Shown one piece after another: positions 1-64,000 of a DNA stretch of 64,000 bases (position 1 is its first letter; each line of letters opens with the position of its first letter). Below the pieces are notes generated by a model. That model searched no databases. It was not told the DNA's origin and saw only the letters and a list, made by a program, of their open reading frames with translations. This stretch comes from Pararhodobacter sp. GTDB taxonomy: Bacteria > Pseudomonadota > Alphaproteobacteria > Rhodobacterales > Rhodobacteraceae. The DNA is taken from contig JAFIEK010000011.1 of the NCBI GenBank assembly GCA_020832545.1, forward strand, positions 1 to 64,000, given 5' to 3'. A program made the position numbers and the translations under genes.

Positions 1-1539
1 GAAGCCTATGAGCTGTCCGAGGCCGAAATGCTGGGCGCGGTGAAATTCGCCCATGACGCCATTCAGCCGGTGATCGACCTGATCATCGACTTCGCCGAAG
101 ACAGCGCCAAAGAGCCGTTTGACTTCCAGCCGGTCGATTATTCGTCGCTCTATGCCAAGGTGAAAGCCGCTGGCGAGGCGCAGATGCGCGCCGCCTTCGC
201 GCTGCGCGACAAGCAGGAACGCGTCAACGCAATCTCGGCGGCACGCGATGCGGTCAAGGCCGCGCTGAGCGAAGACGAGCTTGCCGATGAGAACCTTGGT
301 TCGGCCTTCAAGAAACTTGAAGCCTCGATCCTGCGCGGTGACATCATCAATGGCGCACCCCGCATCGACGGGCGCGACACCAAGACGATCCGCCCCATCT
401 ATGTGGAAAACGGCGTGCTGCCGCGCACCCACGGCTCGGCACTGTTCACCCGTGGTGAAACGCAGGCGTTGTGTGTCGTCACGCTGGGCACCGGCGATGA
501 TGAACAGTTCATGGATGCGCTGACCGGCACGTTCAAGTCGAACTTCCTGCTGCACTACAACTTCCCGCCGTACTCGGTCGGTGAAGTGGGGCGCTTCGGC
601 CCTCCGGGTCGGCGCGAGATCGGCCATGGCAAGCTGGCATGGCGGGCGCTTCAGGCGGTTCTGCCCCCGGCAACCGACTTCCCCTACACCATTCGCATCG
701 TGTCCGAGATCACGGAATCGAACGGCTCCAGCTCCATGGCCTCGGTCTGCGGCGGCTCGCTGTCGATGATGGATGCCGGTGTACCGCTGAAAGCACCGGT
801 GGCCGGTGTGGCGATGGGCCTGATTCTGGAAGACAGCGGCAAATTCGCCATCCTGTCGGACATTCTGGGTGACGAAGACCACCTTGGCGACATGGACTTC
901 AAGGTTGCCGGCACCGAGAACGGCATCACTTCGTTGCAGATGGACATCAAGGTTGCCGGTATCACGCCCGCGATCATGGAACAGGCGCTGGCTCAGGCCC
1001 GCGACGGCCGTCTGCACATTCTGGGCGAGATGGCCAAGGCGCTGGCCGCGCCGCAGGGCTTCAGCCAGTATGCGCCGAAGATCGAAACCATGACCATTCC
1101 CACCGACAAGATCCGTGAAGTGATCGGCTCGGGCGGCAAGGTCATCCGTGAGATCGTGGAAGTGTCGGGCGCCAAGGTCGATATCAACGACGACGGCGTG
1201 ATCAAGATCGCTTCCAACGATCAGGCGGCGATCAAGAAGGCCTATGACATGATCTGGTCGATCGTGGCAGAGCCGGAAGTGGGGCAGGTCTATACCGGCA
1301 CCGTGGTCAAGATCGTCGATTTCGGCGCCTTCGTGAACTTCTTCGGCAAGCGCGACGGGCTGGTGCATGTCAGCCAGATTGCCAGCAAACGCCTGAACCA
1401 TCCGTCAGATGCGCTGAAGGAAGGTCAGGAAGTGAAGGTCAAGCTGCTGGGCTTTGACGACCGCGGCAAGGTCCGGCTGGCGATGAAGACCATCGATCAG
1501 GAAACCGGCCAGGAAATCACCGAGGAAAAGGCTGACTGA
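1..1539 (+). CDS. pnp: Polyribonucleotide nucleotidyltransferase (PNPase), 5' end cut off by the window
   Basis: Phosphorolytic 3'-5' exoribonuclease of the RNA degradosome, which releases nucleoside diphosphates from RNA. The reading frame is open from base 1, so the first RNase PH-like core lies outside the window. What remains is the linker helix domain, the second RNase PH core ([15 protein letters not shown], then [19 protein letters not shown], which carries the catalytic region), a KH domain ([15 protein letters not shown]) and a C-terminal S1 domain ([15 protein letters not shown], then GLVHVSQI). The gene ends in TGA and is followed 42 bases later by a strong intrinsic terminator. 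In most proteobacteria rpsO lies upstream, but that part is not visible here. Identification is secure. Confidence 0.98.
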
Positions 1540-1580
1540 GCCACCCCGGTCACCGAAGACCTGAAATTGAAGACCTGAAA

Positions 1581-1610
1581 GCCCCCGGCCAATGCGCCGG
1601 GGGCTTTTTT
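1581..1610 (+). terminator. Intrinsic terminator of pnp
   Basis: A perfect 9-bp stem (GCCCCCGGC / GCCGGGGGC) with a 6-base loop is followed directly by six T residues. It lies 41 bases after the pnp stop codon and before a convergent gene. The A-rich stretch on the 5' side is short, so termination is mainly on the plus strand. Confidence 0.9.
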
Positions 1611-1645
1611 CTTGCGCCATCCCTGTTCAGAAAGGCCAGCCCTGT

Positions 1646-3127
1646 TCAGAATGGCAGGGGCAGCCCGTTGACCGTGACCTGCCCGCCCGGCAGGATCGCT
1701 ACCTCTGACTGCAACAGGTCTTCACCCACGCGCCGCCCCAATGCACCCATCATCATCTGGGCCAGAAACTGCTGGTCTGGCGGAACAATGCCCTCACTGG
1801 CCAGCCGCGCCAGAAGCGCTTCGCCGCCTTGCAGGTTGAAGATGAAGGCGCCCTGCCCCATCGGCATCCCTTCGGCGACCGAGGGGGCATCCGGGTCAGG
1901 CTCAAACCGGCCTGACCCGTCGAACATCGCCTGCCCGAAACGCAGCGCCAGACGCTCCAGCCGCACCACTGAAAAATCGATCGGCACATCGACGTTGTCA
2001 GCCTCGGACGGGTCCACCAGCCACCGGCCCTCGCCTGCCACCTCAATCGCCACATCCACCGAATCTGCGGCAAAGGCCTGCGCCCCCAGCAAGGCCCAGC
2101 TTTCTTCGCTGGCGCTCATGCCCTCTATCTCCAACATCAGACTGAAGGGCCGTGGCTCGGTGCTTTGAAGCAGTGGCATTTCAAAGCCACCGACAACCTG
2201 CTCAACGGCAAAAGAACCCTCGATACCCTCAAGACCACCCTCAAGCAGAAAATCAGCAGCGCTGCCATGCGCCGTCAACGCGCCATTGGCAAAGGTCAGA
2301 TCGCTACTGGCCAACCCGCTACTCCCTTCGAAGCGGATCTGTTGACCATCGATGAACTGCTGGCTGAAACTGCGCGACGCCTCTGAGGTGTAGTCCATTC
2401 GCAGTGCAAAGCCGCCTGCAAAGACATCTTCAAGCGTCGAAGGGCCATCGGTGATGACATTCAGCCGTTCAATGGCTATCCGTGCGACCAGATTGTCAAT
2501 CTCGGCATTCTCGCGCTGATAGACCTCCATGTCATCAGAGGGTCCGCGCATCCGGTTCTGGTCAACCCGCATGGTATCGATATGCAGTTCGCCGGTCAGA
2601 TCGATAACCTCGCCACGGCCGAGCGTCATCTCACCTGACAGCGCTACAAAGCCCAGGCTCAGCGTCATGCGGTCCTCGCCGTCATCCCCGGCAGGGGCGC
2701 GCAGCGTAGCCTCCAGCATGTCAAAGGCCGGGGCCAGGCGCAGGCTGTCGTCCCCCTGAGCAAACACAACCTCGCCATCGAACTGGAACACAACCTCGCC
2801 GCCAGTCGCCAGCTCAAGCTGCGAATCCCTGCCGGGAATGAAGGCATAGGCATCCGCGCCTCGCGGCTCAATTCCCAGCGTGGGCATGGACAGCACAACC
2901 GCATCAGCACCCTCGGTCGAGCGAATGGTAAGGCCGCGCACTTCCAGCCCGCGATCTGTGTTGGCAACCCCCTCAGAGGTGACGAGGAACCCGGCCTCAG
3001 TCAGGCTGGCGCGCAACATATCCCAGCCCTCTTTGGCGCGCGCGTCTTGCGCCGTGGCCGGTGCCAGAAGCAGCGCCCAGATCAGAGCGGCCAGCGGAAG
3101 GGTACGAAAACGAACAACGCAGGTCAT
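1646..3127 (-). CDS. Exported DUF2125-type protein of unknown function
   Basis: A protein of about 493 residues whose N-terminus is a clear signal peptide (hydrophobic LPLAALIWALLLAP, then cleavage after ATAQ), so it is predicted to be periplasmic or envelope-attached. The start at 3127 is preferred because GGAGG lies 7 bases upstream; an upstream in-frame ATG at 3190 would put 21 residues before the signal peptide. The rest is beta-rich and acidic, without cysteine pairs or obvious catalytic motifs, and ends in the segment GGQVTVNGLPLPF. The pattern (exported, about 500 residues, a repeated description of 'LTFANGAL' type strands) fits the DUF2125 family common in Rhodobacterales; this assignment is from memory and not tested. 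Convergent with pnp and divergent from the SDR gene. Confidence 0.75.
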   Translation of the reverse strand: MTCVVRFRTLPLAALIWALLLAPATAQDARAKEGWDMLRASLTEAGFLVTSEGVANTDRGLEVRGLTIRSTEGADAVVLSMPTLGIEPRGADAYAFIPGRDSQLELATGGEVVFQFDGEVVFAQGDDSLRLAPAFDMLEATLRAPAGDDGEDRMTLSLGFVALSGEMTLGRGEVIDLTGELHIDTMRVDQNRMRGPSDDMEVYQRENAEIDNLVARIAIERLNVITDGPSTLEDVFAGGFALRMDYTSEASRSFSQQFIDGQQIRFEGSSGLASSDLTFANGALTAHGSAADFLLEGGLEGIEGSFAVEQVVGGFEMPLLQSTEPRPFSLMLEIEGMSASEESWALLGAQAFAADSVDVAIEVAGEGRWLVDPSEADNVDVPIDFSVVRLERLALRFGQAMFDGSGRFEPDPDAPSVAEGMPMGQGAFIFNLQGGEALLARLASEGIVPPDQQFLAQMMMGALGRRVGEDLLQSEVAILPGGQVTVNGLPLPF

Positions 3128-3272
3128 GGCAGGCCTCCAAGGCAGATACGAGGGCACAGTGTTCGCCCAGTCCGCCTTTCGGTCAAGCACGAAAGCCCGC
3201 CCGGGGTATGGTCAGGCGGCGATCCGCACGATACCAAAGGGCCGACGGAGGCCGCTGCGTGAGGAGCAAGAC

Positions 3273-4040
3273 ATGAGAGCAACAGCCGATTGGGAGAGTG
3301 CCATCACTGGAAAGGCCGTGCTGATTACCGGCGCAAGCCGTGGAATCGGGGCGGCAGTGGCGCGGCTATTTGCCGAAAAGGGCGCAAAGCTGGGCCTCGC
3401 CGGGCGGCCCGGGGCGGCGCTGGAGGCGGTCGCCACCGAAACCGGGGCCACGCTGCTGCCCTGTGACGTCGCCGATTTCGCCGCCGTGCAGGGGGCTGTC
3501 GATACGATGGTTGAGCGCTTTGGCGCACTGGATGTGCTGATCAACAACGCAGGCGTCATCGCGCCAATCGCCCCGATTGAAAGCGCCGACCCGGCTGAAT
3601 GGGGGCGGCAGATCGATGTGAACCTCAAGGGCGTGTTCCACGGCATGCGGGCAGCACTACCGGTCATGCGGCAGCAGGGGCATGGCACCATTCTGACCGT
3701 TGGCTCAGGGGCCGCCTACAGCCCACTGGACGGGTGGAGCGGCTATTGCGCCTCAAAAGCCGGGGCGATCATGCTGACGCGCGCCGCGCATCTGGAAGCG
3801 GGCGGCACGGTGCGCGTGCTCAGCCTGTCCCCCGGCACGGTGGCCACCGACATGCAGGTCGCGATCCGTGATTCGGGCGTCAACCCGGTCAGCCAGCTTG
3901 ACTGGTCAGCGCATATCCCGCCCGAATGGGCCGCACAGGCGCTGCTGTGGATGTGCAGCGCTGATTCGGATGAGTATCGCGGGGGCGAGGTCAGCCTGCG
4001 TGAACCTGAGATCCGCACGCGTCTGGGGGTAGCCGCATGA
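3273..4040 (+). CDS. Short-chain dehydrogenase/reductase (SDR) family oxidoreductase
   Basis: A 255-residue classical SDR. The NAD(P)-binding glycine motif GASRGIG is near residue 17, the structural NNAG motif near 92, and the catalytic pair is in YCASK near 156; the catalytic Ser precedes it in LTVGSGAAYS. The start at 3273 follows GAGGAGCAAGAC and gives the family length; the open frame extends back to 2880 inside the neighbouring gene and is not coding. The last codon overlaps the start of the next gene (ATGA), so the two are almost certainly co-translated. The substrate cannot be read from sequence. Pairing with a crotonase-fold gene suggests acyl-CoA or ketone/alcohol metabolism. Confidence 0.92.
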   Translation: MRATADWESAITGKAVLITGASRGIGAAVARLFAEKGAKLGLAGRPGAALEAVATETGATLLPCDVADFAAVQGAVDTMVERFGALDVLINNAGVIAPIAPIESADPAEWGRQIDVNLKGVFHGMRAALPVMRQQGHGTILTVGSGAAYSPLDGWSGYCASKAGAIMLTRAAHLEAGGTVRVLSLSPGTVATDMQVAIRDSGVNPVSQLDWSAHIPPEWAAQALLWMCSADSDEYRGGEVSLREPEIRTRLGVAA

Positions 4041-4666
4041 TCGAACGCACCGAACTCGGGGATCTTTGGATCCTCACCCTAAACCGCCCGGCAAAGGCCA
4101 ATTCAGTGACCCGCGCCATGATGGAAGACCTGATCACCCATCTGGAGGAAGCCAATGGCGTGGTCGAGGCGCTGGTGTTGACCGGCGCAGGCAAGATTTT
4201 CAGTGCCGGGGCCGATCTGGACGAGGCGCGCGAGGGCCTGACCACCGATCCGATATGGGAAGAACTCTCAGCCCGTATCGCCGCCCTGCGCTGCCTGACC
4301 GTGGCCGCGCTCAACGGCACGCTGGCTGGCGGGTCTTTCGGCATGGCGCTGGCCTGCGATATCCGGCTGGCGGTTCCCGAAGCGAAGTTCTTCTATCCGG
4401 TGCTGAAAATGGGCTACCTGCCACAACCCTCAGATCCGCACCGCATGGCCGCACTGATCGGCCCGTCGCGCACGCGCATGATCCTGATGGGCGGCGCCAA
4501 GATCGAGGCCGAAGAGGCCCTGGCCTGGGGCCTTATAGACCGCATCCATCCGCGCGATGAGCTGATGGAGGCCGTGAAGGCCCTCGCCGCCGACGCCTGT
4601 GCCGCGCCGCAAGGCCATGCCGCGCGCATCAAGGCGATGATCCCGCGCGTTTGGTCGCAGGGTTAG
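4037..4666 (+). CDS. Enoyl-CoA hydratase/isomerase (crotonase) family protein, short and probably not a hydratase
   Basis: 209 residues with the crotonase core: the CoA/oxyanion-hole segments GAGKIFSAGADLDE (near 50-63) and NGTLAGGSFGMALACDIRLA (near 93-112). It is 45-50 residues shorter than usual family members, with a reduced C-terminal helical part. By eye, the position of the first catalytic Glu of true hydratases (the E of 'PE' before the G-x-x-P turn) is Val in FFYPVLKMGYLP, and the second Glu position is also not Glu (RTRMILMGG). It may therefore be an isomerase, another crotonase-fold activity, or inactive. It overlaps the upstream SDR by ATGA. Confidence 0.85.
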   Translation: MIERTELGDLWILTLNRPAKANSVTRAMMEDLITHLEEANGVVEALVLTGAGKIFSAGADLDEAREGLTTDPIWEELSARIAALRCLTVAALNGTLAGGSFGMALACDIRLAVPEAKFFYPVLKMGYLPQPSDPHRMAALIGPSRTRMILMGGAKIEAEEALAWGLIDRIHPRDELMEAVKALAADACAAPQGHAARIKAMIPRVWSQG

Positions 4667-4704
4667 GGCTTCTGGCGGCAAGAGCGGGGTGATAGACTGA
4701 GCGC

Positions 4705-5055
4705 ATGAGATCGCTGCGAACCCTCAGCATTGCCCTGCTCGTGCTGGCCGTAATGGTCAGCAGCGTGACCATGGCTGTGGCGCGCAACCAGCCGCGCCCG
4801 ATGGGCGAGATGGTGCTGTGCACCGGCTATGGCATGGTGGTTGTTAGTGTCGATGCGCAGGGCCAGCCCACCGGGCCGATGATGCCCTGCCCCGATTGCG
4901 TGATCGCGCTGGCGGGGCTGGGCAGCGGGGGCGTGGTGCTGCCGCGGCCGCCTCAAACCCTTGTCGCGCTGGCTCATGCCATGCGCAACCTGCCTGCACC
5001 AGCCACTGGTGCGCCGGTCGTTTTCCATCCGCGCGGCCCCCCTGTCACGGTCTGA
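4705..5055 (+). CDS. Small membrane/exported CxxC protein, DUF2946-like, next to a copper chaperone
   Basis: 116 residues with an N-terminal hydrophobic segment (LSIALLVLAVMVSSVTMAVA) that is either a signal peptide or an anchor. The mature part has a cysteine after EMVL (near residue 39) and a CPDC pair (near 62-65), a layout seen in DUF2946-type proteins that accompany copper-handling genes. It lies 42 bases upstream of the PCu(A)C gene on the same strand, so the two are likely one transcript. A metal-binding or copper-trafficking role is inferred from the cysteines and the neighbour. No enzymatic motif is seen. Confidence 0.7.
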   Translation: MRSLRTLSIALLVLAVMVSSVTMAVARNQPRPMGEMVLCTGYGMVVVSVDAQGQPTGPMMPCPDCVIALAGLGSGGVVLPRPPQTLVALAHAMRNLPAPATGAPVVFHPRGPPVTV

Positions 5056-5097
5056 TCCCTCAATCCATCAGACAAATTTCAAACGACAGGAAAACCC

Positions 5098-5601
5098 ATG
5101 TTCCGCACTTTCACTGCCGCCTCGGTTGCGGCGCTTTTTGCCCTGCCCGCCCTCGCCTGTGACGGGTTTGAGGCCCATGACGCCTATGCCCGCACCTCGA
5201 CCGCCATGTCGCAATCCGGCGCGGCCTTCATGATCATCCACAACCACGGCGATACCGATTGCCATATCGCCGGCGCCCGTTCGGATGTCGCGGCACGCAC
5301 CGAACTGCACACCCACAGCGAAGACGCCCAGGGCGTGATGCGCATGATCCATGTCGAAGAGGGTTTCGCCCTTCCCGCCGATGGCGAGATAGTGCTTGAG
5401 CGCGGCGGACATCATGTGATGTTCATGGGCCTCAACCAGACGCTGGCGCAGGACGATGTGGTCGAAGTCACCTTTGTCTTTGGCGACGGGGCCGAGAAGA
5501 CGGTTGAAGTGCCGGTTGATCTTGAGCGCCAGCCGCAGGCACACGGCCATTCACATGGTCACTCGCACAGCCATTCTCACAGCCATTCTCACGGCGACTG
5601 A
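5098..5601 (+). CDS. Periplasmic copper chaperone of the PCu(A)C family with a His-rich tail
   Basis: 167 residues with a signal peptide (ending LPALA, cleavage before CDGF). Proteins of this family deliver Cu(I) to the CuA/CuB centre of cytochrome oxidase. The copper-binding pattern is present: His residues in ELHTHSED, Met residues in GVMRM, and H-x-M in GGHHVMFMG. Start at 5098 is preceded by an AGGA element. The C-terminus (from about residue 149) alternates His and Ser/Gly about ten times, which is not part of the family core and probably binds Cu, Zn or Ni ions. Two Cys residues (mature residue 1 and the C of DTDCHIAGA) may form a disulfide. Confidence 0.93.
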   Translation: MFRTFTAASVAALFALPALACDGFEAHDAYARTSTAMSQSGAAFMIIHNHGDTDCHIAGARSDVAARTELHTHSEDAQGVMRMIHVEEGFALPADGEIVLERGGHHVMFMGLNQTLAQDDVVEVTFVFGDGAEKTVEVPVDLERQPQAHGHSHGHSHSHSHSHSHGD

Positions 5602-5620
5602 CATCCGTTTCATCTTGCCC

Positions 5621-5637
5621 GAAATACGCTCGGGGGG
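5621..5637. repeat. Dispersed intergenic motif, copy 1
   Basis: GAAATACGCTCGGGGGG at this position is the reverse complement of CCCCCCGAGCGTATTTC and matches 14 of 17 bases of a motif at 11207-11223. Both copies lie just downstream of a gene. Motifs of this kind are frequent in intergenic regions of Rhodobacterales. The function is unknown. Confidence 0.5.
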
Positions 5638-5742
5638 TGAGCCGCGCAGCGGCGAGGGGGGGGGAGCCGCCCCCATTTAAGAATGCCCCCCCCCCCAGCG
5701 GTTCCACCAACCCCCCGGCATCCATACGCCCCTCGGCCTACG

Positions 5743-5791
5743 CCCCCCCCCCCCCCCCCCGCCCCCACCCCCCCCCCCCCCCCCCCCCCCC
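5743..5791. repeat. Long homopolymeric C tract (low complexity)
   Basis: Between the two convergent genes ending at 5601 and 5796 there is a run of 18 C (5743-5760), then G, 5 C, A, and 24 C (5768-5791), followed by five T. Shorter runs of 9 G (5656-5664) and 11 C (5686-5696) lie just before it. The tract touches the 3' end of the NlpC/P60 gene. Runs of this length are exceptional in bacterial genomes. The exact length should be treated as unreliable because homopolymers are prone to sequencing and assembly error. Confidence 0.9.
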
Positions 5792-5795
5792 TTTT

Positions 5796-6617
5796 TCAGT
5801 CTGCCCGCAGCCGCAGCGTTACCGGCAAGCCGCCTGCTGCGATGCGCGCCTCGGCCTCGGCCAGCGGCTCTTCCACCACGGCCATGTGCCAGGCGTTGGC
5901 GTGGATGATCCGGCCTGGCGCACTGACCATCGCCACATGACCCTTCCAGAACAACAGATCGCCCGGAACCTCCTGCCCGGGCTCAACTGTCTCACCGCTC
6001 ATGGCGGCCTGAAGGTCGCTGTCTGGTGGGCAGGACAGACCGCAGGCGCGCCGGGCGGCCTGTATCAGGCCCGAACAATCCATCCCCGCCCGGCTGTTAC
6101 CGCCCCACAGATAGGGCGTGCCCAGAAAATGGCGCGCAACCGCGACCGGATCATCCAGCCAATCGCCCAGGGCGCGCAGATGCCGTGCAGGGATGTAGCC
6201 GTGCGGGGTGCGGGCAAAAGCGCCCTCAACCGCCAGCACAATCACCCGCGCCCCAAAGGACAACGCGGCATCGTCGGGGCTTTTGATATCGGCGGCGCGG
6301 TAGCGATGCGTGGCGGGCGCCGAGACCCAATGCGTCACCGCGTGATCAGGGCAAAGCGCGCCCGCGTCCAGCCAGCCGCAATAGCCATCCGCCTCATCAA
6401 AGCCGAACACTTGCGCGCCACGCTGTTCCAACACACGAAACCGCGCGCCACGCTGTAACTGCCGGTCCCGTGCGCCGCCGGGTGCGGCACAGAGATCGGC
6501 GAGCGGCGCGGCGACGCGCATCCAGTCCCCGGAAACGAACGCCACCCCCTCCAGCATGCCACGCAGGCTGTCATGCGCCACCCGGTCTGTGGCGCGGTGG
6601 AACCGGCGGTCGCTCAT
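5796..6617 (-). CDS. NlpC/P60 (C40) family cysteine peptidase
   Basis: 273 residues. The C-terminal half is an NlpC/P60 domain: catalytic Cys in GMDCSGLIQAA (near 165), catalytic His in GHVAMV (near 213), and a third polar residue in RIIHANAW. Such enzymes cut peptide stems of cell-wall peptidoglycan, typically gamma-D-Glu-meso-diaminopimelate bonds. The N-terminal half (GARFRVLEQRG, YCGWLDAGAL) resembles bacterial SH3 domains that position the enzyme on murein peptides. No signal peptide is visible, so it may act on imported peptides in the cytoplasm. The start overlaps the stop of the aminopeptidase gene (ATGA), which supports a joint role in recycling wall peptides. Confidence 0.92.
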   Translation of the reverse strand: MSDRRFHRATDRVAHDSLRGMLEGVAFVSGDWMRVAAPLADLCAAPGGARDRQLQRGARFRVLEQRGAQVFGFDEADGYCGWLDAGALCPDHAVTHWVSAPATHRYRAADIKSPDDAALSFGARVIVLAVEGAFARTPHGYIPARHLRALGDWLDDPVAVARHFLGTPYLWGGNSRAGMDCSGLIQAARRACGLSCPPDSDLQAAMSGETVEPGQEVPGDLLFWKGHVAMVSAPGRIIHANAWHMAVVEEPLAEAEARIAAGGLPVTLRLRAD

Positions 6618-8017
6618 TCGTCCAGACCCAGGACCCCGGGCAACGCAGCCAGAAGCGCCCGCGCGCCCTGCCCAACGCCTCCCTTGGGCCGGGCCGGGGC
6701 GTCCTTGGGTTGCCAGCCATAGACATCAAAATGCACAAAGCGCGGCGTCTGCGCCACGAACCGGCGAAGGAACAACGCCGCCGTGATCGATCCGGCCATC
6801 CCGCCTGCGGGCGCGTTGTCCAGATCGGCGATGCCGGGTTCGATCAGCGGCTCGTAGGGGTCATGCAGCGGCATGCGCCACAGCGGGTCACCGACGGCCA
6901 CGCCCGCAGTAGAAAGGGCGGCGGCAAACGCATCATCGTCGGTGTAAAACGGTGGCAGGTCAGGCCCCAGCGCCACGCGCGCCGCGCCGGTCAGCGTGGC
7001 CATGCAGACCAGCGCATCTGGGCGCTCTTCATCGGCCAGTGCCAGTGCATCGGCCAGCACCAGCCGCCCCTCGGCATCGGTGTTGTTCACCTCGACCGTC
7101 AGGCCGTTGCGCGCGGTCAGAATATCGCCCGGGCGCATGGCGCTGCCAGAGATCGCGTTCTCAACCGCCGGGATCAGCACACGCAGCCGCACCTTCCAGC
7201 CCAACGCCATGATCATCAGTGCCAGCCCCAGCACAATGGCCGCGCCGCCCATGTCTTTCTTCATCAGACCCATTGAACCGCCGGGCTTGATGTTCAGGCC
7301 CCCGGTGTCAAAGCACACACCCTTGCCCACAAGCGTCAGGCGCGGCCCCTCATCACCCCAGCGCATGTCCAGCAGCCGTGGCGTGCGGTCTGAGGCGCGG
7401 CCAACCGCATGAACCAGCGGAAAATTCTCCAGCAGCAAGTCGTCGCCATAGGTGACAGACACTTGAGCGTCAAATTCTTCGCCCAGTGCCAGAACGGCGG
7501 TTTCAAGCTCTTCCGGGCCCATGTTGGCGGCGGGGGTGTTGATCAGATCACGCGTCAGCCATTCGGCGGCGGCGATGATTTCCAGCCGCCCGGCGTCTAC
7601 GCCGGCGGGTGGTTTGAGCGCGGGCAGGTCGGGTGCATTGTCACGGCGGAAGCGATCAAACCGATAGCCTGCCAACAGCCAGCCCATCGCATGCTCGCTC
7701 AGTGTTTCAGGCGGATGCTCGCCGGCAATGTGATAGGTGCCCGGCGGCAGTTTGCCGCGCACGCCGCCAAGTGTGAACCGCCGCCGCCGCCGGGCTTGCG
7801 CATTGCCCAGCCCCACGGCCACCAGTGCCAACCGCCCGGAAACGTCAGCCACCAGCGCCAACTCGCCTGCCGCAGCGCGGAACCCGATGGCCGACAGCCA
7901 GTCGCGCACCCGTTCGGGCTGGCTATCCGTCCAGTCGGACAGATCCTCAGCGTGGACAAGGTGAAGCGGAACCGAGGCACCGTCATCGGTGGCGAAGGAG
8001 GCAGGGGCGGGACGCAT
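6614..8017 (-). CDS. Leucyl aminopeptidase family (M17) metallopeptidase
   Basis: About 467 residues. M17 enzymes remove N-terminal amino acids from peptides using two metal ions. The catalytic domain is clear: VGKGVCFDTGGLNIKP contains the metal/catalytic Lys and Asp, KKDMGGAAIVLG the second metal-binding segment, and NTDAEGRLVLADAL the signature with Asp and Glu ligands and the catalytic Arg. The N-terminal domain (to about 150) is the less conserved hexamerisation part. Start chosen at 8017 (MRPAPASF) because the family normally starts close to the conserved PLHLV strand; ATG at 8044 is also possible. It overlaps the NlpC/P60 gene by 4 bases. Confidence 0.92.
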   Translation of the reverse strand: MRPAPASFATDDGASVPLHLVHAEDLSDWTDSQPERVRDWLSAIGFRAAAGELALVADVSGRLALVAVGLGNAQARRRRRFTLGGVRGKLPPGTYHIAGEHPPETLSEHAMGWLLAGYRFDRFRRDNAPDLPALKPPAGVDAGRLEIIAAAEWLTRDLINTPAANMGPEELETAVLALGEEFDAQVSVTYGDDLLLENFPLVHAVGRASDRTPRLLDMRWGDEGPRLTLVGKGVCFDTGGLNIKPGGSMGLMKKDMGGAAIVLGLALMIMALGWKVRLRVLIPAVENAISGSAMRPGDILTARNGLTVEVNNTDAEGRLVLADALALADEERPDALVCMATLTGAARVALGPDLPPFYTDDDAFAAALSTAGVAVGDPLWRMPLHDPYEPLIEPGIADLDNAPAGGMAGSITAALFLRRFVAQTPRFVHFDVYGWQPKDAPARPKGGVGQGARALLAALPGVLGLDE

Positions 8018-8191
8018 GAGAATTCTCGCGCTGTTGAAGACCATGCCCTCAACCTAGTGCAATTCCACCCAAAGTTGGAACCACTTGCGCAGCTGATTTT
8101 GCCGAAGTTGGAAAATACGCTCTGCACCTGCGCCGCTGACGTGGTGCCACATCCGACAGGTCGTGCATGGCCCGCAACCCGTGCCGCGCGC

Positions 8192-8572
8192 TCAAATCGA
8201 CAGGCCCGGCATTTCCCAGACCTGCGCCAGCGACCGGTCGCCGATCCGCACCAGCCGTTCCCACACCGCGCGATAGGCAATCAAGTCACCCCGCGCGGCG
8301 GCCGTGCCCAGATCGCTTGCAACCTGTGCCAGGCTGACCAGACCAATATCCGCGCACAGGCTGACAACGCGTTCGGCCTTGAACGGCACGCACTCAAGCA
8401 CACCATCACGGTTGGCCAGTTCAATTTCCATCAGTCGATCCGAGATATCCTCGATGGAATCCATCACAAAGCCCTCCGCCGCGCGATCACCCATCTGGTG
8501 AAACAACGCTTCAAGACGCGGGCCGTCAATCAGGATGCGCTCGGATTGTCTGAGTTCAACAACAGCTACCAC
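8192..8572 (-). CDS. Conserved hypothetical protein, small helical
   Basis: 126 residues from a GTG start at 8572, preceded by AGAGG with 7-base spacing. The protein is mostly helical (RLEALFHQMGDRAAEGFVMD, then DISDRLMEIELANR) with no signal peptide or cysteine cluster. The pattern of long amphipathic helices resembles small HPt-like or regulatory proteins of Rhodobacterales, but no phosphorylatable His motif can be named with confidence. It is transcribed away from the carbonic anhydrase gene. I do not recognise its function. Confidence 0.65.
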   Translation of the reverse strand: MVAVVELRQSERILIDGPRLEALFHQMGDRAAEGFVMDSIEDISDRLMEIELANRDGVLECVPFKAERVVSLCADIGLVSLAQVASDLGTAAARGDLIAYRAVWERLVRIGDRSLAQVWEMPGLSI

Positions 8573-8724
8573 ACCAAAACCTCTTTTGACCTGCTCCCAT
8601 TCACCTGCGATCAGAGTGGATGGACCGAGTTAAGAAAGTCTTGTCGGTGTGGCAGAAAAAAGGTCGAAATCGACCGGGAAAGTGATTAACACTGCCGCGC
8701 GGACTTCTGGAAGGGAATAAACGC

Positions 8725-9375
8725 ATGATCGAGGCGCAAAAGCTGCCTTCTTTTCTGGTGAGCCGCTATCGCACGTGGCAGTCGACAACTTTTATCGACA
8801 ATAAGAGCTGGTTTCTGCATCTCGCCGAGCAGGGCCAGCATCCACGCTCAATGATCATCGCCTGTTGCGATTCGCGCGTCCATGTGGAGGCGCTGTTCAA
8901 CGCCGACGCTGGCGAGTTCTTTATCCATCGCAACATCGCCAATCTGGTGCCGCCCTATCGGCCGGACGGGCAGAACCAGGGCACATCGGCGGCTGTGGAA
9001 TACGGTGTCACGGTGCTGAAGGTGGCGCATCTGGTGGTGCTGGGCCATTCCAACTGTGGCGGCATCCGCGGCTGCCATGACATCTGCTGTGGCAAGGTGC
9101 CGGAGAGCGTGATCCAGTCCAGCTTTGTGGGGCGCTGGCTGATGAATCTGCGCCCGGCCTATGACAACGTCGCCGATCTCGAAGACACCGAAGAACGTAT
9201 CACCGCCCTGGAACGCGAGGGGGTCCGCGTTTCGCTAGAGAACCTGATGACCTTCCCCTTCGTGCGCGAAGCCGTCGAAGGGGGCACACTGACCCTGCAC
9301 GGGCTATGGAAGGACATCGGCGCAGGACGGCTGGACTATCTGGACGGTGAGACCGGCACTTTCCTTCCGGTCTGA
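8725..9375 (+). CDS. Beta-class carbonic anhydrase
   Basis: 216 residues. It interconverts CO2 and bicarbonate. The zinc ligands and catalytic dyad are in order: Cys47 and Asp49/Arg51 in CCDSRV, His108 and Cys111 in GHSNCGG. The start is supported by GGAAGGGA upstream. A GGTCGA-AA-TCGACC inverted repeat at 8662-8675, about 50 bases before the start, may be an operator. The SulP transporter follows 86 bases downstream on the same strand. This pairing is known in several bacteria and suggests the transporter moves bicarbonate or that the enzyme supplies it. Confidence 0.96.
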   Translation: MIEAQKLPSFLVSRYRTWQSTTFIDNKSWFLHLAEQGQHPRSMIIACCDSRVHVEALFNADAGEFFIHRNIANLVPPYRPDGQNQGTSAAVEYGVTVLKVAHLVVLGHSNCGGIRGCHDICCGKVPESVIQSSFVGRWLMNLRPAYDNVADLEDTEERITALEREGVRVSLENLMTFPFVREAVEGGTLTLHGLWKDIGAGRLDYLDGETGTFLPV

Positions 9376-9461
9376 CCCTTTATCCGGCCAAACCGGAAAC
9401 AGGGGTTGCATTCGGCGAAAAGTCAGCGTTTATATTCAGCTTTATGAATAGGACGAGTCGC

Positions 9462-11144
9462 ATGCCCCAGACCGGCCAACCCCGCTTTGTACCCGCCGTT
9501 GTTGAAACCCTGCGCGAGGGGTATGGCCTTGGCCGCCTGCGACAGGATGCGCTGGCGGGTCTGACGGTGGCCATTGTCGCGCTGCCCTTGTCGATGGCCA
9601 TCGCCATCGCAGCCGGGGGCACGCCCGCCATGGGGCTCTATACTGCCATCGTCGGCGGGTTCATCATCTCAGCGCTGGGCGGCAGCCGCTATCAGATCGG
9701 CGGCCCGGCGGGGGCGTTTATCGTGCTGGTGGCGGGCACCATCGCGCAGCATGGTATCAGCGGCATGATCGTGGCGACGATGATGGCCGGGGTGATAATG
9801 GCCACGATCGGATTCTTCCGGCTGGGCAGCTATATCAAGTTCATTCCCTACCCCGTCACGGTGGGCTTCTCCGCAGGGATTGCGGTGATCATCTTTTCCA
9901 GCCAGATCAAGGATTTGCTTGGCCTGACCCTGTCAGAGCCTGAACCGGCGCATATCGTCGACAAGCTGCCGGTGCTGTGGCAAAGCCTGCCCAGCGCCAA
10001 TGCAGTGACCATCGCGCTGGCGGTATCGACGATTGCGCTGATCATCGGGCTGAAACGCTTTGCGCCACGCCTGCCAAACCTTCTGATCGCGGTGGTTGTA
10101 ACCTCTCTGGCGGCAGCGGGGCTGGGGCTGCCCACACCCACCATCGAATCCGCCTTTGGCGCGGTGCCTGCGGGTCTGCCGATGCCGAGCCTGCCGCAGA
10201 TCGATACCGCGCTGATGATTGCAGTGCTGCCCAATGCCATCGCCTTTGCGCTGCTGGGTGCCATTGAAGCGCTGCTGTCGGCGGTGGTGGCCGATGGCAT
10301 GACCGGGCGGCGGCACAATTCCAACATGGAGCTGGTGGCGCAGGGAGCGGCCAATATCGCTGTGGGGTTCTTTGGCGGGATGGTCGCCACCGGCACCATC
10401 GCGCGCACCGCCACCAATGTGCGCGGCGGCGCCCATGGCCCGGTGGCGGGGATGTTGCATGCGGTGTTCATCCTGCTGTTCATGCTGGTGGCGGCACCGC
10501 TGGTGGGCTTTGTGCCGCTGGCAAGCCTTGCCGGGGTTCTGGCCATGGTCGCCTGGAACATGATCGAACGCGATGCCATCGTCTCGCTTTTGCGCAGTTC
10601 GCGCGCCGATTCGGCGGTGCTGGTGGTGACGCTGGCCCTGACCGTGTTCCGCGACCTGACCGAGGCCATCGTCGTCGGTGTTGCGCTGGGCGCGATACTG
10701 TTCATCCACCGGATGTCAAAGGCCGCAGAGGTGGTCGAACAGCGCAGTCTTGAGGCGGAAGACACGACCGAGACCCTTGACCCCGAGATCGTCATCTACC
10801 GCATTCGCGGCGCCTTCTTCTTTGGCGCGACGGCCACGGTGGGCGCGGTGCTGGAGCGGATTTCAGACAAGTATCGCGGGCTCCTGATCGATTTCTCGGA
10901 TGTCACGCTGATCGATTCCTCGGCCGCGCACCTGATTGAGCAACTGGTGCATAAGGCGGAAAAACGGGGCGTGGATATCATGCTGACCGGCACCACGCAT
11001 GATCTGCGGGTGCAACTGTTCGCGCATGGGCTGAAGCCACCCAAAGTGGGCTATGAGAGCCGGATCGCGCCGGGCTTGCGCAAGCTGCGGCACAAGCTGA
11101 ACCAGAGCGCGGCAGCCAGCGATCTGGACATCATCACCGCCTGA
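9462..11144 (+). CDS. SulP family inorganic anion transporter with STAS domain
   Basis: About 560 residues. The first 400 are a membrane domain of roughly 10-14 helices with the SulP features ([23 protein letters not shown]; the G-S-R-x-Q-I-G-G-P-A-G-A segment; [20 protein letters not shown]). The C-terminal STAS domain starts near 445 and contains [20 protein letters not shown], the phosphorylation-loop strand. Start at 9462 is preferred over 9444 because AGGA lies 8 bases upstream. SulP proteins carry sulfate, bicarbonate, chloride or dicarboxylates. The neighbouring carbonic anhydrase favours bicarbonate, and the sulfur genes elsewhere in the window leave sulfate possible. Confidence 0.93.
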
Positions 11145-11162
11145 GCCGCGCGCTGGTCAGCC

Positions 11163-11192
11163 GGCCAGGGGGCTTTCCACCCCCTCCTGGCC
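11163..11192 (+). terminator. GC-rich hairpin after the SulP gene
   Basis: GGCCAGG (11163-11169) pairs with CCTGGCC (11186-11192), with further G/C pairing inside. There is no T run after it, so it may only be a transcript-end stabiliser. Confidence 0.4.
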
Positions 11193-11206
11193 TCTCGGAC
11201 AATTCA

Positions 11207-11223
11207 CCCCCCGAGGATATTTT
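11207..11223. repeat. Dispersed intergenic motif, copy 2
   Basis: CCCCCCGAGGATATTTT, the second copy of the motif also found inverted at 5621-5637. It is followed by an A/T-rich half palindrome (TTTTCAGTCAGAAAA, 11220-11234). Confidence 0.5.
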
Positions 11224-11332
11224 CAGTCAGAAAATAGCATGTCCTGGCGTCTTGTGGCGAAACCGCTTCACAGCACGCGGGGGGCGCACTAGGGTCGGCG
11301 GCAGTAAAAGTGTTTGCAATCATGGGCAACCA

Positions 11333-12184
11333 ATGACCGCCGCCGCCCTGTCAACGGCTGAAACCGTACATATCGGCGATATCGCTTTGGGAGGCGATGC
11401 GCCGCTGGTGCTGATCGCCGGACCATGCCAGCTGGAAAGCCTGGACCATACCCGCCAGCTTTGCGCGCGGATTGTGGCGGCCTGCGCGCCCAGTGGCACG
11501 CAGCTGATCTTCAAGGCCAGTTTCGACAAGGCCAACCGCACCAGCCTGGACGGGGTGCGCGGACTGGGCATGGCGCGCGGGCTGGAGATATTGGCGCATA
11601 TCCGCGACGAGTTCGGGGTGCCGGTGTTGACGGATGTGCATGAGCCGGGACAATGCGCGGCGGTGGCCGAAGTGGCGGATGTGTTGCAGATCCCCGCCTT
11701 TTTGTGCCGCCAGACCGATCTGTTGCTGGCCGCAGGCGCGACCGGGCGGGCTGTGCAGGTGAAGAAGGGGCCGTTTCTGGCACCTTGGGATATGGCCCAT
11801 GTCGTGGCCAAGATCGAGAGCACCGGCAACCGGCGGATCCTGCTATGCGAGCGGGGAACCTCGTTCGGCTATAACACGCTGATTAGTGACTTCCGCGCCC
11901 TGCCGATCATGGCCGAAACCGGCTGGCCGGTGGTGTTTGACGCCACCCATTCGGTGCAGGAGCCCGGCGGGCGGGGCGGAGCGTCAGGTGGGCGGCGCGA
12001 GTTTGTGCCGGTTCTGGCGAGGGCAGCCTGTGCAGTTGGCGTTGCCGCACTGTTTCTGGAGGTGCATGACGACCCTGACAACGCCCCCTCGGACGGGCCG
12101 AACATGCTGCAGGTTGACACACTGGCCCCATTGCTGGCCCAACTGCGCGCCATCGATGCGCTGGTGAAAGGCGCACAGGCATGA
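11333..12184 (+). CDS. kdsA: 3-deoxy-8-phosphooctulonate synthase (Kdo-8-phosphate synthase)
   Basis: 283 residues. It condenses phosphoenolpyruvate with arabinose-5-phosphate to Kdo-8-phosphate in the cytoplasm. Diagnostic segments are present: [43 protein letters not shown] and the DATHSVQ strand. The start at 11333 gives the family N-terminus; the frame is open further back to 11252 but lacks family similarity there. Its stop overlaps the kdsB start (ATGA), so the two steps of Kdo supply are translated together. Kdo is needed for lipid A core and for the linker of ABC-exported capsules. Confidence 0.96.
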
Positions 12185-12993
12185 GTGCGGCCTGCATCAT
12201 CATTCCTGCGCGCTACGCCTCTCACCGCCTGCCCGGCAAGCCGCTGTTGCCGCTGAAAGGCGCGCGCGGCACGCCGCGCAGCCTGCTGGAGCGCACTGTG
12301 ATCGCCGCCCGCCTTGCTGCCGAGGCCGTGCGCGTGAGCGGCATTCATGTGGCCACCGACGATGCGCGTATCGCCGCCGAGGCCAAACGTCTGGGCGTGG
12401 GGGTGATCATGACCACGGACACCTGCCTTAACGGTACCGAGCGGGTGGCCGAAGCGGTGGCGCGCGCAGGCATCACCGATGAGATTATCGTCAACCTGCA
12501 AGGTGACGCACCGCTGACGCCACCGGGCTTTGTGGCCGCGCTGGTGGAGGCGATGCGCGCTGACCCGGCGCAATACGTGGCCACGCCGGTTCTGCGTTGC
12601 AGCCCCGAGGCGCTGGAAAACTTCCTTGCCGATCGCCGCGCGGGCCGGGTGGGGGCGACCACGGTGGTGTGCGATCTTGCCGGTCATGCGCTCTATTTCT
12701 CCAAAGAGGTGATCCCCTATACCGCCGGGAAGGTACCGCAAGACGGGCCGGTGCCGGTTTTTCACCATGTCGGCCTCTATGCCTATCGCCAATCGGCGTT
12801 GCGCAGCTATACCGCCACCGGCATGACCCCGCTGGAGCGGATCGAGGGGCTGGAACAGTTGCGCTTTCTGGAAACCGGTCAGAAGATCGCCGCCATCGAG
12901 GTGGAAGCTGAGGGTGCGGCCTTCTGGGAGATGAATAATCCCAGCGATGTCGCGCTGATCGAGAGTTATCTGGCGCGCATGGGTATGGATTGA
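12181..12993 (+). CDS. kdsB: 3-deoxy-manno-octulosonate cytidylyltransferase (CMP-Kdo synthetase)
   Basis: 270 residues. It activates Kdo with CTP to CMP-Kdo. The N-terminal nucleotide-binding segment [16 protein letters not shown] is diagnostic, and [12 protein letters not shown] (where most members have VNvQGDEP), HHVGLYAYR and LEQLRFLE follow in the expected order. It directly follows kdsA with a 4-base overlap and is 69 bases upstream of glf. Its position at the edge of a capsule-like region means it may serve the capsule, the lipopolysaccharide, or both. The Ala in place of the usual Glu of GDEP suggests a divergent or capsule-specific version. Confidence 0.94.
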
Positions 12994-14214
<1,221 letters not shown>

Positions 14215-14435
14215 CAGGTTGTGCCCCCAAATCCGGCCTTTCTGCGCAGGCGTTCCTGCTCGTTCACTTTGTTTGACAAATACGCAATGATACGATCTTA
14301 CTGCGTCGTCGCACCGACGCGCCGACCCCATGGAACTGAATTACAAGGCTTCACGAACTCTGCATTGCGCGTCGCAAGACTGTGGGCACGGCAGACGGGA
14401 CTGAGCACTCACCAATCTCTGGAATGCCGGAACAC

Positions 14436-15167
14436 ATGAGCACCGAAAGCCTTTTTATTGTCGCCAGTCCGCGCAGCGGTTCCACGCAGCTTGTTCAGTA
14501 TGTTCGACAAGTGCCCGGCTGCATGTCTTATGGTGAGATCTTCAAGCGGGACACGCTTTCAAAGGAACTTCTGAAACGGCTGCGCGACCCCGAAACCGCG
14601 AGCGAATTGTTTGCAACCGATACCAAAGCCTTCTGGGATTTCCTGCTGAGCAATACCCGGGGCGACCACAAGATTGTCGGCGCGAAACTCTTTCCCAAGC
14701 ACCGGCGCAAAGATCCGTTCTGGGATTACGTTTTCAGCGGCGAGCCGCGCGTCATTTACCTTTGGCGCGCGCGCACCTTTGACACGCATATATCCTCGCT
14801 GCGCTCGCAAGCCACCGGGCATTGGCAACTGAAGAAGGACAGAAGCCCCGCGCCGGAAACCGTGTCGCAGAAAATACGCTTCGATACCGCACGTTACCTG
14901 CGGTTCCGCGAGTCGGCACGGGAGGTCTACGCCGAGACCCGCGACCGGCTGAAGGGAAACCCGAAAGCCATGTTCATCGAATATTCTGAGATCACAAAGC
15001 CCGAGGCGCTTTCGAAGCGCTTCGAGGAATATTTCGGCGTCCCCGTCGCGCTCGAAGCCACCTTGCAGAAAATGACGCCCCGGCCAGCAATCGAGTATGT
15101 TGAGAACATGGCCGATGCCGAGGGTTTTGTCGATGACAGGCTGGATGAACACGAAGCAGAGGCCTGA
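14436..15167 (+). CDS. Sulfotransferase family protein (Stf0-like)
   Basis: About 243 residues. The N-terminal P-loop-like 5'-phosphosulfate-binding motif is SPRSGSTQLVQYVRQ (residues 10-24). The strand VIYLWRARTFDTHISSLRS near 107-125 matches the 3'-phosphate-binding Arg...Ser pattern of PAPS-dependent sulfotransferases. Start at 14436 has GGA 6 bases upstream; ATG at 14424 is an alternative. A TTGACA box at 14273-14278 in the 220-base upstream gap could be a -35 element, but no good -10 follows. It probably transfers sulfate from PAPS to a carbohydrate. The substrate is unknown. It is convergent with galE. Confidence 0.82.
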   Translation: MSTESLFIVASPRSGSTQLVQYVRQVPGCMSYGEIFKRDTLSKELLKRLRDPETASELFATDTKAFWDFLLSNTRGDHKIVGAKLFPKHRRKDPFWDYVFSGEPRVIYLWRARTFDTHISSLRSQATGHWQLKKDRSPAPETVSQKIRFDTARYLRFRESAREVYAETRDRLKGNPKAMFIEYSEITKPEALSKRFEEYFGVPVALEATLQKMTPRPAIEYVENMADAEGFVDDRLDEHEAEA

Positions 15168-15181
15168 CAGCCCATTGCCGC

Positions 15182-16165
15182 TCAGCCGCCAAAACCACCC
15201 GTTTTGTGCCAGTTCCAGGCATCGCGGATCATCAGCCTGAGGGATGAGCGCTGCGGCTCCCACCCCAGGTCTTCAATGGCCCGGTGGCTGCCCGATACCA
15301 GGCTGACGGCATCGCCTGCCCGGCGCGGGCCAAAGCGGTGGGGCACCGACTTACCGGTGGCGGCCCGGCAATGGCCGATGACCTCGCGCACACTGAACCC
15401 CATGCCGGTGCCCAGGTTGAACACTGCGCTGCCCTTGCCGTCGCGCAGCCACTCCAGCCCCAGAACATGGGCCTCGACCAGATCGACCACATGGACATAG
15501 TCGCGCACGCAGGTACCGTCATGCGTGGGGTAATCGTCACCATGAATCACCAGTTCGGGGCGCTGGCCATCGATGGCTTCCAGCATAACCGGGATCAGAT
15601 GGGTTTCAGGGCGATGACACTCACCCAACTCGCCCTCAGGGTCAGCCCCTGCGACGTTGAAGTAGCGAAAGATCACCGAATTCAGCGCGTGGCTGGCGCC
15701 GAAATCGCGCAAGATTTCTTCGACAGCGCGCTTCGACGAGCCATAGGCGTTGATCGGCGCTTTCGGGCTTTTCTCGGTCAGAACCACGCCGTCCTGCTCA
15801 CCATAAACCGCGCAGGTTGAGGAGAAGACGAAATCCTTGCAGCCTGCGTCCACCGCCGCTTCGATCAGGGTCAGCGAGCCCAGCACATTGTTGCGCCAGT
15901 ACTTTCCCGGGTTGCTCATCGCCTCGCCCACCAGACTGGCGGCGGCGAAATGCATCACGGCAACCGGCGCATATTCAGCAAAGGCGGCATCCAGCGCGGC
16001 CCGGTCGGTCAGATCGCCGGTCACCAGCGGGCCGTAACGCACCGCGCTCGCCCAGCCGGTGCTGAGGTTGTCAAAGGTCACGGGCACGAATCCGCGCGCC
16101 GCCAGGGCCTTGCAGGCATGCGAACCGATGTACCCGGCACCTCCGGTTACCAGCACATGAGTCAT
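15182..16165 (-). CDS. galE: UDP-glucose 4-epimerase
   Basis: 327 residues. It interconverts UDP-glucose and UDP-galactose with bound NAD. The N-terminal GGAGYIGSH nucleotide motif, the FSSTCAVYGE strand with catalytic Ser/Thr, and the catalytic Tyr/Lys in INAYGSSKRAVE are visible, as are the substrate segments RYFNVAGAD and GTCVRDYVHV. It lies 69 bases downstream of galU on the same strand, so the two form a unit that turns glucose-1-phosphate into UDP-Gal, the substrate of the nearby Glf. Confidence 0.96.
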   Translation of the reverse strand: MTHVLVTGGAGYIGSHACKALAARGFVPVTFDNLSTGWASAVRYGPLVTGDLTDRAALDAAFAEYAPVAVMHFAAASLVGEAMSNPGKYWRNNVLGSLTLIEAAVDAGCKDFVFSSTCAVYGEQDGVVLTEKSPKAPINAYGSSKRAVEEILRDFGASHALNSVIFRYFNVAGADPEGELGECHRPETHLIPVMLEAIDGQRPELVIHGDDYPTHDGTCVRDYVHVVDLVEAHVLGLEWLRDGKGSAVFNLGTGMGFSVREVIGHCRAATGKSVPHRFGPRRAGDAVSLVSGSHRAIEDLGWEPQRSSLRLMIRDAWNWHKTGGFGG

Positions 16166-16234
16166 TCGACAGCTCCGAGACGGGTTTTGCTGCTGGCCAG
16201 ACTATGCCCGGCCAGCGATGTCAAGCGCGCGAGC

Positions 16235-17146
16235 TCAATTTCCGGCGATTCGTCCAGTTTGGTGCCGGTCATGGGCGGCCAGGCGATCACGGATCAGCGC
16301 AAAAAAGGCATCGCGGTAGTCCGGATGATCAATGGCGTGATCCACGATGGCTGAAAGATAGCCAAACTTCGCCCCGCAATCATAGCGCGCCGCAGTGCAG
16401 GCCAGCGCTGACACCTTGCCCTGCTTTGCCAGAATGTCGATTGCATCGGCCAGTTGGATCTCACCCCCCGCGCCGGGCTCAAGCGTGCGCAATACATCGA
16501 AGATCTCAGGCTCGAAAACGTAGCGGCCAAACGAGGCCAGCAAGGATGGCGCCTTGTCCGCATCCGGTTTCTCGACCAGCCCGGCCACAGGAATCTCATT
16601 GCCCCGCGCCTCTCCTCCCGGCACCACGATGCCGTAATTCGACACCTCTTCACGCAAGACCTTGTTGACGCAAAGCAGATTGCGCGGCGAGCGCTCAAAG
16701 GCTTCAACCAGATCCTGAGTTGGCAGGCGCGGGCCTTTCATCAGATCGTCGGCAAGAAGCACGGCAAAGGGCTGGTTGCCAACCGCAGGCGCGGCGCACA
16801 GAACGGCATGACCAAGGCCCAGCGGCTCGGCCTGACGTACAAAGATACAGCTCACACCCTCAGGAACAATGTTGCGCACCATTTCACGGATCTGGTGCTT
16901 GCCCTTGGCGGCGAGCTGCATCTCAAGCTCAAGATTGGCGTCAAAATGATCGCCGATCGCGCGCTTGTTGCGCCCGGTGACAAAGACCAGCTCGGTAATT
17001 CCGGCGGCAATCGCCTCTTCCACAGCGAACTGGACGATCGGCTTGTCGATGATCGGCAAAAGTTCTTTCGGCATGGCCTTGGTTGCGGGAAGAAACCGTG
17101 TTCCCAAACCAGCTACAGGAAAAACAGCCTTTTTAATTTGGCCCAT
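16235..17146 (-). CDS. galU: UTP--glucose-1-phosphate uridylyltransferase
   Basis: 303 residues. It makes UDP-glucose from UTP and glucose-1-phosphate. The N-terminus KKAVFPVAGLGTRFLPATKA is the classic nucleotidyltransferase signature, followed by MPKELLPIIDKP. Further family segments are FVTGRNKRAIGDHFD, GLGHAVLCA and FAVLLADDLM. GGGAGG-like sequence precedes the start. It forms a unit with galE and faces the sugar-dehydratase gene across a 339-base gap that must contain both promoters. Confidence 0.96.
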   Translation of the reverse strand: MGQIKKAVFPVAGLGTRFLPATKAMPKELLPIIDKPIVQFAVEEAIAAGITELVFVTGRNKRAIGDHFDANLELEMQLAAKGKHQIREMVRNIVPEGVSCIFVRQAEPLGLGHAVLCAAPAVGNQPFAVLLADDLMKGPRLPTQDLVEAFERSPRNLLCVNKVLREEVSNYGIVVPGGEARGNEIPVAGLVEKPDADKAPSLLASFGRYVFEPEIFDVLRTLEPGAGGEIQLADAIDILAKQGKVSALACTAARYDCGAKFGYLSAIVDHAIDHPDYRDAFFALIRDRLAAHDRHQTGRIAGN

Positions 17147-17485
17147 GGGAACCTCCCTCTTTGAATGCTACTCGCTATGGTCGGACGCTAACCGATCCGT
17201 CAGTCTGGGGCAATTGGCCCCCAGCGGAGGCAACGCTCAACACAACGCCCCAGAGCTGACAAAGGCATCATTTCTTGTCCGGATTTTGTTCACGACAAGC
17301 CAAAAACCGCGCACTGACTGACCAAATGGAAAAAAAAGCTCGAAAATGCCATGATAACGTTGCACAAGTGGGGACGGTGAAAATGGTGTAGCTTGCCATT
17401 CGCCCGTGATTACGGCAAACCCAATGCCAGCCTGACGGGCGATTGCATTACGATTAAAAAACAAGAAGTTGCCAGGGGGCGTGTA
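17147..17485. other. 339-base intergenic region between divergent galU and the sugar dehydratase
   Basis: No gene is seen. It is AT-richer than its surroundings (for example GGAAAAAAAAGCTCGAAAA near 17328-17346) as expected of a promoter region. A CTGGGG/CCCCAG inverted repeat lies at 17205-17224 in the presumed galU leader, and TTGCC/GGCAA half sites lie at 17393-17418 before the other gene. No convincing -35/-10 pair could be assigned. Confidence 0.5.
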
Positions 17486-19378
17486 ATGTTGGGGATTGTG
17501 AAGTCGCTGTCGCGGCCCGCGAAACGCGCGATTCTGCTCAGCCTCGACATGGCCCTTGTTCCTGTTGCATTGTCCGTCACCATCTTTCTGGTCTCCGGCG
17601 CGTTCCAGTCCCTTGAATGGCTCAGCGCTCACTGGCTGGAACTGTTGATGCTGACTGCGGCGGGTGGCTTGTTGTCCGGGTTGCTGGGTCTGCCCCGCAT
17701 CCAGCTGAAATCTTACGAAATCTCTGCCATGGGGCGCAGCGCGATGCTGGCGCTGGCACTGGCCGCGCTGATGGTCGCGCTCAATGGCACGCTTGACACG
17801 CCCAACCCCACCAGCGCGCCGGTTACCTTTGCTCTGGTCTATCTGGTGCTCAGCGCCGTGTGCCGGTTGGTTCTGTTGCAGATTTTGCTTTACGCCTACC
17901 GCAAGGAAATATCGGTCACGCGGGTGCTGATCTACGGGGCCGGCAAGACCGGGATGCAGCTTGCCATGGCGCTCAAGCCGCATGAAGCGATACGCGCCGT
18001 GGGGTTCATCGACGACAATTCCGTGCTGCACAAACTGACCGTGGCTGGCTTGCCGGTGCATGCGTCACACAGGCTGGAGCAGCTGATTCAGACGCATGCG
18101 ATCGACCGGGTCTTGCTGGCCATGCCCTCGCTCAGCCAGCCACGTCAGGCCCAGATCGCACGCCGCGTGGCCGCGCTTGGGGTTGAGGTGCAGGCGCTGC
18201 CATCCTTTGCGCAACTGGTCGGGCAGGAAGAGATCATCGACAAGCTGGCCCCGGTTCTGCCGCGCCGCTTCCTTGGCCGCCCGCATCTGGACGCGACCTT
18301 GCGCGGCGGCTGCGCGGCGTATCGCGGCAAGTCGGTCATGGTCACCGGCGCTGGCGGGTCGATCGGTTCAGAGCTGTGCCGTCAGCTGCTCAGCTGCAAG
18401 CCCGCGCAGCTGGTGCTGCTGGAAGTGTCGGAATACGCGCTTTACAATATCGAGCGCGAGTTGATTGCACTGGCCGAAGATACCGGATGCAAGATCATAC
18501 CCGTTCTGGGGTCGATCAACGACGGGCGCAAGGTGCGCGCCACCATCCGCGCTCACGCGGTCAAGGTTGTGCTGCACGCAGCCGCCTACAAGCATGTCCC
18601 CCTTGTTGAAGCCAACCCCGAGGCCGGGATCACCAACAATGTCTTTGGCACCCAGACGGTGGCGCAGGCCGCGATGGAGACCGGGGTAGAGCGTTTCATC
18701 CTGATCTCCACCGACAAGGCCGTGCGCCCGATTGGTGTCATGGGGGCTTCGAAACGTCTTGCCGAACTGGTGATCGGCGATTTTGCCCGCCGCTCGGAAC
18801 AGACCATTTTCAGTATGGTGCGCTTTGGCAATGTTCTGGGATCTTCCGGTTCGGTGATCCCGCTGTTTCAGGAACAAATCCTGCGCGGCGGCCCCGTGAC
18901 GCTGACGCATGGCGAGATCACGCGCTATTTCATGACCGTGCAAGAGGCCACGCAACTGGTGCTCTGGGCAGGGAATATGGCGCGCGGCGGTGAAATCTTT
19001 GTGCTGGATATGGGCAAACCGATCCGCATTGCCGACCTGGCGCGGCAGGTGGTTGAGGCGGTGGGCTACACCGTGCGCGACAAGGATAATCCTGACGGCG
19101 ACATCGAGATCATCACAACCGGCCTCAGGCCTGGCGAAAAGATCCATGAGGAACTGTCGATCAGCGGCAAATTGCTGGCCACCAAACATCCCAAACTGTC
19201 GTGCACCATCGAAGGCAGTCTTTCTGAATTCGAGATCGCCCGCGCCCTGCAAAGCCTGAATGCAATGATCGAGAACAGCGAGCATATGCATCTGGCCGAA
19301 GAGGCGATGCGCTGGGTGTCGCGCGATCTTCAAAAAACGCCGGATACGATGGAGGCCACCGGCAAGGCCCCGCTCTGA
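17486..19378 (+). CDS. Membrane-bound nucleoside-diphosphate-sugar 4,6-dehydratase/epimerase (FlaA1/WbpM/CapD type)
   Basis: 630 residues. Four hydrophobic segments (about 12-110) anchor it in the inner membrane. A first Rossmann domain (ILIYGAGKTGMQLA-like, near 148) is followed by the catalytic SDR domain starting with VTGAGGSIGSELCRQLL near 287. The catalytic Thr/Asp/Lys segment is ISTDKAVRPIGVMGASKR; Met replaces the usual SDR Tyr in M-x-x-x-K, as in the WbpM/PglF subfamily. These enzymes convert UDP-GlcNAc to a 4-keto-6-deoxy sugar, the first step to amino-deoxy sugars such as QuiNAc or FucNAc. Start at 17486 has GGGGG upstream. Confidence 0.93.
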   Translation: MLGIVKSLSRPAKRAILLSLDMALVPVALSVTIFLVSGAFQSLEWLSAHWLELLMLTAAGGLLSGLLGLPRIQLKSYEISAMGRSAMLALALAALMVALNGTLDTPNPTSAPVTFALVYLVLSAVCRLVLLQILLYAYRKEISVTRVLIYGAGKTGMQLAMALKPHEAIRAVGFIDDNSVLHKLTVAGLPVHASHRLEQLIQTHAIDRVLLAMPSLSQPRQAQIARRVAALGVEVQALPSFAQLVGQEEIIDKLAPVLPRRFLGRPHLDATLRGGCAAYRGKSVMVTGAGGSIGSELCRQLLSCKPAQLVLLEVSEYALYNIERELIALAEDTGCKIIPVLGSINDGRKVRATIRAHAVKVVLHAAAYKHVPLVEANPEAGITNNVFGTQTVAQAAMETGVERFILISTDKAVRPIGVMGASKRLAELVIGDFARRSEQTIFSMVRFGNVLGSSGSVIPLFQEQILRGGPVTLTHGEITRYFMTVQEATQLVLWAGNMARGGEIFVLDMGKPIRIADLARQVVEAVGYTVRDKDNPDGDIEIITTGLRPGEKIHEELSISGKLLATKHPKLSCTIEGSLSEFEIARALQSLNAMIENSEHMHLAEEAMRWVSRDLQKTPDTMEATGKAPL

Positions 19379-19422
19379 CCGGGCTCTCAGCCGCGTATCG
19401 CTGACCAGCACCTGCTTGCCCG

Positions 19423-21714
19423 CTACATGATCTGGATGTGGTCTGCCAGAACGCCGATATCGTCAAAGTCCATCAACATGATGATCGTGTTCGGACCGGG
19501 GCCGAAATCCAGAACGGTGTGCCCGGCAGGGGTGATGGTGGCAAAACGCTCCACAATCTCTTGCGGCGTCAGGTCGCCATGCCGCCCCCAAAGCCCGGGA
19601 AGCAGCACCAGCATATCACCTTCTTCGGGGCTGAAATCCGCGATCCGGTTGCGATCATTGTTGCGGTAGAACATGAACGAATCCGCCCCCGGCCCGCCAT
19701 ACAACCAGTCATTCCCGGGGCCGGCATAAAGCATGTCATCGCCTTCGCCGCCATGCAGGGTATCATTACCGTTCCCGCCCCGAAGCGTATCATTGCCTTC
19801 GCCGCCATAAAGCAGATCGGGGCCGCCGCCGCCGGTTATGAAATCATTGCCTGCCCCGCCATAAATGGTGTCTCGTCCGCCCCCGCCTCTGAGTTCGTTG
19901 TCGCCATCCCCCCCATAGATCAGGTCGTCGCCCTGCCCACCCCGGATGGTATCATCGCCGTCTCCGCCCCAGATCGTATCATCGCCGTGACCGCCGTGGA
20001 TCAGGTTGTTGCCATCGGTTGCATAGATCAGATCATCGCCCCCCAGCCCGCGAATGGTGTCATTGCCGATGCCGCCGTGGAGTGTATCATCGTCGCCGGT
20101 ACCGACAATGAGCTGGCCTTGCCCGGGGCGTGGGGCTGGCTCGGGTTCGGGGTCCGGTTCGGGTGCGGGTTCAGGTTCTGGTTCCGGGCGCGGCCGGGGC
20201 CTGGGTTCAGGCTCTGGCTCTGGCTCTGGCTCGGGCGGGGGGTCAGGCGGGGTGTTGTCGGCGCGGATAAAGGGCAGGCGGTCCGGGCCCAGATGACCAC
20301 CCGGAAACAGATCTCCGGCGCTCAGGGGCTCGCCATTGGCTGCGGTGAGCACGATCACGTTGCCCCGGTATTCCACCCGTGCTCCGGTTGCGGTGGTGGT
20401 GATCGTCAGTTGCCCCACATCGCGCAGCATCGGCCAGTCTGTCACGTCCAGCCGGTCAATCCCGGGTTCAAAGTCCAGGATCCGCACGGTTCCGCCACCC
20501 GCGCGCATGACAAAGGTATCAGCCCCCTCGCCGCCGCGCATGGTGGTGTTCCCCGGCCCGGCGACCAGAATGTCCGCCCCCGCACCGCCCTCAAGCGTAT
20601 CGCCCGATGACCCACCAATCAGGATGTCATTGCCCGATGTACCGCGCACCACCTCGGCCGCGCGGGCGCTGCCGGTGCGTTGAACGCCCATATCCTCCAG
20701 CGAAAGGGTGAAATGAGTCATCCCCGTATCGCGCTGCGACCCAGCGAAGAGATGCAGTGTATCGCCGGTGACAACGGCCTGAAGCGCGGAAACATTGAAA
20801 AGCGCGGTCTCTGGCCCGTCGGCGATGCTTTCCAGATGCACAAGCTTTCCGTCCGGCAGCATGACGAACACGCTCAGCCCGTGGTCAGCCCCACCGGCGA
20901 TGACGAAAACATGATCGCCCGACTGGGCCGTGGTCAGGGCCTGAACCCCGGCAAAACGGGTAGCGCCAGTGTCGATGAGATGATCGGTCGGGGTCAGCGA
21001 CCCGTCCGCGCCAAGCTGCATGACCGAGAGCGACGATGTGCCCGAGGCCGCCAGCACGATATAAGTCTGCCCCCCGCTTTGCACCACCTCCATCGCGGTC
21101 GGTGCGTGAATGCCCAACCCGTGCAGCATGCCCATCGCATCCACCTCGGTCAGTTGTCCGGTGGCGGCATCGCGGCGAAAACTGGTAACCGCCTGAGCCT
21201 CTGCATCGGCGGCCAACACATATTCGCGGCCATTGATGGTCACATGGGCCAGTGAAACGATCTGGCTCTGCGAATAGTCCTCAGGGAACAGGGTGAGCGT
21301 GGCATTGGTGTGCGCCACCCAGGCCTCGACAATACCGCGCCCACCGTTCGACGCCGCCTCAAGCGCATCGTTCCAGCGCAGTTGCTGGTTGGCCGTCAGA
21401 TTGCCATTCGCGCCAATCGCATAGCCGATCAGCCCCTGCGTTGTTGCACCCACAAACAGGACCGGCCCATTACCATGATCGCCCATGACAATGCGCTCGC
21501 TGACCGCCGCCGTCATGTTCGGTGGATAGATCACGGTGGTTTCAACCGTGACCCCGCCATCGTCATCAACCTGATAGCCGACCAGCCCGCCGTTGCGCCC
21601 GGTTGTCGTGTAGATCTGCGTGCCTTGCTCGGTCACGTGAACGGCTATGTCGCGAATTCCGTCATCAAGCAGGTCCACGCCAGATTCGATGACGCCTTGA
21701 AGGTGCAGTCGCAT
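19423..21714 (-). CDS. RTX (haemolysin-type calcium-binding repeat) protein with N-terminal propeller-like part
   Basis: 763 residues, no signal peptide, so type I secretion through a C-terminal signal is expected. Residues 1-340 are beta-rich with repeated strands such as VTSFRRDAATGQLTEV, resembling a beta-propeller. A short RTX block (near 355-400: GTSGNDILIGGSSGDTLEGG) is followed by a Pro-Glu/Pro-Arg linker of about 40 residues (near 488-528). A long RTX block of about 14 GGxGxD nonapeptides (near 540-685) and a C-terminal 80-residue segment follow. Start ATG 21714 has AAGGGG upstream. No protease or lipase motif is visible. It is likely a secreted, calcium-dependent surface protein. Confidence 0.9.
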   Translation of the reverse strand: MRLHLQGVIESGVDLLDDGIRDIAVHVTEQGTQIYTTTGRNGGLVGYQVDDDGGVTVETTVIYPPNMTAAVSERIVMGDHGNGPVLFVGATTQGLIGYAIGANGNLTANQQLRWNDALEAASNGGRGIVEAWVAHTNATLTLFPEDYSQSQIVSLAHVTINGREYVLAADAEAQAVTSFRRDAATGQLTEVDAMGMLHGLGIHAPTAMEVVQSGGQTYIVLAASGTSSLSVMQLGADGSLTPTDHLIDTGATRFAGVQALTTAQSGDHVFVIAGGADHGLSVFVMLPDGKLVHLESIADGPETALFNVSALQAVVTGDTLHLFAGSQRDTGMTHFTLSLEDMGVQRTGSARAAEVVRGTSGNDILIGGSSGDTLEGGAGADILVAGPGNTTMRGGEGADTFVMRAGGGTVRILDFEPGIDRLDVTDWPMLRDVGQLTITTTATGARVEYRGNVIVLTAANGEPLSAGDLFPGGHLGPDRLPFIRADNTPPDPPPEPEPEPEPEPRPRPRPEPEPEPAPEPDPEPEPAPRPGQGQLIVGTGDDDTLHGGIGNDTIRGLGGDDLIYATDGNNLIHGGHGDDTIWGGDGDDTIRGGQGDDLIYGGDGDNELRGGGGRDTIYGGAGNDFITGGGGPDLLYGGEGNDTLRGGNGNDTLHGGEGDDMLYAGPGNDWLYGGPGADSFMFYRNNDRNRIADFSPEEGDMLVLLPGLWGRHGDLTPQEIVERFATITPAGHTVLDFGPGPNTIIMLMDFDDIGVLADHIQIM
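19671..20103 (-). repeat. Array of nonapeptide-coding (RTX) repeats
   Basis: About 16 imperfect 27-base units, each coding for G-G-x-G-x-D-x-L/I-x, inside the secreted RTX gene. Units such as GGEGNDTLR, GGNGNDTLH and GGEGDDMLY stand in direct succession. A second low-complexity block coding for alternating Pro and Glu/Arg lies at about 20128-20252. Confidence 0.92.
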
Positions 21715-21939
21715 CAATTCACCCCTTTTTCCACCACCTCGACGATGCCCTTTCAGACCGGAAGCTGACGGCGCGAATTGATGGCAATTCTGCGGCCTTC
21801 GCGTTGCATTTTACTGGTTCGCACCCGGACACGGCGCCAACCTGCACGGGCAAAGTCAGGGGCAAAGCCACGGGCAAACCGTTGACAGCGGTGAGGAACT
21901 ATGCGTTCACGCTGCGGTCAAACGGGAATAGGAACCGGC

Positions 21940-22944
21940 ATGCAGGCGATCAGCAGCAACACGACAGGTGCGGGCACCGCACGGGGCAATGTCCGCCTTG
22001 TCGCCGTGGTGGTGACCCATGACCGCCTTGCGCAACTGAAGACCACGCTGGCCGCCCTTCTGGCCGCACCGCCTGAAGATCTGGCGGCGGTGCTGGTGGT
22101 CGACAACGCCTCAACCGATGGCACCGGCAACTGGCTGGCGACGCTGAGCGATCCGCGGCTTTGCGTGCTGACCAGTGAACGCAACCTTGGCGGGGCCGGG
22201 GGGTTTGAAACCGGGCTGCGCCACGCGCACGCGCATCTGCACCCTGACTGGGTGGTGGTGATGGATGATGACGCGCGCCCCGGCCCAGATGCGCTGGCCG
22301 CCTTTCATGCGCTGGATCTGTCGGGACTGGACGGGCTGGCAGCGGCTGTCCATCATCCTGACGGCACCATCTGCGAGATGAACCGGCCCACGCTCAACCC
22401 GTTCTGGCACAAACGCATCTTTCTGCGCACGGCTCTGGGCGGCGGGCGCGGGGCCTTCCACCTCGGCGCAGATGACTTCGCCACTTCGGGAACGCGGGCG
22501 ATCGACGGGGCATCGTTCGTGGGGTTGTTCCTGTCGGCCCGGGTCTTTGATCAGGCAGGCTACCCCGATGGTGCGCTGTTTCTATACGGCGATGACGCGA
22601 TCTACACACTGGGCCTGTCGCGGGCGGGCTACAGGCTGGGCTTTGACCCTTCGGTGCGGTTTGAACATGACAGCACCACCTATTCCGCCACCGACCGCCG
22701 CATCCGACCGTTGTGGAAGGTCTATTACTACCACCGCAATCTGCTGATCCTTTACCGGCTGGCGACGGGCGTGTTCTTTCTGCCGGTGCTTTTGCTGATC
22801 CTGCCCAAATGGCTGTCACGCCTGCGCCATCACAGCGGCGAACGGCGCGCCTTCCTGCGGCTGCTGGGGGCTGCCATCTGTGATGGGTTGGCCCGGCGCA
22901 CCAACGTGTCGCATGCCAGCATCATAGAGCGCTCGAGGTCCTAG
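21940..22944 (+). CDS. Glycosyltransferase family 2 protein, possibly a galactofuranosyl- or rhamnosyltransferase
   Basis: About 334 residues with a GT-A fold: VAVVVTHDRLAQLKTTLAAL, VLVVDNASTDGTGNWL, the NLGGAGGFETGLRHA segment, and the metal-binding VVVMDDDARPG. The NLGGAGGF...DDDA pattern is typical of GT2 rhamnosyl- and galactofuranosyltransferases. The C-terminal part has a hydrophobic stretch (FFLPVLLLILPKWL) that may associate with the membrane. Start at 21940 has AGGA 6 bases upstream; ATG 21901 with GAGGA is also possible. The nearby glf gene makes Galf a sensible donor, but this is inference. Its TAG stop lies within a repeat element. Confidence 0.88.
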   Translation: MQAISSNTTGAGTARGNVRLVAVVVTHDRLAQLKTTLAALLAAPPEDLAAVLVVDNASTDGTGNWLATLSDPRLCVLTSERNLGGAGGFETGLRHAHAHLHPDWVVVMDDDARPGPDALAAFHALDLSGLDGLAAAVHHPDGTICEMNRPTLNPFWHKRIFLRTALGGGRGAFHLGADDFATSGTRAIDGASFVGLFLSARVFDQAGYPDGALFLYGDDAIYTLGLSRAGYRLGFDPSVRFEHDSTTYSATDRRIRPLWKVYYYHRNLLILYRLATGVFFLPVLLLILPKWLSRLRHHSGERRAFLRLLGAAICDGLARRTNVSHASIIERSRS

Positions 22945-23046
22945 AGCATGTCGCTCGAAAGTGGATACCGATTTTGAGCTGTTCGATATGCGAAAACAAT
23001 AGTCTAGAGAAGATCACGTGAATGCGAATGAACGCGATCCGCTCTA
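22942..23046. repeat. 105-bp alphaproteobacterial intergenic repeat element
   Basis: The element is bounded by TAGAGC (22942-22947) and GCTCTA (23041-23046). It resembles a small palindromic element found in many copies in Rhizobiales and Rhodobacterales (internal AGAGCATGTCG and GAACGCGATCCGCTCTA-like ends). It fills the whole gap between two convergent genes, and its two ends supply the TAG stop codons of both. No transposase is present. Confidence 0.6.
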
Positions 23047-23955
23047 ACGGGCCAGAAGGTCCCGGTGATGACGCCGCACCAGAAGCAGCCCCAGCACCAT
23101 GGGAACAAGCCCCCAGAGCAACACATAAGTGATCGATATATATTCGGGTTTATAGGTCGGATAGAACCCGTCACGCATGATCCCGGTGATATGGATCAAA
23201 GGATTGTACCAGAGAATTTGCTGCGCCAGCAGCGGCAGGTCATCATAGAGCAGGATCACACCGGACATGATCATCAGCGGTGCCGTCAGAATGCGCCAGA
23301 TGTTTTCCGTCACCGGAAAGCGCATGAACATATAGATATTGAGCGAGCCGACGCCCAGCGCCATCAGCGCGGCCAGCGCATAGGCGGTCAGGATCTTGCC
23401 CCAGTCCAGAATGGTCCGGATGTCTTCATAGATGATGATGCCGGTCAGTATGATCCAGGACACAACCAGCCCGATCATGACGTTCAGCACGAAGCGCGCA
23501 ATCACCGCGTCAATCCAGGCGATGCGCGGATACTCCAGCAGCGAACTGGCCTGGGATAGCGACTTGGCAACAAATGTTGAATTCTGCTTAAACATGTTGA
23601 ACACCAGAATGCCCGTTCCCTTGAACAGGATATAGCTGGTGCCCAGACTGGGCGAACGCATAAGCAGCGAGAATGCAAATGCGAGCATTATGATGATCCC
23701 CAGCGGCTGCAGGAGGGCCCAGACGTAGCCGCCAGGGCTTCGCCCGAAGCGCGTTGACATCTCGCGCAGGATCAATGCCATGATCGAGCGCAGCGGCGCA
23801 TAACCCTGCGCAGTGCCGCGCGTGGCTGGGCGCAGCCCGGACGGGAATTGCGTAGGGCTCTGAGGCGCGTCGGACGGTTGCAGGGCAGGATTCCTTGCAC
23901 TGGTGTTTGCGTGCGGAAGTATGTAGAAATCAGCGGCAGGATTCAATTGCAACAA
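23044..23955 (-). CDS. kpsM: ABC transporter permease for capsular polysaccharide export (KpsM type)
   Basis: Up to 303 residues with six hydrophobic segments. The ABC-2 segment MALILREMSTRFGRSPGGYV (near 59) is the typical start of KpsM/CtrC/Wzm proteins and leads into the first helix (LLQPLGIIIMLAFAF). The subunit forms the inner-membrane channel that moves the finished glycan, driven by KpsT. The N-terminus is uncertain. The longest frame starts at a TTG (23955), only 13 bases from the start of the divergent gene, while the first ATG (23781) would shorten the protein to 245 residues and cut just before the first conserved helix. Confidence 0.9.
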   Translation of the reverse strand: MLQLNPAADFYILPHANTSARNPALQPSDAPQSPTQFPSGLRPATRGTAQGYAPLRSIMALILREMSTRFGRSPGGYVWALLQPLGIIIMLAFAFSLLMRSPSLGTSYILFKGTGILVFNMFKQNSTFVAKSLSQASSLLEYPRIAWIDAVIARFVLNVMIGLVVSWIILTGIIIYEDIRTILDWGKILTAYALAALMALGVGSLNIYMFMRFPVTENIWRILTAPLMIMSGVILLYDDLPLLAQQILWYNPLIHITGIMRDGFYPTYKPEYISITYVLLWGLVPMVLGLLLVRRHHRDLLAR

Positions 23956-23968
23956 CCGAGAGCAGCCA

Positions 23969-25273
23969 TTGGACGAAACGACACAGGCCGCGCGGAATAA
24001 TAACCGTCAGAACCGGAAGCGCCCCGCCGACAAGACCGAGCGCGTCGCGCAGCGTATGGCGCGCAAGGCCGCTGCCCGGAACACAGGCCCCGCAATCGGC
24101 GGGAATGACGCCGACACGGACTCTGCCCTTGCCGGGTCCCCGATCGTTGTGCCCGCACGGCTGAAGCGGCGACATTACGGTCTGCTGCTGAGCCTAGTTT
24201 TCGTGATCGTGCTACCACTGTTTCTGACTGTCGGATATCTCTATGTCTTCGCCGAAGACCAATACGCCTCAAACACCGGATTCACTGTCCGGACCGAGGA
24301 AACCAGCTCGGCCAGCGATCTGGTGGGCGGGCTGTCAAACTTCATGGGTGGCGGCGGCGGAACCAGCAACACCGATGTCCTTTATGAATTCATGCAAAGC
24401 CAGGAAATTGTCGAGCGGGTGAATGCTCGGATCGATCTGGCCGAACATTACTCGCAGACCTGGCCCGGGGACCCGGTGTTTTCCATTTGGCCCGATGCTT
24501 CTGTTGAGGACCTGTTGTGGTATTGGCGGCGTATGGTGCGCATTTCCTATGACAAGAACTCGGGCCTGGTGGACATGCAGGTCCGCGCGCGCGACCCGCA
24601 GACTGCGCAGCTGATTGCCCGCGCGATCGTCGAGGAAAGCGAACAGATGATCAACGCGCTGAATGAGGCCGCGCGCCGCGATACAACCGCCAATGCCGCG
24701 CGCGATCTTGATGAGGCACTGACCCGCTTGCGCGCCTCCCGCGAGGCGTTGGCCGAATACAGGGCGCGCACCCAGATCGTTGATCCGATGGCCGATATCC
24801 AGGCCCGTATGGGCGTGCTGACCAATCTTCAGCAACAACTTGCCCAGGCGCTGGTCGATCTTGATCTGCTGCTGCCGTCGGTGACCAGCGATTCCGATCC
24901 CCGTCTGCGTCAGGCCCAGCGGCGGATCGAAGTGATCCGCGATCGCATCACCGACGAGCGGCGCAACTTTGCCACGCAGGATGTGACGGTATTCGACACT
25001 GATTATCCGCATCTGATCGCGCAGTTCGAAAGCCTGCGCGTGGATCAGGAATTTGCCGAAGGCACCTATCGCGCCGCGCTGACTGCGCTGGATTCCGCGC
25101 GCTCGAACGCCGCGCGCCAAAGCCTGTATCTGGCCACCTATATCCGGCCCACACTGGCCTCGCGCGCAGATTACCCGCAGCGCCTTGTGCTGTCCGGCCT
25201 CACGGCCATGTTCCTTGTTCTGATATGGTCGATCATGGCATTGATCTACTACAGTATCCGCGATCGCGGCTAG
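23969..25273 (+). CDS. kpsE: Capsule polysaccharide export inner-membrane protein (KpsE/CtrB/BexC type)
   Basis: 434 residues. A basic cytoplasmic N-terminus is followed by a transmembrane helix near 69-95 (GLLLSLVFVIVLPLFLTVGY), a long periplasmic part with coiled coil (near 235-345: DEALTRLRASREALAEYRAR), and a second helix at 403-428 near the C-terminus. This two-helix layout with a periplasmic coiled coil is that of polysaccharide co-polymerase proteins that link the ABC exporter to the outer membrane. The start is a TTG at 23969 (first ATG at 24056). The gene is followed after 43 bases by kpsT. Confidence 0.9.
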   Translation: MDETTQAARNNNRQNRKRPADKTERVAQRMARKAAARNTGPAIGGNDADTDSALAGSPIVVPARLKRRHYGLLLSLVFVIVLPLFLTVGYLYVFAEDQYASNTGFTVRTEETSSASDLVGGLSNFMGGGGGTSNTDVLYEFMQSQEIVERVNARIDLAEHYSQTWPGDPVFSIWPDASVEDLLWYWRRMVRISYDKNSGLVDMQVRARDPQTAQLIARAIVEESEQMINALNEAARRDTTANAARDLDEALTRLRASREALAEYRARTQIVDPMADIQARMGVLTNLQQQLAQALVDLDLLLPSVTSDSDPRLRQAQRRIEVIRDRITDERRNFATQDVTVFDTDYPHLIAQFESLRVDQEFAEGTYRAALTALDSARSNAARQSLYLATYIRPTLASRADYPQRLVLSGLTAMFLVLIWSIMALIYYSIRDRG

Positions 25274-25316
25274 AACCCGGTGATCGCGCGCGCCAGAATG
25301 AGATGGGTGTACTGAT

Positions 25317-25970
25317 ATGATCCGGCTGGAAAACCTATCCAAAGGCTTTTGGTTCAAGGGTGATTATGTCCCCGTGTTCAAGGGGTTGAACCTGACCATC
25401 CCTTCGGGTCGCTCGATCGGCCTTCTGGGCGGGAACGGGGCTGGCAAGTCAACCCTGTTGCAGATCATTGCCGGAACCATGCGCCCCGATAACGGACGTG
25501 TGGTCACTGACGGGGCAATATCCTGGCCGATCGGCATTGCCTCAAGCGTTCATAAGGAACTGACGGGCGAGCAGAACACCCGGTTCATTGCCCGCGCCTA
25601 TGGCGTGGATACAGATTCGCTTAGCGCGTTCGTGCAGGATTTCTGCGAGATCGGGCATCATTTCTATGCGCCAATCCGGACCTATTCCTCGGGCATGAAA
25701 TCGCGCCTGAACTTCGGAATATCGATGGGCATCCAGTTCGACACCTATCTGATTGATGAGGTGACCTCTACGGGGGACGCCAGATTCAAGCGAAAAAGCC
25801 GCCAGTTGTTTCGTGAACGTGTCAAATCTTCCGGGGCTGTCATGGTCAACCACAACCTCAAGGAATTGACAGATTTTTGCGACTGCGCACTGCTGATGCA
25901 CAAAGGCCAGATAAAGTTTTTCGAGGACCTGGACGAGGCAATCGCGGTTCACAGACGGCTCATGGCTTGA
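25317..25970 (+). CDS. kpsT: ABC transporter ATP-binding protein for capsule export (KpsT type)
   Basis: 217 residues. Walker A is GGNGAGKST (38-46), the signature is YSSGMKSRLNFGIS (near 122), and Walker B is YLIDEVTSTGD (near 142). The short length and the SSGM signature are those of polysaccharide/teichoic-acid ABC exporters. It powers the KpsM channel. It follows kpsE in the same direction with 43 bases between them. The outer-membrane partner (KpsD) and the Kdo-linker transferases (KpsC, KpsS) are not in the window. Confidence 0.93.
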   Translation: MIRLENLSKGFWFKGDYVPVFKGLNLTIPSGRSIGLLGGNGAGKSTLLQIIAGTMRPDNGRVVTDGAISWPIGIASSVHKELTGEQNTRFIARAYGVDTDSLSAFVQDFCEIGHHFYAPIRTYSSGMKSRLNFGISMGIQFDTYLIDEVTSTGDARFKRKSRQLFRERVKSSGAVMVNHNLKELTDFCDCALLMHKGQIKFFEDLDEAIAVHRRLMA

Positions 25971-26033
25971 AATATCCGGCGCTTCCTGTCAGACGCGCGC
26001 ATACAAACGGTCGCATTGCGCTCCGGGGCCTTC

Positions 26034-26120
26034 ATGAGCAAGACGTTTTCTAATCCTGTCGGTCATTTCAAGACCTGCGCAACCTCGCTTCAGGCCGATC
26101 TCAGGCACAAGGCGGCCTGA
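26034..26120 (+). CDS. Possible 28-residue leader peptide before the glycosyltransferase
   Basis: A short frame (M-S-K-T-F-S-N-P ... H-K-A-A) with GGGG 6 bases before its ATG. Its TGA overlaps the next gene's ATG as TGATG, a typical translational-coupling arrangement. No family is recognised. It may be chance in a GC-rich genome. Confidence 0.3.
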   Translation: MSKTFSNPVGHFKTCATSLQADLRHKAA

Positions 26121-27601
26121 TGAAAATTCTGTATTACAACTGGGTAGACTATCTGGACCGCGAAAAGCGCGGCGGCGGCGTCAGCGTCTATCAGCGCAAC
26201 CTGCTGGCCGCACTTCATGCCCACGGCGGGATTGAGGCGCATTTCCTGTCCTCGGGCATGGCGCATGAGTTGCGGCGCCGCAGCCCGCGCTGGGTCGAAC
26301 TGCCCGCTGCACGCGATGAGGCGCCGGCGCGACGCTTCGAAATTGTGAACTCGGGCCTGCTATCGCCCTCGCATGCAGATTTCGCCAGTCCGGCGCAGCT
26401 TGAACACGCCGAAACCGAAGATGTGTTCGAAGACTTTGTCGCCCGCAACGGCCCCTATGACGTGATCCATTTCAACAACCTTGAAGGGCTGCCCGCAGCC
26501 GCCCTGCGCATCAAGGAACGCTGGCCTGCCACGCGCGTGGTGTTGTCGCTGCACAATTATTATCCGTTCTGTCCGCAAGTGAATCTCTGGCGCAACGAGG
26601 CCGAGCATTGCACCGATTTCGCCGCCGGGCAGCGCTGCGTGAACTGCCTGCCGGTACGCGCCGATCCCCGCTCGGTGCGGTTGGCGCATGCCGTCTCATG
26701 GCGGCTGAACCGGCTGGGCATGGGGCCCGGCACGCTGACCTTTGACAAGGGCTTTCGCCCGCTTCTGGGCCTGGCATGGCGCGGCTACCGCAAGCTCAAA
26801 CTGCTGCGACGGCCCCGGCCCGTGCCCGCAACGCTGTCAGCTGCGGTGCCGGACACCGGGGGCGCGGGCGCCTTTGCCGCGCGGCGGGCGGCGATGGTGG
26901 CGCTGATCAACACCCATGCCGATGCCGTGCTCTGCGTCTCGGACCGGGTGCGCCACATCGCGGCACATCATGGCGTTGCGCCCAGCAGACTGCATACCGC
27001 CTATATCGGCACGCAGGAGGCGGCGAAGTGGCAGACCACGCAGCCCCGGCCCCGCATGCTGCAATCAGATGGCACGTTGCGGCTGGCCTATCTGGGCTAC
27101 ATGCGCCGCGACAAGGGGTTCTTCTTTCTTCTGGACGCGCTGGAGGCACTGCCGCCCGCACTGGCCGCCCGCCTGCGCCTGACCGTCGCTGCGCGCCGGG
27201 GCGAGGCTGCGGTGGTCGCCCGTCTTCAAGCGCTCGCGCCCAAGTTGGCAGAGCTGCGACAGGTGAATGGCTACGCCCATGCCGGTCTTGACGCGCTTCT
27301 GTCGGATGTGGACCTTGGGCTTGTACCGGTGATGTGGGAAGACAACCTGCCTCAGGTCGCCATTGAGATGCATGCCCGCCACATTCCGATACTGACCTCG
27401 GACAGGGGCGGCGCGCAAGAACTGGGCCGTTGCCCCGATCTGACCTTCCGCGCGGGCGATACCGCCGATTTCGCACGCGCGTTGACAACAGTGCTTGAAG
27501 AACGCATCACCCCCGCCGACTACTGGCAAAATGTGATGCCTCCGGTGACGATGCAGGCCCATCTGGACCGGTTGCTGACGATTTACGAAGGAACGTCATG
27601 A
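26120..27601 (+). CDS. Glycosyltransferase of the GT4 type (GT-B fold)
   Basis: 493 residues. The N-terminus MKILYYNWVDYL and the segment GGGVSVYQRNL are typical of GT4 enzymes (donor-independent N-terminal domain). The C-terminal donor-binding half contains LRLAYLGYMRRDKGFFFLLD (near 325), VNGYAHAGLDALLSDVDLGLVPVMWEDNLPQ (written in part) and IPILTSDRGGAQELG, where the Glu binds the donor nucleotide sugar. Two central Cys pairs (CPQ...C, CVNCLP) are unusual and may bind a metal. Its stop overlaps the start of the sulfotransferase gene. It probably adds a sugar during capsule assembly. Confidence 0.88.
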   Translation: MKILYYNWVDYLDREKRGGGVSVYQRNLLAALHAHGGIEAHFLSSGMAHELRRRSPRWVELPAARDEAPARRFEIVNSGLLSPSHADFASPAQLEHAETEDVFEDFVARNGPYDVIHFNNLEGLPAAALRIKERWPATRVVLSLHNYYPFCPQVNLWRNEAEHCTDFAAGQRCVNCLPVRADPRSVRLAHAVSWRLNRLGMGPGTLTFDKGFRPLLGLAWRGYRKLKLLRRPRPVPATLSAAVPDTGGAGAFAARRAAMVALINTHADAVLCVSDRVRHIAAHHGVAPSRLHTAYIGTQEAAKWQTTQPRPRMLQSDGTLRLAYLGYMRRDKGFFFLLDALEALPPALAARLRLTVAARRGEAAVVARLQALAPKLAELRQVNGYAHAGLDALLSDVDLGLVPVMWEDNLPQVAIEMHARHIPILTSDRGGAQELGRCPDLTFRAGDTADFARALTTVLEERITPADYWQNVMPPVTMQAHLDRLLTIYEGTS

Positions 27602-28533
27602 AAGCCCTGATTCATATCGGAACCCCCAAATCCGGCACGACGACAATCCAGACCTTTCTTGCGATGAACCGGCACGCGCTGCGCGCGCAGGGGTTCCGCT
27701 ACGAGCCTTTCTTGCCGCGCAACGTGGCGCAGATGGAATTCGGTCTGGCCGGGATGATACGGGCCGGTGAACATGTCAATCAGCCGATCAAGCAATGGGC
27801 GCTTGGCGTCTATGACCTTGCCGCACAACGCGCCCTTGTTGACCGCTTCGAAGCCGCGCTGCGCGAAGGCGTGCAGACCTGGCCCGAACACACCTTTATC
27901 GCCTCCAGTGAACAGATCGGCTCATGGCTGTCCAAACCGCGCCGCATCCTGGCGCTTGATGAGTTCCTGCTCGATCAGTTCGAAGACGTGAAGTACATCC
28001 TCTACCTTCGCCCCCAGCACGAACTGATTGTGTCGTCCTATTCAGAGCGCGTCAAACGCGGCGAGACGCTGAGCTTTGATGAGCATTTCGCCCAGCGCCT
28101 GACCCGCATGAACTGGCACCGGCTCGCCAGCAAATGGGTGGACGCTGTCGGCGCCGACCGGCTGATCGTCCGCCTTCTGGACCGCTCAGAGCTGTTGAAC
28201 GGTGACCTGTTGGATGATTTCTGCAACATCACTTCACTGGATCGCGCGCCACTGGAAACACCACCCCGGATGAACACGGCCCTCTCGCTCGAAGAGATCG
28301 ACCTCCATCACAAGCTGACGCGCTATATCCCGGTGCGCAACCGGCGGGGCGCACCCAGTCAGGTGTTCCGCGCCGCGCTGAAGCTGGCGCGATACCGGCT
28401 GCCAAAACCGGGAACGCGCCTGCGCCTGAGCGCTGAGCAGCTTGCGGCGGTCCATGCTGAATATGAAGCCTCCAACGAGAAGTTGCGCGCCGCGTACTTT
28501 CCGCAACGCGCAACCCTTTTCACCACCCCATGA
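27598..28533 (+). CDS. Sulfotransferase-like protein, copy 1 of a tandem pair
   Basis: 311 residues. The 5'-phosphosulfate-binding motif is in IGTPKSGTTTIQTFL at the N-terminus, and YILYLRPQHELIVSSYSER (near 130) fits the 3'-phosphate-binding Arg-Ser pattern. A conserved KRGETLSFDEHF and a C-terminal basic segment follow. It overlaps the glycosyltransferase upstream and its paralogue downstream by ATGA each, so the three are translated as a unit. It probably sulfates a sugar of the exported polysaccharide, but no sulfate acceptor can be read from sequence. Confidence 0.8.
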   Translation: MKALIHIGTPKSGTTTIQTFLAMNRHALRAQGFRYEPFLPRNVAQMEFGLAGMIRAGEHVNQPIKQWALGVYDLAAQRALVDRFEAALREGVQTWPEHTFIASSEQIGSWLSKPRRILALDEFLLDQFEDVKYILYLRPQHELIVSSYSERVKRGETLSFDEHFAQRLTRMNWHRLASKWVDAVGADRLIVRLLDRSELLNGDLLDDFCNITSLDRAPLETPPRMNTALSLEEIDLHHKLTRYIPVRNRRGAPSQVFRAALKLARYRLPKPGTRLRLSAEQLAAVHAEYEASNEKLRAAYFPQRATLFTTP

Positions 28534-29459
28534 AGGCGCTGATACACATTGGCATGCCAAAGACCGGGACTTCCTCTATTCAGGAATTCCTGCATCTCAA
28601 CCGCGAGATTCTGGCATCCCGGGGCATCCGTTACGCCCGGTTTGATGACCGGCTGGGAAGCCAGTTTGAGCTTGCGGCAACCGGGCGCGTGGCCGCTGGC
28701 GCCGCGGTAACCGACGAATCCGCGCGCCTTGTGCTGCGCCTGAAAGCCCCGGGGGATGAGGGCACCTATGTCGCGCGCTACCGTGACTTTCTCGACGCCC
28801 AACTGCAAAGCTGGACGCAGGATCTGTTTGTCGCCTCCAGCGAACACATACAGGCGTGGCTGCACAAGCGCGACATGATCGAAGCGCTGGATGCTTTCCT
28901 TGGCACCCGGTTTGAATCGGTGCGCTATGTCGTGTACCTGCGCGCGCAAGAGGATCTTCTGATCAGCTCGTATTCCGAGCGGATCAAACGCGGTGAAACG
29001 CTGGATCTGGAAGAACACCTGACCAAGCGGATCAAGGCCGCAGACCTCAACCGGATTGTCGGACTATGGGAAAGAGCGGTCGGGCGCGACCGGCTGGACG
29101 TGCGACTGATGACCCCTGACGCGCTGGTGGGCGGTGATTTGCTGACCGATTTCTGCGATATCATGGGAACCGCGCGCAGCGGGCTTGAACACCCCGGCAG
29201 AATCAACACGTCGCTCAACCGGGATGAGATTTTCCTGCGCCTGAAACTGAACCGCTGGCTGTCAGTCCGCAGACGCCGCGACGGTGAATACAATCCGTTG
29301 TATTTCAAGACACTCGACAAGCTGAAAAAGCTGACACGCTGTGGCAATGAGCCGCTGGTGTTGACGCCCGAACAGCGTGATCGGATCACGGCTTACCACG
29401 CCCAGTCAAACGAGCGGCTGCGCGCGCGCAGGTTTCCCGAGCGCAGCACTTTGTTCTGA
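28530..29459 (+). CDS. Sulfotransferase-like protein, copy 2 of a tandem pair
   Basis: 309 residues, close paralogue of the gene upstream: MKALIHIGMPKTGTSSIQEF versus MKALIHIGTPKSGTTTIQTF at the N-terminus, and YLRAQEDLLISSYSERIKRG versus YLRPQHELIVSSYSERVKRG in the second motif. The last 4 bases of copy 1 overlap its start. The pair arose by tandem duplication and may act on two positions of one glycan. It is convergent with the sulfur operon, 37 bases away. Confidence 0.8.
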   Translation: MKALIHIGMPKTGTSSIQEFLHLNREILASRGIRYARFDDRLGSQFELAATGRVAAGAAVTDESARLVLRLKAPGDEGTYVARYRDFLDAQLQSWTQDLFVASSEHIQAWLHKRDMIEALDAFLGTRFESVRYVVYLRAQEDLLISSYSERIKRGETLDLEEHLTKRIKAADLNRIVGLWERAVGRDRLDVRLMTPDALVGGDLLTDFCDIMGTARSGLEHPGRINTSLNRDEIFLRLKLNRWLSVRRRRDGEYNPLYFKTLDKLKKLTRCGNEPLVLTPEQRDRITAYHAQSNERLRARRFPERSTLF

Positions 29460-29496
29460 CGCGCAGGAACGGCCCCATCTACGCTTTACGGACAAG

Positions 29497-29916
29497 TCAG
29501 CCGCGCAACCGCGCCTGATAATCATGCGCGCGCCAGTCGGCGCGGAAGACCCATTGGTCAGCGGGCTGGCGCGCGGCCAGATCGGCGCTGATTTCCACCT
29601 CATCAAAGCCAGAGCGCCGTGCCATCGCGTATTGATCGGCCAGCACATGCCCGGCGGCGCGCAGCCGCCCGCCATAGCCCTGCCGCCGCAACCGCCGCGC
29701 CAGTGTAAAGCCGCGCCCATCATTGAAGGCCGTGAAACGGATGCGGATCAGCCCGGTGCGCGCCAGATGTGGCACCACCTCCTCGGCGGCAGTGTCGCCC
29801 GGCAGCTCCAGCCCGGCATGCAACACCGCCACGCCCTCGGCCAGCTCTGCCAGCGTCATGAAGCCCGGCTGCCAGTCATCGGGCGCAAAGCCCGTATCGG
29901 TGACGATCACGCTCAT
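29497..29916 (-). CDS. DUF934 protein, last gene of the sulfate-reduction operon
   Basis: 139 residues starting at ATG 29916, which overlaps the cysH stop (ATGA); the frame is open further upstream inside cysH but that part is not coding. Segments LIRIRFTAFNDGRGFTLARR and GYGGRLRAAGHVLADQYAMARR followed by GFDEVEIS are those of the DUF934 family, which is nearly always linked to assimilatory sulfite/APS reductase genes. The function is unknown. An accessory role in sulfur reduction is inferred from this linkage. Confidence 0.9.
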   Translation of the reverse strand: MSVIVTDTGFAPDDWQPGFMTLAELAEGVAVLHAGLELPGDTAAEEVVPHLARTGLIRIRFTAFNDGRGFTLARRLRRQGYGGRLRAAGHVLADQYAMARRSGFDEVEISADLAARQPADQWVFRADWRAHDYQARLRG

Positions 29917-30653
29917 GCCGCATCCTCTCTCAGCGCGCCGCGCACCACGCGCCCGCCGATGAAATGTATTCCACACTCTGTCTTGTCCTGCCCGCGCCAG
30001 CGCCCGGCGCGGATATCCTCGCCCGCTTCCACACGGCTGGTGCAGGGCATGCAGCCGATCGACGGATAGCCGCGCGACACCAGCGGGTGACGCGGCAGCG
30101 CGTGGCGGTCGATGTATGTGGCAACGTCCTGCGCCGACCACCCGGCCAGCGGGTTCAACTTTATCCGCCCGGTGCCATCCTCGGCCTCGAACGCGGCGAG
30201 CCCTTCGCGGGTATCCGTCTGAAACCGTTTGCGCCCGGTGATCCAGCCGTCAAACCCGTCAAGCGCCCCCGCAAGCGGCAGGGTCTTGCGCAGGTTGCAG
30301 CAATCATCAGGCCGGGCACGGTGCAGAAGCGCGTCAGGGTCCTGGTTGAACAGTGCATTGCGGTTTGGAGTGATCACGCGCAGATCGCGCAGGTCCAGCG
30401 TCTCAGCCAGTTCCCGCTGATAGGCCAGCGTTTCCGGAAACAGCATCAGCGTGTCGATGAACAGCACCGGCGTATCCGGCGCGATCTGTGACACCATATG
30501 CAGCAAAACCACGGAATCCGCCCCGAAGCTGGACACCAGCGCCACCTTGCCCAGCGCCGGGTCAGACAGCGCACCCCCCAGCATCCGCCCGGCGCTCAGT
30601 TCACCATAGCGGGCATTCAGCCCCTCGGCCCGTGTGCTGGCATCAAGCGGCAT
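29913..30653 (-). CDS. cysH: Phosphoadenylyl/adenylyl-sulfate reductase
   Basis: 246 residues. It reduces activated sulfate to sulfite with thioredoxin or glutathione as electron donor. The catalytic cysteine is C227 in KTECGIH near the C-terminus. Cys118-Cys119 (DDCCNLRK) and Cys201/Cys204 (GCMPCTS) form the CC...CxxC set that binds a [4Fe-4S] cluster, which indicates adenylyl-sulfate (APS) rather than PAPS as substrate. The start at 30653 has GAGGAGAAGG upstream; the frame's upstream extension to 30731 lies in cysI. Its start overlaps the cysI stop by 11 bases. Confidence 0.94.
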   Translation of the reverse strand: MPLDASTRAEGLNARYGELSAGRMLGGALSDPALGKVALVSSFGADSVVLLHMVSQIAPDTPVLFIDTLMLFPETLAYQRELAETLDLRDLRVITPNRNALFNQDPDALLHRARPDDCCNLRKTLPLAGALDGFDGWITGRKRFQTDTREGLAAFEAEDGTGRIKLNPLAGWSAQDVATYIDRHALPRHPLVSRGYPSIGCMPCTSRVEAGEDIRAGRWRGQDKTECGIHFIGGRVVRGALREDAA

Positions 30654-32307
30654 GTGCCTTCTCCTCAGGGTAAAGGGCGGCCTTGAAGGGCGCGGCACCA
30701 AGGCGGCGATAGGTTTGCAGAAAGTTTTCATCCGGCCCGGCCCGGCGCGCCAGATAAGCTGTTACCAGCCGCTCAACGGCGGGCACAATCTCATCATAGG
30801 CAAAGCCGGGGCCCGCACGCTCGCCAATCGCCGCCGCCTCAGTGCCGTCACCACCAAGGGTGATCTGGTAGCTTTCCACCCCCGCCTTATCGAGGCCCAG
30901 AATGCCGATATGCCCGACATGGTGATGCCCGCAAGCATTGATGCAGCCCGATATCTTGATCTTCATCGCGCCGATTTCCTGCTCCAGCCCCAGCGACTCA
31001 AACCGTTGTGCAATCTCCTGCGCCACGGGGATTGAGCGGGCGGTGGCCAGTGCGCAGTAATCCATGCCGGGGCAGGCGATGATGTCTGAAATCAGCCCTA
31101 CATTCGCCGTCGCCAGCCCCATCGCCTTCAGCGCGGCATGGACCGCGGGCAGGTCGGATTTATGAACATGCGGCAGGATGACATTCTGCTCATGGCTGAT
31201 GCGCAGTTCGTCATGGCCATAGCGCTTTGCCAGATCGGCCATGACGCGCATCTGATCGGCCGAGGCATCGCCGGGCGTTGCGCCATGCGCCTTGGTCGAG
31301 ATGGTGACGATCGCATAGCCCGGTGCGCGGTGCTCATGCAGGTTGGTGTCAGCCCATGCGCGAAACACCGGGTCAGCGGCGCGGGCGCGGGTATAGGCAT
31401 CGACCGGGGCATCACGAAAGGCGGGCGGGGCGAAATCCTGCTCGATCCGCGCGAGTATCTCTTGATCTGCGCCACGCCATTCCGCCCGGATCTCGGCAAA
31501 CCGCGCTTCAATCCGGCTGCGCAGGTCGTCCAGCCCCAGCTCATGCAGGGTGATCTTGATGCGTGCCTTATACTTGTTGTCGCGCCGCCCGAACGAGTTA
31601 TAGGTCGACAGGATTGCCTCGATATACGGCAGCAGATCGGCGCGCGGCAAGAAATCGCGCACCACCATACCCAGCATCGGCGTGCGGCCAAGCCCGCCGC
31701 CGACAATTACCTCAAAACCCGGCTCGCCGTCCTGCTCAACCATCCGCAACCCGATGTCATGCGCACGGGTCACGGCGCGGTCATTCGGGCTGCCGGTGAT
31801 GGCGACCTTGAACTTGCGCGGCAGGAACTGAAATTCCGGGTGGTCAGTCGACCACTGGCGCAACAGCTCGGCCACCGGGCGTGGATCGGCGATCTCGTCG
31901 GCCGCAGCCCCGGCGAAATGGTCGGCGGTGACATTGCGCACGCAGTTGCCCGAGGTCTGGATGGCATGCATCCCCACTTCGCCCAGCGCATCCAGTATAT
32001 CGGGCACATCGCCCAGCTTGGGCCAGTTGTACTGGATGTTCTGGCGCGTGGTGAAATGGCCATAGCCCTTATCCCACCGCTCGGCGATCATTGCCAGTTG
32101 CCGCATCTGGGCGCTGTTCAGGGTGCCATAGGGGATGGCCACGCGCAGCATATAGGCGTGAAGCTGCAGATAGAGGCCGTTCATCAGGCGCAGCGGGCGG
32201 AACTCTTCCTCGGTCAGCGCGCCTGAAATGCGCCGCTCGACCTGCGCCCGAAACTGGGCGTTGCGCTCGCGGATAAAGGCTTCGTCGAATTCGGTATAGC
32301 GATACAT
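30643..32307 (-). CDS. cysI: Nitrite/sulfite reductase (sirohaem, [4Fe-4S])
   Basis: 554 residues. It carries out the six-electron reduction of sulfite to sulfide. Two ferredoxin-like halves are seen; the first carries NIQYNWPKLGDVPDIL and TSGNCVRNVTADHFAGA. The sirohaem/iron-sulfur ligands are Cys412 and Cys418 (CPGMDYC) and Cys455 and Cys459 (SGCINACGHHH). The start has AGGA 8 bases upstream. Members of this family also include nitrite reductases; the surrounding cysG and cysH favour sulfite. The gene sits in the operon cysG-DUF2849-cysI-cysH-DUF934. Confidence 0.95.
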   Translation of the reverse strand: MYRYTEFDEAFIRERNAQFRAQVERRISGALTEEEFRPLRLMNGLYLQLHAYMLRVAIPYGTLNSAQMRQLAMIAERWDKGYGHFTTRQNIQYNWPKLGDVPDILDALGEVGMHAIQTSGNCVRNVTADHFAGAAADEIADPRPVAELLRQWSTDHPEFQFLPRKFKVAITGSPNDRAVTRAHDIGLRMVEQDGEPGFEVIVGGGLGRTPMLGMVVRDFLPRADLLPYIEAILSTYNSFGRRDNKYKARIKITLHELGLDDLRSRIEARFAEIRAEWRGADQEILARIEQDFAPPAFRDAPVDAYTRARAADPVFRAWADTNLHEHRAPGYAIVTISTKAHGATPGDASADQMRVMADLAKRYGHDELRISHEQNVILPHVHKSDLPAVHAALKAMGLATANVGLISDIIACPGMDYCALATARSIPVAQEIAQRFESLGLEQEIGAMKIKISGCINACGHHHVGHIGILGLDKAGVESYQITLGGDGTEAAAIGERAGPGFAYDEIVPAVERLVTAYLARRAGPDENFLQTYRRLGAAPFKAALYPEEKAHAA

Positions 32308-32346
32308 AGGTGCGTTCCTGTCAGGTGGCGTTCCGGGGCGTGGCGA

Positions 32347-32655
32347 TCAACCGGAACAGAGAGCTTCCTGCTTGCCGTGCGCGTAGTTCGACGGGCCGCG
32401 CCTGCGGAAGGCCTCGCGGAAATGGGTGGGTTCGGGGCCGTCAGCGCCGGGCTTGGCGGCAGCCAGATAGGGGCCGACAACGATATCAGCCTGCGTCAGC
32501 GCCCACGCCAGCCGTTCATCGGCCTGAGCAGCATCGGTAAAGAGCGCGGCTTGCTGCGGGCTGGCTGTCCACTGGTTGTCAGCGCTCAGCCAGACAACCT
32601 CACCCGACAAAAGCGCATTGGCGGTGACAACGGACGGGGTAAATCGCCGGCTCAT
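32347..32655 (-). CDS. DUF2849 protein in the sulfur operon
   Basis: 102 residues, starting with an ATGA overlap with the cysG stop. The N-terminal half (ANALLSGEVVWLSADNQW) and the C-terminal segment (THFREAFRRRGPSNY) match the DUF2849 family, which lies between cysG and cysI in many alphaproteobacteria. No catalytic residues are visible. An auxiliary role for the sulfite reductase (for instance cofactor or electron supply) is inferred from position only. Confidence 0.88.
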   Translation of the reverse strand: MSRRFTPSVVTANALLSGEVVWLSADNQWTASPQQAALFTDAAQADERLAWALTQADIVVGPYLAAAKPGADGPEPTHFREAFRRRGPSNYAHGKQEALCSG

Positions 32656-34028
32656 AGTGCGGCCTCCAGTCGTTGGGTTGCGGTGTCACGCGGGGCGATG
32701 CCCAAGAGCAGCACGGCAGGCCCGGCGAGGTCAGTCACGACCTGCGGCAGCGAGGCCAGCGTGGCGGGCAAGATGCGTTGGTCCGGGCGGCTGGCGTTTT
32801 CCACCACGCTCACCGGCGTGTCAGGCGAGGCACCATGCATCAGCATCCGCCCCTGAATGAACCGCGACGCGCGCTTGCCCATATAGACCGCCGCCACCGC
32901 GCCGGGCCGGGCCAGCGCCTGCCAGTCCTGTTCTGCATAGCCCTTTATGTCATGCCCGGTCACCAAACGGGCCGAGGCATTGCGTCCCCGCCGCGTCAGG
33001 CTTTGCCCCAATGCTGCGGCCGAGGCCGAGGCGGCGGTGATGCCCGGCACCACCGCCCAGTCGATCCCGGCGGCATCCAGCGCCTCGGTCTCTTCATCCA
33101 GACGGCCAAACACCGACGGGTCGCCGCCCTTCAACCGCACGACATGCGCGCCTTGCGCGGCGTGCTCGATGATCAGGCGATTGATTTCTGATTGCGGGGT
33201 GGAAGGGCCGAAGCCTTCTTTGCCAACGGCGATCAAAATGGCCTCACGCCGCGCGAGCTCCAGAATAGCGGCGGGTACCAGCCGGTCATGGACCACCACA
33301 TCGGCCCGGTCCAGCAGTTTGCGCGCCTTGAGGGTCAGCAGCTCGGGGTCGCCCGGCCCGGCGCCGACCAGATCGACACGCCCAGCGCCGGGGGCCTCAG
33401 CCAGATGGCGTTCCAACAGATCGCGCAACGCAGGCTCCAGCGCCGCCTCGCCCTTCTCGGCCGAGCGGGGGCCGGTCGTTTCATAATATTCCGCCCAGAA
33501 ATCGCGGCGCTTGCGGCCCATCGGCAGGGCATCGGCTGCCACGCGAAACGCCTTGCCAACCCGCGCCAGCAGGCCCAGCGCCACGGGCAGACGCGCCTCC
33601 AGATCGGCCTTGAGGGCGCGCGCCAGAACCGGCGCCGCGCCCTCGGTTCCGATCGCCACCACCACCGGGTCACGGTCTACGATCGCGGGGGTGATGTAGT
33701 CGCTGTCTTCCAGATTATCGACAATATTGACCAACGCACCCTCGGCCCGCGCAATGGCGGCAACGCGCGCATCCTCACCTGCATCTTCCGCCGCGCCATA
33801 AGCCAGCCGCGCGCCATGCACATCGCCTGCCGCCAGCGCGCGGCGGTGCAGCAAGATGCGCCCGTCACGGGCCAGCGCCTCCAGCTCGGGCGCGGGGTGG
33901 GTGGCGAACACCTCCAGCCGGGCGGTGGTCTTCATCAGAAGCCGCAACTTCGCCAGCGCCGCCTCGCCGCCCCCGGCGACAATCACCCGCGCCCCGGCAA
34001 GATCAAGGAAGATGGGAAAATGCTGCAT
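32652..34028 (-). CDS. cysG: Sirohaem synthase (trifunctional)
   Basis: 458 residues. The N-terminal part (1-200) is the NAD-dependent precorrin-2 dehydrogenase/ferrochelatase (VIVAGGGEAALAKLRLL; SDYITPAIVDRDPVVVAIGT). The C-terminal part is the uroporphyrinogen-III C-methyltransferase (VDLVGAGPGDPELLTLKA near 218; DVVVHDRLV; VVRLKGGDPSVFGR; VVPGITAASAS). It supplies sirohaem to CysI. ATG 34028 was chosen because GGAG lies 6 bases upstream; ATG 34040 lacks such a site. It is the first gene of the sulfur operon. Confidence 0.95.
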   Translation of the reverse strand: MQHFPIFLDLAGARVIVAGGGEAALAKLRLLMKTTARLEVFATHPAPELEALARDGRILLHRRALAAGDVHGARLAYGAAEDAGEDARVAAIARAEGALVNIVDNLEDSDYITPAIVDRDPVVVAIGTEGAAPVLARALKADLEARLPVALGLLARVGKAFRVAADALPMGRKRRDFWAEYYETTGPRSAEKGEAALEPALRDLLERHLAEAPGAGRVDLVGAGPGDPELLTLKARKLLDRADVVVHDRLVPAAILELARREAILIAVGKEGFGPSTPQSEINRLIIEHAAQGAHVVRLKGGDPSVFGRLDEETEALDAAGIDWAVVPGITAASASAAALGQSLTRRGRNASARLVTGHDIKGYAEQDWQALARPGAVAAVYMGKRASRFIQGRMLMHGASPDTPVSVVENASRPDQRILPATLASLPQVVTDLAGPAVLLLGIAPRDTATQRLEAAL

Positions 34029-34052
34029 CGGACACTCCATAGAACTTGTCCG

Positions 34053-34111
34053 ATAATAGAATATTTTCCCGCTCCGAGGCCATATGTGCGGCAGGATAAG
34101 AACATATGTTC
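34053..34111 (-). promoter_or_regulatory. Candidate promoter and activator site of the cysG operon
   Basis: On the minus strand TATTAT (34058-34053) fits a -10 box about 25 bases before the cysG start, but no -35 box stands 16-18 bases before it. Instead a perfect 12-bp palindrome GAACATATGTTC lies at 34100-34111, and a second CATATG lies at 34081-34086, 22 bases (two helical turns) away. This fits an activator-dependent promoter. The regulator is unknown. Confidence 0.4.
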
Positions 34112-34209
34112 AATCTGGCCCGGAAAGTCGCCGCCCCTGTTCGCCTGTGCAGCAAATGCGCGGCCATTCGTGCCACCTGCGCCCGGCACAGCAAAATCCT
34201 GTCCTGTGC

Positions 34210-37200
34210 TCAACTCCCGCCGCACACCTGCCGGACGAAAGAACACTGGTCAAATGGCACTGAAACCGCCGGTTCAAACAGCGAATCGCGCCCCTCGGAC
34301 ACCAAAGCCAGATACTTGCGGTACTCTTCGGCATTGTTGAAATGCTGCCGGCGCGAAACCTCGGCCAATGCCTTGGCCCGGAACGCCGCGTTATACTTGA
34401 AATGCGCGAAAAACAGCGGGCGGGTGGCAAGTTTCACTTCCGCCACCGCATGCAGCCCGGCAGAAAAGCGCATCCATGGCCGGTACTTCAAAAGCGCCGT
34501 CTTCTGCGCCACAAACAACTCTGCCCGTGAGCCGGGCAACAGCCGGTGGCGCAGCGCCGAGGTCACCACCGGCGCGTTGGTATACGGCCCCATCCCGCCC
34601 GAGACCTCAAGAAACGGATCGCGCTCACAAAACCCGGCCTCTGCAAACGGACCGTTGGTGAAATCAGCATCCGCCAGCAGCCCCGGCGGATACATGTCCA
34701 GCATGTAGAGCAGCGCGGCATCAGCCCCCGCAAAGGCATCGCTCTCCACCAGTTCCGGCAGGCTGCCGTCCAGGTCAGTGCGCCAGAACAACAGCTCATC
34801 CGCATCAGCCACCACCGACCAGCGATTGGTGCGGAAATTGCCAAGCAGCGCTTGTTGCCACGCCACGCCATAATGCGACTGGCTGTATTCGGTATCAACC
34901 GAGAAGAGCGCGACATCGGGCTGGTCTAACAACAGATCCAGCGTGCCGTCGTCTGACCCGTTGTCGGCGATCAGAAACCCCTCCACCCCCAGCTTGCGAT
35001 AATGCGCCAGAAAGTGCGGCAGCATGAACGCCTCGTTGCGCAGGCAGGCCACCACCGCAACCTGCGCGGCATTCACCTGCGCCAGTTTGTTCGCGCCCGA
35101 GATCAGATCAAGCGTATTTGACCGCGCGCCCAGCCGTACCGGCTGATAGCCGGGCCAGACCTTGGAGGGCTGCGGCAGGGGCTGGCGGCTGAGCGCCAGC
35201 ACCTCGGCCTGTCGCTCATGCCCGTCCAGATGCGCCAGCTTCACGCCGCCGCCCTTGAACGGCAAAAACCCGTTCTCCCATGCTGACACCAGCGGTCCGC
35301 CGGGGCGGGTGCGGCGCATGACGGCAATGCGGTAATCCTCGCCGGAAACGCTGACACCGCGCAACGCCAGCAGATCGCCGACCAGCTTGTCCTCCATGAA
35401 GGACACTTGCGCCAGCGCCCGCCCCTCGGCGCTGTCCGCCGCATCCACAAGCGCCGCCATCGCCCGGCGCGACAGCGTGTAGCCTGAACCGCCGTCGGCA
35501 TAGCGCGAGGGCTCGGGCGACTTGTCCAGCTCCATCCGCCCGCGGTCAGAGGCCGATTTGCCCATATGCCATGTGCGGTCCATCTGGCCGGGCACGCGGT
35601 GCAAGGGGCGGCCATAATAGTCGAATTTCAGATGGCTGAGAGACAGAAAGAACGCCTCCGGGTCAAGAAAGCAGTCATCGTCGATCTTCAGCAGATGCGA
35701 GAACGCGGTATGGTCATGGACCCAGCGCGCCATGGCGAGGGTTTTCTGCGGCAGACCCTCATAATCATCAGGGGCGTCCAGATGAACCACATCGCCCACG
35801 CGCTGCCCGTCCCCGTCGCCGACAAAGATCAGAAACGGCACGCCCAGCCCCTCCAGAAGCGCCATCCAGCCCGCGCGCATGGCGGCGATGCGGCTGTCCA
35901 GATTGGGCTGACAGGAATAGACCGCCACCAGCGTATCAAAGAGTGGGTTGGCGCGGGCCGCCAGATCTGCGGCGCGGTCATCCTGAGGGGCGGGAAGCGG
36001 CGGGAAGTCCGCGCCAAAAAGGCTCTCAGCCTGCGCGCAAAGCGGATGGTCAGGCAGATGGCAGCGCAGCGCCTGCATCGCCATGGCCGGCGCGGTGGCG
36101 CGGGCAAGCGCAGCGCGTTCTGTGGGCGACAGCGCGGCCACCAGCGCGCCTAACCGGGCCATCAGCGGCCCCGCGTCATCGCCGCGCTGCGCCAGCCCGG
36201 TGGCCAGCGACAGGCCCAGCCCGAACCCCAGAAACCCGCTTTGCGCCTGCGCCAGCGGCGGCAGGGCCTGCATGAAATCCGTCAGATCGCCCTGCCCGGC
36301 CAGAAGCGCGGCGGCCTGCCGCGCCAGCCGCTCCTGCAACCGCGCATTCGGTGCGCGCGACACCCGTTCATAAGCGGCGGGCAGCCCGCGCGCGGCGGCG
36401 TCCAGCAAGGCGGGCGAGGGGGGCGCGGCGTCAGGGCGGGGAAAGGCAAGATAGCGCAGCGCCGCCTCTTCAGGGTCCAGCCCGGTGGAAAGCACGGCAT
36501 CCGGGTCAAGCACCTGCCCCCCGGCCAGCGCAATCCCCGCCGGGCCCAGCAGTTCGCGCCGAAAGCGGGCCGCGCCGAACGCGCCCAGCCGCTCAAAATC
36601 AGCCAGCAGGCTGTCGATCTCTTCCTGTGCCGCCGCATCGCGCACGCCTGCCTCAACCCGCTCAGCCAAACGGGAAAAGCGCGACTGAGCATCGATGATC
36701 CGGCGTGGCGGGTCTGGCCAGTCACTGGCTCTGCGCGCCGCCAGCCCGGCCCAGAATGCGGGCGACAGGCCATAAACCGCCAAGGCCACCGCGATGATGC
36801 GCTCATGCAGCGCACGGGGGAAGGTCTCGGCCTGAACCAGCAGTTCGGTCACGGCCCCCATCAGCGCCAGACAGGGCACGCGGCCCCAGTAATCCTCTGC
36901 CCGTGCCTCGATCAGCCGCAGAAAGGCCCAGATCAGCGCCAGCCGCTCGCCTTCATCGAGCGGGCGGCCATCGGCGGCGGGGCTGTTCAGCGCCGCCTGC
37001 CGTGCCACCCACCCCAAGGCCGGAGTGACGATCCAGGCAGCCCCGGGCAGCATCAGCTTGGTGAGCAGGACGCGCATCGGCTCAGGCTTGGCATCCAGAT
37101 ACAGAAACGGCAGCACGCTGGTGTTGTGCCAGGGATCAGTTCCGGGTGCGAACCGTTCCAACCCCTCATCCAGCGCGAGGGCATGCAGCGCGCGCGGGTC

Positions 37201-38313
37201 GGCATGGGTGCAAAACCACTCACCCAGCCGCAGGATCAGTGCGCGCCGGTCACGTGCGGGCAGCGGGGTCTCGCGCTGGATATCGCGCAACAGGGTCACC
37301 GGGTCTGTTGCGGGCGCGCGGCGCATGGTGGCGGTAAAGCGGTCGCGGGCGCTGTTGACCGCCGCATGATCGATATCGACCCTTTCCTCTGCTTCTGCCA
37401 CCAGAATCGCCGGTGGTTCGGCCTGGTCCGTGCCATCAAACAGCCAGGCTGACAGGCGATAGTGCTCTGCAGCCCCGGCAACACCCGCACGGCCCTCGGC
37501 GCTCAGCCGGGTGAGCAGCGCACCGATCCGGCAATGTTCTACGGCCTGAAGCGCGGCGAGCGCATCATGCTTGAGCGATTGCGCGCGGGCCAGCGCATCT
37601 ATCCGGTCCGCAACCTCGGCGCGGGTGAGGGTGGTGCGGGCCAGTTCCGTGCCCTGTGCATCGACAAGGCGCAGCTCTGCCCCCTCGCCCGCATTGCACC
37701 AGATTCGGCCGGGCAGAACGCAGCGCAGCGCCGTCGCGGGTGCATCCTGTGGGCCGTAGGGCAGCGGCAGCTCCACCATCGGTAGCGCCGCGCCTAACCC
37801 CTGAACCTCAAGCCGCGCGCCGGGGCCGATGCCGTGCGTCACCGGGTGCAGCAGTTCCAGCCGGTCGGTCAACTCAAGTGGCCGGACGGCGGGCGCGAGC
37901 CCCAGATCAAGGCTGCCGGGCACATACCCGCCCCGGATATCGACATGGGTGATAGCACCCAGCGCGGGAAAGCCGCGCCGCATGTAAAACCGCCCCTCGG
38001 CATCAGGCCGGGGGAAGCGGTCAAACCGGCCCAGCACGTTCCCCTGGACCATCACCCGCGCCGTGCCCTTGTGAAACACAATCTCGACGGCCCCGCCCAG
38101 ACGCGCGAAATTCATGTTCCACACCATCTCACGCCGCCAGCCCGCCGGATCGCGGCGGTTGGCCACGGCAACCCCCTCGTCATGGCGCAGCGACAGGTGA
38201 AACAGGATCTGACTGCGCGTCAGATCAAAGAAATAAAGGTTGAGGACCGGAGTGTCGGAAAAATCTGTGCGGCAGAAAAACCGTGCGCCGCTCTTGGTCT
38301 TGAAAGGATACAT
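34210..38313 (-). CDS. Very large multidomain glycosyltransferase: galectin-like, GT31-like and GT2/GT92-like domains
   Basis: 1367 residues. N-terminal residues 15-140 look like a galectin: H39, S41, R43 (HLSLR), then V50-A-N52 (VAVAN), W59 and E62 (GWRRE) match the sugar-binding H-x-N-x-R...V-x-N...W-x-x-E set except Asn to Ser at 41. Residues about 796-990 carry the GT31 beta-1,3-galactosyltransferase motif series: RIAAMRAGW, DDYEGLPQKTLAMARW, KIDDDCF (D878-D880), RYADGGSGYTLSRRAM and MEDKLVG (E974). Residues 1085-1300 are a second GT-A domain (VACLRNEAFMLPHFLAHYRK; D1170-A-D1172). About 600 residues between 190 and 790 are unassigned and helical. Likely a galactosyltransferase of the surface glycan. 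Confidence 0.85.
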   Translation of the reverse strand: MYPFKTKSGARFFCRTDFSDTPVLNLYFFDLTRSQILFHLSLRHDEGVAVANRRDPAGWRREMVWNMNFARLGGAVEIVFHKGTARVMVQGNVLGRFDRFPRPDAEGRFYMRRGFPALGAITHVDIRGGYVPGSLDLGLAPAVRPLELTDRLELLHPVTHGIGPGARLEVQGLGAALPMVELPLPYGPQDAPATALRCVLPGRIWCNAGEGAELRLVDAQGTELARTTLTRAEVADRIDALARAQSLKHDALAALQAVEHCRIGALLTRLSAEGRAGVAGAAEHYRLSAWLFDGTDQAEPPAILVAEAEERVDIDHAAVNSARDRFTATMRRAPATDPVTLLRDIQRETPLPARDRRALILRLGEWFCTHADPRALHALALDEGLERFAPGTDPWHNTSVLPFLYLDAKPEPMRVLLTKLMLPGAAWIVTPALGWVARQAALNSPAADGRPLDEGERLALIWAFLRLIEARAEDYWGRVPCLALMGAVTELLVQAETFPRALHERIIAVALAVYGLSPAFWAGLAARRASDWPDPPRRIIDAQSRFSRLAERVEAGVRDAAAQEEIDSLLADFERLGAFGAARFRRELLGPAGIALAGGQVLDPDAVLSTGLDPEEAALRYLAFPRPDAAPPSPALLDAAARGLPAAYERVSRAPNARLQERLARQAAALLAGQGDLTDFMQALPPLAQAQSGFLGFGLGLSLATGLAQRGDDAGPLMARLGALVAALSPTERAALARATAPAMAMQALRCHLPDHPLCAQAESLFGADFPPLPAPQDDRAADLAARANPLFDTLVAVYSCQPNLDSRIAAMRAGWMALLEGLGVPFLIFVGDGDGQRVGDVVHLDAPDDYEGLPQKTLAMARWVHDHTAFSHLLKIDDDCFLDPEAFFLSLSHLKFDYYGRPLHRVPGQMDRTWHMGKSASDRGRMELDKSPEPSRYADGGSGYTLSRRAMAALVDAADSAEGRALAQVSFMEDKLVGDLLALRGVSVSGEDYRIAVMRRTRPGGPLVSAWENGFLPFKGGGVKLAHLDGHERQAEVLALSRQPLPQPSKVWPGYQPVRLGARSNTLDLISGANKLAQVNAAQVAVVACLRNEAFMLPHFLAHYRKLGVEGFLIADNGSDDGTLDLLLDQPDVALFSVDTEYSQSHYGVAWQQALLGNFRTNRWSVVADADELLFWRTDLDGSLPELVESDAFAGADAALLYMLDMYPPGLLADADFTNGPFAEAGFCERDPFLEVSGGMGPYTNAPVVTSALRHRLLPGSRAELFVAQKTALLKYRPWMRFSAGLHAVAEVKLATRPLFFAHFKYNAAFRAKALAEVSRRQHFNNAEEYRKYLALVSEGRDSLFEPAVSVPFDQCSFVRQVCGGS

Positions 38314-38410
38314 CCGGCACCAGATCCGTTAGAGAAAGCCGCCTCAAGGCCTGTTCTTTATGCGATGGCGGCGGCGGGGATGCAATCGAGCGAGAGCCAT
38401 CCCGGCGGGG

Positions 38411-40207
38411 TTAGTCGCGCCGGGTCAGGCCCAGCGCCCGGCGCAGATGCGGCGAGGTCAGGCGATCGACGGGCTGACCGCTCAAGGGGCGCAACCCGAA
38501 CAGCCGCGCCACCAGCGCCGCACGCGCCACAACCCACAGCTTGGCAACGCGCCCATCTGTGGCTTGCAACATCGCCTGCATGCCCCGCGCAAAGATCACC
38601 GCCTCCCATCCGCGCGGCAGATCAGCCACCGGTGCCGTGTTGCGTGCCGCCCGCACCGCGAGGGCCAGCGCGAGCGGCGTGCCGCCGGGCCAGGCGCGGC
38701 TGGGAACGGCGAGGGCGGGAAAAGGGAAATACGCCACCGCGCCCGCCGCCTGCGCCTGCACCAGCAATTCGGCCTGCGCCGCCAGCACCCCGCCTCCGGG
38801 TCGGTCAACAAGATCGCGCCGCAAAATCCGCGCGGCAGGTTCAGGGTGCAGGCGCAGCGCGCGTTCAGGCGTCAACGCCAGCATGCCGCCTGACGGGGTG
38901 ATTGACGCGGCTTCATCGCCGAATGGTTCAGGGGTCTGAAGCGCGGGCTGAAAGAAGCCCCCCTCCCAGCGCCCCTGCTCAAAGCCCGACAGGCCAAGCG
39001 CCGCTTCCAGCCGCTCCATCCCGTTCAGCCAGACCTTGAAACACCCCGCCACCGGCTGGTCGCCCGGGCGCAGCGCAACGCGGTACAGACCTTGCGCCGG
39101 AGCGCTCAGTGGTTGCACCCGCGCGCCATTGGCCAGATGCCCGTGCGCCAGCAATGACGGCTCGTCGGTCAGCAGCTCGAAATCGGGCATGTGCTGGGCC
39201 TCAAGCGCCGCCAGGGTTTCGGCCATTGCGCCGGGCGTGGCAGCCTGCGTGGGCAAGCTGATGCTCAAGGGAAGGGTCCCGCGCATCACAAGCCCCAGTG
39301 CGGCGCTGATGTCCTCATCCCAGAACGGGGCAAAGGTGATGGCGTGTTCGTCAAAAAACGCGCCCGCCTGCTGCAAGAAACGCGCGCGCCGCCCGGGCTG
39401 GCGCAACACCCCGGCGCGCTCATGTATCAGTCGCGAGGCCAGCCGGGCGAACCCTTCGTCTGCACGCGCCGCCCCGCTGGCGCGCACCAGCCCCGCCAAC
39501 CGCTCCAAAACCGCGAATTGCTCGAACACGCGGTCATCATCAGCGCCGGTGATCTGGCCGGGCCGGGCGCGGGTGTGACGATAAAGCGGCTCTGGCAGAT
39601 ACAGCATATGCCGGGTGCGCGCGGCGAGCGCCCAGAAGAACTCATGATCCTCGAACCAGGTGCCTTCGCGAAAACGCAGCGCGCCGATCAGGCTGCGCCG
39701 GTACAGCTTGTTCCAGGCCGAAGGGAAATGCCGCGCAATCGCGGTGGCGTCATCAAACAGAACGCGCCGGGCCGGGCCGGGCTGCGGATCGGGGCTGCCG
39801 TGAAGGGCGGAATGGGGCCGCCCGGTGCCATCCGGAAAGCAAAGGGTGATCGCGCAGGCCACCCAATCGCCGCCATCGGCCACCAGCGCGGCGTACATCT
39901 GTGCCAGAAACCCGGGCGCGAACTGGTCATCGCTGTCCAGAAAGGCGATGAACTCGCCGCGCGCGGCCTCCAGCCCGGTGTTGCGCGCGCCGGAAAGTCC
40001 ACGGTTCGCTTGCCGGATCAGCCGGAAGCGGGGGTCGCCCGCGATCGCCTCCAGCGCCACTTCGCCTGACCCGTCGGTCGAGCCATCGTCAATCACCAGC
40101 GCCTCAAAATCAGTCAGGCTTTGGGCGCGCAGGCTGTCGATACAGGCCCCCACATGCGCGGCCACATTATAGACCGGGACAATGACGGAGATGCCGGGTG
40201 CGTCCAT
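38411..40207 (-). CDS. Glycosyltransferase family 2 protein with long C-terminal extension
   Basis: About 598 residues. The GT-A domain at the N-terminus is complete: ISVIVPVYNVAAHVGACIDSL, ALVIDDGSTDGSGEVA, NRGLSGARNTGLEAARGEFIAFLDSDD. The DSD motif binds the metal and donor nucleotide, and KLYRRSLI near 165 with FEDHEFFWAL contain the acceptor-side residues. The C-terminal 300 residues have no recognised domain. The start at 40207 (MDAPG) has AAGGA 6 bases upstream; the frame is open to 40270 but that overlaps the previous gene. It lies between the sulfotransferase and the galectin-GT31 gene on the same strand. Confidence 0.88.
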   Translation of the reverse strand: MDAPGISVIVPVYNVAAHVGACIDSLRAQSLTDFEALVIDDGSTDGSGEVALEAIAGDPRFRLIRQANRGLSGARNTGLEAARGEFIAFLDSDDQFAPGFLAQMYAALVADGGDWVACAITLCFPDGTGRPHSALHGSPDPQPGPARRVLFDDATAIARHFPSAWNKLYRRSLIGALRFREGTWFEDHEFFWALAARTRHMLYLPEPLYRHTRARPGQITGADDDRVFEQFAVLERLAGLVRASGAARADEGFARLASRLIHERAGVLRQPGRRARFLQQAGAFFDEHAITFAPFWDEDISAALGLVMRGTLPLSISLPTQAATPGAMAETLAALEAQHMPDFELLTDEPSLLAHGHLANGARVQPLSAPAQGLYRVALRPGDQPVAGCFKVWLNGMERLEAALGLSGFEQGRWEGGFFQPALQTPEPFGDEAASITPSGGMLALTPERALRLHPEPAARILRRDLVDRPGGGVLAAQAELLVQAQAAGAVAYFPFPALAVPSRAWPGGTPLALALAVRAARNTAPVADLPRGWEAVIFARGMQAMLQATDGRVAKLWVVARAALVARLFGLRPLSGQPVDRLTSPHLRRALGLTRRD

Positions 40208-40232
40208 GCTCATCCTTGCAGCCTGCGCCACC

Positions 40233-40877
40233 TCAGCAGTATCGGCCGTAGAGCGCGTAATCCTCGTCATAGAAGTCCTTGAGCAGCGCCAGATCTGTCG
40301 CGCTCAACTTGTCTGTGCTGATCTTTGGCCCGCCCTTCTGCAACCGGTCCAGTTGGGCGGAAACGCCGGTCAGCCGCGCCACCTCGGCCTGCATCTCGCC
40401 GGTGTCCTTGATCGGGTAGAGATGCGTGTAAAACTGCGGGTCCCGGCCCAGATACTCAACCATCGGCATGGCATGATGCCAGATGCTCTCAACAGCCGCG
40501 CAATACTCGGGCAGGCGCCTGACAAAGGTGGAAAGATCGGGGCTACAGGGCAGATCCGCGGCTTCAAGCGCGGCGCCCGCAGCGTCCCTGGACAGCTCTT
40601 TGTGATGCAGAACACGGTTCGAATAGCACGACAACAGCCGCTTTACAGGGTCGCGCACGACAGCCATGCGGCGATGCCCCTCCATCCGGGCGATATTCTG
40701 GTCGGTGAAGGGGATCGAAGGGTAAAAACGGTGGATCCACCACATCTTGCCGCTGGTGCGGAAAGGCTTGAAGCCGAAACCGTTTTCAACTTCGAAGAAC
40801 ATGACTTTGAGCGAGGTGCAGGCCACTTTCGGGACCGGGATGTAGCTTAGCTTGTGGTCCTCAAGAATAACCGTCAT
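40233..40877 (-). CDS. Carbohydrate sulfotransferase (Sulfotransfer_2 type)
   Basis: About 214 residues. The 5'-phosphosulfate motif is IPVPKVACTSLK near residue 14, and AVVRDPVKRLLSCYSN near 70 gives the 3'-phosphate motif R-D-P-x-x-R-x-x-S, the pattern of carbohydrate sulfotransferases such as chondroitin or HNK-1 types. Start 40877 has GGAG 8 bases upstream; an earlier ATG at 40898 is less likely. It is upstream of two glycosyltransferases on the same strand and divergent from another sulfotransferase. It probably uses PAPS to sulfate a sugar of the exported glycan. Confidence 0.88.
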   Translation of the reverse strand: MTVILEDHKLSYIPVPKVACTSLKVMFFEVENGFGFKPFRTSGKMWWIHRFYPSIPFTDQNIARMEGHRRMAVVRDPVKRLLSCYSNRVLHHKELSRDAAGAALEAADLPCSPDLSTFVRRLPEYCAAVESIWHHAMPMVEYLGRDPQFYTHLYPIKDTGEMQAEVARLTGVSAQLDRLQKGGPKISTDKLSATDLALLKDFYDEDYALYGRYC

Positions 40878-40910
40878 CGCGGCTGCTCCACCTGTCATTG
40901 CACCCTTCGG

Positions 40911-40955
40911 GGTCTGGCCCCGGCAAGCCGGGCTCAGACCGCGCGCGGTCTGAGC
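40911..40955. promoter_or_regulatory. Two overlapping inverted repeats between divergent sulfotransferase genes
   Basis: Palindrome B (40932-40955) is perfect over 24 bases (left arm GCTCAGACCGCG). Hairpin A (40911-40940) pairs GGTCTGGCCCCGGC with GCCGGGCTCAGACC (two mismatches or bulges). They share 40932-40940, so only one can form at a time. There is no T run. It may be an operator or a transcript switch. Confidence 0.5.
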
Positions 40956-41117
40956 AATATGTCATCATGCCAGTGCCTGCAACGGCCTTTCACCGCCGCG
41001 CGGACGGGCTTGTTCACTGGTGGCAAGGGGTTGCACGCCTTCAGGGCCGGGGATACGAAAGGCGGGTGCCACGGCCCGCCCGCTCAGGATTTCACGCTCC
41101 GCAAAGGACGCATGCCC

Positions 41118-42167
41118 ATGAAGGTTCTGCTTCACATCGGTTCTCCCAAGGCCGGCTCTACCACCATTCAGGCCGCGCTCAAGCTGAACCGTGACCGGCT
41201 GGCGGAGAGCGGTGTACTGGCCTGGCAGCCCAACTCTTCCAAGGGGCCGCCCGCGCGGGTTCTGGCCAACCGGTTCGCCCCGCCCCAGCGCCCGCTTCTG
41301 CCGGTCGAGCGGCTGCATTTCAGCACCCGCGAAGAAACCGTGGAATGGAGCCTTGAAAACTGGCGCGCGCTGTCTGCCCTGGTCAAAGAGCGCAAGCCCG
41401 CCCTGACCGTGCTGTCGAGCGAGTCGCTCTTTGCCGTGAAGCGCGTCAAGCGGGTGCTTGATGCGCTGTATGAGACCTTCAGCGACGTTACGATCCTGGC
41501 CTATATCCGCGACCCGGCCGAGCAATACAAATCCTCGCTGGATCAGGTTATCCGCGATGGTGCGCGCTTTTCCAAACTGGCACTGCCCACGGATTTCCAC
41601 TTCCCGCCGCATGCGACGATCCGCGCCTACCATGACATCCTTGGCAAAGAGCGCATGATCGTGCGCAATTTTGACCGGCGCAATCTGGCCGAAGGTGACC
41701 TGATCACCGATTTTTTCGGCCATGTAGCGCAGGTCGCCGGGACAGAGATAGCGGCACCGGAAACCCCGCCGCGCGCCAATGAAAGCCTATGCGCTTCGGC
41801 GACAATGTGGTTGTTGGGGGTCAACGAAATTTTCAACCGCTTCAGCACCGGCGGTGATCGCGACCTGATCAAACGCCGCATTGAACTTGTCCGGCGTCTG
41901 AGGCGCTCCCGCGCGCTGACCGGGCTACCCAAGCTGTCGCTGGGCAATTCCGATGTTGCGCTGTGGGCACGTGATGCTGAGCGTGCGGGGATCGAGTATT
42001 ATAACACCGTCTTTTTCCACGATCAGATTGCGCTGGAAACAGCGCCCGTCGGTCTGACCCTGCCTGAGCCCGATGAAATGCGTCGCTCCCTGCACGAATG
42101 GCTGATCAGTCAGGCCGTGCCCGAGCATCTGCCATTGGTGCTGCGCGAAGCCATCAAGCCAGAATAG
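41118..42167 (+). CDS. Sulfotransferase-like protein related to the tandem pair at 27.6-29.5 kb
   Basis: About 349 residues. The N-terminus MKVLLHIGSPKAGSTTIQAA has the same 5'-phosphosulfate motif and the same preceding strand as the two tandem paralogues; ILAYIRDPAEQYKSSLDQV (near 130) gives the 3'-phosphate motif. The gene is oriented away from the carbohydrate sulfotransferase. Two starts are close together (41112 and 41118); 41118 is preferred because it gives the family N-terminus and a 9-base spacing to AGGA. A role in glycan sulfation is inferred from relatives and location. Confidence 0.8.
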   Translation: MKVLLHIGSPKAGSTTIQAALKLNRDRLAESGVLAWQPNSSKGPPARVLANRFAPPQRPLLPVERLHFSTREETVEWSLENWRALSALVKERKPALTVLSSESLFAVKRVKRVLDALYETFSDVTILAYIRDPAEQYKSSLDQVIRDGARFSKLALPTDFHFPPHATIRAYHDILGKERMIVRNFDRRNLAEGDLITDFFGHVAQVAGTEIAAPETPPRANESLCASATMWLLGVNEIFNRFSTGGDRDLIKRRIELVRRLRRSRALTGLPKLSLGNSDVALWARDAERAGIEYYNTVFFHDQIALETAPVGLTLPEPDEMRRSLHEWLISQAVPEHLPLVLREAIKPE

Positions 42168-42329
42168 CGCCACCCGTCACCGGCGCCCGCCTGCTGCTTT
42201 TTCTCCGGCAAAACCGAAATACCCTGCTATCAAGGATTTACGCTTTGACCGTGCCCGTGTTTTTCGGGCCGGGGACGGGGCAGCCCGCCATTGTCACCGC
42301 TCACCCGGTGCAAAACCGAAAGATGCCTC

Positions 42330-42890
42330 ATGACCCTGAAACCCCTGCCCGCCTTTTCCGGCCTCGCAAGCGGTATTGTCGCAAGTCTGGGGATGGCCGC
42401 GCTTCTGGCGCTGGCCGCGCCTGTACCGGGTCATGCGCAGGCAGATACCGGTATCGCGCCGGTGCAAGCCGATGGCGGAATAGTGTTCACGCGCATGGGC
42501 TTTTCGCTATGGCTGCCGGAAAACTTTGGCGCCCCCGCTTTTGAACAAGGCGACGAAATCTCATGGCTAAGCCCCGGCCTGGCCGAAACCGGCAAGGGTA
42601 TCGGCGTGATCTTCGGGGCTGTGCCCGAGCGCGGGATCGTGCTCGATGGCCTTGGCCCTGACGATGAGATCAGCCGCGACAGCCTCACGTTGAATGCTCA
42701 GGTCTTTGACCGGGTTCACTACCAGATTCCCGCCGAGGACGTGATCGGCACATTCTACTTGTCGCAAGAGGCCTTTCATGAGGGCAACTTCTTGGCCTTC
42801 ATGATCGCCACGCAACCAGATCACTGGAACGCAATGCGCAGCCTTCACGACACAATTGCCGAGCGTATCGAAAGCCTGAACAGCAACTGA
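42330..42890 (+). CDS. Exported hypothetical protein
   Basis: About 186 residues. A signal peptide is visible (LGMAALLALAAPVPGHAQ, cleavage after AHAQ/A), so it is periplasmic. The mature part has the segments FTRMGFSLWLPENFGAP, and WLSPGLAETGKGIGVIFG, with no cysteine and no catalytic motif. The start at 42330 is inside a longer frame that begins at 42291. I do not recognise the family. It is followed by an intrinsic terminator and is convergent with asd. Confidence 0.72.
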   Translation: MTLKPLPAFSGLASGIVASLGMAALLALAAPVPGHAQADTGIAPVQADGGIVFTRMGFSLWLPENFGAPAFEQGDEISWLSPGLAETGKGIGVIFGAVPERGIVLDGLGPDDEISRDSLTLNAQVFDRVHYQIPAEDVIGTFYLSQEAFHEGNFLAFMIATQPDHWNAMRSLHDTIAERIESLNSN

Positions 42891-42902
42891 ACCGGACAGA
42901 AG

Positions 42903-42932
42903 AAAACCCCCGGCGCGCTGGTCGGGGGTTTT
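42903..42932. terminator. Bidirectional intrinsic terminator
   Basis: AAAACCCCCG (42903-42912) pairs perfectly with CGGGGGTTTT (42923-42932) with a 10-base loop. The A run on one side and the T run on the other make it active on both strands, serving the hypothetical gene (plus) and asd (minus). Confidence 0.88.
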
Positions 42933-42955
42933 GCATCTGGCGCTGTGGCCGGGCC

Positions 42956-43978
42956 TCAGCCCTTCTTGAGACAGCGGTTGCCCAGCACTTCAGCGATCTG
43001 CACCGCATTGAGCGCCGCACCCTTGCGCAGGTTGTCGGACACGCACCACAGGTTGATGCCGTTGTCGATGGTGCTGTCTTGCCGGATGCGGCTGACATAG
43101 GTCGCATAGTCGCCCACGCAATCGACCGGAGTGATGTAGCCTCCGTCCTCGCGCTTGTCGACGACCAGAATGCCCGGAGCTTCGCGCAGGATGTCGCGGG
43201 CCTCGGCTTCGTCCAGGTGGTCTTCGAACTCGATGTTGATCGATTCCGCATGACCCACAAACACCGGCACCCGCACACAGGTCGCGGTAACCTTGATCGA
43301 CTTGTCGAGGATCTTCTTGGTCTCAGCCACCATCTTCCATTCTTCCTTGGTCGATCCATCTTCAAGAAAGACGTCGATATGCGGAATCACGTTGAAGGCG
43401 ATCTGCTTGGGATACACCTTTGGCGCAACCTCCTGACCCGGAACATACATGCCCTTGGTCTGGTTCCACAGCTCGTCCATCGCGTCCTTGCCGGTGCCGG
43501 ACACGGACTGATAGGTGCTCACCACCACCCGCTTGATCCGCGCACGGTCATGCAGCGGCTTGAGCGCGACAACCATCTGCGCGGTCGAGCAGTTGGGGTT
43601 GGCGATGATGAATTTCTTGGTGTAGCCGTCAACCGCCGCCGCATTCACCTCAGGCACCACCAGCGGCACATCGGCGTCATAGCGGTAGAGCGAGGAGTTA
43701 TCGATCACCACGCAGCCCTGTTTGGCGGCCTTGGGCGCGTAGATCTTGGTCGCATCCGATCCGATGGCGAAAAAGGCAATGTCCCAGCCGGTGAAATCAA
43801 AATGCTCAAGGTCCTTGCACTTCAGGGTCTTGTCGCCAAAACTGCATTCAGTGCCCAGCGAGCGACGCGACGCCAGAACGGCGATCTCGTCGATCGGGAA
43901 CTCCCTTTCAGACAGAATGTTCAGCATTTCGCGGCCCACATTACCCGTGGCACCAACGACGACGACTCGATAGCCCAT
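42956..43978 (-). CDS. asd: Aspartate-semialdehyde dehydrogenase
   Basis: 340 residues. It makes aspartate semialdehyde from aspartyl phosphate with NADPH, the branch point to lysine/diaminopimelate, threonine and methionine. The N-terminal GATGNVGREML nucleotide motif, the catalytic Cys130 in ANPNCSTAQ, and the RIKRVVVSTYQSVSG segment are typical. The start is set by AGGAGG 5 bases before ATG 43978; the frame extends upstream to 44020 without family similarity. Transcribed toward a strong bidirectional terminator. Confidence 0.97.
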   Translation of the reverse strand: MGYRVVVVGATGNVGREMLNILSEREFPIDEIAVLASRRSLGTECSFGDKTLKCKDLEHFDFTGWDIAFFAIGSDATKIYAPKAAKQGCVVIDNSSLYRYDADVPLVVPEVNAAAVDGYTKKFIIANPNCSTAQMVVALKPLHDRARIKRVVVSTYQSVSGTGKDAMDELWNQTKGMYVPGQEVAPKVYPKQIAFNVIPHIDVFLEDGSTKEEWKMVAETKKILDKSIKVTATCVRVPVFVGHAESINIEFEDHLDEAEARDILREAPGILVVDKREDGGYITPVDCVGDYATYVSRIRQDSTIDNGINLWCVSDNLRKGAALNAVQIAEVLGNRCLKKG

Positions 43979-44083
43979 AAGAACCTCCTTTGTGTTCTGG
44001 CCTGCGGGGGGATACACCATGCCGCGCCGCAGTAAAAGGCCCCCGCATGGGCCCCGGTCAGTCTGGTGAACCAGTCAGCGCGC

Positions 44084-45265
44084 TCAGTCGGTGCGGTCTT
44101 GCGAGAAGGCGTATATTGCACATCCCGCCAGCACCAGCAGACCGAAGAACAGGAAGATGCTGGCATAAGGGGCGGAGACGGGCGCGGCGGGCGCAGCCTC
44201 ATAAACACGGTTGGACAAAACCTGCAAAACCCCCACCCCGCCGATCGAGAACATGTTGAGCAGTGTCACACCACGCCCCAGCAACTGCGGCGGAAAGAAG
44301 CTGCGGCCATGCGCCATGATCAGCGGAAACGACAGGCCCAGAATGCACACTGCCGACAAAAGCACCGCCGAGGCCCAGAAACCAGATGCTGGCATCCACC
44401 ACAGAGCCACCAGACACAGGCCTGACAGCGTGTTGCCCACCAGAACCACACCCTTGCGCGTGCCGAAGATCCGGTCAAGCGGGCCATAGGCGAAAGCGCC
44501 CACCACCATGGCAATCGCCATGATCAGCGTCACATGGCCAATGTCGATGGCATTCGCATCATAGACATCGGCGTAATAGGGGCCGACCCACAGGCCACGC
44601 AGACCCGCCGCCGGTGCGTAATTGACAAACAGAAGCGGCAGGATCAGCCAGATCGCCGGAATGCGCAGCACATCCAGAAGCGTGCCCTTGGCTTCACCCT
44701 CAGCCCGCTCCAAAGCGGGTGGGTCCTGAATGAAGCGCCACATTGCCAGCCCGGTGATCACCGTCAGCAATGCCAGCGCCATCACCGTTTCGCGCCAGCC
44801 AAAAGTTTCCGCGGCCCAGGCCAGTGGCCATGCCCCGGCAATATTGCCCAGCGTGCCCACACCGATGATAGCGCCCGCCAGTGTGGCAAAGACCCGCGCC
44901 GAATAGACCCGGCCAAAGATGTAATACGCCGCCATCAGGACCGGCGAGCACCCCGCCCCGATCAGCACCATGGACAGATGCAGATGCCACGGCACCTGCG
45001 CAACGGCAAAGACCACCGCCCCTGCCCCCCCGGCCACGCCGATCAGCCAGGCAGCAGTGCGGCGTGGTCCCAGCGTGTCCAGTGCCCAGCCCACCGGGAT
45101 CTGCATCAGCGCAAAGGACAGAAACCACAGCCCAGAGGACAGCGCCAGCGCATCCGCCCCGGCCCCCAGTTCCCGGCCAAGGACCGGTGTCAGAACTGCC
45201 AGAAAGGCGCGATAGAACTGGCTCAGCACATAGCCGATCACCAGAAAGCCGATACCGATCTTCAT
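44084..45265 (-). CDS. Major facilitator superfamily (MFS) transporter
   Basis: About 393 residues with 11-12 hydrophobic segments. The first helix starts directly at ATG 45265 (MKIGIGFLVIGYVLSQF). The second cytoplasmic loop motif (LDTLGPRRTAAWL near 61-73) is the MFS signature in shortened form, and AYGPLDRIFGTRKGVVL is its repeat in the second half. No cargo can be read; it does not have the features of nitrate or sugar carriers. It is transcribed alone and is 88 bases from rppH. Confidence 0.88.
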   Translation of the reverse strand: MKIGIGFLVIGYVLSQFYRAFLAVLTPVLGRELGAGADALALSSGLWFLSFALMQIPVGWALDTLGPRRTAAWLIGVAGGAGAVVFAVAQVPWHLHLSMVLIGAGCSPVLMAAYYIFGRVYSARVFATLAGAIIGVGTLGNIAGAWPLAWAAETFGWRETVMALALLTVITGLAMWRFIQDPPALERAEGEAKGTLLDVLRIPAIWLILPLLFVNYAPAAGLRGLWVGPYYADVYDANAIDIGHVTLIMAIAMVVGAFAYGPLDRIFGTRKGVVLVGNTLSGLCLVALWWMPASGFWASAVLLSAVCILGLSFPLIMAHGRSFFPPQLLGRGVTLLNMFSIGGVGVLQVLSNRVYEAAPAAPVSAPYASIFLFFGLLVLAGCAIYAFSQDRTD

Positions 45266-45353
45266 CTTGCTGCCTGCCGTTCTTCCACATGTGAAGTATC
45301 GGGCGACCATTGCCTAAATTTCAGGCAACGTCCACCCCGGCGCGGCGGCGATT

Positions 45354-45839
45354 TCACGCCAGATGCTTGCGGAACGCCTCGATCACCTGCGCATAGATCG
45401 CCCGCTTGAACGGTACGATGGCGGCCAGCATATCGTCAGCGGCGATCCAGCGCCATTGTGAGAACTCGGGGTGTGGCTGCGCGAGGTCGATCTGCGCATC
45501 GTTGCCCTTGAAGCGCATCAGATACCAGCGCTGTTCCTGCCCCCGGTAGCGCCCCTTCCAGATCTTCGGAACCATTTCAAGCGGCAGTTCATAGGCCAGC
45601 GGCTGCGGGGTTTCGGCGATCACCTCGACCAGATCAGGGGTAACCCCGATCTCTTCGCCCAGTTCGCGCAGGGCCGCCGCGCGCGGGTCTTCACCCGGGT
45701 CGATCCCGCCCTGCGGCATCTGCCACGCGGGCGCTGCCGTATCGATCCGCTGGCCCGCAAAGATCAGTCCATCGCGGTTGATCAGCATCACGCCCACGCA
45801 GGGCCGATACGGCAGCGCGGCAATGTCCTCGGGTGACAT
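45354..45839 (-). CDS. rppH: RNA pyrophosphohydrolase (Nudix hydrolase)
   Basis: 161 residues. It removes pyrophosphate from the 5' end of triphosphorylated RNA, starting 5'-dependent decay. The Nudix box is [20 protein letters not shown] followed by IGV, and the RppH-type start [14 protein letters not shown] and the WQMPQGG strand are present. ATG 45839 overlaps the ctpA stop (TGATG). It is the last gene of the unit gpmI-envC-ctpA-rppH. Confidence 0.95.
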
Positions 45840-47170
45840 CAGCGCCCGTTCATCGCCGACAGGCCGCGCAGGATATCCAGCGCATAGGCCAGCTGGTAAT
45901 CCTCGGTGCGCAGCCGCGCCACCTCCTGGGCCGAGCGCTCTTCCTCTTCCATCATGCGCCGCTCGTCATCCGAAATGACCTCCTGCCCCAGCGCACCGCG
46001 CAGGCTGGATTCGGTGCGCGGCGGGCGGGCCGGGCTTTCCTCGGCGGCGCTTTCTTCGCGGCGGGGCTGGGCCACCACGATATCTGGCGACACGCCCAGC
46101 GCCTGAATCGACCGGCCCGAAGGCGTGTAATAAAGCGATGTCGTCAGCCGCATCGCACCATCACCGCGCAGCGGGATCAGCGACTGGACAGAGCCCTTGC
46201 CAAAGCTGCGCGTGCCCACGACCACCGCGCGGCGATGGTCCTGCAATGCGCCCGCGACAATCTCTGAAGCCGAGGCCGAGCCGCCATTGATCAGAACCAC
46301 CATCGGCCGCCCCTCGATCAGGTCGCCCGGAGTGGCGTTGTGGCGCTCGCCCTGCCCGTCTGCGCGCCCGCGGGTGGATACAATCTCACCGCGGTCAAGA
46401 AAGGCGTCCGACACCCGGATCGCCTGCATCAGCAAGCCGCCGGGGTTGTTGCGCATGTCCAGCACCACACCGCGCAGGTTATCCACCCCGCCCAGATCTT
46501 CGATCGCTTCTTCCAGACCGGAGCGCAGGTTATCAAAGGTCTGCTCGTTGAAGGTGGTCACCCGCAGGACCACGATGTTCCCCTCAGTCCGGATGCGCAC
46601 GGCCTGAATGCGGATGGTGTCGCGAATGATCGACAGATCAAAGGGCTCGTTCACGCCTTCGCGAAGAATTGTGATGATGATTTCCGAGCCCACGGGGCCG
46701 CGCATCAGATCCACCGCTTGTGGCAGTGTCAGGCCCATCAGCGACTCGCCATCGACATGGGTGATCAGGTCGCCCGGCTCTACGCCCGCATGATAGGCGG
46801 GCGTGTCATCGATGGGGGCAATGACCTGCACCATGCCGTCTTGTTGCGAAATCTCGATCCCCAGACCGCCGAACGCACCGCGCGTCTGCACGCGCATGTC
46901 CTCATAATCATCGGGCGCGAGGTAGCTGGAATGCGGATCAAGCGAGGACAGCATGCCATTGATCGCGGCCTGAATCAGTTCGCCGGTATCCACCTCGTTG
47001 ACATATTGCGCACGGATGCGCTCGAACACATCGCCGAACAGGTCGAGCTGCTGATAGACCGCCTGATTGCGGCTTTGTTCCTGCGCTATCAGGGGGCCGG
47101 CTACCTGCGTGGTGATCAACACCCCGCCCAGAATGCCCGCCATTGCCGCCAAAAGGTATTTTCTCATCAT
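45839..47170 (-). CDS. ctpA: C-terminal processing peptidase (S41 family)
   Basis: About 443 residues. An N-terminal signal/anchor ([18 protein letters not shown]) puts it in the periplasm. A PDZ domain ([19 protein letters not shown], near 95) precedes the catalytic domain: Ser in [15 protein letters not shown] (near 305) and Lys in RSFGKGSVQ (near 330) form the Ser/Lys dyad. Family members process or degrade cell-wall hydrolases and other periplasmic proteins. Start is ambiguous (GTG 47185, ATG 47170 or ATG 47167), with GGGA before the two ATGs. It lies downstream of envC, a murein hydrolase activator, which fits a wall-related role. Confidence 0.95.
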
Positions 47171-47228
47171 CACATCCCGTTTCACTGCGCCTGACCGAAT
47201 ATCCGCCCCCGGGTATCGATGCGCGCGT

Positions 47229-48359
47229 CTATTGTGTCTGCCCAGTCAAATCGAACCAGACTTCTGGGTCAATGGCCTGCCCGTTATCCCTGATCTCCAG
47301 ATACAGGGTTTCGCTGCGCCCCGCCACCGAGGCACTGGCAAGGAATTCGGCTTCCGTGGGCAACGCGCCGGGCATCAGCCCCATCGGATCGCCCTGCGTC
47401 ACCACATCGCCCACCCTAGGATAGACCAGATCGAGCCCCGCCAGCACCACTAGATAGCCCTCGCCGGGTTCAAGCAAGATCACATTTCCGTAGTCCAGCA
47501 ATGGCCCGCGGTAACGGATGGTCCCGGCCCAGGGCGCAGTGACCAGTGCGCCCGGCTCAGTGGCCAGCACCAGACCGGGCCGCGCCACGCCTGATGCATC
47601 CACCTCGCCTGCACGGCGCAGGATCGCGCCCTGAACCGGCATCGGCAGGCGGCCAAGCGCCTGTGTGAAGTCCGGCAACGGGTCAGACAGGTTGACGGGC
47701 GCGGCGGCAAGGCCGGTGGCCAGCGCCTCAAGCGTCTGGGCCGAGGCCAGAAGCGCCAGCATTGCATCTTCATCCTCGGCCATGCGCGGCGGTAGCTCGC
47801 GCCGGTCGGCCATGGCCTGGCTGAGGTCGGTGCGCGCCTCCTGAAGGCTGCGCAGTCCCATCGCCAGGGTCTCGGCCGCTGTTTCGCGCAACTGGCGCAG
47901 CGTCTGCATCTCACGCAGCAACGCACCGATCCGGTCTGCCTCGGCCTGCATGGCCGGGGCCAGATCGGCCAGCATCATGCCTGCGCGCGCCGTTCCCAGT
48001 GGGCCATCGGGGTGCAGCAGCAGCGCCGGGCCTTCCAGCCGCTCCACCGCCATCATCGCCGCCAGAAGGCGCGCGACCTGCTCGCTCTGCTGGTCAAACT
48101 GCCGCCGGATCGTCGCCTCGCGCAAGGCGGCCTCGCGCAGACCGGCGCGCAGGGCGGACAGGCCCACCTCATGAGCCTGAATGGTGCGGGTAAACGCCGT
48201 CACCTGATCGCGCGCGCCCCGCGCCTCTACCAGTTCGTCAATCGCCTCGACCAGCGCCAGCGCAGCGTCGCGGGCATTGTCTGCCGGGTCAGCGGAAAGC
48301 GGCTGGGCACACAGGCCCAGCGCCAGAACCGCCCCAAGAAGCCGCCGCGCCTGCATCAT
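47229..48359 (-). CDS. envC: Murein hydrolase activator EnvC-type protein
   Basis: 376 residues with a signal peptide (LLGAVLALGLCAQPLSA). A long N-terminal coiled-coil region (to about 190, with AEADRIGALLREMQTLRQLR) is followed by a C-terminal LytM/M23 domain (near 260-370: LVTAPWAGTIRYRGPLLDYG, VVLAGLDLVYPRVGDVV). The metal-binding H-x-H of true M23 peptidases is replaced by A-x-L-D, so it is a non-catalytic activator of amidases for daughter-cell separation. Its start overlaps the gpmI stop (ATGA). Confidence 0.92.
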   Translation of the reverse strand: MMQARRLLGAVLALGLCAQPLSADPADNARDAALALVEAIDELVEARGARDQVTAFTRTIQAHEVGLSALRAGLREAALREATIRRQFDQQSEQVARLLAAMMAVERLEGPALLLHPDGPLGTARAGMMLADLAPAMQAEADRIGALLREMQTLRQLRETAAETLAMGLRSLQEARTDLSQAMADRRELPPRMAEDEDAMLALLASAQTLEALATGLAAAPVNLSDPLPDFTQALGRLPMPVQGAILRRAGEVDASGVARPGLVLATEPGALVTAPWAGTIRYRGPLLDYGNVILLEPGEGYLVVLAGLDLVYPRVGDVVTQGDPMGLMPGALPTEAEFLASASVAGRSETLYLEIRDNGQAIDPEVWFDLTGQTQ

Positions 48360-49876
48360 GCTCCGGTCAGGTTGCGGCCCGTCATCTCGGGCGGAAGGTC
48401 AAGGCCCATCAGCGCCAGCAGCGTCGGCGCGACATCGGCCAGCCGGCCGTCAGCCAGCCGCGCACCCGCAGGCCCGCCGATCAGCGCCACAGGCACCGGG
48501 TTGGTGGTGTGCGCGGTATGCGGGCCGCCGGTTTGCGGATCAATCATCTGCTCGCAGTTGCCATGATCGGCGGTCAGCAACATCACCCCGCCCGCAGCCT
48601 TCAGCGCCTCAAGCACCCGGCCCAGCCCGGCATCCACCGATTCGACCGCCGTGATAGCTGCTGCAAGGTCACCGGTATGGCCCACCATGTCGGGGTTGGC
48701 GTAATTCACCACGATCAGGTCATACCCCTCGCCGATCGCCTGAACCAGCCGGTCAGTCACCTGCGCCGATGCCATCGCGGGCTCCAGATCATAGGTGGCC
48801 ACCTTGGGGCTGGATGGCATCTGCCGATCTTCGCCCGCCTCAGCCACCTCGCGCCCGCCGTTCAGAAAGAAGGTGACATGGGGGTATTTCTCGGTCTCGG
48901 CCAGCCGGAACTGGCGCAAACCATGCTGCGCCACCCAACTGCCCAGCGTGTTCTCGATGATCCGCTTCGGAAAGGCGGTGTGCATGAAGGCATTATGGGC
49001 GTCTGAGTATTCAACCATCCCCAGAAGCATCGCCCATTCCAGTTGATGCCCCCGGTCAAACCCGTGGAACGAGGCAGCGCCAATGGCCGCCATGATCTCA
49101 CGCGCGCGGTCGGCGCGGAAGTTCAGGCAAAAGAAACCGTCGCCGCCGCGTGCACCGGTATAATCACCGATCACCGTAGGCTGAATGAACTCATCGGTCT
49201 CACCGCGGCCATAGGCCAGCGCCACGGCGCTGGGCGCATCCGGCGCGGCCTCGCCATGGCCCCGGATCATGGCAGCATAGGCGCGCTCCACCCGCTCCCA
49301 GCGCGAATCACGGTCCAGCGCCCAGTAGCGCCCGATCACCGTGGCGATCCGCGCGCCCTTGGGCAGCCATGCCGCCAGATCGTCGATGAACCCGCGCGCC
49401 GAACTGGGTGCCACATCGCGCCCGTCGGTAACTGCGTGAATCGCCACCGGAATTCCCTCGCCCACCAGCGCCTCAACGGCGGCTTTCAGATGGGCGATAT
49501 GGCCATGAACCCCACCATCCGAGACCACGGCCATCAGATGCGCCGTGCCCTCGCTGTCATGCATCCGGTCAATGAACTCGCATAAGACAGGGTTGCGCGC
49601 GAAAGAGCCATCCTCCACCGCCAGATCAATCTGCCCAAGATCCATCGCCACCACCCGGCCCGCGCCGATATTGGTATGCCCCACCTCGGAATTGCCCATC
49701 TGCCCGGCAGGCAGGCCCACGTCATGGCCATGCGTGATCAGGGTGGCATGGGGACAACTGGCCATGATCGCATCATAATTCGGGGTTTGCGCCAGGGCGA
49801 TGGCATTGCCTTCGGATTTCGGGCTGATGCCCCAGCCATCAAGGATGCACAGCACGACGGGTCTGGGCTTGGTCAT
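48356..49876 (-). CDS. gpmI: 2,3-bisphosphoglycerate-independent phosphoglycerate mutase
   Basis: 506 residues. It interconverts 3- and 2-phosphoglycerate with two Mn ions. The alkaline-phosphatase-fold start VVLCILDGWGISPKSEGNA and the phosphorylated Ser63 in GQMGNSEVGHTNIG are diagnostic. Metal ligands are in LTADHGNCEQM and HLMAVVSDGGVHGH. It is the first gene of the unit with envC, ctpA and rppH, a linkage common in Rhodobacterales. A GC-rich hairpin lies in the 120-base gap upstream. Confidence 0.97.
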   Translation of the reverse strand: MTKPRPVVLCILDGWGISPKSEGNAIALAQTPNYDAIMASCPHATLITHGHDVGLPAGQMGNSEVGHTNIGAGRVVAMDLGQIDLAVEDGSFARNPVLCEFIDRMHDSEGTAHLMAVVSDGGVHGHIAHLKAAVEALVGEGIPVAIHAVTDGRDVAPSSARGFIDDLAAWLPKGARIATVIGRYWALDRDSRWERVERAYAAMIRGHGEAAPDAPSAVALAYGRGETDEFIQPTVIGDYTGARGGDGFFCLNFRADRAREIMAAIGAASFHGFDRGHQLEWAMLLGMVEYSDAHNAFMHTAFPKRIIENTLGSWVAQHGLRQFRLAETEKYPHVTFFLNGGREVAEAGEDRQMPSSPKVATYDLEPAMASAQVTDRLVQAIGEGYDLIVVNYANPDMVGHTGDLAAAITAVESVDAGLGRVLEALKAAGGVMLLTADHGNCEQMIDPQTGGPHTAHTTNPVPVALIGGPAGARLADGRLADVAPTLLALMGLDLPPEMTGRNLTGA

Positions 49877-49996
49877 TCGGGCCTCCGCTCTGGGGCCTAT
49901 CTATGCGTTGCACGCCGCCGGGGCAATGCCGCTGCCAACGCGGCGGGCCGGGCCGGCGCCGCGCCGGCAACTCCTTGCCCGGCGCTTTGGCGCGGC

Positions 49997-50428
49997 TCAG
50001 ACCAGATGGCGCGCCATCTTCTCGCGCACCGCGTCCGGCATAGGGGCCGAGCGGCGGGTTTTGGGGTCAAAAAAGACCTCCGTCAGCCCATAGGTGGCAT
50101 GAACCAAACCGGTTTCTGTATGGATCATCCGCAAATGGTGGGTGCAACTTTTGGTACCCAGCCGCTCAACCGCGCCATCTATCAGAAAGATGTCGCCCGC
50201 CGTCAGCTCTTGCAAAAAGTTGGTTTCGGCCTTTGCCGTGACGATATGCACGCCATGTTCCTGCAACACCTGCGCGATACCCACGCCCATAGCGGAATAA
50301 AGATGAAAGGTCGCATCATCGAAAAACGGCGCGTAGTGGCGAACGTTCATATGGCCGAAGATGTCATGATGCCACGGATGCACCACGCCGCGCAGCAGTT
50401 GAAGGCGGGGCTTTTCCTGTTCAGACAT
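49997..50428 (-). CDS. Acyl-CoA thioesterase (4HBT/YbgC-like hotdog fold)
   Basis: 143 residues. The hotdog-fold active-site segment HPWHHDIFGHMNVRHYAPFF (near 17-36) matches the 4-hydroxybenzoyl-CoA thioesterase family, in which the Asp-x-x-G-H-M/V-N motif carries the catalytic Asp. It hydrolyses acyl-CoA thioesters; the chain length cannot be read. It overlaps the upstream membrane-protein gene by 8 bases. Confidence 0.9.
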   Translation of the reverse strand: MSEQEKPRLQLLRGVVHPWHHDIFGHMNVRHYAPFFDDATFHLYSAMGVGIAQVLQEHGVHIVTAKAETNFLQELTAGDIFLIDGAVERLGTKSCTHHLRMIHTETGLVHATYGLTEVFFDPKTRRSAPMPDAVREKMARHLV

Positions 50429-51200
50429 TGAGCGCTCGCTTCTCTACATAATGGCCATAAATTGTGGTCAGCACGCTGACACCGACCAGCAACACCGCCC
50501 ACTGCACCAGAAAGGCCCAGACGAACGCCAGAAAGGTTGAGACATGGGCAAGCAGCGTGACCGGCAGATTGGCCAGCCAGACCGCCAGAAGCGACGCCAC
50601 CGCCAGCACAAGAAAGGCCGCACCGCTGGTGCCGGTTGCATACCAGGCCTCTTTCAGCGGCAGCCGCTGTTGCAACGCCGCCGAAGGCAGAATGGGCGAA
50701 ATGCGGTAGGAAAAATACGTGACCGGCAGCCAGAACACCGCAAACAGGATCGCCCCGCTGACAATCGCGCTGCCCGTCACGGGCGAGGTCATCAGTGGCG
50801 CGGCGATCAGACCCGCCAGAATGCCAAACGGAATGGCCACCACGATCAGCACCAGCACAAAGATGACGCCCCCCACAATATATGACCAGATCGCCTGGCC
50901 ATTGAAGGCGGGCAGCGCCGCCCCCGGCTCTTCCCCATGCAGAACGAACCGGTGCCAGGCCACGGCGATCCATAGGCTCGATACCACCTGTACCAGCACA
51001 ATCAGGCCTGCTGCGCCATAGGGGTAGGTGCCAGCCATCATCATCGCCGACATGTCTTCACCCAGATAGATGAACTGCACCCCCAGCAGGATCGCCAGCA
51101 CAAACTGCACCGCCATCAAGGCCGCCGAGATGCGCAGCGCCGCGCTCAGGTTGCTGGTCACCATGCCGATGGCATGAAGCAGGATTGACAGGCCCTTCAT
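50421..51200 (-). CDS. Polytopic membrane protein of unknown function
   Basis: 259 residues with about six hydrophobic helices (for example ALMAVQFVLAILLGVQFIYL, GLIVLVQVVSSLWIAVAW, YIVGGVIFVLVLIVVAIPFG, FLVLAVASLLAVWL). No motif of a transporter or enzyme family is seen. It has the look of DUF-type membrane proteins common in Rhodobacterales. Its C-terminus overlaps the thioesterase start by 8 bases, so the two are co-expressed. It is divergent from argG across 139 bases. Confidence 0.8.
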   Translation of the reverse strand: MKGLSILLHAIGMVTSNLSAALRISAALMAVQFVLAILLGVQFIYLGEDMSAMMMAGTYPYGAAGLIVLVQVVSSLWIAVAWHRFVLHGEEPGAALPAFNGQAIWSYIVGGVIFVLVLIVVAIPFGILAGLIAAPLMTSPVTGSAIVSGAILFAVFWLPVTYFSYRISPILPSAALQQRLPLKEAWYATGTSGAAFLVLAVASLLAVWLANLPVTLLAHVSTFLAFVWAFLVQWAVLLVGVSVLTTIYGHYVEKRALNV

Positions 51201-51339
51201 ACGTTCCCCCGCGATAAGATGCGTTCACAGGCGACAGTAGGGGTGTGCGGCAGCACCCTGTCAACCCCGCCGGCGGGTGTTGCGAAGGCGCTGCAAAGCG
51301 GATAGCGAGGGGCAAACCGTCAGCTTTGGAGTTTTCCCC

Positions 51340-52566
51340 ATGTCCGCGCCCAAGAAAGTTGTCCTGGCCTATTCCGGCGGGCTGGATACGTCGATCATTC
51401 TGAAATGGCTGCAAACCGAATATGGCTGCGAAGTGGTGACCTTCACCGCCGATCTGGGCCAGGGCGAAGAGCTGGACCCGGCGCGCAAGAAGGCCGAACT
51501 GCTGGGGATCAAGCCTGAGAACATCTATATCGAGGATGTCCGCGAAGAATTCGTGCGCGATTTCGTGTTCCCCATGTTCCGCGCCAATGCCTTGTATGAG
51601 GGGCTCTATCTGCTGGGCACCTCCATCGCGCGGCCCCTGATCTCCAAACGACTGGTCGAGATTGCGGCGGAAACCGGGGCCGATGCCGTGGCGCATGGCG
51701 CAACCGGCAAGGGCAATGATCAGGTGCGCTTTGAGCTTAGCGCCTATGCGCTCAACCCCGATATCAAGGTGATTGCGCCGTGGCGTGAATGGGACCTGTC
51801 CAGCCGCACCAAACTGCTGGAATTCGCCGAGGCGCATCAGATCCCCATTGCCAAGGACAAGCGCGGAGAGGCGCCGTTCAGCGTGGATGCGAACCTGTTG
51901 CATACCTCCAGCGAGGGCAAGGTGCTGGAAGATCCGGCCGTGGAAGCGCCTGATTTTGTGCTCCAGCGCTCGGTGCCTGTTGAACAGGCCCCTGATACGC
52001 CGGAAATGGTGGAAATCACCTTCGAGCGTGGCGATGCCGTTGCCATTGACGGCGAGGCGCTGTCGCCCGCCACCATCCTGACGCGGCTGAACGAGCTGGG
52101 CGGCAAGCACGGGATCGGCGTGCTGGATCTGGTGGAAAACCGCTTTGTCGGCATGAAATCACGCGGGGTCTATGAAACACCGGGCGGCACCATCCTGCTG
52201 GAGGCGCACCGGGGGATTGAGCAGATCACGCTGGATTCCGGCGCCGGGCATCTGAAGGATTCGATCATGCCGCGCTATGCCGAGCTGATCTATAACGGCT
52301 TCTGGTTCTCACCTGAGCGCGAGATGATGCAGGCGCTGATCGACAAGAGCCAGGAGCATGTTTCAGGCACGGTTCGGGTGAAGCTCTATAAGGGCGTGGC
52401 GCGGACGGTGGCGCGGTGGTCGGACCATTCGCTTTACTCTGAGGCGCATGTGACCTTTGAGGATGACGCGGGCGCCTATGACCAGAAAGACGCCGCCGGG
52501 TTCATCAAGCTCAACGCGCTGCGGCTGAAGCTGCTGGCCACGCGCAAGCGGCGGCTGGGCCTGTAG
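51340..52566 (+). CDS. argG: Argininosuccinate synthase
   Basis: 408 residues. It joins citrulline and aspartate with ATP to argininosuccinate in arginine synthesis. The ATP pyrophosphatase motif [15 protein letters not shown] (10-24), the [13 protein letters not shown] segment and the SLEGVSIYS-equivalent region ([17 protein letters not shown]) are in place. ATG 51340 has GGAG 9 bases upstream; the frame continues upstream to 51277 without family similarity. Confidence 0.97.
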
Positions 52567-52573
52567 CGGGCGG

Positions 52574-52593
52574 GGCCGGGGGATACCCCGGCC
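52574..52593 (+). terminator. Hairpin after argG
   Basis: Perfect 8-bp stem GGCCGGGG/CCCCGGCC with a GATA loop, 8 bases after the argG stop. No T run follows, so it may be an inefficient terminator or transcript-end structure. Confidence 0.5.
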
Positions 52594-52663
52594 TGATTGA
52601 CGCAACGGCGGGTTTGCCTTGGCGGTATTGCGGCGTTACGCAGGCCGCAAAGTTGGAGAGCCC

Positions 52664-52948
52664 ATGTCGCTGCCTGAGATCGCTGCGCGGATCAATCGCG
52701 CGTTGGAGAACAAGCCCTTTGAGGGCTCGCTGAAGTTCGATTGCGGGGATGCGGGCGTTCTGGTGCTGGCCGACAACCAAGCCACGCTGGACGACCGCGC
52801 CACGGATTGCACCATCGTGATGACCGAGGACAATCTGATCAAGCTGCTGACCGGCAAGCTGAACCCCATGACCGGGGTCATGACAGGTAAGCTGAAAGTG
52901 ACCGGCAACCCGGCTGTGGCGATGCGTTTTGCCAAGCTGATCGGCTGA
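52664..52948 (+). CDS. SCP2 sterol-binding domain protein
   Basis: 94 residues. The whole protein is one SCP2-type lipid-binding domain: ARINRALENKPFEGSLKFDC, TDCTIVMTEDNLIKLLTGKL, and the C-terminal GKLKVTGNPAVAMRFAKLIG strand-helix. These domains bind lipids or acyl-CoA in a hydrophobic tunnel. ATG 52664 has GGAG 6 bases upstream. The ligand is unknown. It follows argG in the same direction and is convergent with a small membrane protein gene. Confidence 0.92.
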   Translation: MSLPEIAARINRALENKPFEGSLKFDCGDAGVLVLADNQATLDDRATDCTIVMTEDNLIKLLTGKLNPMTGVMTGKLKVTGNPAVAMRFAKLIG

Positions 52949-52949
52949 G

Positions 52950-53069
52950 CTACCAAAGCACCGCGAAAGCGCCCAGCCACATCAGCGCCCCAAGCCCGGC
53001 ACCTATCATCACCCCTGCCCCGGCGGGAAGGCCCTGGCTATGACCGTTTCGTTTTTCCTGCGGCTGCAT
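52950..53069 (-). CDS. Small membrane protein, 39 residues
   Basis: A short frame with AGGA 6 bases before ATG 53069. It codes for a polar N-terminus (MQPQEKRNGHSQ) followed by one glycine-rich hydrophobic helix (VMIGAGLGALMWLGAFAVLW). It ends one base from the SCP2 stop on the other strand. Many alphaproteobacteria carry such single-helix proteins. The function is unknown. An earlier ATG at 53096 is also in frame. Confidence 0.5.
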   Translation of the reverse strand: MQPQEKRNGHSQGLPAGAGVMIGAGLGALMWLGAFAVLW

Positions 53070-53190
53070 CACAATTCCTGCTCGTTTCGCGATCATAGTT
53101 GCGTGAAGCCGTAAAGAAACCCTTAATCCGGGCGAGACTGTGGCGGATTCCGGTCCATAATCAGGAATGATATTGGACAGGAGGATTTCA

Positions 53191-53826
53191 ATGATGCAGC
53201 GCATACTGGCTTTGGCTCTGGCGCTTGGAACGGCGGCAACGGCAGCATCGGCACAACGGATCGAAACCGCGCTGGTCGCGGGTGGCTGTTTCTGGTGCGT
53301 GGAATCTGATTTCCGGCGAGTGGATGGCGTAAGCGATGTCACCGTGGGCTTTGCCGGAGGGACTGTTGAAAACCCGACCTACAATCAGGTCACTCGCGGC
53401 GGCACCGGTCATCTGGAAGTGGCATTGATCGAATTTGACGCCGAGACAATCAGCTATCCGCAGATCCTGCACATGTTCATGCGCTCGATCGACCCGCTGG
53501 ATGCAGGCGGGCAGTTCTGCGACCGGGGCGAGATCTACACGACAGCCATTTTCGCCACGCCGGAACAGCGCACTGCGGCACAGACCGCCATCGACGAGGC
53601 CACCACCGAGCTGGGTCAGCCGGTGGTGACGCCGGTGCGCGAGATCGCCCGTTTCTGGCCCGCTGAGGAATACCATCAGGGCTATGCCTACAGTTCTGAT
53701 CTGGTGCTGACCCGCTTTGGCCCGCTGACCCGCGCCGCCGCCTATGGTCGCTACCGCGAAGCCTGCGGACGGGATGCGCGGGTGCGGGATGTCTGGGGCG
53801 ATGATGCGCCCTTCATCAACCGATAG
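53191..53826 (+). CDS. msrA: Exported peptide-methionine (S)-S-oxide reductase
   Basis: About 211 residues. The signal peptide ([18 protein letters not shown]) is followed directly by the MsrA domain: GGCFWC with catalytic Cys33, [29 protein letters not shown]-like ([18 protein letters not shown]), and YHQGY. It repairs S-sulfoxide of methionine in periplasmic proteins. A GGAGG 4-5 bases before two consecutive ATGs (53191/53194) sets the start. Most MsrA proteins are cytoplasmic, so the signal peptide is notable. Confidence 0.93.
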
Positions 53827-54053
53827 CACCCTGACGCAGGCGCGATCAGCGCGTGTGACCTGAAATCAACACCTGTTTCGAAACGGACCTCAAAGAGCCG
53901 GTTTCGTTTGGCGTTTCATGCCCTTACGCGGGCATAAGGAAAGCTGTTGGCAGCAAATTCGCCATATTCTGAAAAACGAAAACAATGCGCCGGGGCCGTC
54001 AGGAAGAGCCTGAGGTAAGAGCGCACGAAACCGAGTAGTTGGAGAAAGATTAA

Positions 54054-54662
54054 ATGTCCTCTGATCATGACGCCAAATTCGCCGGAAACACGATGTTCTG
54101 GATCCTTCTGGGCCCGCTTGCCGTGACGTTCATGCTGGCCATGAGGTTCCTGCTAAGCCCCTTGGCTGTCGCGCTCTTTGCGCTCGCCCATGGATTGGTG
54201 ATCTTTCTGGCCATCAACGCAATCGGCCCCGATGCCGTTGGCGCCATGATCGCATTCTTCTTTGCCCTGTGGGTATACAGCTATTTCCTGCTCGGCGGCT
54301 TTGACATGGTTATGGGCATATTCCAGTCTGTAGAAGACGGCGTTCTGATCTGGGCAATCAAGAATCTGGGCATTTTCGGCCAGATCTACTATTTTATTCA
54401 GCGCTTTCTGATCACGCTGTTGTTCCTGCCGCTGAACATCTACCAACTTGCCACAGATCACACGACCACGAATGCCGCGCTTGCATGGCTCTCGGTTCTG
54501 TTTCTGGTGCAGGCGATCATCCTTTGGGTATACCACACCCGCCACCATCTGGGCATCTTCCTTGACTTCTGGGGCCGCCCGCGCCCTGAGCTTCTGGAGA
54601 TCGACGGCGACCCTGACGCGGCGCTTGACCAGCTGCGCGAGCGCAAGAACGCAGAACAGTAA
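54054..54662 (+). CDS. Polytopic membrane protein of unknown function
   Basis: 202 residues with 4-5 hydrophobic helices (MFWILLGPLAVTFMLAMRFL, LAVALFALAHGLVIFLAINA, LPLNIYQLATD preceded by FLITLLF, and AWLSVLFLVQAIILWVYH). The C-terminal 45 residues are cytoplasmic and charged. No motif is recognised. ATG 54054 has GGAG 9 bases upstream. The 227-base gap before it holds an ATGCCC/GGGCAT hairpin (53918-53935) and other small inverted repeats but no gene. A strong terminator follows. Confidence 0.78.
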   Translation: MSSDHDAKFAGNTMFWILLGPLAVTFMLAMRFLLSPLAVALFALAHGLVIFLAINAIGPDAVGAMIAFFFALWVYSYFLLGGFDMVMGIFQSVEDGVLIWAIKNLGIFGQIYYFIQRFLITLLFLPLNIYQLATDHTTTNAALAWLSVLFLVQAIILWVYHTRHHLGIFLDFWGRPRPELLEIDGDPDAALDQLRERKNAEQ

Positions 54663-54670
54663 GACACAGG

Positions 54671-54708
54671 GAAAACGCGGCCTGCTTGATTGCGGGCCGC
54701 GTTTTCCT
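54671..54708. terminator. Strong bidirectional terminator
   Basis: A perfect 13-bp stem, GGAAAACGCGGCC (54671-54683) with GGCCGCGTTTTCC (54696-54708), and a 12-base loop. It lies between the convergent membrane-protein gene and rbsK. Confidence 0.8.
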
Positions 54709-54761
54709 ATTGGTCCTGTGCACAGCCGCCATAGCCCGCGAACAGGGGTTACTATGGCAAA

Positions 54762-55634
54762 TCAGGCGCGGCTCAAGAAATCTGCAACTTCTTCCTGTGT
54801 GGGCATCGCCTCTGCCGTGCCTTCCCGCGTGACCTGAAGTGCGGCGGCAGATGTTGCCTGACGCAGCGCCTGCTCAGGTGTCATGCCCTGATCGATGGCC
54901 GCAGCCAGCGTTCCGGTAAAGCAATCACCCGCGCCCGTGGTATCCACCGGCGTGACCTTGGGTGCGGGGGCGTGAAAGGTCGCCTCGGCGCTGGTCCAGT
55001 CTGCCCCATCCGCCCCGCGAGTAACGATCACCACCTGAACCGGCAAATTCGCCAGACTGGTGCCGGTTTCGGCCTCCAGCGCCGCAGCCTCTCCCGCGTT
55101 GACCAGAAGGTGTGTGATATGCGGCAAGAGGGCTTTCAACGGCTTCAGTTCGAACGGCGCGGCAGAATAGAACACCCGCATACCATGTTCGCGCGCCAGC
55201 TTCGCGGCCTCAACCTGAAGGTTGGTTTCATTCTGCAAGAGCAGGATATCCCCCGCCTGCCCCGCGCTCAGCGCCTGTTCAACCGCCTCCAGCGATTGCG
55301 CCCGGTTTGCCCCGGCATGGATGATGATGGCGTTCTCGCCGTCAGGATCAGTCGCAATGATGGCATGCCCGGTCAGATGGTCCACACGCGAGATGGTACC
55401 CATATCCAGCCCCAGTGCCGCCAGTTGCCCGGCTGCCCAGCCATCACCTGCGCCGATTGCACCAATATGCACCACCCGCGCCCCGGCCCGCAGCGCGGCG
55501 ACAGACTGATTTGCCCCTTTCCCGCCCAGACCTTTCATGTAGTCCAGCGCGGCCAGCGTCTCACCCGGGCGGGGCAGATGCGGCATGCGGTAGAAATGAT
55601 CAATGCTGATCGAGCCGAGGTTGAAAACCGTCAC
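54762..55634 (-). CDS. rbsK: Ribokinase-type sugar kinase (PfkB family)
   Basis: 290 residues. The N-terminal PfkB signature is GGKGANQSVAALRAGARV (near 37-54), and the C-terminal signature with catalytic Asp is in DTTGAGDCFTGTLAA (near 229). It phosphorylates ribose or a similar sugar. The family is broad, so adenosine or another sugar kinase is possible. It starts 10 bases after the maeB stop on the same strand, hence the two are probably co-transcribed. No ribose transporter is next to it. Confidence 0.88.
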   Translation of the reverse strand: MTVFNLGSISIDHFYRMPHLPRPGETLAALDYMKGLGGKGANQSVAALRAGARVVHIGAIGAGDGWAAGQLAALGLDMGTISRVDHLTGHAIIATDPDGENAIIIHAGANRAQSLEAVEQALSAGQAGDILLLQNETNLQVEAAKLAREHGMRVFYSAAPFELKPLKALLPHITHLLVNAGEAAALEAETGTSLANLPVQVVIVTRGADGADWTSAEATFHAPAPKVTPVDTTGAGDCFTGTLAAAIDQGMTPEQALRQATSAAALQVTREGTAEAMPTQEEVADFLSRA

Positions 55635-55644
55635 GCCGCCCCCT

Positions 55645-57903
55645 TTAGCCGATCCGGCCTGCCGCCATCACTGACATGTTCAGAATGTCATTCACCGTAG
55701 CCCCGGTTGAACAGATCTGAATCGGCTTTGACACGCCGGTCAGAATGGGGCCGATCACCGTGGCCCCGGCCATTTCCTGCATCAGTTTAACCGAGATCGA
55801 GGCCGAGTGCCGCGCCGGAACCACCAGCACATTCGCCGGGCCGGTAAGCCGCGAAAACGGGTAGTGCGCCGCCGCCGAGAGGTTGAGCGCAACATCCACG
55901 GTCATCTCGCCCTCATACTCAAAATCAACGTGCCGGTCGTCCAGAACCTCGGGCGCGCGGTGCATCTTTTCGGCCCGCTCGGACACCGGATAGCCGAAGG
56001 TCGAAAAGCTGACAAACGCCACACGCGGCTCCAACCCTATGCTGCGCGCCACGCCTGCGGCCTTGGTGGCGATATCGGCCAGGTCATGCTCGTTGGGCCA
56101 TTCGTGCACCAGCGTATCCGCAATCAGCACGATCCGGCCCTTGTGCAGCAGCACCGACACGCCCACCGCACCGTCCTGCGCGCGGGCATCGAACACATGG
56201 TTGATCATGTCCATCACCAACGCCGATTTGCGCGTGGCCCCGGTGATCAGCCCATCGCCATGGCCATGCGCCAGCATCAGGGCTGCAAAGATATGCCGGT
56301 CACGCGTGGCCATGCGATGAACATCGCGCAGATCGAACCCTTTGCGTTGCAAGCGATTGTAAAGAAAGGTTTTATAGGTATCCAGATGCCGGGTATTGGC
56401 GGCGTTGACGATCTGCAGCTCGCGCACCGCATCGCCCATGCCCGTCGCATCCAGCCTGCGGCGTACATCCTCCTCGATGCCGACAACCAGCGCCTTGCCA
56501 AGGCCGGAGCGCTGGTAGGACACCGCCGCGCGCAACACGCGCTCATCATCGCCCTCGGCAAAGATCATGCGCGACTGGGCCTGCCGGGCGCGGGCATAGA
56601 GGCTTTGCTGGATGCTGGCAGTCGGGTCCATCCGTGATTTCAGGTGCAGCGTATAGCTGTCCATGTCGATGATCGGCCGCCGCGCCACGCCGGTATCCAT
56701 GCCCGCCCTGGCCACGGCGGGCGGGATGCGATAGATCAGGCGGGGGTCAAAGGGCGTGGGGATAATGTATTCGCGCCCAAAGGTCAGCTTGCGGCCATAG
56801 GCCATGGCAACCTCATCGGGCACATCCTCACGCGCCAGTTCGGCCAAAGCGCGGGCGCAGGCGATCTTCATCTCATCGTTGATGGCGCGGGCGTGAATAT
56901 CCAGCGCACCCCGGAACAGATAGGGGAAGCCCAGGACGTTGTTCACCTGATTGGGGTAATCACTGCGCCCGGTCGCCACAATGGCATCGGCGCGCACGGC
57001 TTGGGCCTCTTCCGGCGTGATCTCGGGGTCCGGGTTGGCCATGGCAAAGATAACCGGATTCTCGGCCATGCTCGCCACCATTTCAGGCGTCACCGCGCCC
57101 TTGGCCGAGACGCCCAGAAACACATCCGCGCCCACCATCGCCTCTTCCAGCGTCCGGTGGGGGGTGTTGGCGGCATGGGCAGATTTCCACTGGTTCATCC
57201 CCTCGGTGCGGCCCTGCCAGATCACGCCCTTGGTGTCGCACATGATGCAGTTGTCATGCAGCGCGCCCATCCGCTTGAGCAGTTCCAGACAGGCGATACC
57301 GGCGGCCCCTGCCCCGTTGAGCACGATCTTCACATCCTCGATCCGCTTGCCCGTCAGCTCCAGCGCGTTGATCAGCCCGGCGGCACAGATCACGGCGGTG
57401 CCGTGCTGGTCATCATGGAAAACCGGGATGTCGCAAAGCTCCTTGAGCCGTTGCTCAATGATGAAACACTCAGGCGCCTTGATATCCTCAAGGTTGATGC
57501 CGCCGAAGGTGCAGCTCATCAGATGAACGGCCTTGATGATCTCATCGGCATCTTCGGTGTCCAGCTCGATATCGATGGCGTTCACATCAGCGAAACGCTT
57601 GAACAGCACCGCCTTGCCCTCCATCACCGGCTTGGACGCCAACGCGCCAAGGTTCCCCATCCCCAGAATAGCCGTGCCGTTGGAAATGACGGCGACCATG
57701 TTGCCCTTGGTGGTGTAGTCATAGGCCAGTCCCGGGTCGCGCGCGATGGCCTCCACCGGGATGGCAACGCCGGGTGAGTAGGCCAGCGACAGGTCGCGCT
57801 GCGTCGCCATCGGCGTGGAGGCGATCATCTCCAGTTTGCCGGGCGTCGGCTCAAAATGATAGGCAAGCGCCTCTTCGGGGGTGAACTTGGTCTTACGGGT
57901 CAT
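55645..57903 (-). CDS. maeB: NADP-dependent malic enzyme with C-terminal phosphotransacetylase-like domain
   Basis: 752 residues. The malic-enzyme half (1-430) contains YSPGVAIPV, YTTKGNMVAVISNGTAILG, DDQHGTAVICAAG and the NAD(P) motif VLNGAGAAGIACL. It decarboxylates malate to pyruvate. The C-terminal half (from about 440) is a phosphotransacetylase-type domain (AEGDDERVLRAA, GATRKSALVM, LVVPARHSASI), which is regulatory rather than catalytic in these fusions. Start 57903 has GAGGAG upstream; the frame extends to 57960 but without similarity. Divergent from mutS. Confidence 0.96.
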   Translation of the reverse strand: MTRKTKFTPEEALAYHFEPTPGKLEMIASTPMATQRDLSLAYSPGVAIPVEAIARDPGLAYDYTTKGNMVAVISNGTAILGMGNLGALASKPVMEGKAVLFKRFADVNAIDIELDTEDADEIIKAVHLMSCTFGGINLEDIKAPECFIIEQRLKELCDIPVFHDDQHGTAVICAAGLINALELTGKRIEDVKIVLNGAGAAGIACLELLKRMGALHDNCIMCDTKGVIWQGRTEGMNQWKSAHAANTPHRTLEEAMVGADVFLGVSAKGAVTPEMVASMAENPVIFAMANPDPEITPEEAQAVRADAIVATGRSDYPNQVNNVLGFPYLFRGALDIHARAINDEMKIACARALAELAREDVPDEVAMAYGRKLTFGREYIIPTPFDPRLIYRIPPAVARAGMDTGVARRPIIDMDSYTLHLKSRMDPTASIQQSLYARARQAQSRMIFAEGDDERVLRAAVSYQRSGLGKALVVGIEEDVRRRLDATGMGDAVRELQIVNAANTRHLDTYKTFLYNRLQRKGFDLRDVHRMATRDRHIFAALMLAHGHGDGLITGATRKSALVMDMINHVFDARAQDGAVGVSVLLHKGRIVLIADTLVHEWPNEHDLADIATKAAGVARSIGLEPRVAFVSFSTFGYPVSERAEKMHRAPEVLDDRHVDFEYEGEMTVDVALNLSAAAHYPFSRLTGPANVLVVPARHSASISVKLMQEMAGATVIGPILTGVSKPIQICSTGATVNDILNMSVMAAGRIG

Positions 57904-58031
57904 GATGTCAGCGCTCCTCACCTGTGCTTCATCCTTAGCGCCCCCTTTCGCGCAGAACAACCGCGCCGAAATACGCCTTTCCGCGCGCGCAGCGGTTTTG
58001 TAGGGTCACGCTCGCAGGCAAGGAGAGAGAT

Positions 58032-60683
58032 GTGAGCGCGCAAGACGCCAATGTCACGCCGATGATGGCGCAGTTTCTGGAGATCAAGGCGCAGAACCCT
58101 GATGCGCTTCTGTTCTACCGGATGGGCGATTTCTATGAGATGTTCTTTGATGACGCCGTGGCGGCCTCTGCCGCGCTGGATATCGCATTGACCAAACGCG
58201 GGCAGCATCAGGGCGCGGATATTCCCATGTGCGGCGTGCCGGTGCATTCGGCGGAAGGGTATCTGCTGACGCTGATCCGCAAGGGGTTTCGCGTGGCTAT
58301 TGCCGAGCAGCTGGAAGACCCGGCAGAGGCAAAAAAGCGCGGCTCCAAATCAGTTGTCAAGCGTGGGGTCGTCCGGCTGGTGACGCCCGGCACACTGACC
58401 GAGGATTCCCTGCTGGAGCCGCGTCGCCATAACTTCCTGTCGGCCTTTGCGCTGGTGCGCGATGAGGGAGCACTGGCCTGGGCCGATATCTCAACCGGAG
58501 AGCTGCGGGTGATGCCTTGCCCGCGCGTCCGGCTGGCCCCGGAACTTGCGCGGCTTGCGCCGCGCGAAATGATCGTTTCAGGTGGGTCAGAGACTGATTT
58601 TGATGAACTGGCCGCTGAATTTGGTTTGGCGATCTCGGGCCTGTCGCGCGCCAGCTTTGACAGCACGGGCGCCCTGAAACGCCTGTGCGCGCTGTACGGT
58701 GTCACCACGCTGGACGGGTTTGGCAGCTTTGGCCGCGCCGAATTGTCCGCATTGGGCGCGCTGGTCGAATACCTTGACCTGACGCAGCACGGACGGATGC
58801 CGCTCTTACGCCCGCCGGTGCGCGAAAGCGCGGGCGCAGTCATGCAGATCGACGCCGCGACCCGGCGCAATCTGGAACTGACGCAGGCCTTGAGCGGCGG
58901 GCGCGACGGCTCGCTGCTGGCTGCGATCGACATGAGCACGACGGCAGGCGGCGCGCGGCTGATGGAGCGGCGGGTGTCCAGCCCCTCGTGTGATCTGGCA
59001 ACGATCCGCGCACGGCAGGCAGCTGTCGCCGCGCTGCTGGAAAGCGATCCCCTGCGCGGTGACCTGCGTGCTGCGCTGCGGCAGGTGCCGGATATCGACC
59101 GTGCGCTGTCACGCCTGTCGCTGGACCGGGGCGGCCCGCGTGATCTGGCGATGCTGCGGGGCGGGCTGGCGGGCGCGGGGCAGATCGCAGGGATACTCGG
59201 TGCCACTGACGTGCCGCCGCTGCTGACCGAAGCTGCGATGGCGCTGGTCGGCCATGAGGCGCTGACCAAGCGTCTGGAAACCGCGCTGGTGGCTGACCCG
59301 CCACTGCTGGCGCGCGATGGCGGCTTCATCGCGGCAGGCGTGGATGAGGAACTGGACGAGGCGCGACGCCTGCGCGACGAGGGGCGCGGAGTGATCGCGG
59401 CGATGCAGGCAGAGTACATTGCCGAGACCGGCATCAACTCATTGAAAATCAAGCATAATAACGTGCTTGGGTATTTCATCGAAACCACCGCTACGCATGC
59501 CGAAAAGATGCTGGCGGCCCCGCTGTCTGAACGCTTCATCCACCGCCAGACCACCGCCAATCAGGTGCGGTTCACCACCCTTGCGCTGTCCGAGATGGAA
59601 ACGAAGATCCTGAACGCAGGTGGCCGGGCGCTGGAGATTGAGAAACGCCTGTTCGAGACCCTGCGCGCCGAGGTGCTGGCCGCCGCAGGGCCAGTCCACG
59701 CCACTGCCCGCGCGCTGGCCGAGATCGATGTCGCCACCGCGTTCGCTGAACTCGCCAGATTGCGCGATTGGGCGCGCCCGGTGGTCGATGACAGCCGCGC
59801 ATTTGACATACAGGGCGGGCGGCACCCGGTGGTTGAGCAGGCGCTTTTGCGCAGCGGGCAGAGCTTTGTCGCCAATGATGCGGGCCTGAACCCTGAAGGC
59901 GATGGCGCCGCGATCTGGCTGGTAACCGGGCCGAACATGGCCGGTAAATCAACGTTCCTGCGCCAGAACGCGCTGATTGCACTCCTGGCGCAGGCTGGCA
60001 GCTATGTGCCGGCAAGGGCTGCGCATATCGGGCTGGTGGGGCAGTTGTTCAGCCGGGTCGGTGCCTCTGATGATCTGGCGCGCGGGCGATCGACCTTCAT
60101 GGTCGAAATGGTTGAAACCGCCGCGATCCTCAATCAGGCCGATGACAGGGCTTTTGTTATCCTTGACGAAATCGGGCGCGGAACTGCGACATATGACGGG
60201 TTGTCGATTGCCTGGGCGGTGCTGGAGCACCTTCAAGGCGTCAACCGATGCCGCGCGCTGTTCGCCACGCATTACCACGAAATGACAGCGCTGGCTGACC
60301 GGCTGGACGGCGTGCAGAACGCCACCGTGGCGGTACGCGAATGGGAAGGCGAAGTGGTGTTCCTGCACGAGGTGCTGCGCGGCGCCGCGGATCGCTCATA
60401 TGGCGTGCAGGTCGCGCGGCTTGCGGGGCTACCGGATGCGGTGATTGTCCGGGCGCGCGAGGTGCTGGAACTGCTGGAGCGCGGCGACGAACGTCAAAGC
60501 GGCGCAAAAGGGCTGATCGACGATCTGCCGCTTTTCTCGGTCAAACCGGCACCAAAGCCGGTTCCGGCAAAGGCGTCAGCGGTGGAAGAGCGGCTGAAAG
60601 CCGCCCACCCTGATGCCCTGACCCCGCGTGACGCGCTGGCGTTGGTCTATGACCTGCATGCGCTGCTGCAAGAGAAACCCTAA
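58032..60683 (+). CDS. mutS: DNA mismatch repair protein MutS
   Basis: 883 residues from a GTG start with AGGAGAG upstream. It recognises mismatches and starts repair with MutL. The mismatch-reading motif [15 protein letters not shown] is at the N-terminus, the core and lever domains follow, Walker A is GPNMAGKST (near 636) and Walker B is [15 protein letters not shown] (near 710). The C-terminal end ([19 protein letters not shown]-like) has the dimerisation helix. It is convergent with grpE, two bases apart. Confidence 0.97.
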
Positions 60684-60685
60684 GA

Positions 60686-61249
60686 TCATCCCGGCGTTGA
60701 GGACACACCCACCTGTGCGGGCCGCAAAAGCTGCTCATGCATGCGGAATCCGTCTGACATGACCTGAATGATCTGTCCGGCGCGGGTGTTGGGGATCGGT
60801 GCTTCAAACATGGCTTCGTGCAGATGCGGATCAAACATCTCGCCCGCCTGCGGTGACACGCGCTCAACCCCGTGCTTGCCCAGGACCGACAGCAATTCGC
60901 GCAGCGTCAGCTCAACGCCTTCAACAAGGCCCTGCGCCTGCTTGCGGGTATCATCCGTTGTGACGGACATCGCGCGGCTCAGGTTGTCATAGACCGGGAT
61001 CAGATCGCGCGCGAGCTTGGCGCCGCCATAGATCGCGGCTTCACGGCGGTCTTTTTCGCCGCGTTTGCGGGTGTTCTCCAGATCTGCTAGCGCCCGCATC
61101 AGCCGATCACGCATTTCAGCGCGCTCAATCTCGAACGCGGCATGCGCTTCTTCCAGCGCGGCGGCGGCATCCAGCGGCTCGGCGTCGGTCTGGGGTTCAG
61201 TCTGGGGTTCGGACAGGTCCTGATTCTCGGTATTCTGTGGCTGTGCCAT
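60686..61249 (-). CDS. grpE: Nucleotide exchange factor GrpE
   Basis: 187 residues. It releases ADP from DnaK. An acidic N-terminus (rich in Glu and Asp) is followed by the long coiled-coil helices (ERAEMRDRLMRALADLENTRKR, shown in part) and the C-terminal beta wing (GEMFDPHLHEAMFE, VMSDGFRMHEQLLRPAQVGV). It lies 12 bases downstream of hrcA on the same strand, the classical heat-shock arrangement. Confidence 0.96.
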   Translation of the reverse strand: MAQPQNTENQDLSEPQTEPQTDAEPLDAAAALEEAHAAFEIERAEMRDRLMRALADLENTRKRGEKDRREAAIYGGAKLARDLIPVYDNLSRAMSVTTDDTRKQAQGLVEGVELTLRELLSVLGKHGVERVSPQAGEMFDPHLHEAMFEAPIPNTRAGQIIQVMSDGFRMHEQLLRPAQVGVSSTPG

Positions 61250-61261
61250 GTCTTCCTCGGT

Positions 61262-62329
61262 TCACTCAGATCCCATATCGCCAAGCATACGCCCGACAAG
61301 CTGGGCCGTGTAATCAACGATCGGCACGATTCGCCCGTAATTCAGCCGCGTGGGGCCGATCACGCCGACCGCGCCGATAATCTTGCGGTCAGCGTTCATA
61401 TAAGGAGAAACCACCAGAGTGGAACCCGTAAGTGAGAAAAGCTTGTTCTCTGAACCGATAAAAATGCGCACACCTTCGCCGCGCTCGGTCAGTTCCAGAA
61501 ACTCGGCGATGTCGCGCTTGCGCTCAAGATCCTCGAACAATTCGCGGATGCGCGACAGGCTGTCGCCATCGGTCTGTTCCAGCAGATTGGCGCGCCCGCG
61601 CACAATCAGGCGCTCATGCGGCTCGCCCTCATTTTCCCACAGGGCAAGGCCGCGCTCGACCAGGTCGCCCGCCAGTGCATCTATCTCCTGCCGCCGACTG
61701 GTGATCTCTTTGCGGATACGCTGGCGCAGCTCGCTCAGTGTCAGGCCATTGGCAAAAGCGTTGAGAAAATTCGCCGCCTCTCGCATGGCTGACGGTGTCA
61801 GGCCCGGTTGCGGTGTGAAAACCCGGTTCTCAACATGGCCATCCGAGAAAACCAGCACCACAAGCGCGCGATCAGCGGAAAGCGACACAAACTCGATATG
61901 CTTGATCGCCGCCTCATGTTTGGGTGCCAGCACCAGACTTGCCCCGCGCGTGATCGACGACAGCGCATTGCCGACACGGTCCAGCATGGTGGTCAGATCA
62001 CGCTCATTGGTGCTGCGCGTGGCATCCAGCATCTCCCGGTCAGAGGCGGTTACCGGGTCAATCTCCAGCAAGCCATCGACAAAGATGCGCAGGCCCTGCT
62101 GCGTGGGCACCCGGCCCGCAGACACATGCGGGCTGCCCAACAGGCCCAGATACTCCAGATCCTGCATCACGTTGCGTATAGTCGCCGCCGAAACCTTTTC
62201 GCTGAAATCCCGCGTCAGTGACCGGGAGCCCACGGGCGCACCCGTCGTCAGATAGGCCTCAACCACGCGGCGAAACACTTCGCGCGAACGGTCATTCATT
62301 TCCTGGAGAAGCTGGCGTTGATCCGTCAT
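61262..62329 (-). CDS. hrcA: Heat-inducible transcription repressor HrcA
   Basis: 355 residues. The N-terminal winged-helix domain contains [19 protein letters not shown] and [16 protein letters not shown], and the C-terminal GAF-like domain ends with [19 protein letters not shown]. It represses groESL-type operons through the CIRCE operator. No CIRCE inverted repeat is seen upstream of hrcA here, so the gene itself may not be autoregulated that way. It is divergent from rph across 116 bases. Confidence 0.96.
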
Positions 62330-62445
62330 GGCTTTGTTCGGGCAATCAAGAAATGGTTAGTCTGCATCAGACAGATCGTCAATGCGGGTTGCATGTTCAA
62401 GGGATGGCCATGTATCTGGGGGCTTTGCAAAACAGGGGATACTCA

Positions 62446-63156
62446 ATGCGCCCATCGCAGAGAAAGCTAGATGAACTGCGCCCGGTTTCAATTGAAACCG
62501 ATGTGATGCGGCATGCCGAGGGTTCGTGCCTGATCAAGATGGGTGGCACGCATGTGCTGTGCACGGCATCGCTTGAAGATCGCACGCCGCCCTTTCTGAA
62601 GAACACCGGCCAGGGCTGGGTGACGGCGGAATACGGGATGCTGCCGCGCGCCACCAACACCCGCAACCGACGCGAGGCTTCGGCAGGAAAACAGACCGGA
62701 AGAACTGTTGAAATTCAAAGGCTTATTGGCAGATCACTGCGCGCCGGGATCGACCGAGTGGCGCTGGGGGAACGCCAGATCACCGTGGATTGCGATGTCA
62801 TTCAGGCCGATGGCGGTACCCGGTGCGCGGCTATAACCGGCGGCTGGGTAGCGCTGCGGATTGCCGTGAACCGGCTGCTGAAAGCGGGTATTCTGACCAG
62901 CGATCCGATTGTGGATCATGTCGCTGCGGTGTCATGCGGCTTCTATGCCGGGCAGCCGGTGCTTGACCTGGATTATGATGAGGACAGCGAGGCCGGGGTT
63001 GACGGAAATTTTGTCATGCTGGGCGAGGCGCGGATGATTGAGGTCCAGATGTCGGCCGAGGGTTCTGTTTTCTCACGTCCGCAAATGGATCAGCTGATAG
63101 ATCTGGCACAAACGGGCGTAGCGCAGTTGATATCGGCGCAAAAGGCAGCCATCTGA
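62446..63156 (+). CDS. rph: Ribonuclease PH
   Basis: 236 residues. It trims tRNA 3' ends phosphorolytically. Start ATG 62446 ([14 protein letters not shown]) is the family N-terminus, with GGGG 7 bases upstream; the frame is open from 62218 but that part lies opposite hrcA. Segments seen: [34 protein letters not shown], the catalytic region [18 protein letters not shown], and [15 protein letters not shown]. Its TGA overlaps the rdgB ATG (TGATG). Confidence 0.97.
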
Positions 63157-63764
63157 TGCGAAAGTTCGACGGCGAGAAGCTCCTGATCGCCACCCACAAC
63201 GCAGGCAAGCTGGAAGAGATGCGCGCGCTGTTTGCGCCGTTGAGCTTGTCGGTCGTCTCATCGGGCATGCTCGGCCTGCCTGAGCCTGAAGAGACAGAGA
63301 ACAGCTTTCTGGGCAATGCCCGGATCAAGGCGCACTCCGCCGCCCGCGCCACTGGCCTGATCGCCCTCGGCGATGATAGCGGGCTGGAGGTTGATGCGCT
63401 GGACGGTCAGCCGGGCGTCTACACGGCAGACTGGGCCGAGACGCCGGCGGGCCGCGATTTTGCAATGGCGATGAGCAAGGTTCATGATGCGCTTGTTGCA
63501 ATCAGCGCCACAGAGCCCTGGCGTGCGCGATTTCGCTGCACGCTGGTCCTCGCCTGGCCCGACGGTCATGAAGAGGTCTTCGAGGGTGCCGCCGAAGGCC
63601 AGCTGGTCTGGCCGGTTCGCGGCATTGAGGGGCATGGGTTTGATCCGATGTTTGTTCCGGTTGATGATACCCGCACCTTTGCCGAGATGTCGCACGAAGA
63701 TAAGAACCGCATCAGCCACCGGTCACGCGCCATCGCTGCGATGACGGCCGGATGTTTCACGTGA
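63156..63764 (+). CDS. rdgB: XTP/dITP diphosphatase (non-canonical purine NTP pyrophosphatase)
   Basis: 202 residues. It removes inosine and xanthosine triphosphates from the nucleotide pool. The N-terminal ATHNAGKLEEM motif (binds triphosphate), TENSFLGNARIKAHSAA, and GDDSGLEVDALDGQPGVYTA (written in part) are diagnostic, as is GFDPMFVP near the C-terminus. The start overlaps the rph stop. Its final codons carry the left part of a parS-type palindrome, and its stop codon overlaps the GTG start of hemW. Confidence 0.97.
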   Translation: MRKFDGEKLLIATHNAGKLEEMRALFAPLSLSVVSSGMLGLPEPEETENSFLGNARIKAHSAARATGLIALGDDSGLEVDALDGQPGVYTADWAETPAGRDFAMAMSKVHDALVAISATEPWRARFRCTLVLAWPDGHEEVFEGAAEGQLVWPVRGIEGHGFDPMFVPVDDTRTFAEMSHEDKNRISHRSRAIAAMTAGCFT

Positions 63765-63774
63765 AACATCCGGC
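63747..63774. other. parS: parS-type centromere site (ParB-binding palindrome)
   Basis: The core 63753-63768 reads TGTTTCACGTGAAACA, the consensus of chromosomal parS sites bound by ParB (Spo0J). The palindrome is perfect over 28 bases around the centre 63760/63761. It lies inside coding sequence at the rdgB/hemW junction. In most bacteria parS sites cluster near oriC and organise origin segregation. parA and parB themselves are not in the window. Confidence 0.85.
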
Positions 63775-64000
63775 TACGGAAGATTGGCAGAACGCCGGAT
63801 TCGGAATTTACATGCACTGGCCGTTTTGTCAGGCTAAATGCCCCTATTGCGACTTCAACAGCCACGTATCGCGCAATATTGACTATTCACGCTGGGCAAA
63901 CGCCTATCTGAGCGAGCTGGAGAGGATGCGAGCGCTGACCGGTGAGCGCGTGGTGGGTTCGGTGTTCTTTGGCGGCGGCACACCATCATTGATGCCGCCG
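63761..64000 (+). CDS. hemW: Radical SAM haem chaperone HemW (formerly HemN-like), 3' end cut off
   Basis: 80 codons are visible, from a GTG start at 63761 that overlaps the rdgB stop (GTGA). The radical SAM iron-sulfur motif is CQAKCPYC (C-x3-C-x2-C) near residues 23-30, within IYMHWPFC; the next motif VFFGGGTPSLMP (SAM-binding GGE-type loop) is at the window edge. HemW inserts haem into respiratory proteins. The family is similar to oxygen-independent coproporphyrinogen oxidase HemN, but the start FGIYMHWPFC and the linkage to rdgB and rph favour HemW. Confidence 0.93.
   Translation, partial: MKHPATEDWQNAGFGIYMHWPFCQAKCPYCDFNSHVSRNIDYSRWANAYLSELERMRALTGERVVGSVFFGGGTPSLMPP

Follow-up and report, generated by a model that had tools for sequence, protein, structure and literature searches.

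A single 1367-residue protein encoded in the window, the whole 64,000-nucleotide stretch of Pararhodobacter sp. DNA analysed here, carries a galectin domain at its N-terminus, followed by GT31 and, at the C-terminus, GT2. We consider it probable that this protein is a glycosyltransferase with two heads, presumably located in the cytoplasm, that works on a capsule-type polysaccharide. A KpsM/E/T-like ABC system would export this polysaccharide, which is probably sulfated, and the galectin domain would grip the growing chain. The open reading frame and its length agree exactly with the initial annotation, and H39, R43, N52, W59, E62, D878, D880, E974, D975, D1170 and D1172 are all found at the positions claimed there. 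The combination of galectin, GT31 and a second GT-A domain in one protein, also claimed there, is borne out by a family profile, Pfam, the AlphaFold2 model and residue conservation. The order of the three domains is identical in all 36 copies that hold all of them, and it recurs in other Rhodobacterales, where a search for it had been suggested. The main protein has no NCBIfam family at E<=0.1. Its layout is as follows.

34210..38313, minus strand: galectin-GT31-GT2 glycosyltransferase, 1367 aa (open reading frame and Pfam)
37924..38313, minus strand: galectin domain, residues 1-130, with H39, S41, R43, N52, W59 and E62 (profile, AlphaFold2, Foldseek)
37369..37923, minus strand: beta-rich stretch, residues 131-315, in which PGRxW (201-205) is conserved, leading into the first helices (AlphaFold2 secondary structure, conserved columns)
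35959..37368, minus strand: helical region, residues 316-785 (AlphaFold2)
35209..35958, minus strand: GT31 domain, residues 786-1035, with D878/D880, E974-D975 and H1028 (PF01762, PDB B3GALT6, Foldseek, conservation)
34213..35073, minus strand: GT2 domain (PF13704), residues 1081-1367, with D1170-x-D1172-E1173 (Pfam, conservation)

The Pfam galectin model (PF00337) matches residues 32-97 with 13.5 bits for the whole protein and 18.7 bits for the domain alone, below its cut-off of 22.1. One relative, from genome G228, passes the cut-off (23.1 bits), and the model matches 20 of the 22 family members at E<=1, the best at 1.8e-8. A profile built from 22 rows of lectin-domain family members (profile A1) retrieved galectin-9 from the PDB at E 2e-14, and the best 60 of its 184 PDB matches at E<=10 bear galectin names, old galectin-10 names or the name 'putative fiber protein' (2wsu). 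A 30-row profile from the middle of the same proteins, serving as a negative control, retrieved no PDB sequence at E<=1, and no known family was found among PDB sequences for residues 131-785. In the AlphaFold2 model, residues 1-100 form a run of beta strands, in line with the beta fold expected earlier (pLDDT by block of 76-92, falling to 52 for residues 101-110). When residues 1-790 of the model were submitted to Foldseek, the best 50 matches listed were all galectin-family structures with probability 1.00, and the TM scores by target were 0.48-0.75 for single-domain galectin entries. A chance motif match is thus ruled out by profile, fold and conservation. Since the first notable predicted galectin strand already starts at residue 10, an N-terminal anchor would have no space ahead of the domain.

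The invariant columns of profile A1 are F28, F38, H39, S41, R43, N52, W59, E62 and G128. Galectins contact their sugar through H, N and R, followed by N and then by W, E and R. Six of the nine invariant columns fall among these seven contact positions, which we presume from galectin-1 numbering; the chance of such an overlap is 8e-8 for randomly placed invariant columns, as computed after the columns were known. Across 38 sequences the site residues are kept as H in 36, R in 37, N in 38, W in 38 and E in 37, and judging from the strand order of the model they would lie in one groove, as had been anticipated. Two features count against sugar binding: the N of the H-x-N-x-R motif is replaced by Ser in 37 of the 38 sequences, and the final site Arg, at its presumed position, is not conserved. 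Together with the partial loss of site residues in two homologues (L093 lacks H39 and S41; L095 lacks H39, R43 and E62), they would suit a galectin domain that has lost sugar binding and acts as a structural or protein-binding module. We regard this as quite improbable, given the six invariant contact positions and the presence of H-x-S-x-R in the solved Toxascaris galectin (4hl0) as well.

The central domain matches PF01762 at residues 839-988 (E 2e-8, 34.7 bits against a cut-off of 23), which bears out its proposed GT31 identity. Its best PDB sequence matches are the GT31 enzymes B3GALT6 and B3GALT5. For the C-terminal half, a two-domain query whose match ranges were not separated, Foldseek ranks 1-4 are GT31-containing structures (CHSY3-CHPF and B3GALT6), followed by lysyl hydroxylase LH3 and the K4 chondroitin polymerase, with C1GALT1 and Fringe lower, at ranks 16-18. 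A non-GT31 identity of the domain is ruled out by these three lines of evidence. The DxD residues D878 and D880, the xED base residues E974 and D975, and the C-terminal His H1028 are kept in 39/39 sequences. The second GT-A domain that had been placed around D1170-x-D1172 is likewise supported, with a PF13704 match above its cut-off (residues 1092-1186, E 6.7e-23, 81.5 bits against 27.5) and D1170, D1172 and E1173 also kept in all 39. One chain thus bears a pair of GT-A domains, both with their catalytic motif residues, as in a chondroitin-synthase-like two-headed polymerase. In a homologue from the same genus (L053), the GT31-GT2 part is retained without a galectin match, which counts against a two-headed capsule enzyme with a galectin grip.

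For the GT31 head, a non-galactose donor (e.g., glucuronic acid or GlcNAc), with a glycosaminoglycan-like product instead of a galactan, would fit the top fold matches to CHSY3-CHPF, where the GT31 domain is a glucuronosyltransferase, and the span of diverse beta-1,3-transferases that the available text of PMC12748766 gives for GT31. We find this somewhat unlikely, as the best sequence match is beta-1,3-galactosyltransferase 6 and GalE and GalU are encoded in the window, although neither observation fixes the donor.

The surroundings of the gene were compared with 26 related loci by tblastn; among the loci in which a gene has no match, some are truncated by contig ends. The relevant genes of the window are listed below.

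38411..40270, minus strand: partner GT2 gene, directly upstream of the main gene (PF00535)
40854..42167, plus strand: putative sulfotransferase-like protein, weakly assigned (BLAST grouping with 27598-28533; no Pfam match)
28530..29459, plus strand: putative sulfotransferase-like protein, weakly assigned (no Pfam match)
27598..28533, plus strand: putative sulfotransferase-like protein (Sulfotransfer_1 E 0.0054, below cut-off)
26120..27601, plus strand: glycosyltransferase, Pfam 'group 1', a conserved neighbour (20/26 loci)
25317..25970, plus strand: KpsT/Wzt-like ABC transporter ATPase (PF00005; polysaccharide-export NCBIfam models best, below cut-off; 16/26 loci)
23969..25273, plus strand: KpsE/BexC/CtrB-like export protein (TIGR01010 E 3.9e-65, below curated cut-off; 15/26 loci)
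23044..23955, minus strand: KpsM-like ABC permease (PF01061; NF050053 E 5e-20, below cut-off; 15/26 loci)
21901..22944, plus strand: GT2 glycosyltransferase (18/26 loci)
16235..17146, minus strand: GalU, UTP-glucose-1-phosphate uridylyltransferase (TIGR01099 above cut-off)
15182..16165, minus strand: GalE, UDP-glucose 4-epimerase, source of UDP-galactose (TIGR01179 above cut-off)
14382..15167, plus strand: Stf0-type sulfotransferase (PF09037 E 3.2e-7, 30.5 bits against 22)

The KpsM- and KpsT-like genes exceed the Pfam cut-offs of PF01061 and PF00005. The Kps-type NCBIfam equivalog models match the Kps-like genes below their cut-offs, which counts against the capsule reading. At least one KpsM/E/T homologue is present in 17 of the 26 loci and all three in 14; the nine loci without a match to any Kps gene count against a capsule. 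Two open frames on another contig of the genome match PF05159 (KpsC/KpsS-type) above its cut-off, a model that also matched in 2 of 14 control genomes (E. coli and B. subtilis). A sulfotransferase homologue was found in 23/26 loci, or in 21/26 when counted by types with Pfam support. Every sulfotransferase type is without a match in three loci, which again weighs against a sulfated capsule made by a two-headed enzyme. None of the 26 related loci has a homologue of the Stf0-type sulfotransferase. The presence of sulfur-assimilation genes between the main gene and the exporter also speaks against the capsule reading. The earlier suggestion of a galactose-rich surface glycan agrees with the exporter, GalE and GalU of the window and with a UDP-galactopyranose mutase homologue in 10/26 related loci.

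Our proposal for the mechanism runs as follows. The GT31 head would add one sugar by inverting beta-1,3-type transfer, probably galactose since GalE and GalU are encoded in the window, and the GT2 head would add the next sugar or a branch. The galectin domain may hold on to a beta-galactoside in the chain as it grows; with the helical region in between, this would keep the chain end close to the active sites. The product would leave through the KpsM/E/T-like ABC system, probably in sulfated form. We infer the sugar binding of the galectin, the donors of both heads and the product from these combined observations.

The partner GT2 is present in 24/26 related loci and has no match in the other two, the latter counting against the proposed two-headed capsule enzyme. 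Its second half resembles a GT2 repeat without DxD. In 11 of the 36 complete copies the partner is fused ahead of the main gene, placing three GT domains in one chain, with the partner before the galectin. This fusion suits chain building and bears on an alternative in which the enzyme decorates. The partner GT2 and further glycosyltransferases of the locus would then build a backbone, our protein would attach side-branch sugars to it, and the galectin would bind that backbone instead of the protein's own product. Several further glycosyltransferases in the locus favour such decoration, and plant galectin-GT31 enzymes are reported to place the initial galactose on hydroxyproline or to form the Lewis a epitope rather than polymers, according to the available parts of PMC4687291 and PMC8667403. 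We hold decoration to be unlikely, while noting that branching is still compatible with the fused arrangement.

In plant GALTs, too, the galectin precedes the GT31 domain; it stands close ahead of it, and no further GT domain is known there. In the Pararhodobacter protein, by contrast, 650 residues separate the Pfam matches to the lectin and to GT31, and a GT2 domain follows. The likeness to plant GALTs drawn in the initial annotation consequently stands for domain content and fails for layout, and membership of the plant GALT group is rejected on layout, as we take the plant layout to be. The shared content concerns GALT1-GALT6, which combine a PF00337-type galectin and a PF01762-type GT31 domain in one chain for glycan synthesis and are predicted to be Golgi membrane proteins of type II (PMC4687291, available text). 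The hydroxyproline GALTs are 338 to 741 residues long, and the function of the galectin domain in the plant GT31 enzymes that have one is described as not known, with the suggestion that it might hold a galactose (PMC8667403, available text). The bacterial enzyme bears its galectin at the extreme N-terminus and is found in cultured strains; cultured relatives include Pararhodobacter oceanensis and Sulfitobacter sp. D7, the latter with a plasmid copy. The role of the galectin is therefore directly testable by deletion or mutation, and the outcome may reveal how such domains serve the corresponding enzymes of plants. Should the product prove to be a sulfated galactan-like capsule, the locus would in addition represent a bacterial route to such polymers.

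Among polymerases, the E. coli K4 chondroitin polymerase resembles our protein in having two GT-A domains and a capsule-type product, and it is among the Foldseek matches (2z86, 2z87). It is not known to have a GT31 or a lectin domain. The animal CHSY1/CHSY3 enzymes (GT31 + GT7) likewise place a further GT-A domain after GT31 within a single polypeptide, as far as described in the available text of PMC12748766, where 'galectin' and 'lectin' are absent from the main text. In the Foldseek search with the C-terminal half, CHSY3-CHPF ranks at the top; unlike in CHSY, the second domain here is a PF13704 GT2 and not GT7, and the chains as a whole superpose poorly (rmsd about 23-25 A), which gives no support for a common placement of the two domains. 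In a speculative extension that we consider doubtful, the protein would be what chondroitin synthase is in animals: a GT31 + GT2 polymerase, here with a galectin clamp, that makes a sulfated, galactose-containing capsule polymer of Rhodobacteraceae, its galectin and GT31 being possibly eukaryote-derived and spread partly on biofilm-type plasmids.

To our knowledge, galectins are generally regarded as eukaryotic lectins, and known galectins (galectin-9, the Toxascaris galectin) resemble our domain in sequence profile and fold; the difference is that here the lectin forms the N-terminus of a glycosyltransferase from a bacterium. No galectin domain in a bacterial glycosyltransferase appeared among the literature matches listed, which covered openly accessible papers. 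The genome samples searched were draws and not full sets. Among 398 phylum genomes, PF00337 at E<=0.001 matched G228 alone, a genome that encodes this same protein, and it matched none of 14 control genomes; the model is insensitive here, as it missed the window copy at that threshold and at E<=1 gave sub-cut-off matches in 6/14 controls. The rarity of the domain outside the family rests instead on profile A1, which gave no accepted lectin match beyond the window's own genome in 385 class genomes, a result that does not prove absence. The sole class-level lectin match outside the window's own genome (G542) covers profile positions 92-133 only, contains an internal stop and was dismissed as chance. 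PF01762 at E<=1e-4 matched 2/398 phylum genomes, the window's own and G228, both through this protein. Within the order, the lectin was found in 22 of 390 genomes, own genome included, and five copies lie on roseobacter plasmids. Three of these five are accompanied by a RepA-type initiator and rfbABCD, a setting that may correspond to that of the roseobacter rhamnose-operon biofilm plasmids. The window copy differs in lying near asd and sulfur-assimilation genes, and a scan of 27 window proteins showed neither an rfb gene nor one for replication.

The main gene and its neighbor are arranged as follows in the window:

34210-38313, minus strand: main glycosyltransferase open reading frame, 1367 residues
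38411-40270, minus strand, as the main gene: partner GT2 gene, 619 aa, directly upstream at a distance of 97 bases

The initial annotation had read the main protein as a galectin joined to a GT31 and a second GT-A domain. The Pfam search bore out PF01762 (Galactosyl_T, residues 839-988, E 2e-8) and also gave PF13704 (residues 1092-1186, E 6.7e-23), both above cut-off, whereas the expected PF00337 galectin match (residues 32-97, E 0.052) stayed below it. No NCBIfam family was found for this protein at E ≤ 0.1, and its plasmid-borne relatives are annotated merely as 'glycosyltransferase' or 'glycosyltransferase family 2 protein'.

The two TRANSFERASES of the main protein are the GT31 and GT2 domains. 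When a 23-row profile of the C-terminal half was compared with PDB, the best match was B3GALT6 (E 2.6e-8), followed by B3GALT5 (4.8e-5) and, via the GT2 domain, GmaR (0.0048), with weak matches to C1GALT1 (0.039) and CHSY3 (0.21). The model of residues 786-1367 (pLDDT 84, pTM 0.59) is closest in fold to CHSY3-CHPF and B3GALT6, then to lysyl hydroxylase LH3 and the E. coli chondroitin (K4) polymerase, and then to C1GALT1 and Manic Fringe. Residues D878, D880, E974, D975 and H1028 of GT31, as well as D1170, D1172 and E1173 of GT2, are invariant in 39 distinct sequences. Both the central GT31 domain and the C-terminal domain with D1170-x-D1172 hold as proposed. According to two papers (PMC7185993, PMC12748766), inverting GT-A enzymes usually employ the Asp of the xED motif as their catalytic base, and a His near the C-terminus belongs to the core residues. 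One head would carry out an inverting beta-1,3 transfer, probably with UDP-galactose as a donor; another donor is possible.

The N-terminal domain is a galectin by both sequence profile and predicted fold. An alignment of the first 135 residues of 22 relatives, including the window copy, has invariant columns F28, F38, H39, S41, R43, N52, W59, E62 and G128, and its profile matches galectin-9 (2e-14), a Toxascaris galectin (~3e-12) and galectin-8 (~3e-9) in PDB; the middle of the same proteins gave no PDB profile match at E ≤ 1. Singly, 20 of the 22 members match PF00337 at E ≤ 1 (best 1.8e-8). In the AlphaFold2 prediction for residues 1-790 (mean pLDDT 84, pTM 0.49), successive beta strands come first, and the best 50 Foldseek matches listed are all galectin-family (probability 1.00, best E 3e-6), with TM scores by target among the matches listed of 0.48-0.75 for single-domain and 0.35-0.38 for two-domain galectins. 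The five residues named initially as a sugar-binding pattern are each kept in at least 36 of 38 distinct lectins (H39 in 36, R43 and E62 in 37, N52 and W59 in 38; S41 in 37). They fall on three consecutive predicted strands, 36-43 (H39-R43), 48-55 (N52) and 58-66 (W59-E62), and, judging from this strand order, would lie in one groove. In textbook galectins, Asn is second in the motif after His and the final Arg is conserved, whereas the bacterial lectins have Ser in place of this Asn and lack the conserved final Arg; the Toxascaris galectin, whose structure is solved, aligns with the same H-x-S-x-R. It is possible that the domain does not bind sugar. The lectins of loci L093 and L095 have lost some sugar-contact residues, with GT motif residues intact.

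As the initial annotation stated for the GALT group, plant GALT1-6 carry both galectin and GT31 (PMC4687291), and the role of the galectin in plant GT31 enzymes is given as not known in PMC8667403. A literature search on galectin returned no galectin-bearing bacterial case among the matches listed. Compared with plant GALTs, in which the two domains lie close together, the bacterial protein differs in size, lectin-GT31 distance, the second GT domain, and its capsule-type setting with sulfotransferase neighbors.

The first 1024 residues are matched in 15 of 18 genus genomes at E ≤ 1e-10, own included, counting fragments at contig ends and genome G208, which lacks the galectin; Pararhodobacter oceanensis (locus L002) and genome G200 have the same copy, which points to the genus of P. 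oceanensis. The G208 homologue (locus L053, 970-1347) has GT31-GT2, but at its N-terminus the lectin profile and PF00337 both give no match. In a draw from the family, 172 of 198 genomes match, nearly all via the GT2 domain alone, and seven, own included, have a near-full-length match. Within the order, the lectin profile was found in 22 of 390 genomes, own included; these represent 16 of 139 genera and a single family, and each match lies in an open frame of at least 1360 aa; among 385 genomes of the class, it was found in the own genome and in one fragment, judged spurious. All but one of the 38 distinct lectins continue in frame into GT31, the remaining one running off its contig, and the order lectin-GT31-GT2, which the initial annotation suggested looking for in other Rhodobacterales, is constant in all 36 copies with three domains.

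The partner GT2 is present in 24 of 26 related neighborhoods. Of 36 complete copies, 11 have a lectin that begins more than 450 residues into the open frame, and in each of these the preceding stretch aligns to the partner GT2 (38–46% identity); the fusion on a Sulfitobacter plasmid is annotated as a single CDS. In the tree of the GT31-GT2 part, ten fused copies and two unfused ones form a supported group of 12, and the eleventh fused copy (L097) adjoins an unfused one. Because fused and unfused copies are intermixed, the fusion may have been gained or lost more than once. The second half of the partner is GT2-like and has P/A-G-D at the DxD position in 11 of 12 rows, which suggests that this half is inactive.

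Five roseobacter plasmids of 50–125 kb carry three-domain copies at 81–83% query coverage (L109-L113, three of them coinciding, as judged by record length, with loci L082, L087 and L088); in a sixth record the match is confined to the GT2 domain. Thalassococcus pS3B, Tropicibacter oceani unnamed3 and Sulfitobacter W027 unnamed4 encode a RepA initiator, the rhamnose operon rfbABCD, an exporter and a sulfotransferase. The Sulfitobacter D7 plasmid has repC and galE, and the Palleronia plasmid has UDP-galactopyranose mutase and kdsA, with no rfb genes in the 44 of 85 kb and 31 of 125 kb viewed, respectively. PMC10090131 reports that it found no rhamnose operon among its own strains and cites a 2016 roseobacter plasmid paper.

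Among the 26 neighborhoods, some cut by contig ends and counted with the query's own locus where it is one of them, 17 have one or more of the KpsM/E/T homologues and 14 have the full trio. Homologues of sulfotransferases occur in 23 (21 by Pfam-supported types), a group-1 GT in 20 and UDP-galactopyranose mutase in ten. The window itself has an exporter-like set, GalE, GalU, one sulfotransferase of the Stf0 type and, as weaker candidates, three genes resembling sulfotransferases; PF05159 (KpsC/KpsS-type) proteins are encoded on another contig of this genome. The presumed capsule of this locus is probably sulfated.

Our reading starts from what is observed: the domains present, the residues of the catalytic motifs, the conservation of the lectin's contact positions, the fusion to a third GT, and exporter-like and sulfotransferase genes close by. 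Most likely, we infer, the main protein is a two-headed, presumably cytoplasmic capsule glycosyltransferase, whose GT31 and GT2 heads would add sugars one after another while the galectin would grip the nascent beta-galactoside chain. Possibly, it instead decorates the chain with side branches.

Between the glycosyltransferase and exporter genes (29913-34040) lie PAPS reductase, sulfite/nitrite reductase and siroheme synthase genes, and locus L001 is also flanked by PAPS reductase and siroheme synthase homologues. An RTX calcium-binding protein is encoded close to the exporter genes (19423-21717); L002 has an RTX protein at the corresponding place, and its BLAST cluster spans 11 neighborhoods.
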